Assembly: GCA_948567375.1 (NCBI GenBank)
Contig: OX419756.1
Span: 75,778,333 to 75,842,332, forward strand
Origin: Lunularia cruciata
Taxonomy: Eukaryota; Streptophyta; Marchantiopsida; Lunulariales; Lunulariaceae
DNA length: 64,000 bases
Direction of reading: 5' to 3'
Positions 1-64,000 of this stretch are shown here, piece by piece. The number at the start of each line of letters is the position of its first letter. Position 1 is the first letter of the stretch. The notes under the pieces were generated by a model. That model did no database searches. It saw only the letters and a list, made by a program, of their open reading frames with translations, and was not told the origin of the DNA. Made by a program: the position numbers and the translations under genes.

Positions 1-2480
1 GTGGTTTCCATGGTATGGTCAATAGTCCTAACAAAAAATCTAGGCACCACTAAGTAATCTCTAAGTAACTACTAATATAACTTGATAGCCAAGACTATTA
101 GTCTAATACTTGTTACTTTATTGTGACTTCCCAAGACGTGTGACCTTGTGAGAATCTCACTAGTATCACCAATAGGTTGTGTTGCCACGAGATGCCTTTT
201 AGTTTTCTTGTCCCCAATGATGTAGGTAATCTGCCCTCATGCAAGATGTAAGCACCGCACTATCTACATCATGTACACTTTGAACCCGAGCACTATAATT
301 ATTGCTAGGCACATAATGCACGGGGACGGTGTTTGGGACTTGATAGCCGAGACTAGTGATTAATTTTGCATTGGAGTTTGTAGACCTTTTTAAGGTCTCC
401 AAACTTCCATTTTTATACCCCTTTGAATCCTACTTCATCATCACAGATATATGGATTGCTCAACAATTTTAAGCACACCCAACCTCCAAAGAAATCAAGT
501 GTGGAATCTGCCTTAAACAACATGAGTAAGTGTAATTGAGAATTTATAGAATTTATGCTTTCATTAGTCAAAAGAATCTCAAATTGCATAATTTAGTAGA
601 TCAAGTACTATCTTTTCTAGAAACTATTTTGAAGATGGAAGAATGTATGCTAGGATGAATAAAAGGGTAAATTTCCACTATTAGACAAAGAATATCAAAG
701 AAAATACAAAGATTGGTACCTATAGGTGCCTAATTTTGTATGATCTCTCGATTAAAAGGTAGAATTCTAAACGCATCATCTACAAAATAGCAAATACATT
801 GGAATGAAATTCAAGCTGACCATTGCTAATATCTCTCATGAGGTTGGTCAAATATGGACACATCTTTGCACCCATTGTAAAACTTTGGCATTTCAAAACA
901 CATTCAATAAAATTATTATTCATTATTAGCAAAGATTCAAATCAAGTATCTATTTGCTTGCATATTCATTTGAGTCAAATCAACAACCATTTGCTTGTGT
1001 ATCCCTTTAAATGTGCCAAAATAAAGTCCCACCTAGAAAAGATTGAGAAGGCTAACTAAGATGCATACAAGATGTCACCAACCTCAAAACCTAGTGCAGT
1101 AAGCTTTAAGCATCAAACTCAATAATGATGTAATATATAGGAAAAGAGAGCGCAAAGAATACTTTACAAGCAACCAAAGATAACATCTAGGGACCTTGGA
1201 CGTTTTGGTTGATTGAAAGAACTTCAAGAATTTTCCTTGAAAGATAAAATAGAAGAAGGCAATAGCGTCAAATTATATACCATTCAAAAGCTAAAAATTA
1301 CATATGCATATAAGTACATACAATTTTTTTAGTTTTTAGATAAGAATAAGTAATACAAGAGATTTTATTTCAACCACAAAACAGTCAAGCTGCATCAATC
1401 TTCTAAAAGGGATAAGGCTAGGAGATGATCTTGAAGAAGTATGGCTTTGTCTTTATGTTTATCATTAGAAACATAGTTGTTTGCTATTGGTGTGAGAACA
1501 TATATATAACTTTGATGAGTAGAGTTTGAAAATATTTGCAAAATCAGAACTAAGGATGTTGAGAACATGACAATGTGCTACAAATATATCAAAGTAGTGT
1601 TATGAAAATTTCTCACTCACTTGTGTCATATGGTTTTATTTTTTACAATTTCTTATGATGATAGGTAGTAGTATTGAATATATTTTGGTTTAGTGAAACT
1701 AGACATGAGTTAAAGAGACACAATTTTCATTAGAAAAAATCAATGAGATGACACATAAAAGTTATGCATCAACAAGAATGATTTCAAATTCATAAAATGA
1801 TAATATGATTGTACAGGAAAAAATTCTACAAGATAAATTTAAGGTGTTTGAGTTGTGGTTGAGCCTATGGACTAATCAAATAAGATAATCAGGAAACTTC
1901 CTCCAAAATGTAATTATAACCTATCCCTTAAGTGCTAGTGTCCACCTTAAAACCATCTAGTTCCATGGATATGGATTCCAAATGCGTTTAAGGGTTTATA
2001 GCAATTAATAAATCTTTGCAATGACTTTCTTGGCTTCACCATCTCCCAATAACCATGGATACAAAGTCAAAACCATTCTAGATTTAAGGACAAATATATC
2101 TCCTCATCTAGCATTGGGTAGTCTTAAATATTTTAACACTTCAAGATCTCATCTCCTCATCTACATTTTGGACTCCAAATCCATGACATACACCATGATA
2201 CTCTAGATTACCAATCAATATCAAGGCAAGTTTCACTACCATCAATACACTACTAAAATAGTTCAGTTTTGTTAAAGTGTATTCAATTAGACTTTGAGAT
2301 GAGTATACATCCTTGGAGTGATGATAGAATTGTATTCTTGGATAAAGCAAAGCAAAATGTTCCAAGCAAAATAAAATTATACCAAATATTATATCTAATA
2401 TTGGACTATAAACCATTCTTTTGAATGCAAAAACCAATAGCAATATGGAACATATATATATTACCTATAATTTCACCAGT
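1..2480. other. AT-rich stretch without recognisable gene
   Basis: No open frame longer than about 100 codons and none with a recognisable motif. CpG dinucleotides are rare and composition matches the decayed repeat DNA that follows. I see no RNA gene, LTR pair or domain. It is probably old repeat DNA, but that is inference. Confidence 0.5.
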
Positions 2481-3290
2481 TTATCTTTATCAATGGGTCC
2501 ATACAAAAGGCAAAGGAAGAATTGGCAAAGGTGGAGAGTAGTACAAGGAGGAGCGCAAGCAAATAAATACCTTGATATAAGTGAACTTTGAGGAGAAGAG
2601 GTAGAGTGCTTTGCTTGAAGCCATGAGAGAAAAGAACAAAAAAGACATCAAGATGTTGAAGGGAGAACTATGCATCCTCCACCTCAAGCAAAAATAGAAG
2701 GAGTTTGAGGAGAAATCAAGAGCTAAGGTTGAGGAGGTGGCTTGCATCCAAAGCAAAGTGGATGTAGCCCATGTGAGCATGGTTGCCATGAAGGTAAAAT
2801 GGGACAATTACTGCACTAAGGTATTTGGAAATTCAAGGATCTACAAAACAAGTTGAAGAAGGAGGAAGAGAAGGAGGCAGATTGTAACCAAATGAAGGAG
2901 GAATTGATGGCTAAGGCACAGGTTATCTGCACTAGCCTCAAAGAAGAAAAGAAGAAGATCCTTGAGCAAATGGAAGAAGTGAGAGACTAGTTGGTGGGCC
3001 TCACAAAGAAGGTGAGTCAACAAAAGCCACACCAAACTAAGCTCCACAAATTGAAATTGCAGATCAAGATTTGGAAGCAAAAGTCTATTCAAACAAATAA
3101 ATGGAGCAATTGGTGATCTGGTTGGAGTAGCACAAACAATAAAACCTTCTTGGAATCAACAAACATCTTCCTCCTCCAATTTGCAAATTACAAGGAGAAG
3201 GTGGACTTGTTAATTAGGATCTTGAGGAGCAAAAGTAGCTCTTTGTGGTAGGATAGCCAAAGATCTTTGTAGTCAATGACCTTTGGACTG
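2480..3290 (+). mobile_element. Decayed coiled-coil-coding repeat, copy 1
   Basis: The plus strand is very rich in Lys, Glu, Gln and Leu codons, with heptad-like runs such as LLEAMREKNKKDIKMLKGEL near 2600-2670, interrupted by stops and frame changes. The same stretch, with the same order of segments (the blocks reading 'aaagtggatgtagcccatgt' and 'gaccagttggtgggcctc'-like), recurs at 14.8-15.6 kb, so it is a dispersed repeat and not a host gene. It ends in a run of CTTTGG-containing sequence (about 3250-3400) also present in the second copy, then passes into an LTR-like segment. It may be the gag-like or extra ORF of a non-autonomous LTR element; the protein family is not recognised. Confidence 0.5.
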
Positions 3291-3489
3291 TAAGGCACAC
3301 ATAGTCACAAGTGGAGTAAGTCTAAATAGTCTAAGTGTAAGACACATTTGGTATGAAATAAACCTTTGGCATATAATACCTTGGCAAGAGAAGGAAAATT
3401 TTGTAGTTGACAATCTTCAAGGTCATAAGACAAAAGGTGCACATTTTTTCAAGGGAAGGTCTAACACCTTCCTTGACCTGCAAAAGACA

Positions 3490-4720
3490 TGTAATTAAGC
3501 TACCTTAGGATAAGATTAGGAGGTAAATTAGGATAAGCAATATACAATGTAGATACAAATACAAGATTTCTAAGAGACCCCAACCATTAGATCTCTTTGA
3601 GGTGGAGTCAAGAGAAGTATTTGAGGATTAAGCCCAATGTAAATTATGATCACTTTTGAATCAAGTAAATTAGCAAAGGGACCTTGAAACTCTCTTCCAC
3701 TTTTTTCTATGCATTGAGTATGGATTGAAGGATTTTATTAAGAAGTGATGAGGAACCTTAAAGTAAGAATGTAGGCACTTGAGTGTAGGGAGATATTTGC
3801 ACTTGTTTGGGATGTTGGATCCTTGTGGTCCCAAAGAAGAGAGGCAATGTATGGAATGGTTTTAAGTAGCCTAGAGCATTTGTAGCATGGAATCAAAAAG
3901 CAAGTCATTCAATTGATGTCAAGACTCCTTTGATGCAACAATATGGAGTTTAGAGACAAAGTTAGTCAAGGGTAATGAAGTAGTGAATAGGCCAAATTAG
4001 CCTAGAATATTCTAAACTTATCTAGGAAGCTTCTTGGGAAGCTTCCTACTAGCTCAGCTTGCATCCCAAGTAGGTAGTTTCAAGTAAGCTTTTAGTAAGC
4101 TTTTAGAAGTAAGTAAGCTTTTAGAAGCTTCCAACCAGCTTAGCTTGCATGCCAAGTAGACGGTTTCAAGAAAGAAGTTGCATGCCAAGTAGAAGGTTTC
4201 TTGAGAAGTTTCCTTGTGAACTTGGCTTGCACTCCAAGAAAGCGACTTGGATGCTCTCTATAAATACAAGAGCCAAAGCTCATGCTAGGCATTTGGAGCT
4301 TTCCCTCATTCAAGGGTCCTAATGTGAACTTCCATTCTCATGTTTCTCTCTTCTATCTTGGAATTTTACATTTGAGGTTATGCCTTCTTGGAAGAGTGAG
4401 GCCTTTGAGGAAGAAGCCTTTGATGTGAAGTGAGCAATCACTTTTAGGAATAATTTGTAGTAAATTTTCAATGAAAGTGATATTTTGTTGTCCTTTTCTT
4501 GTAGTGCATCATATGGGATGACACTACACTCTTCTTGGAGTTGTTTTTACTCAAGAGGTTAAATAGGAAATAATGAATTAATTGAAAGATAGTGATATTC
4601 TCTTCAATTCTAGCTCAATTTGACATGTATCCTTGAGGGAATGACGTGTTCTTATTATATTTTTAATTATTATATCACCATTAGGTTGTCATACTACACC
4701 CAATTCTCAATTTTCAAGAA
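3490..4720 (+). repeat. Composite LTR-like segment, copy 1
   Basis: Blocks beginning 'ttaggataagattagg', 'ggatctctttgaggtggag'-like, 'ttgagtgtagggagatat' and 'caagaggttaaataggaaat' recur in the same order near 15.84-16.05 kb (first blocks only) and 25.09-26.60 kb. Inside it, 3963-4420 matches the LTRs of the chromovirus at 19.2 and 24.2 kb, including the TATA box TATAAATA at 4259-4266 and the following 'ttcattcaagggtcc' block. The segment is therefore a mosaic of two LTR families. No intact terminal TG...CA pair could be fixed. Confidence 0.5.
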
Positions 4721-5219
4721 TTTTAGCAAGTGTTGAACTCTTGAAGATCAAATTCAATATTGAATTTATCTTGATCTGGAGATAATTTGTGTAATTAGAC
4801 TTGCCTATTGTGACATTTAAGTCCAAGTTTGATCTAATCAACCATTCTTTATCTTGAAATAATTAACTTCTTCAATTCACTCAATGTTTTTCATCATGAT
4901 GAGACAACCCACTATGTCTAAGGTTGAAGACATCTTACAAATTCAATCTTCATCAAGAAATTATAGATGACTTTGATTTTACAAGCAATGAGACTAATGG
5001 GGATGGTTGATGGTATGCAAACTCTACCAACTCTACCTATGACAACTAAAATTTCTATCGTTGCATTCACATCTTCCTTGGCTACTACACTACTTCTACT
5101 AACACTATGTATAATTACAAAGTAGGATAATAATAATGCTTATGTATTATTCTTTAGCATGAATACACTTGACTACAATTTTTCTCCATTTTATAAGTTC
5201 TAATTTCCATGCTTTGAGG

Positions 5220-6240
5220 CCTAGACAATATTTTAAAAAACATTATGAAGCTCAAGATCATAATTATATATCTCCAAGATGAACTTCAAAAGCTAAAAAT
5301 GAAAGAAGTTGATAGTACCACCAAACATGTTCATTGTTTTAAAACCATTGTTGCTTAATTATTATAAGCAAGAGTTCATACATAAGAACTAAATATTGGC
5401 TATGATGCCTATCATGCCTAACAATTTCCAACATATTTTAGCTTCACTGCAAGAATAGTAGAAGCTAAGCTTATAAGAGTTGATAATATATGTATTTCAA
5501 GAAGATAAAATTCTCAAATGTCTGAGCACACAACTATATTGTATGCATCTAAGGAAAATTTCCCAACTAAGGGCAAATCAAATATAAGCAACTAGAAAAA
5601 TCAAAATTTAGTGAGGGCAAAGACAATGATTGAATGATTTTCTACCCAATCTTTTCATGACAAGATGTCTTCTTCATCATCAAGACTTCAATTGCAAATC
5701 AACATGATCCAAATAAAAAGATGAAGTGTTTTTGTTGCCATCTTGTTGTACATGATCTTAAGGACTGAAAAAAGCAAATTGTAGATGAAGCTAGTACAAA
5801 GTTTTGAACATCAAGAACTCAAGCAAATTCTACTATCTATTTATATATTGTCATTTTTTACAGTATTGCATCTTTTTCTAAGATAATTCTAGGTATCTTG
5901 ATTTTGGCACCACTCACAACATGACACACTCTATTGAATATTTTCTCCTTGTGTACCTTATGCCCAACTGCAAAAGGTATACCTAGGAGATAACTACTCA
6001 AGAAATACTTGGATTGGACCAGTCTATGTTTGACTTCCCATGGGTGAATTCAAGTTTTTCAAAGACAGTTCATTTTCCTAGAGTGAAGAAACATTTTTCC
6101 ATCAAACAACTTGATCTTCCTTGTGGATCTACTCTTGTGAAAAAAAGGGAATGCATTTTCATGCTCCTAATGATGAATTCAACACAATTTTTCCTCTAAC
6201 TGAAGATCTTGTTCATCTAAGCAAGATTATCTTCACTTCA
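5220..6240 (+). pseudogene. Ty1/copia gag-protease relic
   Basis: Order and motifs fit the gag-protease part of a Ty1/copia element. A zinc knuckle of the C-X2-C-X4-H-X4-C type sits at 5727-5768: Cys codons at 5727 and 5736, His at 5751, and the final Cys position now a TGA at 5766. Downstream, 5894-5929 reads YLDFGTTHNMTH, the copia protease block (family form YLDSGATHHMT) with the catalytic-loop Ser replaced by Phe. An open stretch at 6014-6199 continues the protease region with a block ending in FSIKQLDLP, resembling the usual 'LLSVSQL' region. Stops and shifts throughout make it a dead copy. No integrase or RT was recognised downstream. Confidence 0.6.
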
Positions 6241-7250
6241 CATCCATTCTTCTTTGATTTAAAGTAAATAAAGAACTATTTCCTTGTCTATCATTTGTAT
6301 ATTTTCCTAAATTGTATCATAGTGAGTTTATTATTCCATGCCATCCAACTAACTCTCATCCTAAACCATACAATATGGATAAAATACTAAAATGAGATAT
6401 TCCTTTCAAAAAAAATTCATGCTTTAAGACTCAAAATTGGTTGGCTAATAAATCTCAATCTTATTGAATCTAATCAATCTTAATAACAAATCTTGGATAA
6501 CATAAGTTTTGGACTCCAAAATTTATTTGTATGTAGGTTAATGGAGTAGCTTAATAAAGAAGCTCCAACTCATTGAAAATCCCAAGAATTGATAGATTTG
6601 GCTTCCATATCTATAGAGATTGTTATGGTAAACTCCAACTTGGTGAATTAAATGTTAAATTTATGAATTTTTATTTCATATTTATAGTCTTGGCCACTAT
6701 CTTCTACTTAACAACCTACTATCATATATCTATCAATTTTCTAAATCCATAAATTTACTTTTGAATCTATTTACCACATCCAAGTTTCCATACATATGCA
6801 CATGGTACATAACAACCACTTCAATAGTTTAAGTTATTATCATGTAAGGTGGTATTTTCATAATACTTTGTACATGGTGCTCACTATGGTACCTAACCTT
6901 GGGCCTTTTGCTTCTAGAAATAAGAGAAATAAAAAGCAATGATAGATTGGAAATACTTACAAAGTTTTGTTTCATATTTTATCAAATTTACTAGATTATA
7001 TCATTTTAATTAAATTTGCTAGATAGACCATTTTGAGCATATGTATAGAGCATATAAATAAAGAAAGCATAATTTAAGGTTGACATGATTTGAAATATTA
7101 TATATTACAAATTAATAGATATCTATTTTTAAGGTAATAATTTATGAAAATTATGCTTATGTCCAACCTACATGTTCTTATTCTCACCAAGTAAAAAGTA
7201 TTGAATTCTTGCTTTGGCCTGGATTTTGGCTGATTACATATTGAGAGATT
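6240..7250. other. AT-rich, nothing recognised
   Basis: Very AT-rich sequence with only short open frames. No repeat match inside the window and no motif was seen. It lies directly after the copia relic and could be its decayed remainder. Confidence 0.4.
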
Positions 7251-8720
7251 TGAAGTAGTTATTGGCTAAAAGAAGAAAGAAAGACAAAACACTACATAAA
7301 AGGGAGAAATTATATGAAGAGAGAAGTTCAAAAAAATTAGAAGGTACAATTGAGATAGTTTAGGATAAAAAAAGGAATATAACTATAATTTTTTTAATAA
7401 TGTAAGGAATATAAGAGCAAAGTGGAACTGAAAGGAGAGACATCAAAGATAAAGAAAGAGCAAAATAAATTGAAAACTAATATTTGAGAAACTTTTGATA
7501 TAGATAAAAAGAACTCTTAAATTAAATAATTGAAGGAAAGAGAATGATGCAACAAGAACTTATAGAGGGTAGAGGTTAAAATTAAACATAATAATGTAAA
7601 GTGTAAGAAGAGAGAGGACTTGGAGAATATTAGTATTGAGATTTGAGAATCAATCAAGAAGTCTTTGAGACTTGGAGTATCTTCTTCTCTTCTTGATCTC
7701 ACAAAGATCAAGAAGAGAGAAATTGGATTGCTATGAAGAAGTCTAAAAATAGACTTCTTTTAAGGAAATTTATTTTGAATACAATAAGAAGTGTAAGAAA
7801 CAAGAAATATGAGAGAAACTTTAGAAAAAGTCTACTATCAGATAAATCTAGAAAGATAAGTACAATATAATAAAACATAATAAGTTACATGTGAAAATAA
7901 GATAGATGTAACTCACTAGCAATAAATCCTTGAAGAAGAATTTGATATCACCACAATTAAAACAAATTTAGAAAGAAGAATAAAGTTATATTTAACTAGT
8001 GACTAAAGTTTTTGAATATTAAATATGCAAAATATGCAAAATTTTGAGAAGAAAGGAAAGAAGCACAAGAGAGATTTTAATATCCTCTTTTTCTTATGGC
8101 TTGAGTGGACTTCCCATCTTCCTTGTTATTCTATATGGTCCTCTTTTTCATAATGAATAGAAGTGAAATCAAGGAAAAGGGACTATTAAGATAATAATAG
8201 CATGGAGGTATGAGAAGAGAAAATAACATCAAAGAACTGAAATCAAGAGAGGTATAAAAGATAAAAGCTTGAGATAAAGAAACTAAATAAATCTAAAAGG
8301 ACAAGAATTTGAGAAGAAAAGACTTTTTAGATAAATTAATAGGAAACTCTAGAAAAAAAATCAAAGATAAAAAATAATTTATAGCAGAAAAAATCAAGAT
8401 AATCAAAAAGGATGAATAATAAAAATTTAAGAATAATAAAAAGAAAAATAGAGTAGAAAAAATAAATACAATTTAAATAAAATAACAAGAAGCTCTATAA
8501 AGGGAAATTTGCAAATTAGAAGAAAATTGGAATATGAGACAAACATCACAACAAGAATTTTAAGTGGAGGGAATGTGAGATAATCAAGAAGTCCATTCAA
8601 TATAGTGGAAGATAGTGAGAAAAAGGAGATAACACAAAAGAAGAGCACTTGGATGGAAATTTGAAGACATAGCAAATTGAAGAAAAACAAAGAGAGAGAA
8701 AAATACATTTTTTCTTCTTG
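7250..8720. other. Long purine-rich (A/G) tract on the plus strand
   Basis: About 1.5 kb in which the plus strand is dominated by A and G, in AGAAGA-, GAGA- and AAAGA-like words, with pyrimidines mostly T. The long minus-strand frames here (7517-7711, 8427-8708) are Phe/Leu/Ser-rich by-products of this skew. I see no exact repeat unit. It could be a decayed coiled-coil-coding repeat like those elsewhere in the window. Confidence 0.5.
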
Positions 8721-9900
8721 ATTTCATCACAACCAAACACATCTAATTCTATAGTCTGTTGATAAATACCTCCTTCAATAAAGTGTTATTTCTAGAGAAT
8801 GGAAATAGATACAAATTTCCAACCAAAACCACTAGATCTTTCTCTTTAATCAATTATCTCCCTTTTTAAATAATTTATCAAGACTTTATTCTTGATTATT
8901 ATAGTGTCTGCCTTGCGGTGGAAAATTTGCTAGTTTAGTTTTATATTATTTCTTAAGCTTATGCAAAACTATACGCTTGCCAAGGCTAGAAAGTGATTTT
9001 ATATTGCTCATTTTTGGAGCATAAGGGAACTGCACATGTAAGAAAAAGAAGCACAAAGGAGGAAGTGCATACAAAAGAAATGAATGCAAAGAGGATGAAC
9101 TAGAGGATGGGTTTGTGCCAAAGTAGTACAAGAACAAAGACCTTTGCCACTTCCACCATTTGGCCACAGATCTTCATAGATGTTGCTAAACTTTGGCCTA
9201 AGAACTTTTGCCCTAGAAGACCTTTGGCTCCAAAGGAAGTACAATGGCTTGAAGGTGACACCACCCAGATAAATAACTGCCATCAAGAACTGTTCGCTTG
9301 CACCAAAACACTTGCATGTGTGGATTGATATGTCTAAACCATGGCTTACTCATTGAAGTCAGGTCACAAACAGGTTAGGGCTATAAAATCAAGTCCTTGC
9401 TAGCAGTCCTTCATATTTTGCAAATCTAAGTTCATTACAAGCCCAAAGCAATTGAGAGTTGCTGCCACCTTTAGTGTTTAGTTTTTGTAGACCTTTGTGG
9501 TAGAAATTTCTCATTGCCTTTGTCTACAAGAAGAGAGAGGTAAAATGTTGAGAGTACCAAGATAGCATATGAGAGTGTTGGAGATAATTCTTAAAGTACC
9601 GGCCATGAAAAATGGATTTGCATGATAGAGCAAACTTAATCCATAGCAAGAAAGTAGCCTTCTTGCACTAGAACTGAACCACCCAAGGATGATCCCAAAA
9701 ATTAGAGAAAATAGGTATCCTAGTAGTAGCAACCTTAGAGGAAACCTTTTTGCCTAGACTAAGGAGCATTAAAGAAATTTTTTGGCCTAGAAAATTCCTC
9801 ACCAAGAATAATGGACCCTTGAAACCCAATGGCATCAAACAAACAAGAACTTAGAAAAGATTCTAAATGCTTCCTTCAATAAACCAAAGACTAATGGTGG
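8720..9900. other. Repeat-like stretch with scattered CTTTGG words
   Basis: Around 9130-9310 and 9490-9510 the hexamer CTTTGG or its reverse complement occurs repeatedly, as it does after the coiled-coil repeats at 3.3 and 15.6-15.8 kb. Short open frames overlap on both strands with no motif. Probably part of the same repeat family. Confidence 0.35.
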
Positions 9901-12900
9901 AGTGTAGGAAGTTACAAGGACTCTGCTCAAAGGACTGTTGTTGAGGTGGTCATGAAATTATTCAAGACAAATAGAATGACCTACCTCAACATCAACCAAG
10001 CAATCTTTTGTGAGTTCATGTACAAAGAGTAGTTGGTAAATTGGATGCACATGTTCTACAATTTAAGCCAAAGTATATGTGGAGACATGAATGAGGATGA
10101 TGGATGAAATATTTGCCCCTATATGTGTTGCATTTTATTTGTGAATGAATCTTCTTACTAGGGAAGAAAAGAAGGAGTTTTTGAGTCACTTCCATCCAAA
10201 GACGTTCTACAAGTCAGATCCGACGAGGAGTGCAATGTATCAAAAATAAAAAATGGATGGTGAAAAATATACAAAAATAGGTAAATTTGTGCTTATAGAA
10301 TAAGTAGGTAATACTTCAACTTTAAATGTAGTAAATAGAAATAATTTCAAGACCAAGGTGAAGGGAAAGAGTGAAAGGAAGAACTCTCATGTGATCTATG
10401 TATCTTTGGAAAGAGAGGTCAAAGATATGGATATAGAAGAAGAACAAGAAGGGAATAACCTACACTAACAAAAGAAGAACCAAGTAATAAAGAACTTCAA
10501 AATCTCTAATCAAATGAGGAAGAAGACCTGCAAATCAGACGTGCAATCCACGCCAATGAAGCTGGAGGGTCGCTTATTGCTTGGGCCTTTTGCACCCAAG
10601 GCCCAAAAGAATAAGGAGTACTCAAAGGTAAAGAACAACTAGAGATTCAAGAGGAAGACGGAATGCCTTTGTTTTAGAAGAAGTAAGAAGAAGAAGAAGA
10701 AGAAGAACCCATGCCATCCAAATGTCTATGTAATATTGAGAAATTAGAGAAACAAAAAAATTCTTGTTGATTTCTTTTTCAGTCTTGTTTAATCACTAAT
10801 GGAGATGTTTCAAATTGGAAACAAGTTAAACATGATTGGGTTTCTCAAGGACTTATTTATCAAGGAATAGATACGGTTTAATAGGATTTGACTCCAAAGG
10901 ATACTATTCCAAGAAGAAATTATGCAAGACCAAGTTTATAAAAGAAGACTTTTGCATTGAGGAGATGAGAAGGTTTTTCTTACAAAGGATCCTATACAAA
11001 GGAAAATTTGAAAAGAACCTTTGGACCAAAGGAGCCAAACCAAGTATGATAACAAACTAGAACCAAAGTACTTACAAAGAAGAAAGTATAACTTCAAGCA
11101 TTCAAGAAGTTTATGTGTGCTAAGGTAAAGATAAGTACTTTGATGCATGTGAGAACAGTTGGACAATTTGAACATAGCAACTCCAAAAAATTACATATAT
11201 AGGAAGTGACCAAAGAGTAAGTGACTGAATGAACAAGATGATCAATGCGATTCAACTTCATGTCAAGAAACTATGGCAAGTGTGTGACAAGAGCCAAAAA
11301 ATAGACAAACATGTCATTCTAGACAAAAGAATAAAAGGAGAAAGTTGGAACATGTCATTCTTGTTTGTTGCTCTTGCCATATAAAACTTGAAATTAGAAG
11401 AGAGAATGAGTGAGAATGTGCCGGACTACATTAGGGTAGGAAGTTCATTGTGATGATGAATAGATAGTCAAGAGATAGAGTGGGACCATGACCCATGACT
11501 CTAAACGTAGAGAACCCTAAGGCAAAACTCCAAGATATGTATACCCAAAAGGAGTTCTTGGAATGTATACATCTAAATTTCACCTATAGAATTGGACATA
11601 TACCGCCATGATAATGGTCAAAGAGATCAATATGGAGAAATATTGGACCTACAATACCTTGAGAGGATATCATCACCTCTAGACTTATAGGCACTAGCAC
11701 CAAGTGCAAGTTAATTATGCAAGACCTGAAGGAGGAGCATTGATCTTAGATGCCAAGAAGTATGTATATACAATAGAATATTTGTTTAAGGACAAGAGAG
11801 ATGAGAAAAATCAATGAATTCTAAGGATACTTTTCACCAAGATGTAGTGTTATCTCTCCTTTGCCTATTCAAACCTGGTTAGGCTTCTTACATGACCATG
11901 TAACAAGCCTTGAATTTTGAGAAGGCATTCACTGGACCATATTGATTGGGCTTATGCCTTCTATCACGACACCAACTAGATGTGTCATGCTACTCATGGA
12001 AAGGGTATGATGTTTTTTGTAATCCATTTTAATATAAGAAAGGACCTATAAGATGAGGAGGAGAAGCTGATATTTCTAGAATCAACTTGACCAGGACTCA
12101 TTTTAAGTCTACTAGGAGGATAAGACCTATTAAAGAAGGTAGACAAGAAGGATGCAAGGTATTATAGGTATTATAAGGAGCAAAGGAAGAATTAAGATAT
12201 GATGGACAAGGCAAAGGATGAACAAGTAAGTTTGTGTGAAGGATGGATGAGTTTTGGGAAATAGAAGCAAGATGATTTGCCAAAGGCCGTTACCTTGCGA
12301 TTCAAGAAGAAATCAAAGGAGGAGGAACTAAACAAACATAAGCGAGTTAGTGAAGAAGAAGAACAAACACACCTCAACAAAAAGTCCATGAATTTTCATC
12401 AGATGGGACTGTGGTCAAGGAAGTTATAGTGACCAATAGGAACAACCTAATCAGCTCTTATCACCACTGCAAGAAGATGTGGAGTTTAACTCACACTTTG
12501 AAAACTAAGATTAGATAAAATCTTTGAGATAGTATTTCAAAAGGATCCCAAAGTGGAATAAGATGAAGCATCATAGGAGAAAGCACCCAAAGAAGAAAAG
12601 AGGCTACCAAGGGTGAAGATATCTTTCTAATGGAAAAAGAATGGATTCACCTACTAAGCCCTCTAAACTGGAATTGCCTAAGGTAGAAGCCAAGCACAAA
12701 ACCACTATCTTGAGTGTTTTGATAAATATATTAACACCAATGGTCCAATTCCTTACAACTATTATGAACAGTGTAAAAAGGAGAAATAAAAATTTGGTAG
12801 TATGTGCAAATCACCAAAGTATATATGTATGAAACATTAAAGGAGTTAGTGTAGAAGTACTTCTTCTTCAATAAGAGTTAGAAGATATGAATAGATTGAG

Positions 12901-13700
12901 TGAGGAAAAGTAGTTTATGGCCAATTCTATGTTGAGTAACAAGAACCAACTAGAGAAGTAGAATGTTGCATTGAAGGCTAAGATATTTGAACAAAAGAAG
13001 AGATAGCATAATTTCAAAAGAAAGTAGGTCAAAGCCAAAAGTGTATGAAGGAAGTTCAAAACACTTTTGATGATGTGCTTGTAGTAGTAAGAATGGGTTG
13101 CCTTCAAAAGAGATTGATTGTAGAGTGGTAGTAAAATCCAAACGTAAGTTGGAAGAGGGTTGGGTCTGGTTTCAACATACAAAATCCTTGGGGATCAGAA
13201 GGCTATTGACAAATCTAAGCATTGCAATCAAGAAGATCAAGGAGTTTTGGCAAAACTATATGAGGTTGAAAAGGTGTGCACAAAGACAAGTCCAACTCTA
13301 GTTATCGCAAAAGCCAAAGGAACCAGATAGGAAGGAAATGAAGGTATGACTATAGGTCTGAAGGCAAGGGTAGAGAATTTTATGTAAGGAACTGCAATTG
13401 GTGATAGATGAGTTTTGCAGATATTTTATGTCTAAAGATCAAATTAATTTATTAACCAAGCTTAGGAGTCAAAAGCAGAACAATAAAGGAAGGAATTAAG
13501 AGGAATCTATAGCCCATTTAACAATTAAGATAGATATCAAAACCTTGGAGACTAGATAATAGTTAGGATACTCACTCAAGGTTGTAGTGGGAAGACTAGA
13601 TAAAATGTTAGTGCATGTATCAGAAAAGTTGAAGACTTAGGGAAGTTAGCTTCAGGAAGGACTTTGGAACCTTTGAAGTCAGTCATACTTGTTCCAAAGG
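9900..13700 (+). mobile_element. Decayed gag-like plus coiled-coil repeat
   Basis: A gag-like block at about 9950-10090 (TNRMTYLNINQAI...) is matched by a similar block at 17520-17640 (SKQTAYINLNQAI...), which argues for one repeat family. Downstream sequence is Lys/Glu-rich and coiled-coil-like, with a GAA microsatellite at about 10680-10707. Reading frames are short and broken. The relation to the coiled-coil repeats at 2.5 and 14.8 kb is judged from composition and order, not from an alignment. Confidence 0.4.
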
Positions 13701-14560
13701 AGCTTACATTCCGGTTTTGACCATTGTAGCTTTTCAAGGAGCCAGTTTAGATAGGCATATAATTTCTTGTGTTGATTAAGAGCATTTAGTTCCAAGTATT
13801 TGAGTGCTTAAATCACATGCGTGATGTGCCATATGTTCACTTCAATGGTTAATAAGTGCAATAATTTATCACTCTTTGTCATTTTATCATTTGGTGTACA
13901 TACGATTTTTTGATGTTTTACTTTTTACTTGAATATCAATAGAAACTTTGCTCCTTTGTTTGTTTGATCCTTAGGAATAAATGAGTGTATCTATAAGTGA
14001 TGCCTTGACTACCTTGTTAGAGTTGGTAGTGTTGATAGTAAATAGAAAAGTAAAGGAAGAAGTTCAAGTATATAGAAAGTTGGTCATGTTCAAGTACCTA
14101 ACTAGATTGTGAAGGGTTAACCTAGTATGAAGGGGCCCTTGGTATCAAGGTAGGAAAATATGGTTTACAAACAAGCCTTCTAGTAAAAAATTTAATTGCT
14201 ATAATATGAAGGAGCCTTTGTAGCAAAGGAGCCTACAAGGAGGTAAATAGAACAAGAAAGTTTAAACACAGAGATAAACATTGAACTGAAATATCACTTT
14301 CAAGAGTTGATTGGATTTATTCTAGGTGTGAGTAATTTTATACTTGTGATTTTCTATGATGCACCGGTGTTGGTGACATTACCTTCTTTTTGGAATTGTC
14401 TCTACACAAGAAGTGAAAGATGGAACAATAAAGAACTGAATTTTTTACATTTAATTTATACATTTCTAATTGTATCTTTGTATGGATAAACTATTTTACA
14501 TCAAAATATTGCAATTTGGTGAGTGTGTTATTACAATCATACAAAAGATAAGATTGACAT
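13700..14560 (+). repeat. LTR-like segment upstream of coiled-coil copy 2
   Basis: The block at about 14350-14450 ('gcaccggtgttggtgacatt ... ctttttggaattgtct ... acaataaag') matches blocks at 4500-4570, 25895-25975 and 26410-26490. It is therefore a fourth copy of the 3' part of the LTR-like family. No complete boundaries could be set. Confidence 0.4.
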
Positions 14561-14779
14561 CAAAGGCAAAGGGCAAGAGCCTTCAAAGGTAGCACCAATA
14601 GAGGAACATGTACCCCTCTTCAAATTCTGAGAGAGCAAAGCCCTAATAACTACAGGATCAAAGTTTTGATACATTTATTACGGCCAGTCTTGGAGTTGAT
14701 AGAGCATATTTTACCAATATACCAATACTCCTACCAAGATGTCATCAACTACACCTCTCTTGTCTAAGGACTACACAAG

Positions 14780-15830
14780 AACTCCTACACAATTATGGCA
14801 GAGCAGGCCAAGGCAACAGAAGAAATGGAGAAGATGCAAAGCCAAAACAAGGAGGAAACAAAGAAAGCCAATGCTCTTGTATAGGAGAAATTCAAGGCAA
14901 TGATATCAACTACTTTGCTTCTTGTAGATCAAAAGGAGCAACAAGAAGAAATCAAGAGGCTGGCAAGAGGAATTGAGGGCCCTTCAACGCAAGCAAAATC
15001 AAAAGCAACAAGAGTTTGAAGATTAGTTGAGAGCTTGAGATGAAATAGATAGCATTGAAAGCAAATTGGATGTAGCTTATATGAAGGTGTTAACAATAGA
15101 TGTACAAATGGATGATTACCGCATTAAAGTGAGTCTTCAACTCAAAAATCTACAAGTCAAATTGAAGAAGAAGAATGAATGAAAGGAGGCTGATTGAACC
15201 CAAATGATAGCCAAAGTACAAGCAATTTGCATCAACATAGAAGAAGAAAAGATAAAGATACTCCAATGGATGAAGGAAAAAAGAGACCAGCTAGTGGGCC
15301 TCTTGGAGAAGGCAGTACAAGTAAGGCCAAAACAAACCAAAATCCATGAGCTAAAGTTGTAGATTTAGACTTTGGAAGCAAAGATATACTCAAAAGAACA
15401 ACTAGATCAGCTAGGAGTTCAACTAAAGGAGCATACCAATAAGAAGATCTCCAAATTGATCAATTCTTTACTCTTGAAATAACTCTTGAGGAATCAATCT
15501 ACTCTCTACTCTTCCAATTTAAAGACAATATGTAAAAGATAGATTTGTTAATCAGGATTTACAAAGGCAAAGATAGCTCTTCATAGTAATGTAGCCAAAG
15601 ATCATCAAGCTTTGGACCACTTGTAGCCAAAGACTTTGATAAAAGTAAATATTCTAAGTATGGGTAACCTTTGGCATAAAAGGCCTTTCTAGTGGAAGAC
15701 ACCTTTGGTATAGAAGACCTCTAGCGTTAAACATCTTTGTAGTGGTAGGAAATCTTTTGTAGCCAAAGCTCTTTGGAATTGTAAGTCCAAAGATGGGTAA
15801 ATTTGTAAATTATAATTAGGTAAGATTGGA
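14780..15830 (+). mobile_element. Decayed coiled-coil-coding repeat, copy 2
   Basis: Starts with a Lys/Glu/Gln-rich open stretch (MAEQAKATEEMEKMQSQNKE at about 14795) that continues in broken frames to about 15480. Its later blocks match copy 1 at 2.5-3.3 kb in the same order. It ends in the same CTTTGG-rich tail (15590-15800) and then enters the LTR-like family at 15.84 kb. A coiled-coil protein of a retroelement is the best guess; the family is not recognised. Confidence 0.5.
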
Positions 15831-16130
15831 CACCGTACATGGAAGATACCCAATTAAGTTGCATTAGGATAAGATAAAATAAGCAAATAAGATTAGTGAT
15901 GGAAAATGAAAATGTAATTAAGAGATTTCTAATAATTCACTTAGCCATTGGATCTCTTTGATAAGAGGTAGAAAAATGTCTATAATGTCAATGGGATTTA
16001 AGTTTACTTTTAGAAATCAAAGAATTAGCAAATAGGATGTCCAACTCTCAATTATTTTTTTTTTACAGTGAGTCATTGATTGAATGACTTTGTTGAAAAA
16101 AAGTTGTGGTGACCCACCTTTGCCTCACTT
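15830..16130 (+). repeat. LTR-like segment, truncated copy 2
   Basis: The blocks 'gttgcattaggataagata', 'taattaagagatttctaat' and 'ccattggatctctttgata' match 3500-3600 and 25090-25210. The later blocks of the other copies are missing, so this copy is cut short at about 16.1 kb. Confidence 0.45.
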
Positions 16131-17500
16131 AAGCACAATTTTATTTCTTTTTTTAAGTTTAGTAGTTTAAATACAAAGTGATGCATTAAGTTGGGATGAA
16201 GATGAACACAAGTCATTAGTTGCTAAATGAATCTCTTGTAAAGTAAGGAAGACAAGACAAAGTCCAAATAGACTCATGCGACAAAGGTATCATTTCCCAA
16301 TATAACAACTACAACTTGGTCCAAGTGGTACAAGGATCTAGATTTCATATTGTGACTAAGATTATTGTTAGACCTTCATTCTTATAAACATAAAAGATAC
16401 AAATGAGACTTGGAGAATACAAAGGTGTCAAATTTGGCATGAAAAACTTTGCATTACAAGGTTCCATCCATAGATTATGTGCCATCAAAATGACATGTTG
16501 TCAAAACTCATGTGCCCCACATGAAGTCACTACCAAAGATTGGATTTCTGACTATTTAGCACTAAGTGACATTTATGTGCAACCGCAACCTTTAACTAAT
16601 TGTCATGTAGCTGAAGGACAGACCGGTTTGATAGAAACATTAAATGGTGTCCCTTTCAAAAGGAATCACTTTTTACTTTTTCACTTTTCAATTTCTGAAA
16701 GTTTTGTCGTTTTGTTAGGAATTTATCACTACTCTTGAAAAGATCTGCTTTTCTTGGTAGAGTACAAAAACTCAAGAATTTGTCCAAGAATGTGTTGGGA
16801 ATAGGGTAGATTCTCAAACTAGAAGATTCAACAATGGAAAAATTAATATATTAAAAGTAAGTTTAAATTAGACTATAGGTCCGTGATAAAACCCATTATG
16901 AGTTACAAAACCTTGAGAGGAAATCCTATTTTGTGGATAAAAGAACATTGGCAATGAGTGTTGGGACATGAGTGCTCATCCTTTGGCCAAATATCCATGG
17001 ACACTCCTCAATATGAGCTTTAGGTAATTAAATATGAACTGGTACTATAGGCACTTTCACAAAGAAAGAAGAAAAAAAGCAATCCATAGCAAGATTTGGT
17101 GCCGCTCACTAAATTCTGTGGTTAATAATATTTGTAGATCAGTGGTTCCTATTTGAAAATAAATAAATAAAATGGCTAAGAGAATGGTAAGATATGGGCC
17201 ACCAACCTCAACTACCCAATAAAACCAAGTACTTTGTTGTTGAACACCACTAAAAAAATTACTGTTTGACAAGGCCACGCGACTATCTGACATTATGCAC
17301 GAAGTTTTGCATGGCTTTTCTAATATCTAGATCATCTTGTTTGTTTCTTGTAACACCTAAAATTATGTTATACATGTACCAAGGTACTAAGTCTTTTGGT
17401 TGTCTTTGTAAGAGCCTCACTGCCAAAATACAAAACTCATTAATTGATGGGAAGTCAACAAATGGATATCAACTATACAACCTTAAAGATCCTACTCAAT
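16130..17500. other. No recognisable gene
   Basis: The longest frame is 16403-16738 on the plus strand (111 codons, MRLGEYKGVK...). It has several Cys and His but no spaced motif I recognise and no upstream promoter-like signal. The minus frame 17057-17293 is hydrophobic but lies in AT-rich sequence. Neither is supported as a gene. Confidence 0.4.
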
Positions 17501-17509
17501 GAGTCATAT

Positions 17510-17680
17510 TAAAAATGAACATAAAACTCTTCAAGTCAAAACAAACAGCCTACATAAACCTAAATCAAGCAATTCTCTTCCAACTTCTACACAAAGGGAA
17601 ACCCATAAGTTGGGCATAAATGTTTTGAGAATATATCAATGAGCTATTGGAAGATCATCAAAGGAGGAGCTATGATTGTA
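17510..17680 (+). pseudogene. Gag-like fragment
   Basis: A broken frame with the block SKQTAYINLNQAILFQLL, similar to the block at 9950-10030. Small relic of the coiled-coil repeat family; it is followed at once by the twin hairpins. Confidence 0.35.
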
Positions 17681-17687
17681 CACCCCC

Positions 17688-17740
17688 TTTGTTATGCATT
17701 TTTACATAAGGATTGACCTTATGTAAAAATGCATAACAAA
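17688..17740. repeat. Perfect 24-bp hairpin, loop ATTGA
   Basis: Left arm 17688-17711 and right arm 17717-17740 are exact reverse complements over 24 bp, separated by the 5-base loop ATTGA. The next outward pair (C at 17687, A at 17741) does not match. No mismatch in the arms although the surrounding repeat DNA is badly decayed. Confidence 0.9.
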
Positions 17741-17748
17741 AATCCTTT

Positions 17749-17797
17749 GGTATTTCATTTTCTCTTCTTCTTACGGAAGAAGAGAAAATGAAATACC
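17749..17797. repeat. Perfect 22-bp hairpin, loop TTACG
   Basis: Left arm 17749-17770 and right arm 17776-17797 are exact reverse complements over 22 bp, with loop TTACG. It lies only 8 bases from the preceding perfect hairpin. Confidence 0.9.
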
Positions 17798-17929
17798 CCG
17801 GCCAGTTCCACCATCTAGCATATTTCAATGGGCACTTAGACCTACCTAAATAAGTAAGTAAAATACCGTGAGGCAGATGAGGAGTATGCTTAGTGAATCC
17901 CCCAAAATCAAAAGGAATGACAACATGAT

Positions 17930-19184
17930 AGGCAAAGCCAGTCAATCTGCATCATGAACTGCATTTAATTGGGGAAATGCTACTTTGGAACATAATGAAT
18001 GGTCAGGAAGTGATAATTCCTTCATTAGGATTTTATTGCCTAGAATGCATGATAAGGTGAACATAGGAGATCTAGATGACAAAGTGGAGTTGTTTCAACA
18101 AAAAACAAAACCAAAGACAAAGTTGGATGTCTAGACAAGGAGAAAGCAATGGTAGAAGAGGATGAGGATGTCCCTATCTTCCATTTTGAAAAATACACCA
18201 AAAAAGCAACCACCATCATGGAATTTGTGTTAGTTGTCCTCAACAATGAAATTGTATCAAAATCTATATAAAGAAACCAAATCATGTTAACAAAGAACAT
18301 GATTTGGATAAGGAATCACTTACAAAAGAAGAGATCCTTTGAATAAAGGAGGAAGAGTACACAAGAGAGCGCTTACAATATAAGAGGAGAAATATAACCA
18401 CATCCAACAATCCAACTACCACCCTCAAAGAAGAGAGAGTGGATAGACCAAATCAACCTACAAGCCCAAGGCTAGCAAACAACATATACAAAGAAGGAGA
18501 GCATTATTAAAGAATTCATATGCAGCCTAAAACAAGAAGGCAATTCACTTTCTTGGCTAATGATAATCTATAGGATGAATATAGTGGCACCAATGATGGA
18601 GACATAAGAAGAAATCACGTTTTTCTATAGGGAACTTCATCTTATGATCAAAGACCTTGTAACACCCATACAATATCTCCACCAGCTAGCTCAATCTAGA
18701 GCAAAGGACAAGATCTTACTTTGTAGCAAGCTGAATTATATCAAAGAAAAGTTGGAGATCAAAGAAGTGGCATCTCATGAGAAGGATGGATTCTAGAGAT
18801 GTACCAAAAGGATGAAAAGGAAAAATGTGAGAAAAAAAAACCAGTCTAGTAGAAGATGAAGATGGATATAGACAATCTCAAAAACAAGGTATCCTAACAA
18901 CAAACAAGATATATTGACCAAATATGAGCATAAGATGAGAAAGTGTCAACACTATGAGCAAATTTGGAGGAGGCTAATACCAAGACATCTATTGTAGAAT
19001 CTTGCTACAAGAATCTTAAGGTAATTATGGACCTTTTCTTCAAGATTTCCCTACAAGTCTAAAGTGACAATGAGAGAAAGAAGATGAGCTAAAGGAAAAG
19101 GTTTGTGACAAAGTGATGGTAGAGCTCCAAAGAGTACAAATAAACCTGGAGAAAAAAGAGATGGGGCTACCCGCAATGCTAGGA
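17930..19184 (+). mobile_element. Decayed coiled-coil-coding repeat, copy 3
   Basis: Broken Lys/Glu/Met-rich frames run to the edge of the chromovirus LTR at 19185 (for example the stretch at 18690-18800 and the block at 18840-19130). Composition and word use match the copies at 2.5 and 14.8 kb. The chromovirus 5' LTR appears to have inserted into or next to it. Confidence 0.4.
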
Positions 19185-19606
19185 TGTAATGATATGGAGG
19201 TTACCAACAAGTTAGTCAAGACAAGCAAAGTAGCAAATAGGCCAAACTAGCCTAATATATTCTATAAGCATCTAGGAAGCTTCCTAGCTAGCTTACCATG
19301 CATGCTAAGTAGGTGGCTTCTAGAACAAACCATCTTGGGAAGCTTCTTGGCTAGCTTAGCTTGGATGCCAAGTAAGCGGCTTCTAGAAGGAAGGTTCTTG
19401 AGAAGCTTATTGGTTAGCTTGACTTGCACTCTAAGAAAGTGGCTTTGAGAAAGCTTCTTGAGAAGATTCTGAAGAGCTCTATATATTTCTCTATAAATAC
19501 CAATGCTTAAGCTCATATTAGGCATTGGAGTTCCTTCATTCAAGTGTCCCAATGTGATCTTCCACTCCGATCTTCCATTCTCATATTTCTCTCCTTGGTC
19601 TTTTAT
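19185..19606 (+). repeat. 5' LTR of decayed chromovirus
   Basis: Begins TGTAATGATAT and matches the 3' copy at 24167-24567 block by block: 'gttagtcaagac', 'agcaaataggcca', 'ctagcttagc', the TATA box TATAAATA at 19492-19499, and 'ttccttcattcaagtgtcc' downstream. The match stops near 19606, so the true 3' end of the LTR is uncertain. I could not find a convincing tRNA primer-binding site after it. Confidence 0.65.
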
Positions 19607-19904
19607 ATAGTAGGAATAGAGCGGATGGAATCTATGGACTAGCATATCCATTTAAGCAAAACCATTGGAATTTTGTATCTATATACTACACAAGCATCAT
19701 TTCACTCAATTTATCATCTCATGCTCTAGGTCAATTTTTTTGCATGCAATCACCTTGTATCACACAGATGCAACACATCCACTATAGGTAGTTTGATAGA
19801 GTAGTAGTCATGGTTGCAATGCCCAAGATTATCATTGCCATGTAGCAACAAATTGAGCACCTTACTTGATTGTTGGAAAAATGAGATCATCAACGACAAG
19901 AGCA

Positions 19905-20530
19905 TGTAGGGAGAGAGAACTATTTTGAGAAGAAGAAGAGAAAATCCAATTTCCAAAGCCCAAGGTATTTGAAGGCAAGAATCTCCCAAGTGTAGTGGAG
20001 AATTTTATGTTTGATTGTAAATGTTATTCAAAGCTACAAATCTTCAAGATGAATGGAAACAAGTTCTCGTGGCTTCTAGCCAATTAGATGGAGTACAATG
20101 GTAGTACTTCCAAGTGGAGCAAGCTGAATGTCAATTTGTTGCACCAATCTTGATATAGTACAATTTAAGAGTTAGTGCAATAATTGGTTGATTCTAATCT
20201 ATAAATGTCACACAAGCTACATGAGATAGGTTGGTAGAGTTGAAGTAGTTGGCTTTGTTAGAAGTACATTACTCAATTCCAAAACACTCTCTTGCAAATT
20301 CCAAAAATATTGGAAAGTAAAGCTCCGGATCAATTTGTGAGGGCTTGAAGTCACAAACTAGATAAGAGGTGAACATGTAAGAGCCAAAACACTTGGAAGA
20401 AGTCTTGCATTTGGCCAAACACATTGATTCCTTGGTTGACAACTTGGTCTTGATCTTGACCTCCATAGAACCTACCAATACACTACACATGCATGGAAGA
20501 GTTAGCACCAATGGAGATTGATGTCAATCC
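19905..20530 (+). pseudogene. Chromovirus gag remnant
   Basis: The decayed frame reads the usual gag blocks of plant Ty3/gypsy elements: VFEGKNLPSVVENFMFDCKC (about 19970), then NGNKFSWLLANQMEY, and a later broken block corresponding to the 'EALHLAKHID' region near 20400. Stops interrupt each block. No zinc knuckle was found, which is common in some chromovirus clades or may be loss. Confidence 0.55.
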
Positions 20531-20667
20531 AATAGAGATCACTTGGCATTGCAAATAGAGAAAAATTGTGACAAAATGGTAGTTGTTTTTATTGTCACCA
20601 AATTGGACATTGCAGTGCTTCATTCCATTCAAGAATAGGTGATCTTGACAAATTCCCTAGATGTAGT

Positions 20668-21120
20668 TTGTGGAGTAGAATGATCAGGGAAACAAGGAAT
20701 CCTAATAAGAGATTTCAAGTTGCTGCGAGGAACTTGATTAGTTCCAATGAGATTGAAGGCTCAACCTATTCAAGTTTGCTTCACTTTCAAGGTATGATAT
20801 CTGAACATGGTTGTAGGATTTTGGTTGATTCTAAAAGGTCAAAGAATGGCATGTCTATGCAATTTGCAAAGGAATTATATATTCATGTCAAGCTAATAAT
20901 TGGAAGCAAATTGATGATGGCGGATGGTAGAAAGGGTTATGCATTCTGTACCTCACATCTTGTTACATTCAAGATTGGGAAAGATTATTAAAAGTGTATG
21001 AGGTTTGTAGTGGCACCTCTACACTATGATGTCATTCTAGGTTTGCCTTGGTTTGAACATCATATGGTTCAATTTGATTGGACTCGATGAAAAATTCAAG
21101 TACAACACCAAGATAGGAAT
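20668..21120 (+). pseudogene. Chromovirus aspartic protease remnant
   Basis: An open frame of 107 codons contains ILVDSKRSKNGMSMQFAKEL at about 20818-20877, the protease active-site region with the expected Asp-Ser-Gly at 20827 now Asp-Ser-Lys. After a stop, the same frame carries the block LHYDVILGLPWFEHH (about 21020-21066), the conserved 'D.ILG..W' end of retropepsins. The loss of the active-site Gly alone would inactivate it. Confidence 0.65.
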
Positions 21121-21399
21121 TTCATATTAGGTTGTTTGGCACCTCTGAGTAAGACAACTAAGAATAATCAATCCCAAGATAGGAAGTTTGTTAGGAAAGC
21201 AACCATAGAGCAAGCTTTGAATAAAGATACATCCCAAGATGGGAAGTTTATCAATAAAGTAGCCGTAAAGTAAGCTTTGGAAGAAAACAAGTCTATTTTC
21301 ACAATGTGGATCAAGCTGATTACACATGGAGAATCTGAGGAGGGCCAAAAGCATGATTGAGCAATGGTTGATCAAGTAGTTTAAGAGCTTTTAGATATA

Positions 21400-22060
21400 T
21401 TTATAGATGATCTGCCAAAGGGATTACCCTTTGATCATGGTATGCCCTTCAAGATTGAGTTGTTGCCAAGAAGTGCTCCAATGAGTAGACCCATCTATCG
21501 ACTCTCACCAAAGGAATTAGACAAGCTTCAAATAACATTGATAAATTTTTTGGAGAAGGATTTCAAATGACATAATACATCTCTTTGGGAAGCACTAGTG
21601 CTATTTGTTCCAAAAAAGGATGGAGGACTCTACTTGTGTATTGATTATTGTGGTCTCAACAAACAAACAATGAAGAATGCATATTACTTGCCTCACATTG
21701 ATGACTTACTAGATGAATTGAGTGGAGCATGATACTTCTCTATGTTAGATATTTGAAGTGGCAAATTCCTGTTGATAAAGAGGATGTGCAAAAGACTACC
21801 TTTTGTACAAGGTATAGGCACTTTGAGTGGAGAGTTCTACCTTTTGGACTCACTAGTGCTCCAATAGTCTTCATGGATCAGATGCATCAGGTGTTGGATG
21901 GGCTATTGGATAAGTACATGGTGGTGTTCTTGGATGACATCTTAATCTATAGCAAGACAAAGGCAAAACATGTAAATCATATGCAATAAGTCATGGAAAA
22001 CTATATCAATGGAAGTTCTACTACAAGAAGTCCAAGTGTGCTTTTGGTAAAAAGAAGTTA
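21400..22060 (+). pseudogene. Chromovirus reverse transcriptase remnant
   Basis: The RT blocks are present in order: a proline-rich entry (21420-21530), LCIDY at about 21634, the '[11 protein letters not shown]' block at about 21690, and an open frame 21729-21989 holding FGLTSAPIVFMDQM and the catalytic block FLDDILIY at 21927-21950. In-frame TGA codons at about 21730 and 21757 replace Trp and Arg of the family consensus. The polymerase is therefore dead. Confidence 0.8.
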
Positions 22061-22359
22061 CTTTCTTGGGTCACAAGATCTCATTGATGGGGATCAAGAT
22101 GGAAGAGGAGAAAATCAAAGCTATTATTGATTGGCCTACTCCAAATGGTGCCATAGAAGTGTAGACATTTAATGAATTGGCAAGTTTTTACCAACGGTTC
22201 ATCCACTACATGTTCATGTGGTAGCGCCATTGACCGACCTCTTGGAGAAGAGGTCGGCCAAGCTTTTAGTGGACCACTAAGCATAAAGAAGCATTCTAAA
22301 AGTTGAAACATATGGTGTCTTCAAGACCCATTCTTCAACCATATGATCCTCAACTATCT

Positions 22360-22660
22360 TCTATAGTTGATTTTGATGCTTTTAACTTTACCATTGGAGC
22401 CATATTGTAGTAAGAATTTCCATATGGGTTACATCCCATTGTTGACTAAACACTATAGAAAGGAATTACTCTACTCAATATCAAGAAAAACTAGCAATAA
22501 TATATGCCACCAAGGTTTGGGGATATTATCTCTTGGGGAAACAAGTGATCATGCAAACCAATTACAAACCCTTGTTGCAGACATTACATTTGGAGCACAT
22601 AAAGAATCAACATCATTGATGGGAGGAACAACTACAATTTTTTGACATCAAACCTAGTCA
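22360..22660 (+). pseudogene. Chromovirus RNase H remnant
   Basis: The block TNYKPLLQTLHLEHI (about 22555-22600) stands where the family has 'TDHKSLKYLL', with the catalytic Asp replaced by Asn. Several frames are needed to follow it, so it is degenerate. Confidence 0.55.
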
Positions 22661-22699
22661 GTTCTATGTCATCCTTGATGCCATATCACAATGATCTCA

Positions 22700-23620
22700 T
22701 TTGAAGTCTCTTCCTCTCATCACTACAACAATTACAATGTTGTTAGTTGACTCCAAAGTCCAAATCAAGTTTAGGATAGCTTTACAACATGATCCCTTCT
22801 TTCATATGGTACAAGTTTGTCTTGCAGAATATGACAAGGAGTACAACACCTTCTCCTTCAAGAAAGGCCTTCTATTCTATGAGAACCGGATCTATAGTCT
22901 AGCCAAGGGTGATCTCCAACTTGTGCACCTTCAAGAAACCCATGATTTACCAATAGTTGGTCACATGGGTGTGGACAAGACCTTGGATACCCTCCAACAC
23001 CAATGGTGGTGGCCCAACATAGGATAAGATGTTTGAGAGTTTGTTCGATCTTGTGAGAGCTACCAATGTAACAAGGCCATCAACCAAAAATCGAGTGGAC
23101 TCCTTCAACCACTCCCTATTTCCTCTGCTTGATGGGAACACATGAGCTTAGATCTCATCTTATCCTTACCCAAGACAAAGCAAGATCACATAGCAATCAT
23201 GGTGTTTGTGGATAAGCTTAGTAAGAAAATCCATTTGGCACCAATCTTTGATACCATGGATGCTCCGAACATTGGTGTAGATCTACTTCAACAATATCTT
23301 CAAGCATCATGAGATGCCTTGTGTACTCATCTTTAGCCATGATCCTCAATTCACTAGAAAATTTTAGCAAGCACTCTTCCAAATACTCAACACCAAGCTT
23401 ACTTTGTCCACAACCTATCATTCTCAAATTGATGGACAAACTAAACATGCAAATTGCACCTTGGAGGATATGCTTCATGCCAAACTCAATGTTCACCATA
23501 CCAATTGGGATGAGTGTTTTATAGTTTTTTAGTTTACTTATAATAATTCTAATCTCATACCATCTCATGTTCCTCATACGTCCACCTTCTTGAATACCAT
23601 ATCCCAATCCCTACAACAAG
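22700..23620 (+). pseudogene. Chromovirus integrase remnant
   Basis: The zinc-binding HHCC region begins in the open frame 22701-23027 (His codons at 22941 and 22962, block GHMGVDKTLDTLQHQWWWP). The Cys pair at 23053-23070 has one Cys changed to Tyr. The catalytic core follows with SLDLILSLP at about 23144-23170 and a decayed HDPQFT block at about 23336. Downstream the frame is broken repeatedly. Confidence 0.7.
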
Positions 23621-23954
23621 CCAAATCTCATCTCCTTGTTGCACAAAATCATCAGAAATAATATGCGGACCAACATCATCATGATCTCACTTTTCAACTT
23701 GGTCATAAGGTTCTACTTTATTCTAATAACCTACCCCTCCCACTTGATACCCAAGTCCATAAACTTACTCCCAATTAGATACGTCCATTTGATGTCACCC
23801 AAATCATTTCTCTTGTTGCTGATTGACTTGCCTTGCCTTCTTATATACAAAACCACCATGTCTTTCACATTTCCAAGTTGAAACCCTTTATTTCTAATCC
23901 ATCTTCTTTTCTTCTCATGTCCACCCTCTCCTCCTCTTTTGCTTATCAACGATC

Positions 23955-24135
23955 ATAAAGAGTATGAAGTGGATTGTATCCTTGCACTTTACCACATTCA
24001 ACATGGCCGCCAACAATATGTTGAGTACAAGGTCTTATAGAAAGGATATCCCTCTCATGATGCCACTTGGGAGCCTCTTTCTCATCTCCAGAATGCAAAA
24101 ATGGCCATCTAGGAGTTTGAAGCTTCAATGGTGAC
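23955..24135 (+). pseudogene. Chromodomain remnant of chromovirus
   Basis: Reads YEVDCILALYHIQHGRQQYV then VEYKVL, a stop at the first Trp position, then GYPSHDATWEPLSHLQNAK. This is the chromodomain pattern of plant chromoviruses, which binds modified histone H3 and steers integration to heterochromatin. One Trp codon of the aromatic cage region is a TAG. It directly precedes the 3' LTR. Confidence 0.8.
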
Positions 24136-24166
24136 AAAGATATCACCAACTAGTGGTGCGGGAACA

Positions 24167-24567
24167 TGTAACAATATAGATGTTACCTATGAGTTAGTCA
24201 AGACTAAAAAAGTAGCAAATAGGCCATATTAGCCTAAAATATTTTGGAGGCATCTAGGAAACTTATTGGTACCTTCCAAGTATTAGATAACCTACATGCC
24301 AAGTGGTGACTCCTAGGAGGAAGCTTCTTGGCTAGCTTAGCCAACACGTCAAGTAGGTGGCTTCTAGAAGGAAGCTCCTTGAGAAGCTTCTTGGTTAGCT
24401 TGAATTGCACTCTAAGAAAGTGGCTTTGAAGAAGCTTCTCAAGAGCCTTGTATATTTCCCTATAAATACAAAAGCCTAAGCTCATGTTGGGTCATTTGGA
24501 GTTCCTTCATTCAAGTGTCCTTATGTGATCTTCCACTCTGGTCTTCCATTCTTGGTCTTTTACATAG
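24167..24567 (+). repeat. 3' LTR of decayed chromovirus (truncated)
   Basis: Begins TGTAACAATAT after a short purine-rich stretch (GTGGTGCGGGAACA at 24153-24166) that fits a polypurine tract. It matches the 5' copy up to about 24567, including TATAAATA at 24461-24468. Beyond that it is replaced by a coiled-coil repeat. Confidence 0.65.
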
Positions 24568-24569
24568 AG

Positions 24570-25080
24570 TATACAATGACTCAACTCTTGGACAAACTAG
24601 AATGAATAGCCTATGAAAACCTCTAGCATACAAAGATAGAGGACCTCAAGACACAAATAAATATGCTAGAAAGGAATTTCTATACAAAAAAACTATCAAA
24701 TTCATTATCTCTCAAGCTGCAAGGCCTTACTAACTCCAAGTTATGGGAGATGCAAACTAGCTTTGCACAAGAAGTTGCAAGTACAAGGAGTTTGCAGAGC
24801 TTATTCAAATATGCAAAGGAGCGGTAGTTCATTGCAATTGTACCTAGATTGTCTAGAAAAAGAGTGATAACTTCATATAAAATGAGCAATGGCCAACTTT
24901 TTAAAGAAAAACTACAATCCATCTTGTAGTTAGGATAAGACTTTTTTTGTAAGCATAGCCCAAGACTCTTTGTATCTTTACATACTTTCTACATTGCTAG
25001 TTAGGTTACAATACAAAGATCTTGTGTTAGCTTATCCCTTGATAAAATAGCAATAGACAAAAAATCAAGAGGCTAAGGTG
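24570..25080 (+). mobile_element. Decayed coiled-coil-coding repeat, copy 4
   Basis: Short Lys/Gln/Leu-rich broken frames between the truncated chromovirus LTR and the next LTR-like segment. Composition and the following LTR-like blocks match the other copies. Confidence 0.35.
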
Positions 25081-25084
25081 GCCA

Positions 25085-26790
25085 TTCCACATGGACCTTG
25101 CTGACTTAGGATAGGTAAGGATAAGATAAGTAGAATGTGATTAGCATTGAGCATTGTAGATGTAATTAGAAATTTTCCAATACATAATAGCTATTGGATC
25201 TCTTTGGCAACTAAGTAGGACATGTTTGATGGGCTAAGGTCAATGATCATTGTGTTCATTTAGTTCATATTCCTTTTGCAAGTAAAATAAAGTATATACC
25301 ATCAAGACAAATGAGTCAATGTATGTATATTTTTGTATGTTGTGTATGAATGATTGCACACTTAATTGAGTAGAAGTAAGAAATTTTGATGTAGGAGCAC
25401 AAGAACTCTAGTGAGTGGAATTATTTGTGTGGAATTAGGTATTTATCTTTGGGAGCTATGCAAAATTAGGCACAAAATAATGATAGATTGTCAAATGCTT
25501 GGAGTATCTTAAAGTAACATGAACTTATAAGATTAAGCAATAAGATTCATTCAAAGACTCCTATGACATAATGAATTTTGGGAGTGCTAGAATTTTACTT
25601 TGTGGTTGTAGTTATTAGGGTGATTGGACCCTTGGAAGATCCTACTCCAACTTCATACACACATTCTAGGTTATTGCTTGTAGGACTTTGTGGTACTATT
25701 GATCTTGTATGACGACAAACTCTATGAGGTGAATAAGGATTTCAATACATATGAGTGTCTCAAGGATAGTAATTTAGAATCTGGTTGTGCAAGAGTAAGT
25801 CATGGAAATTCCAAGGTAAAGGGACCTTCATTACAAATGACACATCATTTGTATTAGATTTGTAGTGTGCATGTGATTACTTTTGATATCTTTTGTAATG
25901 TGCTAGGTGTGGTAACGTTACCCTCTTTTGGGAATGACTTTGCCCAAGAGGTTAAATAAAAAAACAATAAACATTCATCATTGTGACATTTGTCTTGTTT
26001 TTAGTCACCTTCAACTAGTACCCTCAAAGGACCGGCTGGTTCTTATCGAAATACTACAAATTTGAATGACACTTGGTCATTACAATGATCAGGAACCTTG
26101 TAGTAGGAACATAGGCTGTTGAGTGTAGGGAGACATTGCACCTATCAGGTGTGTGGGATCCTAAAGGAGTAGGGCAATGTATTAAAGGGTTAAGAGTAAT
26201 CTAGAGCATTGAGTTTCACGGAAACAAAAAGTAGGTCAATCAATTAATACAGAAATTCCTTTTGAGTTGCATCTTTTAGGAAGGGCAGTATGTAGTCTTT
26301 GAAGTAATAGTCTTTTGAGTTAAGTGACCTTTGGAGTAGAGTGAGTCATCACCTTCAAGAATAATTTGGAATAGACTTGTAGAAAAGTGATCTTTTTTGC
26401 TTTATTGTAGTGCACCTAAAGGGTGATATTATCCTCTTCTTGAAGTACTTTTGCCAAACAAGTTAAATAGGAAATAATAAAGAATCACCAAATGTGACAC
26501 TTTTGTTCTCTTCTAGTTATTTCTTGCCCATATCCTCAAAGGAATGACTTATTCTTACCAATTTTATTAGCTTTTGGCTGACATTCAATTGCCACAATTA
26601 TCAAGGAGCTTGAAAATTATCAACTTTTAAATAGGAAATAATAAAGAACCACCAAATGTGATATTTCTCTTCTCTTGTAGTCAATTCATATCTATATCTT
26701 CAAAGAAATGACCTATTCTTACCAATTTTACAAGCATTTGGCTGACAATGACTCGCCACAGCTTGAAAATCATTAACTTTCTTTATTGAT
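25085..26790 (+). repeat. Composite LTR-like segment, copy 3
   Basis: Blocks shared with 3490-4660: 'ttaggataggtaaggataag' (25090), 'ctattggatctctttggc' (25193), 'ttgagtgtagggagacatt' (26119), 'gagcattgagtttcacgga' (26203) and 'caagttaaataggaaataa' (26459). An extra copy of the last part stands at about 25850-25990. Within it, 26464-26627 is repeated in tandem from 26628 (period 164 bases). Confidence 0.5.
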
Positions 26791-29700
26791 TCTCTAGTGA
26801 AGGATGAAAGATTGATCATCCTCCTTTTTACTTTCTTGATTGAATATAATGCAACTATCAAAGTAATTATCATTCCCTGCTGTAAGAATATTGATTTTGA
26901 ATATATTGAGAATCATAAATTATAAAGTGAGAACTAATATGTCATATGAGATCAAGATTGCAAAGAGAAAAGCCTTGTGTTCTTACAATTACTATTCTAG
27001 TTCATGAACAAGAATATTATATGTAATTGTACATCCTTCTTGCACTTTTATAACTTCTCTACTTGACTCAAGGTTAAAAAAATCTCCAAAGATCTAAAGT
27101 AATTTTCCATGTTGAAATATTACATATCTTTAATATCACATATGTATGAAGAAATTTTTGAATAATTGAATAAATCAACATCATAAATTTTCATATTAAG
27201 ACATGACCATTCACATAAAAGGGATTTTTTTAAATAGAGACACCAAAATTATTATTGCATATTTTCTAGATTCTCCTCAAGCAAGGAAAATCTTATATTT
27301 GCCAGTCTAAAATATCAATTAGGAATTTACAATTACGAAAGCCTAAGCAAAACCTTAGGTCTATCTTAAATTTGAATAAAAAATTAAAAAATCCAAATAG
27401 TAGTAAAACAAGCTAAATGATACTTTATACTTCTAAGATTGTAAAGTAGTAGTAAGTTGCTATAAGTATGTACTCACTTTATTGTGTACACTATGCATAT
27501 AAATCTACCAAAACCAAAGAGAACAAAACAAAGAGCATTTAAGTCACATGGGATTCCTATAGGTTTAATATGTATATTTAAGTCAATTAGGCAATAGATT
27601 GAGGATTTCTTTAAGTATCACATGAGATTAGAAGAAGTTATATTTGTTTTTTAGTCTTTTTTTCAACCATTTATCTACTTTAGGCAAAGTAAAACATGTG
27701 TATAAGAGTAGTTCTTTAATTCTAAAAATATAATAAAAATACCTTTTCTCTTAGCAATTATCTACTTAAGAGGAAGAAATATGTATAAATAAGTATTTAA
27801 GTGCACTAACATAAAGCCTCTTTGCATAAATCTGGGTAAATATTCCAAGAAACTAAGGAGTAAAGAAAAAATTAACTAAAGGCTTCAATATCCATAAAAA
27901 AAATAATTATTTGGTAATTATTTGGATCTAAATTTTCTTCTATAATTTTATATTATATTTGTGTTAAAATCCAGGTTATTTTATAGATTTACCTCAAGTA
28001 CAAGTTAATGTTTTGTTTGTGCCATAAAAAATTTACATGGGTAAATATTAAATTTCAACTCATCGGTATATGTTAACCAACAAGTGATAAGAATATGCAT
28101 GGATAAAATCAAATTAATTGTTGACTTAATTATCTTATTTATATCATTAAGATCTAGAAATTTTGATTCTCTTGAAAGGAATAAAATGAATAGTTGAGTA
28201 AATGAGGTAATAATTCAAATGTTAGTTTAATTTGCTCTACTTTTCCTTCTTGATTTGATTGCATTAACACTTTGCTAGATGTAAACTGATTGGGTATAAA
28301 ATCAAGAGTTATTATGATACTTAAAATTTATAATTACAAAATAGACTTATAGAGATTAGTATTGAGTTTAATCATACGTTAGGATTTACTAGTCTATTAA
28401 GGGTCATTTCATTTGTGGTTAATTTGAGTCCTAGTGATGGATAAATACATGTGTACATACATGCTTAAACATTCCTAATTGTCTTTAATCTGTTATATCA
28501 ATGAGTTTTAATTTAAATCCTTTGTGGGCTTTGGATTTTATAAATCAGAGCTTTGTTAAATTGACCTCAATTATATAGTTTTTATATTTTTAAAGTGATA
28601 AAATAACGATTTTTCAAGCCTTGGTAGGATAAGAGAACTCTTTAGGTATCATGTTTAATGATGAGATATGTAAAGATATATCACATGCATATATGAATAT
28701 ACCCAAAAATATTAGAATTTTCCAAGATATTAATTAAGAGAAGTTATAGAAGCTTTATCAAGGAATAGGTATTTGTATTTCAAAAAGTAGATGATTACCA
28801 TCCAAGAAGTGAGAACTGAACTTATCTCCATAATATTAAGTAATGACTAGAATACATAATCTCCCCAGTGAGATTCCTCAAAGGACTTCAAAATGCTGAA
28901 ACTGGTCCTTTTTTCATACTTATACCATAAATTATGAGATTAGACATATGTAGAGAAGAAGAATAAATTATTATAAAAATATTTGATTTAAGGAAAAATG
29001 TATTGACATGTATATGTAGATGACATGAAATTGAATACAGACAAAACACATTATGATACATACGTTTATTGATCATTTTTGTCTCTATCTTGAAGACAAA
29101 GTCTAGATATTGATGATATTTGTGCAAGAATAATCAAGTAGAAATTTAGCTGAAATTTTTTTATTCAGGTATCTTCAAAACATCAAAGAACAAGTTTAAA
29201 GGAATTTCATTTTCTTTTATAATCAAGTTAATTTAATGAGAAAAATGGAATAGTTTTAAATCTAGGCTTGATAACCCAAAACACCTGTACATGTACTAGT
29301 AGTTATGATAGTGAGATTTGCAGTGAGATTTGCAGTGAGATTTGCATTATCATGTGAGATGGGAGTGAGATTTGCATTATCACGTATCCAAATGAGAATA
29401 AATATAATTATAGTTCTCAAAATTTAAAGAGTACTATTAAGGTGCAATTTTGATTTCCAAATTAAATATGAGAAGATGAAGTTTTGACGTGTTTGCTGAA
29501 AATGATGTGTTAAGATTTTGTTTGCATTTATCATAATCTTGAAATCTCAATTCATCATACCGTTCATATACTTATACTTAGAACACTTATATTTATATAT
29601 TAAAGGATTTTATTGTTTCATGATTTTCTCTAATTTTTTCTTAGATCACCAAATGGTTAGGAAAGATCAAACTGTTTGAATATGTAAATTGATTTTAAAA

Positions 29701-29833
29701 CAATTTATGTGGGAATTTATTTATATATGCGTATTTTTATGATTTAGAATTGCTGTATAAGTGAAATAATGCTGTAAAAATGAATATATAGTATAATATA
29801 TATGATTTTTTCTGCATTTTCAGTAACAATTAC

Positions 29834-29836
<3 letters not shown>
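26790..29836. other. AT-rich stretch, nothing recognised
   Basis: About 3 kb of very AT-rich sequence, almost without CpG and without long frames; 28888-29127 minus is the longest and has no motif. At 29310-29385 the words AGTGAGATTTGC and 'atttgcattatca' are repeated three and two times. No LTR or gene seen. Confidence 0.5.

Positions 29837-29900
<64 letters not shown>
29837..29900. repeat. (AT)32 microsatellite
   Basis: Uninterrupted alternating AT over 64 bases. It lies at the left edge of the gene island, about 270 bases upstream of the ORF at 30168. Confidence 0.95.
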
Positions 29901-29902
<2 letters not shown>

Positions 29903-30167
29903 TAAATTTGACTTCTACCGCTAAAACTTCTCCTATTATATTAAAAAAAATTTGTTTTACTGCATGCCTAAATAAGAGTTTATGAGGCCCGCAAGATAAT
30001 GAAATAAGTATTTATATTTATAATTTTACATATATATATATAATTTTTCTTTAAAATTTTTGAATATAGCTAAGTAACTCATCTAGACGAGAAGGCCTAA
30101 CCGGAGAATATAAATTGAGTTCAAAATAGTCATTTCCAGTCCATTTCCATTTCCACTCTTGACTGAA

Positions 30168-30590
30168 ATGGCTTTCCGAGTAGGCTGCAATGTTGCGAGT
30201 ACCAATTCTACAGATCCAGAAGGAAACGAAGGGGATATGTTTCATATTCGAGCGAAGGATGGGGAAGACTCAGAAACCGGCCTTATTCATGCAGGGACAT
30301 TTAGTTTGAAGATTCGCTATCAGATGATGAAGGATATACTGTTGAACTCTCGAGTATCCGAGACAAACGCAAGAAACACATGTGGTGGCAATGGAGCTAG
30401 CTGTTTGTTGACGGACTCAGCGCTTGAAAGTATGATTGTCTCTATTGCAAAGGAGGTGTTAAAACGATACTGGAGGAGTTCTCATACCCCGATGATTGAA
30501 AACAATCCACATGCGGAGCCTACCAAGAAATGGATGCAACAACAGCTTAAGGAGCAATTGAGTTACATGGAGAACTACTCCAATAACTAA
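30168..30590 (+). CDS. Unrecognised 140-aa ORF
   Basis: ATG at 30168 has a good context (G at -3, G at +4) and opens 140 codons ending in TAA at 30588. Composition is balanced, unlike the AT-rich flank, and CpG is present. The protein is hydrophilic with no signal peptide or membrane segment. It has a middle block (FSLKIRYQMMKDILLNSRV) and a Gln/Lys-rich helix-like C-terminus (KKWMQQQLKEQLSYMENYS). I do not recognise the family. It could be a whole small gene or one exon of a larger gene. A SINE-like insertion begins only 61 bases after the stop, so it may lie in the 3' UTR. Confidence 0.45.
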   Translation: MAFRVGCNVASTNSTDPEGNEGDMFHIRAKDGEDSETGLIHAGTFSLKIRYQMMKDILLNSRVSETNARNTCGGNGASCLLTDSALESMIVSIAKEVLKRYWRSSHTPMIENNPHAEPTKKWMQQQLKEQLSYMENYSNN

Positions 30591-30650
30591 CCAAGACAAG
30601 GTGACTAAGTCTTGGACTCTAATTATCATTTGTATCGTTCATAAGCTATG

Positions 30651-30787
30651 TATGTAGTCAGTAGGAAAAGGGCGACCGCGTAGGAAACACGAAGGATGGA
30701 AAGACCCCATCAAGCCGTACAAGGGAGAGAAAAAAAAGAGGTAAAATGGGACTAAGCCCCAATAGAATCAGTGAATATGTAGTCAGT
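30651..30787 (+). mobile_element. SINE-like element a with 12-bp TSD
   Basis: Body 30663-30775 (113 bp) is flanked by the direct repeat TATGTAGTCAGT at 30651-30662 and 30776-30787. The body shares the blocks GCGACCGCGTAG(G)AAAC, GAAGGATGG, AGACCCCATCAAGCCGTACA and AAAATGGGACTAAGCCCCAA with four other copies in the window. No LTR, terminal inverted repeat or ORF. Short length and variable TSD fit a SINE; strand is arbitrary. Confidence 0.7.
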
Positions 30788-30933
30788 TATGATGAGACTT
30801 TCTCTCTAGCTAGACTCTCTCTCTATCTAGCTAGACTTGCTGTCAAATACGAGAAGAGATAACAACAGAGGTATGAGTGTGATACGGAACAATGGATGAA
30901 TATATGTGAAATATATGGAAATATATGAAGTAT

Positions 30934-31055
30934 GAATATATATGAAAATAACTTACTTGGTTGGGTCACTTCTTATCATTGAGCCATGTTCACTGAATAT
31001 ATATGAAAATAACTTACTTGGTTGGGTCACTTCTTATCATTGAGCCATGTTCACT
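30934..31055. repeat. 61-bp tandem duplication
   Basis: Two copies, 30934-30994 and 30995-31055, starting 'gaatatatatgaaaataact' and ending 'gccatgttcact', appear identical. A recent duplication in otherwise unique sequence. Confidence 0.9.
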
Positions 31056-34000
31056 ATCTTCTGGTGGCATTTCTTAGGAACACCAGTGTTCAAATTTGGG
31101 TGAACACCGAGCAATATTAAGTGTATAGGTTCCGCAACTCCAAATCAAAGTTGGAATCACATACAATCCGAATGTAAGAATGGTGGGGCCCGCTCAAAGT
31201 AACTAACTTGCAAAGTGGAAATGTCCGTCACATGATGATTCATCTTCACTTTCTCTTTATAAGTTCTTGGCTCTCCTCTTCGACCTGGGTGACGACTCGA
31301 TGATTATAGTCATGTCATTGACAGCTCCTTGGCTATCTTGTCAATGCAAGAAATAGATCTAATCATACTGATGAGGCACATATCATGATTGACCGGCTTA
31401 TTGGTCACTGTTCATATTTCAGATTGTGGCAGCATTTCGAGATTTCTTCGGGCGTAATAATCCACAAGAGGCAGTCAAACGTTGGATAAGATCGATCAAC
31501 AAAGTTCACTAAAATATTAAGAAGGATCAGAAGTGGTAGATTTGAGTGACAAGTGAAAGAAATGGTCAAGATGATGGAAGGTCCCGCGGCCAAGAGTGGA
31601 TACTTGGATGCCACCAATTTCTGATTAGAAAGAAGTACAGTAGTCAAAGGAGGCGTTACCCGACAGAAACGCCTTCCGCTCCGTTCTACCCTTGGGGAAA
31701 GTCCAGGAATCAAGCATTCACTTAAACGGCAATAACTTTCCAGGATATGATAATAGGAGCGTCAGTTGTAGAGCCACCTTGTAATGAGAGCAATAAGATG
31801 TAGTTAGGGAGAGAAAGGCGACCGCGCAGAAAACGCGAAGGATGGGAAGACCCCATGAAGCAATACAAGGGTGCGACAAAAGAGGTAAAATGGGGCTAAG
31901 CACCAATAGTATCGATATAAGAAAGGAGTTGGGTATATTTCCTAAGGCAGTGTCATCCGGGTGTGTCGAAGGCATCAATTTAAATTCCAGCAGAGTTTCG
32001 AACTAAAAGGGTTGCAAATGGAATTGGGCTCTTTACGAACGCCGGTAATGTCACCAAATTGATGTTCAGACCAGTGAATGCTCCTCAGACAACCATGTAA
32101 ACGTACCTGAACCTGCATGTACTGCTCGACCTCTTCAACAAGTTCTATTCTGGCATCTCAGAAGTGTCTGCGAGTCTCAAGTCAAAAGTAAGTGGGAGAC
32201 ATATGTAAGGCAACTCTATGATAAGTGTCATAGAGCTCTTAACTATATCTTCAAAAATGTTTAGATGACTCAATATAACACATAGATCTGTGCTACTGAA
32301 GGGCCATCCGCTTTAACCGCTAATCCAAGGCATTTTATTCATTCTGTGTCCAAATTCATAACGGGATCATCCTGAATATCTTGAGCCCCATCTTCTCATA
32401 TGGATTTCCGCCTAGATGTTACGTTATGAAAGGAAACCTGCTGATTCATATCCATGCATGAAAATTCAGATCCCAGGTTTTAAGTTAGATATTAGCCTAT
32501 ATGTTCCATCTCCAAGAGAACTTGCTGAGTACTGTGACCGGTGATGGAGGTGTCTTTCGGATTCATTACCGAGGAATAAATATCAAGCCAGTTGTGCAGG
32601 TCGAGGCAAAATATTTGCGTTGTCCCATCTATATCTCACCAGAACTCTTAGGAGACGCGAGAAATTGATCACGGTGGATGCCAATAAAGGCATTAAAGAT
32701 TTTCCAGCACTCCGAGATTCCATTGCTTGTACGTAGGGTTAGGAAGAAGGCTTGTTCTGATAATGTTGCAGAGCATAGAACTGCAGTACAATCTGCGCAC
32801 CGTCAAGAAACCGGCCTTCACTGTGGGGATCGTGTAAATCCTACAATCACTCACGGTGCGAAGTGAAGGTGGCACCACCTTCATCCACTGGAGCCTAGGA
32901 ATCCTCTACCAAAGAAGGGGATGTAATACAACTTTTGTAATCGTCTGGAATTTCTAAGTGCTACCTAACAGGAGGAACACGATTACGAAGACAGATTACA
33001 AGAATCTGTTTCTCGGGTGTACACAAAGGCAATTCTAGTGTACACGCAGAAGATTTATCTCCTGAAAAGATCTCTCTTGTTGCTACTGTCGTCTCACGTT
33101 GACCTGCCGGGACAATGCTCCCAGTAATCCATTAGACAGCTACGTAACAGAGACCCGGCCAGCTGTTCTAGAAAGTCAGACATGTTCGCTGCCATAAGTA
33201 TTGTAAGCTAATCTTCCATGCTTCTAATTGTCCTCGGGCAATGGTAAAGACGTGTGAAGGTCGTCAAGATGGCCCTAACAACAAGGATGTCAATAACGTT
33301 TGTTGCTAAAGACAGATGAACGTCAGATCCGAAAATTTTTACATCCCTTATAAGTCCACAAGCATTCAATCAACACTGTGCCCAGGTTTACCTCAGAACG
33401 AAAGCAAAGATTTAAGCCAAATTTGCCAACTGGCCCGTGCCAAACTTCCAGAACGCGAGACATTATGCAGATTCTTTGAGGACAAGATCAACTGCTTGAG
33501 TTGAGTTCATATTGACAGCCGACGATATTCATCCGTTTCACCCTCGCTTCGCCAGGAACAATCGTCAGACACATCAAGGATATTAAGCAGCTCTTAAGTG
33601 AAGTGAAATTGGTAACTGGCTTTCCCATACTGCCATGTATTAGAAAACTTTGAGATCATATATTTGTGAAACGAATACTGAACCCGTTGTGATCATAGCT
33701 CAAAACTTGTTCAGATGACTGGGAAAGAAGAATGTCTGCCACTTTGTCGGAGAAATATCTTGCTCGTAGTGCCTGCAAAGTTCTTCGGTTGTAATATATA
33801 GCGAGGAGCGGATAAAAGAGGGAGGACGCAGGTCTTGGAGTACACACTCTTGCTCCCATCTTCGCTTGATCCCTGGAATAAATTCAAATGGCGTCCCCAC
33901 TCTCTGCATCCAATCAGCTCATTCGGACTAGAATAGATATTTGAGGTGGTAACCACCTCACGGATATTTCATCCAGCATTCTCTTGTCTTTTGTCAGTTG

Positions 34001-34351
34001 ATTCCTTCAGAAAGGTATCTACTGAAAATTAAAATACAATACTCTCTAGCAAGTTTAAAGTTATTGGAATAGAGTCCAGTATCCTACGCGATTCACTGGA
34101 GTCCAGTCTTTTCTATCATGGAAAGACCTGACATACTCCGATACTGATTCTTGACGATACAAAACTGTACAAGGGGAGATCACCATGTATTCTCTGTATT
34201 GAACGAGCGGAGTATTGGGGATGACTGACATCCAACAACCTCTTAACTACTTACAAAATTTAAGAACATTGTGACGCAATGATCACGTGAACTTCTCAGA
34301 GAGAACAGAAATTTCTGTCGGATTTACAGTTGTACTGGAGAGGCTAACAAA
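31056..34351. other. Intergenic DNA with isolated gene-like pieces
   Basis: Balanced composition, but no gene could be assembled. Exon-like pieces on the plus strand include 31422-31508, which follows a TTTCAG and reads IVAAFRDFFGRNNPQEAVKR, and a piece at 32104-32187 reading YLNLHVLLDLFNKFYSGISE that ends at AAA|GTAAGT. Another open piece at 32540-32670 reads GDGGVFRIHYRGINIKPVVQ. None is recognised, and frames do not connect without invented introns. They may be exons of an unrecognised gene, pseudogene pieces or chance. Confidence 0.35.
31806..31925 (+). mobile_element. SINE-like element b
   Basis: Same block order as element a: GGCGACCGCGCAGAAAAC, GCGAAGGATGGGAAGACCCC, then TACAAGGGTGCGACAAAAGA and AAAATGGGGCTAAG. 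No clear target-site duplication found. Confidence 0.6.
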
Positions 34352-37123
34352 TTAATAACGTCGCCCCCCTGCAGTAGACATGAGAACCTTGGAGGCTTTC
34401 TTACCCTTCTTTGAACCACCACGGTTGCCAACATTATGAACTTCTTGTTGCTCGCCTTTTGCCGCCTGTGCTTGTATGATATCCGCAAATGACAGTCCCA
34501 GGCCACTGGCTGAACCTGCACGAATTCGAATCTCTCAGCTACAATTGGCTAATCATGAATCTATCTTCATAATCAAGTTCCACAGACGTAAAACACCCTG
34601 CAATTCTTCACAATCGTTAACTCCCGAAAGGTGGCGATAAGTTACACAACAAGCTACTTTAATACAGGAGAAACGTCAATAGTGACTTCACACTATCACT
34701 TGGAAAATCTGTCAAAAGATAAGTTGACTTGGGATTTAATCGGTGAGTCGCTGCAAATCCAAAATATTGACTCCACACAAACCATACCAGCCTCTGTTGA
34801 ACTGACTCCTGATGCATTCCAAGCTGGAGTAGAGGTTGATGATCCTGCTGAAGAGGTACTTGCTACGGGTTTCTTGCCCATGACCGGACCGTCATATCCA
34901 GCAGCAAAGCCCAGCTTCGCTACTCGTGAGAACAGCCGGCGATCTTCATATTCAGGAGGACTAGCTGACACGGGTGAGCTCCCGACAGAATCTGAGGACG
35001 AGAGAAACCAACTTGATGTCAGCAACAAATGCAGGTAATCCTTACCAAACTCAATCAAGAACGCTCCTCTCTCAAAACTGCCTGGCTAAGTAGTTGAAAC
35101 CCATTACTTCTTGCATAGCTTTTGACACCCAATATTGCACAACCCCCCGAAGCTCGGCAATTCCTAGAAACATAATTTTGCTCAGCGTGAAGCATGAACT
35201 TTGTGCTTGAAGTAAAACGCTTGACGAGCAGAGGAATGGAATGGAAACACCTGGAATTTGGGACGTGGATAGTAATGCAACAGCGCACCTTCAAAACCAG
35301 CACTTGAAAATCCATCATCATTTGGCAGTGGTGAAAAAACGGACGTAAAATCATCCAGTGATGGAGTAGCATACTTCGCAGCTTCGGCAGCTGCTGATCT
35401 CTCCTCTAGAGCTTTTTGCTCTTGCTCCTGGAAAGAAATACGAAGTTTCAACTTGTCATTTGAGATCTCCAATTTCAAAATCCGAACCTTCTGCTTTGGC
35501 GGCGTGTTTGGAATAGAAGCCGACACCCGAGAGAGTGTCTAGAAAAGAGTACGGGATAAGCTCCCTCACCTGTTTTATAATCCGTCGTCGCCGATTTTCT
35601 CGGCTACGAAGCTCTTCACAAAACGGAGCGACGGCACTGGAGGGTAAAAGTTTGCTAAGATCCACCTCCACAAGCTGCAAAAACAAGGATTTGGTGAATT
35701 TCCTATGCAGCACCATCTACTACCAACTGCCTGTATGCGCTGGCAATTCCACCGTAAACCGTTCTCCTAAATCGCTTCTTGACAGAAAGAGCGTTCAGCA
35801 AGGTCCTTAAGGGCGATGTTCGTCGTCGATAGAGTACATGTCACAAGATGCAAATCCAGAGTTCCAGCTCTTCACCTAAATGATGAGGTTCAAATGTAGG
35901 CAATTCATAAGGAAACCCGTAAAAGGAAAGATGGTAATGATGAGTCTCAAAAAACTCTCAGTGGGGACAACCAAATTTCATGAGGCTTACCTGAAAGACG
36001 GCCGTCAACGGCAGATGACTAAGGTAGCGATACCGTTTCCTTGTTGCTTCTGTCTGAGTGACGGTTTCCAGCTCAACAATCTCTGCTTCCAAGCTACAAT
36101 ACGAGATATGGAGTCAGAGAAAGGCCTTAAAAGCGCAGACTAGACCTGAACTGGCATCCTGTTCTAACAGAATATCCACCATTCAGAGCTACAATCAACG
36201 ATGCACCATCAAGCAAGGCTGTGTCTACGCGGTCTGGACGATCGAGATAGACTTGCAAGATGCACTTGTTCTTCCACCTACCACAGCGTCGGCCCACTAA
36301 AGAAAAGAAACCGGGCCATCATTAAAACCTAAAGGAGCAGAGTGTTGCAAATTCCAAGTGCATCGTTACCTGTCTGGAAGTGATTCATAGTTTCCATAAT
36401 GATGCAGTAAACACTTTACATTAAGTGGGTGAAGGATGAGAGTTTGGCCGTCGGCAGACTGATACATGTACAAGAAATATCCACTGTCAGTTAGAAAGCT
36501 GACAATAGTCACAGTGATTCAGACACGCTTCTAGGAGGATTGAAAGGAACACTGATAAATACCAAACTCTTGATACTTGCATACCTGATAAAAGGTATAC
36601 GAATCCCGTTCCTCAGTCTCTCGCTTGCTGTCTGGATCCTTCTTCACCACATCATCAAGAAGAGTTGCGTCCTCACTGTCGATCTCTTCAGGTGATTCTT
36701 CCCCGGTATCAGCTGCTTTGTTCCCGTTTTCTGCAGACGATTTTTCCTTTCTCTGTATGTTCGCTTCTGCGCTGCTGATAGCTTGACTTTTTGGATTTCC
36801 TCTCTTGCCTTCCTCGTCCTCATCATCAGAAAACGCACTTTCGTAAACCCACCCAGCGCGCTCTTTCAGATCGGCCATCGCAGCTTCGGTTCGGGCAACT
36901 ACATCATCCACCTTCTCTGATTCAAGCTTGCCCTGAGAAACTGTTCTACTCAGAGAATTTTGGCTTTCAACATCCCCATTCTTTTCTAAGGGGCTGAGAT
37001 TTTGTGTACCCTGTCCAGAAACAGTTCCACGAAGCTTCGCCATGGCTACTTTTGCCTGAGCCATAATTCTCTGCCTCACGGGAGGGCTGCTTGATAAAAA
37101 TTCCAAAGCTCTATGCTCTGTCC
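34352..37123 (-). CDS. RNF10: RNF10-like RING-finger protein, 3' part
   Basis: Seven minus-strand exons join in phase at GT-AG introns: 37123 (gap edge)-36585, 36458-36370, 36093-35991, 35674-35570, 35427-35289, 34991-34788, 34515-34352, with stop TAA at 34352-34354. The translated blocks follow the plant RNF10 order: an acidic linker ending DSYTFYQ, then SADGQTLILHPLNVKCLLHH, ETVTQTEATRKRYRYLSHLP, VDLSKLLPSSAVAPFCEELR, a Glu-rich helix, LFSRVAKLGFAAGYDGP, and the C-terminal GLGLSFADIIQAQAA...STAGGRRY. RNF10 is a RING-type E3 ubiquitin ligase; in animals it acts in ribosome-associated ubiquitination, and the plant role is little known. The N-terminus and the RING domain are not visible: they should lie in or beyond the 200-N gap, and I did not find them at 37324-41700. 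Whether the locus is intact therefore cannot be told. Confidence 0.88.
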
Positions 37124-37323
37124 NNNNNNNNNNNNNNNNNNNNNNNNNNNNNNNNNNNNNNNNNNNNNNNNNNNNNNNNNNNNNNNNNNNNNNNNNNNNN
37201 NNNNNNNNNNNNNNNNNNNNNNNNNNNNNNNNNNNNNNNNNNNNNNNNNNNNNNNNNNNNNNNNNNNNNNNNNNNNNNNNNNNNNNNNNNNNNNNNNNNN
37301 NNNNNNNNNNNNNNNNNNNNNNN
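37124..37323. other. Assembly gap (200 N)
   Basis: A run of exactly 200 N, a round figure typical of a gap of unknown size. It cuts the RNF10-like gene inside or just before its acidic-linker exon. Confidence 0.98.
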
Positions 37324-37490
37324 TTCAATTATTTGTCAACCAGTCCGTCCGCCTCGTTACCAACTATTGTCAATGGCCCCTTCCAGAAAACCGGCTTGGT
37401 ACGAGAGCCACATCGACACTGATCTGACAGCTGCTCTTTAAGGATTCACTGTTTCATGCAGATATTCAATCTCCATGAAGTAATACACTT

Positions 37491-37541
37491 ATAGAATCCT
37501 TCGTGTTTTCTACGCGGTCACCCTTCTCATTCTCATAGAAT
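37491..37541 (-). mobile_element. SINE-like fragment c with 7-bp direct repeats
   Basis: A 37-bp body (37498-37534), read on the minus strand as GAGAATGAGAAGGGTGACCG then CGTAGAAAACACGAAGG, matches one end of elements a, b and d. It is flanked on both sides by ATAGAAT (37491-37497, 37535-37541). If the flanks are a true TSD, the retained end would be the 3' end of the RNA, which suggests the true sense strand is the plus strand here. Confidence 0.5.
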
Positions 37542-37549
37542 TGTTTATA

Positions 37550-38040
37550 AAGTCCACTTTCCGGTCTATATTCTCAGCAGGTGGTTGCTGCCGTGAGGTT
37601 GAACGAGTGTCGTTTACTTATTCACAGAACAGTACCATCTTTCTACTGGTCAAGTATAAGAAAGAATAAGATCTATTGCTAAACCCATTACTCTTTCTTT
37701 CACTCGTCAGAACAAACATCCTAAAGACTGAAGTAATAGAAGATCTCCATGAAATACAAATACAAGGCCTTTACTTGTGTCCCAATTCCCTGTATCAGGT
37801 GTTTAACATCAAAATCTATGAACGACGAAGACTAGACTTGAACGTCTTCATTTTAAACCTCCCTTATGAAATTGACTTTGACGGCATGGCATGATCGTTT
37901 GTAGAGTCAAGTCAATCAATCAAGGGAATCTCCGTGATATTGTAATATTATATATTACAGGTGATCTTGTTTAATTTGCAAGACAGCTATTCATAGAGTG
38001 ACCTCCTCGACTACTGTAACAGAACAGACAATAATGTGAT
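37550..38040. other. No recognisable feature
   Basis: Unique-looking sequence of mixed composition. The frame 37676-37894 (72 codons, plus) has no motif. I searched the minus strand for RNF10 RING-domain blocks and did not see them. Confidence 0.4.
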
Positions 38041-38391
38041 ATGCAGCGCAAGAAGCAAAACGATCTTCTTCAGATGGTACCATTTCGAGCTTGTAAGAAC
38101 GGTACTAGAATCAATTGGGAAAGATGCAGTATACAGGATATTCGCGTCTAGCAAAGATTACCACAGCGACAAGGTGATGACGAGAACTCACCAAAGGCAC
38201 TGTCAGATCCACATTGGAGGGCAGGTACTGCAATGTCTGCTACCTTTGAACGGGCAGGCGGTGGGGTTCAGGTCCCTGAGGATGCTAGACTTGATGAGCT
38301 TACTTTAATTCCGAGGACCTTGCCAGCATATTATTATGCCGAAGATCCACACTCCAGCCCTGCAGGGTATATAAGGGGGTTTCGAATATAG
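38041..38391 (+). pseudogene. Gene-like ORF broken by one TAG
   Basis: From ATG 38041 one frame runs 116 codons to TAG 38389-38391 with a single internal TAG at 38149-38151 (codon 37). The part after that stop has strongly protein-like composition: GDDENSPKALSDPHWRAG, then GGGVQVPEDARLDELTLIPR and LPAYYYAEDPHSSPAG. A possible splice donor follows (GCAG|GTATAT at 38364-38369), and a possible acceptor ends in the internal TAG itself (GCGTCTAG at 38144-38151), so an exon 38152-38365 is also conceivable. I do not recognise the protein. It is either a pseudogene or an exon of a gene whose other exons I cannot find. Confidence 0.4.
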
Positions 38392-38399
38392 CCTCATCG

Positions 38400-39360
38400 A
38401 GGACCTGTAAGATTCCACACAGATTTTTATGGCTAAATTTTAAAAGTTTTATAGGCACTAGGAGGGAGGATCGAGAAGTTTTTTAGGCCAAATTACTCAT
38501 AACCGGGAAAAATGTTCCGGGGAATTGAAACCTAACCCACCGTTTTTTACGAGATGCATGGTATCGTATACATTAACATCTTGACAAGACGACAATGTCG
38601 GAACAAAAATGTACGAGAGAAACTTTTCAAAATTGACTAAACAGGTGATATTCATTATTCTCTCATCTCCATTTGGCATATTATGATATGTATCATAATA
38701 TGGATGGTTAGCACTGACATCTACTCGCATGCTGGATCATTAATTAATTCCAAGATATCACTAATCAAATCTTGCAAAATAAGACTGAACCCGCTCATGC
38801 CCATAAAGCACGATACCGAAAAACTTTTTAAGGATTGTTCATTTTGGGACGGAAACTTTTATGGGTACTTGTAGAAAGTTTTACGGATCTCGGGACTACC
38901 CATAAATTTTGGAAAACTTGGAATTTGAAACCTACGCTGGTGGTCAGAATATTCTGAACAATGTATGGATATGCAAAAATTGTGAGGAGAATATCAACAA
39001 TGTCACCAGAGAGAGTTTTAACATTCATGCTTGGATAATAAGGAGAATTCCAGTACAGGCGTTGGATTGTAAGTGTTTATTGATATGTTTATGAAGAGAC
39101 TCGGAATGATCGAAGACCTTTTCCTATGCCAGCTATCAAGACTTCTGTGATCCAACCCAAGGAAACACGCATATGTTCCTGATAAATTGCATCTTCTCGT
39201 GCGCAGAGATTGTTTTAGGAGAAAACAACGTACCAATTGCAGACGTCGAGCCATGACTCATTTCCTGTTGCTGATCTGGATGTCATATCAACAAAGGAGC
39301 TCTCCTAATTCTTTTCCTCACTGAGTACTTACCCATCTACACAAAGGGAGGATTTGTAAA
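38400..39360. other. No recognisable feature
   Basis: AT-richer sequence with short frames on both strands and no motif, repeat or splice-supported exon that I could defend. Confidence 0.4.
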
Positions 39361-39368
39361 ACCATACC

Positions 39369-39870
39369 GGCGGGAACATACCTGCAAAAGTATAAATACC
39401 AGAGAATGATTATTCATCTCATTGCACGCTATTGTTCTGAGGTCTAATAATGCTACTTTCCATGCAGAGCTTTTGTGTAAGGTTGTGTTTAGTGAATTTG
39501 GGTTTTCCATGTGCTCTCCTTGCAGAATTATATCTTTGTACGTTACCACGCCAAGTTTAGGGTCGTATGTCAACTGCAGCCACTTCTTTGTTGCCGAGGC
39601 CTCTGGGTTTCACGGCGTTCTTGGCGCTCAAGTTGTCAACTTCTTGAATCCATATACCCCAAACCGAGTCACCTATGTTCATCGGAACTGCCCCATTTCA
39701 ACTGAACTGTGCACCTCCTAATGAAACTACAAATCTCCCGTGTGCAACCACACGAGATTTCATTGTAGGAGGCGGCTTCAAAAGGAGACATATATTTGCA
39801 TTCTCCACTACGACAACGTACAAAGAGTTTCATTATTTTGGTCAAAATATTTGGTCAAAAAGTGGATCGT
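39369..39870 (-). other. Possible unrecognised exons, minus strand
   Basis: On the minus strand a frame of about 75 codons reads KKWLQLTYDPKLGVVTYKD then IILQGEHMENPNSLNTTL and ends near CTTTTGCAG|GTATGTT at about 39382. Upstream, another frame reads MNIGDSVWGIWIQEVDNLSA. The two are in different frames, so an intron or frame shift is needed. The plus-strand frame 39422-39721 overlaps and is an alternative reading. The family is not recognised. Confidence 0.25.
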
Positions 39871-39943
39871 TGTTGGGGACATAGCAAGACATAAACGTCA
39901 GATACGAGTTGATGATATATCTCCTGTAGGAAGTCAAGGTCTT

Positions 39944-40117
39944 ATCGACATACAAGTGATCAATATCGACTCATTCTCATATTCTCATATCGACTCTATT
40001 GGGGCTTAGCCCCATTTTACCTTTTTGTTTCACCCTTGTACGGCTTGATGGGGTCTTACCATCCTTCGTGTTTTCTACGCGGTCGCACTTTTCTCATCGA
40101 CATACAAGTGATCAATA
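39944..40117 (-). mobile_element. SINE-like element d with 22-bp TSD
   Basis: Body 39966-40095 (130 bp) lies between perfect 22-base direct repeats at 39944-39965 and 40096-40117 (both begin ATCGACATAC and end GATCAATA). The body carries all blocks of the family, including TTGGGGCTTAGCCCCAT (a short palindrome) and GTTTTCTACGCGGTCGC. The long perfect TSD is the best evidence that this repeat moves by target-primed reverse transcription. Confidence 0.82.
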
Positions 40118-40119
40118 GA

Positions 40120-41780
40120 ATTCCGTTTGGGTCGTGTCTTCAGTTATCAATGTCTTATCCACTCTTTCTTGCGATGATGGAAGATTGGCTTTTGTTCTTC
40201 TATGTATGTAAAAGTTAGAGATGCCACGCAGTGTGTCTTTTGGTGCTGTTTTCTACAGAACTTCTGGGTGAAACGGGCATGAAAAACTATGCAGAATCGA
40301 CTCAAAAGTTTAATCAAGTTCTTAAGTGAGAGAGATCCTTCAAAGCTTTCTCAAATTGAGCGCCATAACCATCAGTTCGAAGACTTACTCCCTGGGGTCC
40401 TGTTCTATCATGAAATCGTTCAAAAATTCGTTGGTAACCAACCCGATCCTTTCGAGTAATTACTGAAACTCCGAAGGCCCATCCCGCAGAGAGAAATAGG
40501 GTAGGGGCTTTGTGAGGTGGATAAAATTAGCAACTCGACAAGTTGTATGGGACATTGCAGTGTCGAAGGTGCAGAACCTATTAACTTTCAGCCTATCAAC
40601 AAAATTTCTCAGCAAGGGTTCATGCCTATCCTTGCTCGGACTATTTGGGAGTAGGGCGAATACGCTCTGCCTGGAGCACTGTGTTCTGATCGTCTACAAA
40701 TTAGATCCAGACATGGAAGGTGGAGTCTTCAAGATGGGTTCATCACTGCTGAGACAGTCGGTATCACAGAATTTAGATGAGTCCAGTATATAATAAGGCA
40801 AGAGTTAAAAGAAAACTAAGAGCGCTTCAGTTGAACGCAAATATAAATCTGAAACAGGATGCTTCCACTGAATATGAACCTCGCTTCATAAATCACGAGC
40901 TATATATTCAGCCCTACAGGTAATAACAGCACCCTTTACCTCAATAAGTAGAGGCAATTACTGAAAGCTTTCCAAGGACTATCTGGGGATGAGCGACATC
41001 AGACCCCATGATAAATCAACTAGACTTTGCACGATCTATAGCACTTCTTGCATCTCAGCAGGGAAAGAATACGACAGTCCAGTATCTTTTACTATGATAA
41101 ACGACATGTCTCAGACAGAAGCATATATTCAGACTGATCCAGTTCTTTCAAACTCTGGTCCCGAGCTGACATCAATATCGTCATTGCTAAAGAAGCCATT
41201 GAATATAATGTCAAAATTATTTACAATCTTCTACCGTCTTCAGTCATCCTACCTTGTCTGAAGCAACAACTTGACTAAACAAGGCTTACGATGGTCGGTA
41301 GAGGAGATACAAGAAACACCAGGTGCAAAATGGCTGAGTATCCAGAAAGTCTCATACGCGTTAAAAAGCGTCTGCCAGCTTTTAAGTCCTTTCAAAATTA
41401 CCACACTAACTAACTGATACGAGAATTTGACCTTTGCATGCTGACATCTTCGGCACCAAACACCGTGGATACCTTGACAACCACCATTCACCTACATTGG
41501 TATTGGTGACAGGGAGCAAACCAGAATTACCTGGGCAAGGACGTGTAAAGATCTTTGGTGACAAGACATGGACTTCTTTAGCACCTTTGCCATAAACGTC
41601 AAACTAGTTGTGCACAAGGTGAGTACAGACCACCCAACCCGATACAATCATATCTCAGCTCAAACCAGCCTCTTGAGGATACGCAGATTATTGGAGGAAT
41701 GGTCCAACAGAACTCTAAAAAGTACTTCAGTGACAAAAAATGCAAGGCTGCAAACCCATGCAGCAATGATCATATCTTTG
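40120..41780. other. Intergenic DNA between RNF10-side sequence and COPA
   Basis: Frames up to 93 codons (40512-40793, 40989-41261 plus) without motifs. Includes the 3' flank of COPA. Nothing else supported. Confidence 0.4.
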
Positions 41781-41784
41781 TTCC

Positions 41785-44700
41785 TCACCGCACTTGGGTA
41801 GGAGAGCAAAGCAAACCAGAAGCATCTGAGCCAACAGTTGCAAGGTCACAGACTGGACAAACCTTTCCTTTAACCAGAGGGACAAATCGTGCTGCGCAGA
41901 AAGGGCATGATACATCCTCGCTGCCGCGGTAGATTGGAGTGAAAGTCTGCCCACAAACAACGAATGGATTGCGGGGATCGTAGTTTATTTGAAGCTCATC
42001 CCGTGGGGTCCTCTCACAGACTTGTAGAACTTGTCTTGCTTTTTGAGAAATTGGTGGCGTAAGATTCATCTCCAAAAGCCGTCGGGCGAATGAGGCAGCC
42101 GTGTTGTAGTTTTTAAACTTGAAGCATATGCCCATAGCAGAGTGGAGACTGAGCTTCAAGTGCGTAGCTTGAAGGTTGCAATGAGTGAAATAAGCAGCAA
42201 GCTCAGCCTGGCGCACGGGATTGTCCCTCTCTTCTTTCCTTTTCAATTCGATCCTCAAAGCGAGAACATACTCCTTCGCGATTCCAAGTAGCTCCTTCAC
42301 CTCATCGACTTCCTTGCGAGATTCAACCACCACTAGTGGGATTGTCTGCAAGATGGTGAGGAATACTCTCAAGGCCTCTGTGAACTTCCCTTCTGTGGTA
42401 GTCTTGTAGGCGATTTTTAACTTCTCTTCCAGGGTGGAGAGTTTGTAGATCAGAGCAGGTGGACCACGGACATTCGGACTCGAGCTTTCTGTCCAACCTC
42501 TCTCCAACGCTAAAGGTACAACGGGGACTGAGACCAGCGCAGGTAGTGAGGTATGACTTGCCATATGAAGCTCCAAAAATGCACTCTTTAAAGGTGCAAA
42601 ATTGCTGATGCCTAACTGGCGGTTCAGCAGTCGCATAGCAGTGTCGAATGCCCCTGCTGCCGCATGTTCAGCTGCAAGCGAAGACCTCTGCACCCAGATT
42701 TGACTGACGGCCATTCCAGGAGTAGGAGCAACGAAGTATGCAGATTCAACGGTGGCAGACAAGTCCGCAGCACCAACATCTGGTGGAAGCTCCAAATCTT
42801 CCATATCCCACCCTGCTTCATCATCTTCTGGTCCTCTGGGTTCTTCATCATCGCCATGTGCAATCCCACCGTTTTGTCCCTCAGAGACATCTGGTATGAC
42901 CAGCTCCTCTCCCCATGCTCCAGGAGTGCCTTCATCCTCTACCTCTGTCGGCATGCCAGCATCGGCTGCAAATGCTCCTTCAAAGAACCCTTTGCTTACC
43001 AGAAGAAGTGGCCAATTGTTATCTCGGAGAATGGGCGTGGGGGGCAAAAGAAGCCCAGACTCCTCAACTGAAGAAAGATCAGGCACACCCTCCTCACCCA
43101 AAGATCCAGCAATTCTCTCAGCCACATCATCGAGGCCATGAACGGCTGCAGTAACATACGCCAATGGCAGATGACCAGATTCTTCCAGAATCTTTACCCG
43201 CTCCTGAACGTCACCCAGATAGAGGGCATTGTGGAAGCGTCCCATCACGTCGTTACGCATTTCCGCAATCTTCAGCATTTTGGAGAGTTTATCCAAATTT
43301 CCGGTGATCAGATACAGAAATGAAAGCCTTTCGAAGTTCTTCGTTTTCTGGTAGGAATACTCCACAATCTCGTGATTGCCTTGGCGTAGTGCCTCCACTC
43401 CAAGTCTGTACCAATAATCTTTCTCGTCTATCTCCTTTGCAGATGCCACTGCCACTTCGATGTTCCCACATTCCACAGCAAGGTTGAACCTTGTTCGCTC
43501 ATCCTTCACAAAGTGCAAGGCAACCTCTGGAAATCCCTTTTGCTGGAGGTAAGCTATGATGGACTGGCCACAAAGCTGAGATCCGCGGATCATTTGAAGA
43601 ACTTGGTCGTACTTTCTCTGAATCAACGCAAGCTTGAACATGTACTCAGTGGTGTCGATCTGAATAACTCTGTTCTTCCCATCCCTATCCAAGCTGTATA
43701 CGGAGGTACCTTTGACTTTGGTAATGTAAACAGGTACTTCAAGAGTTCTGATGATGCCGCTGTCTCCATTTGGCAGACAGTACTTGATGTGGTTCAGAGT
43801 TGTGTAGATAAACACACCAGAGTCATCCCAGGCTCCGCTCTTAACCCTGATTGTCTCATGAACTGTGCACTTGTGCACCAGTTTCTTCGAGGCGATGATG
43901 ATTGCGTGCTTACTGATCAGAGCAACTAGCTCCATGTCGGAAGACCACACGACATACTTGACGAAAGGAGTGTTCAGCTCACCTAGAGTACTTCTCTGTT
44001 GAAGATCAAAGAGTATCACCTTATCTTCCGAGCGGCAGAGTAGGTTACCGAGATTTGCATAGAAAACAGCATCAGTTGTAGCAAAGGGCAAGTTCACCTT
44101 CTTTGTCACCTCATTGCGAAGATTCTTGATTACAACTTGGTTGTGATTCCTGTCCAAGACGGCAAATCGATTTCGCGCCACAAAGACAGCGGAAGCTCCC
44201 AACCCTCGCTTCGCTTCCTGTGCGTTCTCACTGCGACCAGTAGTATCCTTGGGAATAGTGTACAGTTCATATGACCCTCCATCTACATCTGAACAGATAA
44301 GAACAGCATTCTCAGCCGGGTTGTAAGACATAGATCTGGGGCCCTGGTTCATGCCTGTGGATCCCGTTCTTCTAATGGAGATAAGAGGATTGTCTCTAGC
44401 GCTATCAAAATCATACGTTCGGAGGTACCGCTCTTTGACAAAGTAAAGGGTGCTTCCATGAACGGCATAAGACGGCCTTTCACGCTCCAGTTTGAACACA
44501 ATCATACCACTATCATGCCCTGCTGCTAGAAGATTCATATCAGGGTGAGCTGCCAATATCCAGAAACGATCATGCTCTCTGCGAAAAGTTTGGACCCCTG
44601 TCCGCTTGGACATGTCCCATACCCGAATACTCTTATCCTCTGAGTTCGAGACTATGATATCCTGCCGAGCATGGAACATGACACAGGATACATTGTTCAC

Positions 44701-46126
44701 GTGACCCCTAAGAGTGTCAACCTCCCATGCCTTGGTGTCTGCACAGAACCAATCGTATTGCGGTCAAGCACAACTCTTCAAAGCAGATTCTGAATCTAAC
44801 GAGATGATAAGTGCTAGAAATTTCTATCTTCATTCAAATTTACTTCTGGGACGCTAGATACCTAAGCGACTTTGATGTTTTATATCGTACCGTTCATCCG
44901 CCAAAGCTTGACCTGACGATCATCAGCACCGGAAACTATGAGAGGCAAAGTTGGATGGAATGCAGCCCAGTTTACACCCCTGTCGTGACCCTCAAGGACA
45001 TACTTCACCACTGCATCACCTCCACCAAAGAGATCTGTGTTCATCTGTGTCAACCGCAAAATATCCTCAGCAGGAGCAACGGTCTTCTTCCTTAGGGCTC
45101 CAATGTCCCATATTCTTACGGTCTGATCCAAAGAAGCTGAAACGACTAAGTCTTCCTTGATGTGGAACGATGCACACATGACGTAATGGTTGTGACCTGT
45201 AAGAACAGAAATGCAAGTTCTCGACTGCCAATTCCAGATCCGGATGGTTTGATCATCACTAGCACTAACAATCCATGGGTACTCTTGATGGAACTGCACT
45301 GTCCGAATGTAATCCAGATGCCCCAAGAGAGTGAACAAACATCTCCGCAACTTGTAATTCCACACTTTAATCTTATAGTCGTCACCTGCATTGAGATCAA
45401 GGAACGAAACTCAGACCGAGTATCAAACTCTTCGATCTAGTGTCATCAAAATGTTGAACCTCGCAAAGATCCAATATCGCAAAGGTAATACAATTAGTCA
45501 CCCAAAGAGGCACAAAAGCAACTGGTAAGAACCTCGACTCAAAGAATCGAGAGCCACGTCCGCATGGAGGAGTAGCAAAGAAACGCTCTGCCTACATTCC
45601 GTCAAATGCGGTACAAAATCTATGATCTACAACCTCCAGATAGAACTTCTTTAAATCGCCACAGAATAATGTACTGCTTGCAATATCGTGTTTATGGGAC
45701 AATATGATCAACAAAAATAAATAAACAAGGTAGGTAGAGCATGAGAGATGCTCCGCGACAGATCTGAACAGAATCAACCTAGGCTATACCGACGGAGTCC
45801 ATCACACATTGCAAGTGGCACAAACAAAAGTGTCTGGCTGAGCTCAGATCCACTTCGCAAGGGTACCCTAGGCTTCTCAAACATCAAAAACCAATGGAAA
45901 GTGATGAGAGACAAGTACCTCCGGAGACGAAAAGAGGCTGTGACTTGTGGAAATGGACACCACGAACGGGACCATCATGCTCGTCAAATCGGTCAATCAG
46001 AGTTCCCATACGGTAGTCCCATAATTGGATCACTCCGCTGTGCAAACTGGCCAAGATCCAGGGCCGCCTCGGGTGGAAGCTCAGCCCTTTCACCCGATTA
46101 CTCTTGGTCTCGAACTTGGTCAGCAT
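41785..46126 (-). CDS. COPA: Coatomer subunit alpha (alpha-COP)
   Basis: Three minus-strand exons, 46126-45919, 45385-44891 and 44738-41785, join in phase at GT-AG introns of 533 and 152 bp and give 1218 residues, the usual plant length. The start [20 protein letters not shown] is the conserved alpha-COP N-terminus. Residues 1 to about 320 form the first WD40 propeller ([62 protein letters not shown]), followed by a second propeller, an alpha-solenoid ([20 protein letters not shown], residues about 700), an acidic linker (about 840-890) and the epsilon-COP-binding C-terminal domain with Cys pairs ([15 protein letters not shown]) ending LLCSPTQVR. The protein is a COPI coat subunit that forms the outer cage with beta'- and epsilon-COP and binds KKXX cargo for Golgi-to-ER transport. 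No broken residue or frame was seen, so this gene looks functional. Confidence 0.97.
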
Positions 46127-46700
46127 TGTGCCTACTCACTAGGTTTCCGCGACCAACCTCTCACAATCCTCACCCTGGGCCTCGTCCGGATCGACTCCTC
46201 TCCTCTACAAATCAGGTCTTCCGACCGCGCAAAACTGATCGATCTTTCGCGTGGAGGCTGACTCCTCAGCAGCAGACAGCTAAACAGCTTTCCCTTGATG
46301 GAGCTACAATCAATCGATCTACACTCTCTTACTGCTCAAGGCAAATCTCCATGGTGAAGAATACGGCCAGCGGGGGCAGCAAGCGGATGTTGCCCCCAGT
46401 GCGTGCAGGGCCTCTAGGCTTCCTCCCGGAACTTCCTCCGTTCGTGTTCGACCCGACTCGTCTCCGCTCACGAAATGAAGTTCAAGTGCTGTTTCGGCCA
46501 CGAACAAGTTCAATGAGTGAGACTGAGTGATTGGACGGGTCCTCGAAGGAGGGATGAAAAGGACCCCTCCAACTTTAGCCGTGAGCGAGGGCTTTACTCC
46601 AGATTTGAGGAGAGTGCCTCGCCAAAGTTTGTCTACCATTACATAACCATAGATAGTTACGCTCTCCACTTGCCCCGAGCTTCAATATTAGGGAACGAAA
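46127..46700 (-). promoter_or_regulatory. 5' flank of COPA, GC- and CpG-rich
   Basis: The 550 bases upstream of the COPA ATG are the most GC- and CpG-rich of the window, as expected for a 5' UTR and promoter of a housekeeping gene. No clear TATA box could be fixed. The long plus-strand frame 45748-46530 and the minus frame 46319-46669 seem to be consequences of this composition. Confidence 0.4.
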
Positions 46701-46933
46701 GTAAAAGGCCGAAAAAACACGATGCGTAGAAAACACGACGGACGGGAAGGCCCCATCAAAGCCGTGCAAGGGTTACGGGGGTGAGACAAAATGGGTAAAA
46801 TGGGGCTAAGTTCCGATCGACCCGATATGAGAAATTTGCCCTACCGCACCTACGATATCCGAGCTACGAACGAAAGTATGCTTCTTGGTTATATTAGCTT
46901 CGATATTACGGAACGAAAGTAGGCTTCTTGGTT
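46679..46933. repeat. Short direct repeats around SINE-like element e
   Basis: GCTTC(A/G)ATATTA(G/C)GGAACG followed by AAAGTA occurs at 46679-46703 and 46897-46921. A related unit (AACGAAAGTA then TGCTTCTTGGTT) lies at 46869-46890 and again at 46912-46933, period 43. The SINE-like element sits between the outer copies. Confidence 0.7.
46711..46836 (+). mobile_element. SINE-like element e
   Basis: Most diverged copy: GCGTAGAAAACACGACGGAC, GGGAAGGCCCCATC, GCCGTGCAAGGG and AAAATGGGGCTAAG are all in the family order. It lies at the right edge of the gene island, just upstream of COPA. Confidence 0.6.
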
Positions 46934-46939
46934 GTTCAA

Positions 46940-47480
46940 GTAGACTTGAGTGTAAAGGTATCAACCAAATTAGCACCAAACTTAAACTTGTAAACTTGAC
47001 AAGGACAAGTTAAATAAATTTCAAATTTCAAATGGATCTAGTATTATACTTGGGATAAAGTAAGAGGTCATATCATGTACATATATCTCAATCTTTAATA
47101 CATAGGATCCTGCGGGGAAGAAAGATGATAACGAGTCAATATTTCTTCAAACAAATGATCAATCGCTTGCTCTCTCATGTGTTAGTTCCGGAAATCATTT
47201 GCCATCAAGTTATCCAAAGAGAGTTGAATTAAAAAGGAAAATCATTTGCATTGTTTAAAATGTGATATGCACCAAGTGATGATTAGTCAAAAGAGGCTTC
47301 TGAGGATTAAAAAAATTTTACTACGAGATGAAGACCAGAAAATTATGAATTTACTAAATTTAGCTATTTATCATTATCTAATGATAATAAGGTCTCGAAC
47401 TAACAAACATACACTAATAAGAGTATACTTGAAATTAATGAAATATACTACACCCTATTCTAAGTTTGCATAAATATGAA
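46940..47480. other. Transition to AT-rich DNA, nothing recognised
   Basis: Composition drops back to AT-rich and CpG becomes rare from about 47.0 kb. Frame 47246-47473 (75 codons, plus) has no motif. Confidence 0.4.
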
Positions 47481-47644
47481 TGGAATAGAAATGTCTTCTG
47501 AGTGTTATGTTGTTGATTATAGAAGTGGAGAAGTCTATATTGATTATAGAAGTGTTATATTATTGACTTAGAAGAAGTGTTATATTATTGTTTATAGTTC
47601 TCAAAAGAAACATAAATAAAAGAGACATTTCTCTTTCTATTCCA
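47481..47644. repeat. Inverted-repeat (foldback) element, 164 bp
   Basis: TGGAATAGAAATGTCT at 47481-47496 is the reverse complement of the end segment at 47623-47644, apart from a 4-base insertion. Inside, units of 'gattatagaagtgttatatt' are repeated imperfectly. It could be a MITE or part of an LTR; no clear target-site duplication was found. Confidence 0.45.
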
Positions 47645-47699
47645 TTCTAAGGTAGAACCCTTTTCTAGATTAAATAAGATTTCAGATTTTAACATTTTA

Positions 47700-47955
47700 T
47701 TTACCTTTAAGAGGTACCTAGGGGATGATGGACGGAAGTGTTCCTGGGGGACAGGGACAACGGATGGGACCTTGGACAGAACTATATCTAGAGACGAAGA
47801 TAACAGTTGAATACTACCTAAAGGGATAGAGATAACGGACGGGGGGCGAGACAACCGATGGAATTGTTTTTGAACGACGACAAAGGGTGGGGAGGGGACG
47901 ATGTATGTTAAGAGTATCCGGTCTGCCGTGGTATCATGCTCGGTGCTAACACTAA
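47700..47955. other. GC-rich island with primer-binding-like site
   Basis: A G-rich, CpG-containing patch in AT-rich surroundings, with imperfect repeats of GACAACGGATGGGACC / GATAACGGACGGGGGGCG. At 47930 it reads TGGTATCATGCTCGG, close to the TGGTATCAGAGC-type primer-binding site of plant LTR elements (initiator Met tRNA). This may be the 5' leader of a lost LTR retrotransposon. Confidence 0.3.
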
Positions 47956-49780
47956 TTAGTATTAAAATCAAGACCTTACATCATTTTCTGATTTATAATA
48001 ATATTTGATTCTTTTCTTGTATGCAAGAATATGAAGATGTGATGTTTCCTTCTATTTCTTGCTGGTGGGTAAATAATAAGGATTGATTTGTTTTTTCATA
48101 ATTCTATTTAAAAGTTTTATCTTTGTTCCTTCTTATTGTTTTTCTTTAACATATTATTTTAAATATTTTCTCACTTTTGGAATAAAAATAATAAAGTAAA
48201 AATAATATTCAATCTCTCAATAAAAGAATTTAATAAAGCTTAAGTAGAGGTACATCTTAGTCACAAACCAGATATACTAAGGGACCTTGATGACTGTTTT
48301 TCATTTTCAAACTTTCCCTATTTTCGTGAATTTAGGTTAATGTCTTTGTTGACTTCAAATTTGTAAATTCAATGAAGTTTTGTTTTTTTTTTATAATTAT
48401 CAAGATATATATATATATATATATATTGCTCAATTGCACCTTGATGTTACTTTGCATTTAGCATATTCCTTCATCAATATCATACAAATATCAAATAAAT
48501 AATTATGGAGCAATGGTTATCTTTTAAATACTTGTTTGATTTTAAGCATTTCATGAAATAAAGTACAAATAATATATCTTTCAAAAATATCACCTTTTAA
48601 ATTAAAAAATGGTGGATAATTAGTTTTCAATCTTTGGAAGTCTAATAATCCAAAGGTTTATCTCATATCTAACAATACTTAGACAAGGATTTCATCATAA
48701 CTATATCACTGCCTACACATAAGGGATCATTCTAGTATATTATTCTTAAAAGAATTTTAATAATCCAACTCTACTCCCCAACACTATATAGTTATCTCAT
48801 TATGAAAATATTATTTCTGAATAAATTATTTTATTATTATTATTGATTAAATTATGTCATTATCACATCATTATAAGAAGGTCAACCAAGACTACCAATC
48901 CAAAGTCATTCATATTTTTATATTTAGTGGTATTTATATTTAAAGCATCTCTTGAATATGGTTCAAAGGCGTATTAAAACATAGATATACTAGTGATGAA
49001 TATGATAAGTTCTATTATAAAAGTAGTATATAACCAATTATGCTAAAATACGAGCCTAATTGTTACTAATTTTTATTATGTAGTAATGATGACGACCTTA
49101 TTTATATAATTGATATCTATATCAATTGTAGATAACTCCTTCTATTGATTATGATAGTTTTGTTTTTTATTATGGTATGTAGAAAGTCATGTGTTGATAT
49201 TTAAAGCTTTACTATATAGAGGTTCCTAAATATCTAATACTACAATGTCAATATATTAGAACCATATAACGGTAGTGAGTTTATACTTTCTCTTTGCTTT
49301 CACTTGTTCCGCCTATTGTCACCAATAACTTTTGAAATTCTAATCACAACCATTTTCAACTTAATGGAGTTCTTGACTCCTCTAGTTCAAATTCTCTTGT
49401 AAACAACTTTTGGTTTTCTTCACAAAGTCTTGCTATGTAGTACTAAAACTCCTTTGCTTGATGCTCCAAAGCATTACTACCAACCTTTTTATTTGAAGAA
49501 CAAGTCTATATCTCTATCAAATAAGGGGTCCTTTTAGATCTCACAATTTGTAGTAAGTAATTCATCTACATTTTTATCTTGAAGTTAGATTCTTCATTTA
49601 CTACTAATTGCATGAAATTCAAGATGTACTTCTTAATAGCTTTTTCATATTTTTAAAATGCAATGAAATGAATATTCTATTCAACTGTTATCAAACCTTT
49701 CCAATATTGTGAGAGTGTGTGTTGTGATGGCAAGTTACAAGTCGCCTTTTCTCCTAGTGTAGTTGTCTCAATTAGAGTTA
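47956..49780. other. AT-rich stretch, nothing recognised
   Basis: Long AT-rich sequence with a short AT run near 48404-48426 and no long frame. It lies directly before the methyltransferase element, whose 5' LTR I could not identify. Confidence 0.45.
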
Positions 49781-49794
49781 TATTAGTGCGTAGT

Positions 49795-49905
49795 GTTCCG
49801 TTGGTATTGGCACTTGGTGGTGCTTAGTTGGTGTTGGTACTTGGTGGTGTTCGGTTGGTGGTGTTGGTTCTTGGTGGGGTACTTGCAGTTGGGGTTGCGG
49901 TTGGT
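49795..49905. repeat. Degenerate about 30-bp GT-rich tandem repeat
   Basis: The word CTTGGTGGTG recurs at about 30-base spacing (near 49813, 49843 and, degenerate, 49873) with GTTGGTGTTGGTA between. The minus-strand frame through it gives a Pro/Thr/His repeat (PTEHHQVPTPTKHHQ). Possibly the leader or start of the retroelement gag region. Confidence 0.55.
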
Positions 49906-50024
49906 GGTTAATGGTTACTTTGTCACGACATAGTTCTTTGGGAATTTTAGAGAAGATAGCCTTGCAATATGCAATGGGTTTACTTGAAGTGGTGCTTGAT
50001 ATCAGCATGTATCTCAGGTCCCAA

Positions 50025-50950
50025 TGAGAGAGGAGATTGACTCTAAGTTGGAGTTTGACACAAGAGTTGATTCAATTGAGAGTGCCCTTGGTGTGTCTAC
50101 ACCGTTGTTGTGGGACATGGAAAAGATTTATGGGGCCTCCAAAGGCCCTAGGCATTATTTTGGTACAATGGGTACCATTGAGTTGGATGACTTCATCTAG
50201 GAGTTTGATAGTTGGTATGATTTGCAACAGATGCGAAACCCAACTTTGTTCACATCCTTCATGGCATGGAAGGGCTTGTTTCAACATTTGGAGGGTCCAC
50301 TGATGGATGACTATCATGAGTTCAAGAGAGTTCACTTAGAGGAGATTGAGTTATGGAGACAATATTGGTCTCCAAACTATGTCTCCATCACTTTAGACTC
50401 GGTTGCTAGGGGTAGATCGGCTATATCCATGAGTTCCAGCTAAGTAACATTGGTGGAGCTAGTGGAGGTGCACTAGCTGGAGATAGTGCTACTACGAGTG
50501 GAGGTACTGCTACATGAGGTGGTGTAGTACCGGGTTTTAACCCCATGGTGGACTTCTTCTAGTGCTTGAGGGAGAATTACCAAGAGTGCGGACAGACAAG
50601 CTAAGGAGCTTGCAGGAGTTCCAGCAGAAGGCTGAAGAGAGCCTACACAAGGCATACACTTGCATGAGGTGGCTGACTAGTTTCACTCAAGGAGTTAATG
50701 AGACCTAGGCAGTCCAATTTTGGTATGGGATATTAGACAAGGAGTTGCAACGTACAATTTGTGATGCTACGTTGTTACATGCTACTTTGCCTACTTTGGC
50801 GGTGGTCTTTGGTTTGGCTGAGCGTATTGAGCTCAACATGGTGGAGGAGAGAGTGGTGTCATATGGATTTGGTAAGGAGACCTCATCCACAATTGTGATT
50901 TCTTCTAGAGTGCAACAGAGTGCACCATGCCCAATTGGTTTTTGACAACA
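50025..50950 (+). pseudogene. Gag, methyltransferase element copy 1
   Basis: The open stretch 50025-50443 reads gag-type blocks such as ELDDFI (then a TAG), EFDSWYDLQQMR and LEGPLMDDYHEFKRVHLEEI. It resumes at about 50605 with LQEFQQKAEESLHKAYTCM, then AVQFWYGILDKELQ and LAERIELNM. Helical and Trp-containing blocks in this order are normal for gypsy capsid/nucleocapsid precursors. At least two in-frame TAG codons break it. Confidence 0.65.
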
Positions 50951-51053
50951 AGGTGGACAGCCCAAATCCTATGGAGCAAGTAGAGGGCCTACTAGAGCTA
51001 GACCCCTACCTTCATTTTTAGGTCAGCAGCAGCCAATGAATGATGGTGTTACT

Positions 51054-51188
51054 TGTTGGACTTGTGGTGGACCTCACCATAGGAGAGAGTGTACTTGGGG
51101 CAGCAAACCTGATACCTCTGGTGCATCACAACCAACATAGAGGTAGTGTGCGCATTGCCACAGATTTGGTCACACTAGTGACCAGTGC
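51054..51188 (+). pseudogene. Two CCHC zinc knuckles of gag, copy 1
   Basis: First knuckle 51054-51092 (CWTCGGPHHRREC). Second 51147-51188 (CAHCHRFGHTSDQC, canonical C-X2-C-X4-H-X4-C). Two TAG codons lie just before the second knuckle (51138 and 51144) and are shared with copy 2, so they were probably already in the common ancestor of both copies or are readthrough-prone sites. Confidence 0.8.
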
Positions 51189-51239
51189 TTTGACCTACAC
51201 CCAGAGTTACGAAGTGGTAGGGCTACTATGGCAGGTACT

Positions 51240-52800
51240 AGAGGAGCTCTAGGTCATGGAGGACTAAGGTGGTAGAGGTGGTGGTAGAGGATCCACACCT
51301 AGTAGAGGTGCAGTACCTGCCCTTACTTTTGATACAACCATGGTTGCTCCCATTGAGAAATTAGAGCAGAGATTGGCTAGCATGGTCATAGCTCAGAGGA
51401 GATCAGGTTTGGGTGTTTAGGCTTCCACCTCATATGTTGGTGATAGAGATGCTTTGGACTTCATGTGCAGAGCAGCATAGGTGGATGCATCTACATTAGT
51501 GACTAGGAGTGCAGTAGGTGCTCTAGAGCCTAGAGTAGCATCAATGGAGTTGGACCCACAAAGAGGAGAGGTTGGGAGATAGGTCAGACTTCCCAATCTT
51601 TCATGCTCTTTGAGACCTTACAGACATCATCTATGGCTCCTAGACATCCTAGTGCAAGTGTGGTAGGTGGTGATGGGGTGCATGATGGACTACCTACTAG
51701 TCAGCTACCTGCTACCACACAAACTGAGTCTGGCACAATGGTGGGGACGGCTCTGCTGATTATACGGTATCTTTTATTTTCAACCAGTGACATATGTACA
51801 TTGGAAGTTGACCCAACTCCAATGTTCAGATTGGCTGCCATGCTTTGTGAGAGTTAGGATGATGTGGTTCTTGCTTCTAGAGCAAAGGTGGTGGATAGTG
51901 GAGTTGACTTGGTTGAGGAGCATGGGATCCGCTCAATGACCATGCAGTGACGACTAGATTGGAGGAGTTGCCAACTAGACCGGCCTTTGAGAGAGCACGG
52001 TTCACACTTGGTGTTGTCCTATTGGATAACCAGAGGGGGATTTTTTGTTTGGTGTGACTTTCAGGGAAGGTCTATACACCATAGAGAGTCTTATTAGACT
52101 CTAGTATGTAGCCCCATTGGAGAAGGCTACAATTGTTGGTCTAGGGTTATGGAAGACCAATGTGGAAAGGTGTCTATTTTAGATCCAAACATCTCTAGGA
52201 GGTGGTTTGTCACAATACATCACATGTGGAGAGCTGGTTGTTCAACTTTAGCCTAGTCATCCAACTGATAGCTCTATGGTGAGAGCTCATGCCATTGCAA
52301 CCATAGTTGAGTCGTATGGTGTGTTAGTTGGGAGAGCAATGTTATACCCCATGGGTTTCAATATTGAAAATTGGGAAGAGACAACCTCCTATAGACCAGG
52401 TTGGCAGTCAGGTGAGGGACAAGTATGTCACCTACCGGTATGCTTTAGTAGTAGCAATCTTGGCTCACTATAGTTTGGGACCATGGCAGCATTAGTTTCA
52501 GCTTTTAGTGGTGTTGTTACTTGGCCTAGTGACTTATTGGAGGGGAACACCCATGCAAAGGATAGTCTAGTACCAGAGGAGATTACTTGGATTTGGAGTA
52601 CAAGTCAGATTTTTCCATCCACCTTGGATGTTCTATTGTGGAGTTTAGAGGATGCATTGCAGCAACATGCAGATCAACTGGTGCAGAAGGCTTGGAGTGG
52701 AGCCTTTGTACCACCAAGAGTTGAGTATGAGGATGAGCCTCCAGAGTTGATTAACTTGACACCTTTAGATACCACACTCATTGCTTGGTAGTATCCAATA
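51240..52800 (+). pseudogene. Unassigned linker between gag and methyltransferase
   Basis: About 1.5 kb conserved with copy 2 (58200-59770). The readable blocks are IEKLEQRLASM (51350), a Gly/Arg-rich stretch, VRAHAIATIVESYGVLVGRA (52279-52338), WEETTSYRPGWQSGEGQ (52373) and PPELINLTPLDTTLIAW (52739-52788). A retropepsin would be expected here; the candidate VDSGADLVEGHG is visible only in copy 2 (near 58840). I do not recognise the remaining part, which may be an N-terminal extension of the methyltransferase. Confidence 0.5.
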
Positions 52801-54034
52801 GAGGGAGTATGTCTATTGGAGTTTTTTGGTAGGATTAGCATTGGACTAGTTGTGGTATTACATGCAAGTATACAAGTACAAAGGTACTTGTATGTGGAGA
52901 GAGATGAGACTACTAGGCGAGTCTCTCTCCATCATGTGGAAAACTTGGGCTATCGATATCTTGAGTTATTGCCAATGTTAGCAATCAAGGGTTACTAGAA
53001 GGCCCTACTAGTAAACATTTCTTTGTTGGGGGTGCATGATGTGGAGCAACATGGGCCTGTTCATTTGGTGATTTTTGGATGGCCATGTCAAGGATATACG
53101 TGTGTTGGCCAAGTTTTGGGTCTTCAAGATCCCCATTCTAGTGTGTTTTGGGAGATGTTACGGATACTACAACATCTTTAGGTTCATCAGACTGTTTCTC
53201 CAACTTACATTTTGGAGAACGTCCATTTGATGTGTGATTCTCGCACCCGAGTGGTGGCAAGTACACATCAAGTCCATTCTTGAATAGGACCAACTGTTTT
53301 GTTAGATGTGGCTAGAGCGGGAGCACGGGCTCATCATCTTTATATTTGGTGGACAAACCTCTTACCTAGAGAGGTTATATAGTGCGCTTATGACAGGATT
53401 CACACGACTAGACCACATCATTGTTGATGACATCTAGGATGTAGGGCGTCAATCTCAAACATTGATAGTGGCTAATAGGTCACCTATGGTAGTGGTGAAC
53501 CTAGTTGGATAGCCTAGAGCTACTTTTCCCACATATATGAGTATCCCAAGCTCTCAAGATTTTTGAGATGGAGGTCATGGACTGGTTTGGGACTCACAAT
53601 TACAATATTTGGTGGAGCCCAACGCCAATGAGAGAGAGCATATGATGGGTTTTCACATCGGTATTACCGTTGTTCCAGCCATGTTAAAGGCATCCAAGCA
53701 TCAAGTGTTAGGTCAGGCTATGGACCTGAACTACTTGACTTGGATTGTGAGCCTTGGCTTGGCAGAGCAGCGTAGGATGCGCTTGATAGGCATCACCACT
53801 CAGACACTTGTGAACCCTATGCTTATTGAGATTATTCAAGCACATGCTAGGGGCGACAAATCAAGTGGACATGGTATTCTTGGGACACATCTAGTAGCTA
53901 CTATGGAGAGTGGTCTACTTGGTGTCCATCTAGGTGAGTGTGAGCTACTTGGATTACACCCTTGGTCCACTTGGGATGTTGTTAGAAGACATGCGGAGCT
54001 TGTAGCTAAAGTGGAGGGAGTATTTCACATGTGA
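52801..54034 (+). pseudogene. C5 cytosine DNA methyltransferase domain, copy 1
   Basis: The motifs of DNA cytosine-C5 methyltransferases occur in unpermuted order. Motif I (AdoMet binding): LLEFFGRISIGLVVVL at 52813-52860. Motif II-like: YLYVERDET near 52890. Motif IV: GWPCQGYT at 53077-53100 with the catalytic Cys codon at 53086-53088. Motif VI: YILENV at 53206-53223. Motif VIII: LLDVARAGARAH followed by IWWTNL, 53299-53364. Motifs IX/X: NEREHMMGF at 53627-53653 and VLGQAMDLN at 53705-53731. The 'A-H....W-NL' form of motif VIII and the position of motifs IX-X resemble DNMT3 more than MET1/CMT, and the order is not that of rearranged DRM. One frame holds I-VIII; a shift follows before IX. In-frame stops: TAG 52996, TAG 53179, TGA 53281. 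The family transfers methyl from AdoMet to cytosine; this copy cannot. Confidence 0.88.
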
Positions 54035-54099
54035 CCTCTAGTGCTTGGGCATGATACTACTAACCCAAGGGCCCAATGTAGCAGCCAGTCAGCACATCT

Positions 54100-54990
54100 T
54101 CCACTCCTACTACAATTACAGAGGACACTTGGGAGCCCAAATCTTGGACCTAAGCTTACAAGAGAGGAAAGGCAAAGAGTTTGGAGGTTCTTGAGGAGCT
54201 ACACAAGTTGTTTTGCCTTCAATATGAAGGATTTGGATGCTCTAAAAGGACATGGTATTTGGATTGAGCTGACTAGCAATACACCAATTTTTAAACATCC
54301 TTATCAATATAGTGGTAAGGAGAGGACATTGATTTAGAGTCGGAGTAGAGACCTTTTTGAGGTTGGTTTGGTGGAGATTTCACATGGAGAGTATGCATCA
54401 GCTACAATGATTCCAACCAAGAAGGATATGCATGGCAACTAAACAGATAGGTGGATGTGTGGAGATTACCGTCCTATCAACCGATAGGCTAGGACTGATC
54501 GATATGCCATGCCTACACCGGAGGAGATCTTTGATGCGATTGGGCATGCAAGGGTCTTCAATACTTTGGATCTTCAAGCAAGATATCATCAGTTGCTGAT
54601 TAGGAGGAGGATAAGTCCAAGATAGCATTTTGTGCTATTGATCCTCACAGTAAGGATGTGTTATATTAGTGGAGGTTCTTACCATTTGGGTTAAAGAATT
54701 GTCTTGCTGAGTTCCAAATGGTCATGAATAGGCCTAGCTGGATTGGATTTTGCTTGGTGCTATATTGATGACATTTTGGTCTATAATACTACTGTGGAGG
54801 AGCATGAGAGACAATTGTTGGGGATGTTTGAGAGGTTGAGATCTCATGGACTCAAATTCCATCCTGGGAACTATAGGTTCTTCCATGAATAATTTAGTAT
54901 TTGGGTCACAATATCTACCCCGGAGGACTTGGTGTTTAGCAGACCAAGGTGGAAGCTATTTCATGTATTCCTTGACCTAAGGATGTGAGC
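54100..54990 (+). pseudogene. Reverse transcriptase, copy 1
   Basis: Gypsy RT blocks in order: an entry block (TREERQRVWRFLRSYTSCFA, about 54160), CGDYRPINR at about 54457, AMPTPEEIFDAIGHARVF at about 54509, TLDLQARYHQL at about 54565, and YIDDILVYN at 54761-54787 with both catalytic Asp residues. Downstream is the thumb region (HGLKFHPGNYRFF). TAG/TAA codons and frame shifts break it near 54338, 54439, 54484 and 54621. Confidence 0.85.
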
Positions 54991-55119
54991 AGAGTGTGAG
55001 TATTCCTTGGGCTGGTGAAATTCTATTGCTGCTATGTTAGAGGATTTAGTACCATTGCCAAGGCCTTGAGAAAGCTGACCAAGCTTACATAGGAGTGGTG
55101 TTGGGGAGATGAGCAGGAG

Positions 55120-55560
55120 AGAGCTTTGGTTGAGCTCAAGGAAAGGTTGACATCTTTGAGGAGACCGATCGAAGGACAACATTTCATGTTCACACTAATT
55201 GGAGTATGTTGGGGCTTGGAGTAGTGCTCACCCAACATGATGATGAGAGGAAGGAGTTTGTGGTGGCCTATGCTATTGTTCCAACAATTCAACGGAGGCA
55301 AAGTATAGTTCATATGAGGGAGAGTGCTTGGCAAGGATTTGAGCAATAGTACATTTATGATGTTACCTATTTGGTGACCCCTTTACTCTCATCACTGATC
55401 ATCAGCCACTAAAGTGGTTGATGGAGTCCAACAAGCTTTCAAGGAAGCTTGCACGAAAGGCTCTAATTTTATAGGAGTATGATTTCATGATTATTCATAG
55501 ACTTGGAGTGGTAAACCATGATGTAGATGGGTTGAGTAGAAACCCATGTCTCAGCCAGCA
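55120..55560 (+). pseudogene. RNase H, copy 1
   Basis: The block ITDHQPLKWLM at 55391-55423 holds the conserved TDH, followed by KLARKAL and, in the frame starting 55487, HRLGVVNHDVDGLSRNPC, the usual end of gypsy RNase H. The first part (about 55180-55330) is shifted and broken. Confidence 0.75.
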
Positions 55561-55773
55561 TGACCAGACCAAAGCATGTTGGCATGGTAAGACAGATGGG
55601 GAGATGGTGCTAGGTTGGCATGCATCTACCTTTCTTTGTATATTTGTTAAGACTTTGGTGATAGCCCTCTCAATGCATACAAGAGGAGTTATTGAGGTCA
55701 TAGATCCAAAGAGTGAAGATATTGGTATAGTTCAATGAGACATTCATGATGATATCTAAGTGATGGATTATCT

Positions 55774-56920
55774 TTGCATGGTATTGTGGGTGGTACGATT
55801 GTGGCCAAAGAGAGAGACCATGTTCTTCAGCAAGCCATACGGTTCAAATTGGAGGGCAGACACTTTTTGCATGTATGGGAGGATGGTAAAGTGAGAGTAG
55901 TACCACTTCTACCTCAAAGACTACAGTTGGTCCTTCATACTCATGAGGAGCTAGGACATTTTGGAGTAAAGCATACATATAGCTTACTCTAGAGTCATTA
56001 TTGGTAGCACGGTATGCAGACTGATATACAACAATTTTTTGCTAAATGTGTGGTTTGTGCGGAGTTAGAGCATAATTCAATGCTCTTATGCCATAGTTGC
56101 ACCCATTACCTATCATGGGATTGGGTTACCGCTGGAGTTTGGACTTTGCTAGACCTTTATTGTTGATTATGAGACATCATTGGTATGTTTTGGTGATGGT
56201 GGAGCACTTCTCCAAGTGGATTGAGTTGGTGGCACTTCCTAACAAGTCTAGTGAAGGGACGACTTATTTGTTCCTAGATTGGGTTCTAAGCTATTTTGAT
56301 GCACTAGTTGAGGTTTTGACTGATCAGGGTATAGAGTTCTCGGGGAAGAGTTTCAGGTCTTGTGTGACAAGGCTTTGATTGATCATTGTACTACCTCCCA
56401 AGATCACCTTGAGGTAGATGGCTTAGAAAAGAGAGTGGTTAAGACAATGAAGAGATGATTGCGGAAGTATGGTTTGCAGAGAGGTATCTCCAATTACCTT
56501 GGTTGGCCATGGGCTATTGGTTCAGCCGCCAAGCCCCTTTAGCATCCTTCTCTCCTTACTTTCTACTCTCCTTACTTGTAGCCATTTGTCGAGATGCTAC
56601 TATAGTATTGGACTTGGATGATCCAGATGTACAAGTGAGCGCATGTTCTCAACAGGTAGAGATCTTTCAGAGAGTAATGCCAATGGCCTTTGAGAACTTG
56701 GAAATTGCTCAACATAGAGATACCTTACGTTATGCTACTATTTGAGCAAGAGGTTATAGGCCCTCAATCCGTTGATTTCATCCAAGTGACTATGTACATC
56801 TACAGCAGACAACACCAACAACACTTGATATTTTGATAGGCCACACTACCTTGAGAGTGCGTGAGGTTTTTCCATTTGGAGTCCTTGTGTTGGAGGGACG
56901 TGATGGTGTTTTTTGGAAGG
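55774..56920 (+). pseudogene. Integrase, copy 1
   Basis: Zinc-binding HHCC: His codons at 55942 and 55957 and CVVC at 56047-56058. Catalytic core: WSLDF with Asp at 56142-56144, FSKWIELVALP block, and VLTDQGIEFSGKSF with Asp at 56322-56324. The frame ends with a stop after SCVTRL (56376). A C-terminal block with TLRVREVFPFGVLVLEGRDG (about 56845) joins the PHD finger in one frame. The Glu of DDE lies in a broken stretch and was not fixed. Confidence 0.8.
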
Positions 56921-57009
56921 ATCATGTGCACAATTGTGTGCCATGCCACCTCCCAAAAATTGATGGTATTATGGACACAAGCTTGGCACTTATAAGGGCA
57001 AGCTTGAGG

Positions 57010-57143
57010 TGTATGTTATGTGGCTCTTGTGGTGGAGTTGCTACTATGTTAGTGTGTGATAGTTGTTCAAGAGGATGGCATATGGCATGTATGACTCCTC
57101 CCCTCAAGTGGTTCCTTAGGGACAATGGTGATGTTCTAGATGT
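57010..57143 (+). pseudogene. PHD zinc finger after integrase, copy 1
   Basis: Same frame as the integrase C-terminus. C4HC3 pattern: Cys codons 57010 and 57019 (C-M-L-C), 57055 and 57064 (CDSC), His 57079 (RGWH), Cys 57088 and the following MTPPL, the hallmark of PHD fingers. The last Cys pair (TGT at 57132 and 57141, C-S-R-C) is present after a small frame shift, preceded by TGG and TGA where PHD fingers have 'W-C/W'. PHD fingers read the histone H3 tail. Chromoviruses use a chromodomain at this place instead. Confidence 0.85.
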
Positions 57144-57159
57144 ACTTGACCTATAGCTA

Positions 57160-57961
57160 GTTCATCCTTTATATGGTATAGATTGCATATAGACGATTAA
57201 TGATGGGGCTTGATAACATCCAGCCTCTTGATCTTTGCCCATCATAGGGTACACCATATACTTGGAGAAGATGGCTATCTGGAGTTAGAGGGACCTAATT
57301 GCCAACTAGGGAAGCGATTGTGGCACTTTAGAGTCTATGTATGACTTATGTGTGAGTTATATGTCTACAGTGTATGATGTTGACAACAATGTATGTTGCC
57401 TGGCAATGTATATATGCACGACAGTTGTCATGCCATTTGTAGTGTTGCATCTAGATTGCTTGGACACTAGAGTAGTAGTGATAGTAGTTAGAACTATTTT
57501 AGCAACTACCCGTAGACTACTTTCCAATGGTCAGATTTTGTTTTTAGGGTACTGACTTCATGGTGAGACCCACCGTCACTTTGCACCATTTGCACCTTTG
57601 GGTGTGCCATTAGTGTTTCAGACCTAGCTCAACTCTAGGGGTATACTTTTGAAGTGAAACTCTAGAGAGCTCACTTCTTTGATGTTGAGCCTTCGAGTTC
57701 CTAGCTATGGTTGACAAAGGCCGGCGAGCATCACCTAGATTTCCTTAGCTAGAGTTTGAATATAATCAATGCCTAATTATTGACAATTTATAGAGTGATA
57801 GATCAAGTATTGATTTGAGTTGAGTTAATTTGAGTGATGTAAACAAATTGATTATTGTGGCACTTTAGAGTCTATGTATGACATATGCGTGATTTATGTA
57901 TCTATAGTGTATGATGTTGACATTGATGTATGTTGTGTAGCAATGTATATACGCACAACAC
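57160..57961 (+). repeat. 3' part of copy 1 and junction to copy 2
   Basis: No domain seen after the PHD finger. A block of about 105 bases beginning 'tgtggcactttagagtctat' is present twice, at 57314-57420 and 57857-57960. Directly after the second block the sequence jumps to the gag CCHC region of copy 2. The repeated block may be part of the LTR or 3' region of the element. Confidence 0.5.
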
Positions 57962-58009
57962 CTTCTTTTTTGGGTCAACAGTAGCCAATGAGTGATGGTG
58001 TTGCTTGTC

Positions 58010-58160
58010 GGACTTGTGGTGGACCTCACCACAAAAGAGAATGCACTTAGGATAGTGGGCCTAATACCTTTAGTGCATCTTACCCAACATAGAAATAGTG
58101 TGACCATTGTCATAGATTTGGTCACATAATGATCAATGCTTTGACCTACAACTAGAGTTA
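58010..58160 (+). pseudogene. CCHC knuckles of gag, copy 2
   Basis: Reads ACRTCGGPHHKREC at about 58005-58047 and, after two TAG codons at the same places as in copy 1, CDHCHRFGH and a decayed final part. Confidence 0.7.
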
Positions 58161-58173
58161 CAAAGTAGGAGGG

Positions 58174-59770
58174 TTGCTATGGCAGGTGGTAGAGGAGCTC
58201 AAGGTGATGGAGGACAAGGTGGTGCGTAGAGGATCCACACCTGGTAGGGGTGTAGTACCTACCCTTACTTCTGATACAACCATGGCTACTCGGATTGAGA
58301 ATTTTGAGCAAAGATTGGCTAGCATGGCCATAGGTAAGAGGAGATCAAATTTGAGTGTTAAGGCTTCCACTTCATATGCTAGTGTTAGAGATGTCTTGGG
58401 CTTCATGTGTGGAGCAGCACAAGTAGATGCATCTATTGTAGTGACTAGGAATGCAATACGTGCTCCAAAGGCTAGAGGAGGGTCATTGGAGTTGGACCAT
58501 AAAGAGGAGAGGTTGGTAAATAGGTCAAACTTCCCCAATCTTTTACACTCTCTAAGGCATTACAAATGACATCCATGGCTCCTAGACGTACTAGTGCAGG
58601 TGTGGTAGGTGGTGATAGGGTGCATGATAGGCTACCTATTAGTCAGCCACTTGCTACCACACCAATTGAGTCTAACTAGATGTTTGAGGTGGCTCAATTG
58701 ATCATGCACTTTCCATTATTCTCAACCAATAACATGTTTACTTTAGGAGTTGATCTAGCCACAATGTTTTGGTTGGCTGCCACACTTTGTGAGAGTATGG
58801 ATGATGTGGTTCCTAATACTAGTGCAGAGGTGGTTGATAGTGGAGCTGACTTGGTTGAGGGGCATGGGCTTTACTCAGTGACCAATGGTGTATGGTAGGC
58901 AACAACTGCTAGATTGGACAAGTTACCAACTAGACCGGCCTTTGAGCACGCACAATTTACACCTAGAGTGTCCTATTGGATAACCATAAGGGGAGTTTTT
59001 TTTAGGTGGGACCTCTAAGGAAGGTCTATACACCACAAAGACTCTAGTGCATAACTCCTTAGACTTTGGGAAAGGCTCTCGTTGTTGGTCTAGAGTTACA
59101 AAAGACCGATGTTGAGAGGTGTCCATTTCAGATCCAAATATCTCTAAGAGGTGGTTCTACATAGTACATTACATGTAGAGAGCTTGTTGTTAAGATTCAG
59201 TTTGGTCATTTGACCGATAGCTCTATGGTGGGAGCTCAAGCAATTGCAATAATAGCTAAGTCATATGATGTGTTAGTTGGGGAGAAGTGTTATACCCATG
59301 GGTTTTAGTATTTAGTATTAGGAGGAGACAGTCTCCTATAGACCAAGGTGGCAGTCAAGTGAAGGGCAACTATATTGCCTACTAGTACACTTTAGTAGTG
59401 GTATTCTTGGCTCATTATAGTTCAAGACCATGGCAACATCAGTTTTAGCTTTCAGTGGTTCTATTACTTGGCCTGGTGACTTATTGGAGGGGAATGCCCA
59501 TGCAAAGGATACTCCAATACCATAGAAGATTACTTTCATTTGGAATACAAGAGACAAATCCAAGTGAGATTGTTCCATCCACCTTGGATGTTGCATTGTG
59601 GAGTTCAAAGGAGGCATTGCAAGAGCATACAGACCAGTTGGTGCAACAACCTTGCAGTAGAGCCTTTGTACCACCAAGAGACCAATGTGAGGATGAGCCT
59701 CCAGAGTTGATTAATTTGACACCTTTGGATACCACACTTATTGCTTGGCAATGTCCAATAAAGAGAGTAT
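58174..59770 (+). pseudogene. Linker region, copy 2
   Basis: Parallel to 51240-52800. It is the better preserved copy in places: the frame 58174-58569 (131 codons) is open, and 59455-59823 (122 codons) joins the linker to motif I of the methyltransferase. VDSGADLVEGHG at about 58840 could be a retropepsin active site (DSGA), though the rest of a protease fold was not recognised. Confidence 0.55.
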
Positions 59771-60712
59771 GTCTATTGGAGTTGTTTGATGGGATTAACA
59801 TTGGACTAGTTGTGGTACTATAGGCGGGTATACAAGTATAGAGGTACTTGTATGTGGAGATAGATAAAACTGTTAGGCAAGTCTATCTACATCATGTGGC
59901 ACACTTGGCCTATTGGTATCTTGAGTTATTATTGATGTCAATAATCTGAGGTTACTTGAAGACACTACCATCAGACATTTCCTTGTTGGGGGGTAGGATC
60001 GGGAGAGACATGGTCCCATTCATTTGGTGATTTATGGATGGTCATGTCAAGGACATACATGTGTTGGCCAAGGTTTGGGTCTCTAGGATTTAGGGTTTTA
60101 GGTGCATTTTGGGAGATGTTATGGATACTATAACATCTCCAAGTTCATCAATCCATTTCTACAACTTGCATTTTGTAGAACGTTCCTTTGATGGGTGATT
60201 CTCATACCCAATTGGTGGTGAGTATACATCAGGTCCATTCTTGGATAGGACCTGCCATGTTGTTAGATGTAACCAAAGTGGGATCACATGCTCATCATCT
60301 TCATCTTTTGTGGATGAACCTCTTAAAGAGGTTCTACATCATGCTTATGATGGGATTCAACAACTAGTCGATCTTATTGTTAATGACATATTGGATGTTG
60401 GGCATTAGTCTTGGATAGTGGTAGTGGTGGATAGGTCACTTATGGTATTGGTGAACCTAGTTGGACAGCTCCAAGCGACTTTTCCCACACTTATGAGTTT
60501 CCCAAGCTCCCATGCTTTTTGAGAAGGAGGTCTTGGACTTGTTTGGGACTCACAATTACAATAGTTGGTAAAGCTCAATGCCGATGAAAGAGAGTCGGCA
60601 ATGGGTTTTTGCACCAATATTAACATTATTTTACTAGTGTTAGAGACATCATGCATTATGTGTTAGGTCAGGTTATGGACTTGAACTATTTGACTTTGAT
60701 TGTGAGCCTTGG
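59771..60712 (+). pseudogene. C5 methyltransferase domain, copy 2
   Basis: Motif I is LLELFDGINIGLVVVL (59773-59820), in one frame with the preceding linker. Motif IV is GWSCQG at about 60037-60054, where the Pro before the catalytic Cys is Ser (CCA to TCA). The block matching HSWIG (60236-60250) keeps the Trp codon that is TGA in copy 1. Motif X is VLGQVMDLN at about 60660, ending at the solo LTR insertion. It is broken in several frames. Confidence 0.75.
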
Positions 60713-61447
60713 TGTAATACCAAGAGCTAGCCATATGATCTAGATGTGAAATTTGGTTTGGTAACATCTAGAATGATGTTATACATGATGGTCAAAATAG
60801 ATAAGATAGAAGTATCACCAAAAGAGTACTTCTACTAATAGGGCAAAAATCGAAATAGATTTGAGAACCTTAGAACCAATAGCTAGACATGTAATTTAAA
60901 GGTGAGAATTGGTTTGGTAACATTTGGAAGGATGTTACACATGATGGACTAAACAGATCAGAAAGGGGTATCACCAAAAGGGGACTTCTACTAATAGAGT
61001 AGGAACCAAAATATGCCTGAAATCTTTGAAGGCAATTTCGAAGGCCTAAACGGATGAATTAGGCCTAAAAAATGTGCTTACTCCCTCCCCAACTTATGAA
61101 TGGTTGGCCTTTCCTCCCCCTTGCTTTGTCTCATTGAGAGCTTTCCAATGGTACCTTACGTGATTCTGAGATTCCTACAGGAAGATTCCCTAAAAGATTC
61201 TCTCCGGTCAAAGCTTGTTTGACCAACCAGATAGGACCTAGACTAGACATCTCACCCATCCAAGTAAGTAATCCAAGGGTGGAGCTTGCTGACATGTCAC
61301 CTATTTGTGTCCCTAATCCTATGGTGGAGCTTCCTTGGAGGAGATCCTCTTTGTCTATATAATAAAGAGAAGGTGCTCCCTTGGGGCATCAAATGTTTGA
61401 GTGTGCAATCTGTGTTTTCTCTCTTCTCTTGTCCTTGGAGTATTACA
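60713..61447 (+). mobile_element. Solo LTR with 5-bp TSD
   Basis: Begins TGTAATAC and ends GTATTACA, a perfect 8-bp terminal inverted repeat. It is flanked by CTTGG at 60708-60712 and 61448-61452, and it splits sequence that is continuous in copy 1 (near 53750). A TATA-like stretch (CTATATAATAAA) lies at about 61354-61366. An internal tandem-like duplication has period 156 (GGTTTGGTAACAT at 60755 and 60911). Length 735 bp; family not recognised. Confidence 0.9.
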
Positions 61448-61452
61448 CTTGG

Positions 61453-62283
61453 CTTCACAAAGTAGCATAGGATGTGCTTGATAGGCATCCCCACTTGGAC
61501 ACGTGTGAGCTCTATGTCTATCAAGATGATTTAGGCACATGTTGGGGGTGATGGACCAAGTGGACAAGGTATTCTTGAGACACAACCAATGGCTACTAAG
61601 GAGAGTGGTCTACTTGGAGTCCATCAAGGTGAGCGTGGTCTACTTGAATTACACTCTTGGTCTACTTGGGATGCAACTAGAGGATATATGGAGCTTGCAG
61701 CTAGAGTGGAGGGAGTTTTTCACATGGAGGTTGGGACGTCTAATGGTTGGGAGCATGACACTATTGCTCCCAAGGACCCAATGTAGCAGCCAGTCAATAT
61801 GTATTTGGTATTGTGGAAGAGTATGAGAGACATTTGTTGGAGGTATTTGAGATGATCAGCAGGAGGATAAGTCCAAGACAAGATTTTGAGCTATTGATCC
61901 TCATGGCAAGGATGTGTTATATCAATGGAGGTTCTTACCATTTGAAGGCTCTTGCCGAGTTCCAGAGGATCATGGATAGGATACTAGTTGGATTGGATTT
62001 TGCTCGGTGTTATATTGATGACATTTAGGTCTATAACACTATTATGGAGGAGCATGAGAGACATTTGTTGGAGGGGTTTGAGACATAGAGATCTTATGGA
62101 CTTAAATTACATCTTGAGAAGTGTAGATTCTTCCACAAGCAAGTGGAGTATTTAGGTCACACTATCTATCCTAGAGGACTTGGTGTTTAGTAGACCAAGG
62201 TGGATGTTATTGCAAGTATTCCTCGGCCTATGGATGTGAGTAGAGTGCGAGCATTCCTTAGGTTGGCAAAATTTTGCACTTCT
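61453..62283 (+). pseudogene. Methyltransferase 3' end joined to RT, copy 2
   Basis: From 61453 to 61785 it follows copy 1 (53760-54075), including the blocks after motif X. At about 61786 it jumps: the next sequence is an RT-thumb-like block (about 61815-61860) followed by RT from the SPRQDFE region, with YIDDI at about 62012-62026 and a second thumb block to 62180. An internal deletion or rearrangement removed the front of the RT. Confidence 0.65.
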
Positions 62284-64000
62284 TATACTTGGAACATCAG
62301 GGATTGCTTTGCTAATTCTTTTTGGAAATGATGTCCTTGCCTTTGCATAATTAGTTCTTTTGATGAAATTCACCACCAAGCAAGTCCATTTTGATCTTCA
62401 CTTTGTCTTGTAATCTGAGGTCTCCCCTTCATTAGGAACTAAATTTTGGAGCCATGGTTGGGGGGTGTGCGGATTCTACAATTTGTGTCTTCCCCTTGTT
62501 TGTTGGATATAATTCATCCTTAACAAGCAAAGGTGAAAATTGGGACTTATTGCTTGGTCCTTCTTCTTCATTGTTTACCTTGGGTGGCAATATTTATGTG
62601 AAGGACTCCTTGCTCCCCAACTTCATGCTTTGGGTAGTTGTAACAACTCTTTTTGATATGCACCTCTTATATCTATCCTAGTCCTTCCTTGTGATCCAAC
62701 TTGTACATCTTGGTTTTACTCCAACTATCTTTTGATGAAGATTCCACCTCTTGAGGTCATTTTTGCTTCTTGGATGCTTGTGCTTTGGCATGAGCAACAA
62801 GATTCTTTTTCCAAATTGTAATTAACTTGTATGTCTCTACCACTTGTACAAACTTCCTTGTCTGAGCATACACTTCATCTGCATTGTGATATTTGTTAAT
62901 CTCCTTAAGCAAGTTCTGGTCTTTGCTGAAGTAAGTTGGATGGTGCAGGTGGGATAGGAACTTCTCCTTCTCTTTGTCTTTCAAAATGTTTATGTTGATG
63001 TAGAAATGAATGATGAAAGGAGCCATAATGGTGGTGGAACCTTCAATCATATCTTCTAGCAACTTGATGATCCAATCACAAAACATTATGGTCCAACTCA
63101 CTAGCTTCTGCTTGTGTATGAATTGGAAGAAGATAGCCTGGTTGGTTTATATTTGAACAAAACAATTGCATTATCATTTTAATGATGGTTTGATAAGACG
63201 ACTCCTTCATATCTTTGATCTAGTACCTATATATGGATTTCTTTCAACAATTCATTGATCTCCTTGTCAATCATTTGTTGGGATGGAAATTCACATAAAT
63301 ACCCTTGTGTAAATCTATGTGAATCTCCCCAAATGGTGAGCAATCTACACCTAACAACCACTACTAGTGATCCTTCATCCGCATTGTCGGACATCTTTGT
63401 AACAACTTCCCACTCAAGTTCTCTCTATTTGCATGAATTTCTTGTACCATAGCTACATCAGCAAGACCCCAATCCTATAGCATGAAGTCCATTTTCCTTT
63501 TCTTGATGTAGTTGCTTTGAAAATACAATCCCCAGTCATAAATCACGAGAGGCTTGATCAAGATTTCTACTACTTTGCTTCTTCTCAACTCGAATTCCCT
63601 CTTGGGGGTGCATCTTGTCATGACTAAATATTCAAATTCTATTGGCAGTGCAAATCCCTAATATACTCCCATAGATCTACCTCTTTAGTTCAACAAAATT
63701 GATGGGCTCAACAAAATTTGACAATCCAAGTTGGAAATTCCTTGCACAATGTCATAAGAGATGTTGGTCATAAAGAGAGAAATGCAAGAATTGAAAAAAC
63801 AAAAATGCAAAAATATTTGAGTTGCATGGTGATGTTGGTCTTTTTTATAGTCCTAATAAAGGTATCCTTTGTCCATTGCAGCAATTGGTGAAGGATTATG
63901 ATTCTCCAATGCATGCATAAGCCTAGGCATTAAACGGTTGTTGATAGTTCTTTAGCCGCATGCATGTCTTTTTGGATGATCTTGACCTAATAGTGGAAAT
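62284..64000. other. Unrecognised, probably another decayed element
   Basis: The sequence changes sharply after 62283. The best frame is 62757-63101 on the minus strand (114 codons, MSWTIMFCDWIIKLLEDMIE...). It is rich in Trp, His and Lys, ends KAQASKKQK, and has short broken frames on either side. It looks like part of a retroelement gag or a host-gene fragment; I do not recognise it. No RNA gene seen. Confidence 0.35.

What the first reader, a model, noticed from the sequence alone, without database searches (positions are those of the whole stretch)
52801..54034. DNA cytosine methyltransferase inside a Ty3/gypsy retroelement
Seen: motifs I, IV (catalytic PCQ), VI (ENV), VIII, IX and X of C5 methyltransferases, in order, between a CCHC gag and a gypsy RT. 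The same arrangement occurs in a second copy. Known: retroelement-borne DNMTs have, from memory, been reported in charophyte algae and dinoflagellates (de Mendoza and colleagues, 2018). Ordinary plant gypsy elements lack one. Inference: the element may have methylated its own DNA or its insertion sites, either to hide or to limit damage. Motif VIII and the unpermuted order point to a DNMT3-like origin.
Basis: partly seen in the sequence, partly recalled or inferred. Interest (0 to 1): 0.92.

Follow-up and report, generated by a model that had tools for sequence, protein, structure and literature searches.

The report
Liverwort retrotransposon carrying a DNA methyltransferase
A very abundant jumping gene in a liverwort carries its own DNA-methylating enzyme of the kind cells use to silence jumping genes, so a question so far raised mainly for algae, why a genomic parasite would keep such an enzyme, can now be studied in a land plant.

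Summary
The finding is real and larger than described. The window (liverwort; assembly size fits Lunularia cruciata) holds a decayed Ty3/gypsy element (49708-57961) and part of a second (57960-62286) with a C5 DNA methyltransferase (DNMT) between protease and RT. The genome holds many better-preserved copies: all 118 best-scoring matches of the domain cover at least 341 of 342 residues at 96-100% identity. Eleven of 12 copies fetched read gag-protease-DNMT-RT-integrase-PHD. The domain is DNMT3-type by profile and predicted fold, keeps its catalytic residues, and shows dN/dS about 0.4, near protease and RT. Named relatives are from Marchantia, Calypogeia, Riccia and Sphagnum; a 2019 paper calls transposon methylases absent from land plants such as tracheophytes. 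The closest published element is KnitGypsy-Dnmt3 of a charophyte. New variant of a known kind; what the enzyme does for the element is untested.

The parts
49708..57961 (+). Copy 1, decayed element, 5' end (A1 repeat) not found
   Evidence: 85% nt identity over 8355 columns to L011 1218-9526
50117..51017 (+). gag
   Evidence: tblastn of L010 gag, 78-82% in the two best pieces and 49% in a third, stops present
51036..51230 (+). CCHC zinc knuckle region
   Evidence: tblastn 82%, 2 stops; CCHC pattern in L010 ORF1
51998..52440 (+). aspartic protease region
   Evidence: tblastn 76-85%; assigned by position and the D[ST]GA motif of relatives, not by Pfam
52759..53812 (+). DNMT3-type C5 methyltransferase domain, motifs I to X, two frames, 8 stops counted over two overlapping tblastn pieces
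53813..54028 (+). linker between DNMT and UAG
   Evidence: tblastn 74%
54079..54087 (+). UAG CAG CCA, CAR-YYA type readthrough site between ORF1 and ORF2
54143..55507 (+). reverse transcriptase and RNase H
   Evidence: tblastn; PF00078, PF17917, PF17919 in ORF2 of L014
55867..56736 (+). DDE integrase (H2C2 + rve)
   Evidence: tblastn; PF17921, PF00665 in ORF2 of L014
56902..57105 (+). PHD finger at integrase C-terminus
   Evidence: tblastn 85%, no stop; PF00628 E=4.8e-6 here, 2.2e-10 in L014
57317..57423 (+). terminal repeat B1
   Evidence: 88% to L011 B2; 87% to 57854-57960
57426..57835 (+). terminal repeat A2
   Evidence: 78% to L011 A1
57854..57961 (+). terminal repeat B2, right end of copy 1
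   Evidence: 90% to L011 B1
57960..62286 (+). Copy 2, partial element abutting copy 1 (CCHC to RT)
   Evidence: 80% to L011 2481-5247 and further pieces
59719..60716 (+). DNMT domain of copy 2, 9 stops counted over its tblastn pieces
   Evidence: tblastn 67-79%
61784..61792 (+). UAG CAG CCA of copy 2

Best explanation
SHOWN: this is a decayed member of a large family of Ty3/gypsy-type retroelements in a liverwort. The family encodes a Gag-protease-DNMT3-type protein, a UAG in a leaky-type context, then RT-RNaseH-integrase-PHD, between split direct repeats (A1-body-B1-A2-B2) with TG...CA ends and 4-bp target duplications. dN/dS below 1 says the DNMT has been kept by purifying selection. INFERRED: most of the fetched insertions are young, and most ribosomes stop at the UAG, so the DNMT is made in Gag amounts and packaged in the particle, while a minority read through to make RT, integrase and PHD. 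INFERRED: the DNMT methylates the newly made element DNA before it integrates, so that the incoming copy is carried on by host maintenance enzymes, and the PHD finger steers the integrase to chromatin by its histone H3 tail. INFERRED: the cDNA has a canonical LTR (B-GC-A, bounded by polypurine tract and primer site), is joined end to end, and is cut by integrase at the internal B|A junction, which yields the permuted repeats.
Against: No activity, expression, readthrough or packaging was measured. None of the 12 fetched copies has both ORFs open at full length. In yeast the KnitGypsy DNMT gave no methylation, an inconclusive result in the paper's own words (PMC5890265). The decay pattern does not separate self-methylation from host methylation. 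dN/dS was computed only on copies without stops (11 of 25 DNMT hits), with low dS (mean 0.045), which biases it; the integrase ratio of 0.61 is weakly constrained. Several gene models of relatives run from DNMT on into RT (P0018, P0151, P0153, P0155, P0157, P0169), and other relatives are single DNMT-RT proteins, so the UAG is not universal in the wider family. L013 lacks a matching TSD, no A1 was found for L016, L010 keeps only 77 bp of A1. One DNMT row has W at the catalytic Cys, and 16 of 71 have E in place of the motif IV Pro.
Confidence: 0.55

Rival explanations
1. The DNMT acts on the host genome, not on the element's own cDNA: released DNMT, perhaps with the PHD-integrase at the insertion site, methylates target chromatin and sets up a silent neighbourhood that limits damage or hides the insertion.
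For: PHD finger closest by sequence to chains of CHD4, KMT2D, PHF12, MLL3, KDM5B and PHF21A. DNMT and PHD occur together in relatives: 17 of the 23 hits that list PF00665 also list PF00628. DNMT3 enzymes of cells pair a methyltransferase with an H3-reading ADD domain (recalled).
Against: DNMT and PHD are on opposite sides of the UAG, so most DNMT would be made without integrase-PHD (inference). The histone preference of this PHD is not determined.
Confidence: 0.25
2. The DNMT is a nucleic-acid-binding or RNA-methylating part of Gag (packaging, m5C on genomic RNA) rather than a DNA methylase.
For: It sits in the Gag-side ORF. De Mendoza et al. raise RNA methylation for the LINE type.
Against: Best matches are the DNA enzymes DNMT3A/B, while the tRNA enzyme (DNMT2) ranks far below.
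Confidence: 0.12
3. The domain is a passenger: a captured host DNMT3 piece without use to the element, carried along by chance.
For: Retroelements do capture host genes (recalled). The window copies are dead.
Against: dN/dS near that of protease and RT, catalytic residues kept in nearly all of 76 rows from several hosts and two other domain orders, RT and DNMT trees that agree on the main clades.
Confidence: 0.05
4. The in-frame UAG is only an inactivating mutation shared by the amplified lineage, and the true element has one ORF.
For: Some relatives (P0170, P0172, P0195) are predicted as single DNMT-RT proteins, and several Marchantia and one Sphagnum gene model run on into RT.
Against: UAG in 26 of 26 sites, including both old window copies; CAR-YYA after it in 25; nine unnamed relatives (P0158-P0160, P0162-P0167, 48-53% identical) are predicted proteins that end after the DNMT and before RT (contig ends not checked).
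Confidence: 0.08

Closest known systems
KnitGypsy-Dnmt3 of Klebsormidium nitens (de Mendoza et al. 2018, PMC5890265; abstract, sections 9 and 11 and passages read; figures not held)
   Same: Gypsy domain set with an unpermuted Dnmt3-type DNMT; repeats described in the Fig. 4 legend as the same as those of a DIRS element; purifying selection on the DNMT
   Different: Charophyte host; the paper gives it fewer copies than the Symbiodinium elements. Here: land plant; DNMT on the Gag side of a conserved UAG, whereas the paper places it in the Pol ORF; PHD finger; 4-bp TSD shown. KnitGypsy was not among the named hits, so common descent is not shown
SymbioDIRS-Dnmt3 and SymbioLINE-Dnmt of Symbiodinium (same paper)
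   Same: Retroelement-borne C5 DNMT, one of them Dnmt3-like and active on CG in yeast (paper)
   Different: DIRS and LINE elements; a tyrosine recombinase in the former (paper)
DIRS order
   Same: Split direct repeats A1-body-B1-A2-B2
   Different: DDE integrase in place of tyrosine recombinase, TG...CA ends and TSD
Chromoviruses (Ty3/gypsy with chromodomain)
   Same: A chromatin-reader module at the integrase C-terminus
   Different: PHD finger, no chromodomain listed for ORF2
Cellular DNMT3 (animal DNMT3A/B; host exons in L001, L002)
   Same: Catalytic domain type and motif order
   Different: 28-29% identity of own-genome copies to a human DNMT3A fragment; part of a retroelement polyprotein

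Membership tests
C5 cytosine methyltransferase (PF00145) | Profile match and motifs I, IV, VI, VIII, IX, X with catalytic Cys and Glu | tested here: met
DNMT3 type (not DRM) | Closest to DNMT3 among solved enzymes; unpermuted motif order | tested here: met
DNMT3 type (not DRM) | Groups with cellular DNMT3 in a tree with MET1, CMT, DRM and DNMT2 | not tested
   The tree held only three DNMT3-like rows outside the retroelements (35%, 26% and 38% of columns filled), so placement among families rests on profile and fold
Enzyme activity of DNMT3 | De novo methylation of CG DNA | not testable with these tools
   Needs an assay
Ty3/gypsy | Order RT-RNaseH-integrase, DDE integrase | tested here: met
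   (Ty3 Gag-Pol 1.1e-80)
Ty3/gypsy | Complete LTR at both ends | tested here: not met
   A-body-B-A-B in place of two full LTRs: a variant, though TG...CA and 4-bp TSD hold in 8 of 9
DIRS order | Tyrosine recombinase | tested here: not met
   Pfam of ORF1 and ORF2 lists rve and not PF00589
Chromovirus | Chromodomain at the integrase end | tested here: not met
   PHD only (E up to 0.1)
KnitGypsy-Dnmt3 | Sequence kinship with the Klebsormidium element | tested here: inconclusive
   No hit named Klebsormidium; candidates were capped at 7991, and many hits have no host name
UAG readthrough of TMV type | UAG followed by CAR-YYA | tested here: met
   25 of 26; consensus from PMC2754532. Function not tested

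The most novel reading that the evidence does not exclude
A land-plant retroelement lineage is a self-contained chromatin system: a DNMT3-type writer made in Gag amounts ahead of a leaky UAG and carried in the particle, a PHD reader fused to the integrase, and integration from an end-joined DNA intermediate cut at an internal junction, which permutes the LTR. It methylates its own DNA before insertion and has persisted with this strategy in liverworts, mosses and other, unnamed hosts.
Probability: 0.25. Interest if true: 0.88.

Novelty: new variant of a known kind. Interest (0 to 1): 0.73.

Why it matters
Why retroelements keep cytosine methyltransferases is an open question, raised for dinoflagellates and one charophyte (PMC5890265). 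A 2019 opinion paper states that transposon methylases are not present in land plants, such as tracheophytes, and builds a hypothesis on their loss (PMC6338049, passages). Here the type is found in bryophytes, including the model liverwort Marchantia polymorpha, where genetics is practical (recalled). The UAG arrangement makes a testable prediction about dose and packaging, and the PHD finger one about targeting.

Tried and rejected
Chance or frame artefact: rejected. Solitary oddity: rejected. DRM origin (permuted order): the motif order is unpermuted, and DRM chains score below DNMT3. Host DNMT3 gene mistaken for an element: exons similar to human DNMT3A lie elsewhere (L001, L002, L004; no other DNMT family was compared with them). 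A first structure model from 14 sequences had pLDDT 50 and was not used. The best viral fold match (a phage enzyme, TM 0.59 by query) was weaker than DNMT3. DRM, DNMT5 and CMT chains are not among the 50 rows, and no chain named DNMT1 or CMT is among the 54; neither absence is evidence against kinship. A second methyltransferase-like tail in relatives gave only PF02086 at E=0.011 for one of three pieces, below the family cut-off: left open. Pfam named only PF00145 in ORF1, so gag and protease there rest on the CCHC pattern, the D[ST]GA motif of relatives and position (L010 itself reads DFGA). Rfam and tRNA scans of the window gave nothing. Copy number stays unknown: the lists hold only the best-scored candidates, and 13,787 first-look candidates are unconfirmed; host genes are among the 123. 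A genome-wide count of the UAG site was asked nine times and never answered; eleven other requests of that tool also did not complete. The DNMT tree is a quick one with long branches meeting, and rooting on short host rows is weak. Absence from print: searches listed no title or abstract start on bryophyte DNMT retroelements, in an open-access library without preprints and without most subscription journals, and the listings were capped; of 20 papers holding the title phrase of de Mendoza et al. (19 listed) I opened three (PMC5890265, PMC6338049, PMC12344493) and saw the others as listings only. Searches on PHD-bearing gypsy elements, split repeats and readthrough were seen as listings, apart from PMC2754532, PMC6317226 and PMC9289625 (passages).

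Full report
OBSERVATION. The window carries two decayed elements in tandem. Three-frame translation shows motifs I, IV, VI, VIII, IX and X in order at 52759-53812, and Pfam finds PF00145 at E=4.3e-7 in the decayed copy. Copy 1 spans 49708-57961 and copy 2 spans 57960-62286 with gaps. Copy 1 lacks its 5' end. Copy 2 starts at the zinc knuckle and has a 735-bp interruption. The right end of copy 1 abuts the interior of copy 2, as if copy 1 had jumped into it (inference; the left part of copy 2 was not found).

HOST. The coatomer alpha gene at 41785-45365 is 91% identical to that of Marchantia polymorpha, with the next named relative in the list, Diphasiastrum (a lycophyte), at 78%. The assembly has 565,766,749 bases. 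Lunularia cruciata is given as 565.6 Mbp in PMC12885004 (passages) and 580-581 Mb in PMC9985172, which also reports bursts of Ty3/Gypsy elements there (passages). The host is therefore a liverwort, probably Lunularia (inference).

THE FAMILY. In the same genome 123 PF00145 matches were scored, host genes among them, and 118 of 118 scored matches of a stop-free domain cover 341 or 342 of its 342 residues at 96-100% identity, 74 of them without a stop. Stops in the other 44 were 41 TAG, 14 TGA and 0 TAA (counted); one-step C-to-T or G-to-A routes in this domain number 28, 12 and 1, all single substitutions 65, 49 and 26, so the stops look like deamination. Both lists hold only the best candidates, so copy number is not known. 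Of 12 copies fetched, 11 show gag-CCHC-protease-DNMT-RT-integrase-PHD in order, and the twelfth, L017, lacks gag and CCHC. None of the 12 has both ORFs open at full length.

ANATOMY. ORF1 (1428 codons open in L010, likely start at Met 99 by comparison with Marchantia P0149) holds gag, a CCHC zinc knuckle, the protease region and the DNMT; Pfam names only the DNMT there, the others rest on motifs, position and relatives. ORF2 (1037 codons, L014) holds RVT_1, RNase H, H2C2, rve and, at its very end, a PHD finger at E=2.2e-10. They are in one frame, separated by one UAG. The site was sought in 26 loci and the window; 24 loci (not L042, L050) and both window copies gave it. UAG stands in 26 of 26, CAGCCA follows in 23, and 25 fit CAR-YYA. 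CAR YYA 3' of UAG is the consensus found essential for readthrough in TMV (PMC2754532, passages). Relatives P0149, P0150, P0158-P0160 and P0162-P0167 are predicted proteins that end after the DNMT and before RT; six other gene models (P0018, P0151, P0153, P0155, P0157, P0169) run on into RT. The DNMT is thus, here, on the Gag side, in contrast to the Pol position reported for Klebsormidium.

TERMINI. A repeat A of about 450 bp and a repeat B of about 107 bp are arranged A1-body-B1-A2-B2 (ten copies with flanks). The outer ends are TGTCACGCC and ACGCACGACA. The flanking 4 bp match in 8 of 9 testable copies (about 5e-19 by chance at 1 in 256 each); L013 does not match, and the left end of L016 was not found. 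In L019 the match is at the middle of three B ends. A1 of L010 is cut to 77 bp. The A2|B2 joint is exact in 10 of 10, and equals the meeting of the A end next to the putative primer site with the B start next to a purine-rich tract; B1 and A2 are joined by two bases, mostly GC. This is what end-to-end joining of a canonical cDNA (LTR = B-GC-A), followed by integrase cutting at the inner B|A junction, would give. The model is inference. A1 and A2 are 97.3-99.1% identical in seven copies and 88.2% in L013, so most of these insertions look young.

SELECTION AND DECAY. Pairwise dN/dS (ratio of means) is 0.40 for the DNMT (55 pairs of 11 copies, out of 25 hits), 0.41 protease (91 pairs), 0.36 RT (3 pairs), 0.27 gag (6 pairs), 0.61 integrase (10 pairs). 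Only copies without stops and nearly full length were used, and dS is low, so these are rough. Window copy 1 against L011: C to T at 169 of 479 CG, 272 of 838 CHG and 210 of 2835 CHH sites. This is the mark expected of CG and CHG methylation, and host enzymes suffice to explain it.

RELATIVES. The two searches gave 27 and 52 hits, some in both. Named hosts are Marchantia polymorpha, Calypogeia fissa, Riccia sorocarpa and three Sphagnum species; the rest are unnamed. Three domain orders occur: I, gag-PR-DNMT, with RT-RH-IN-PHD after it in this genome; II, DNMT-RT-RH-IN in one protein; III, RT-RH-DNMT-IN-PHD. Order III is one side of a branch in the DNMT tree (22 rows, support 99) and in the RT tree (19 rows, 100/100); order I is so in the RT tree (3 rows, 100/100) and, apart from the fragment P0027, in the DNMT tree (40 rows, 99). 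The DNMT seems to have stayed with this gypsy lineage for long and to have moved at least once within the polyprotein (inference). Of the 23 hits that list an integrase core (PF00665), 17 also list a PHD finger.

PRIOR KNOWLEDGE. De Mendoza et al. 2018 (abstract, sections 9 and 11 and passages) report KnitGypsy-Dnmt3 in a charophyte, with repeats like DIRS and gypsy domains, and active SymbioDIRS DNMTs. PMC6338049 (passages) states that transposon methylases are not present in land plants, such as tracheophytes; bryophytes are land plants but not tracheophytes. PMC12344493 (passages) speaks of streptophytes, citing the same work. PMC6317226 (passages) describes a moss and a lycophyte gypsy clade, and the word methyltransferase does not occur in its main text. 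In the passages seen of PMC9516144, PMC10952607, PMC13182070, PMC12885004, PMC6453930 and PMC9289625 no DNMT-bearing retroelement is mentioned. I found no report of DNMT-bearing gypsy elements in bryophytes.

VERDICT. A real and abundant land-plant variant of a known but rare kind, with three structural features that make its purpose testable. Its function is not shown.

Noticed in passing
window 21448-23252: Another decayed gypsy RT and integrase, 24-36% identical to this element; the DNMT query gave no match there.
   Followed up: no
P0171, P0175, P0189, P0192, C-termini: Relatives with the order RT-RH-DNMT-IN-PHD carry a further tail with DPW..TG ... SPWF-like motifs (seen by eye), as in amino-methyltransferases (recalled); Pfam gives only PF02086 at E=0.011 for P0175 among three tails tested.
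   Followed up: partly
window 41785-45365 (-): Host coatomer alpha gene, 91% identical to Marchantia polymorpha.
   Followed up: yes
L001, L002, L004: Exons similar to human DNMT3A in the same genome, separate from the elements.
   Followed up: partly
window 60713-61447: 735-bp interruption of copy 2 with a 156-bp tandem repeat.
   Followed up: no
L009-L019, just inside A1: Putative primer site CATCAGAGAAGTGAAGTC shares ATCAGAG with the usual initiator-tRNA site (recalled) but not its first bases.
   Followed up: no
window 57960: Right end of copy 1 abuts the interior of copy 2, which suggests nesting; the left part of copy 2 was not found.
   Followed up: partly
window 37124-37323: Run of 200 N, an assembly gap.
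   Followed up: no
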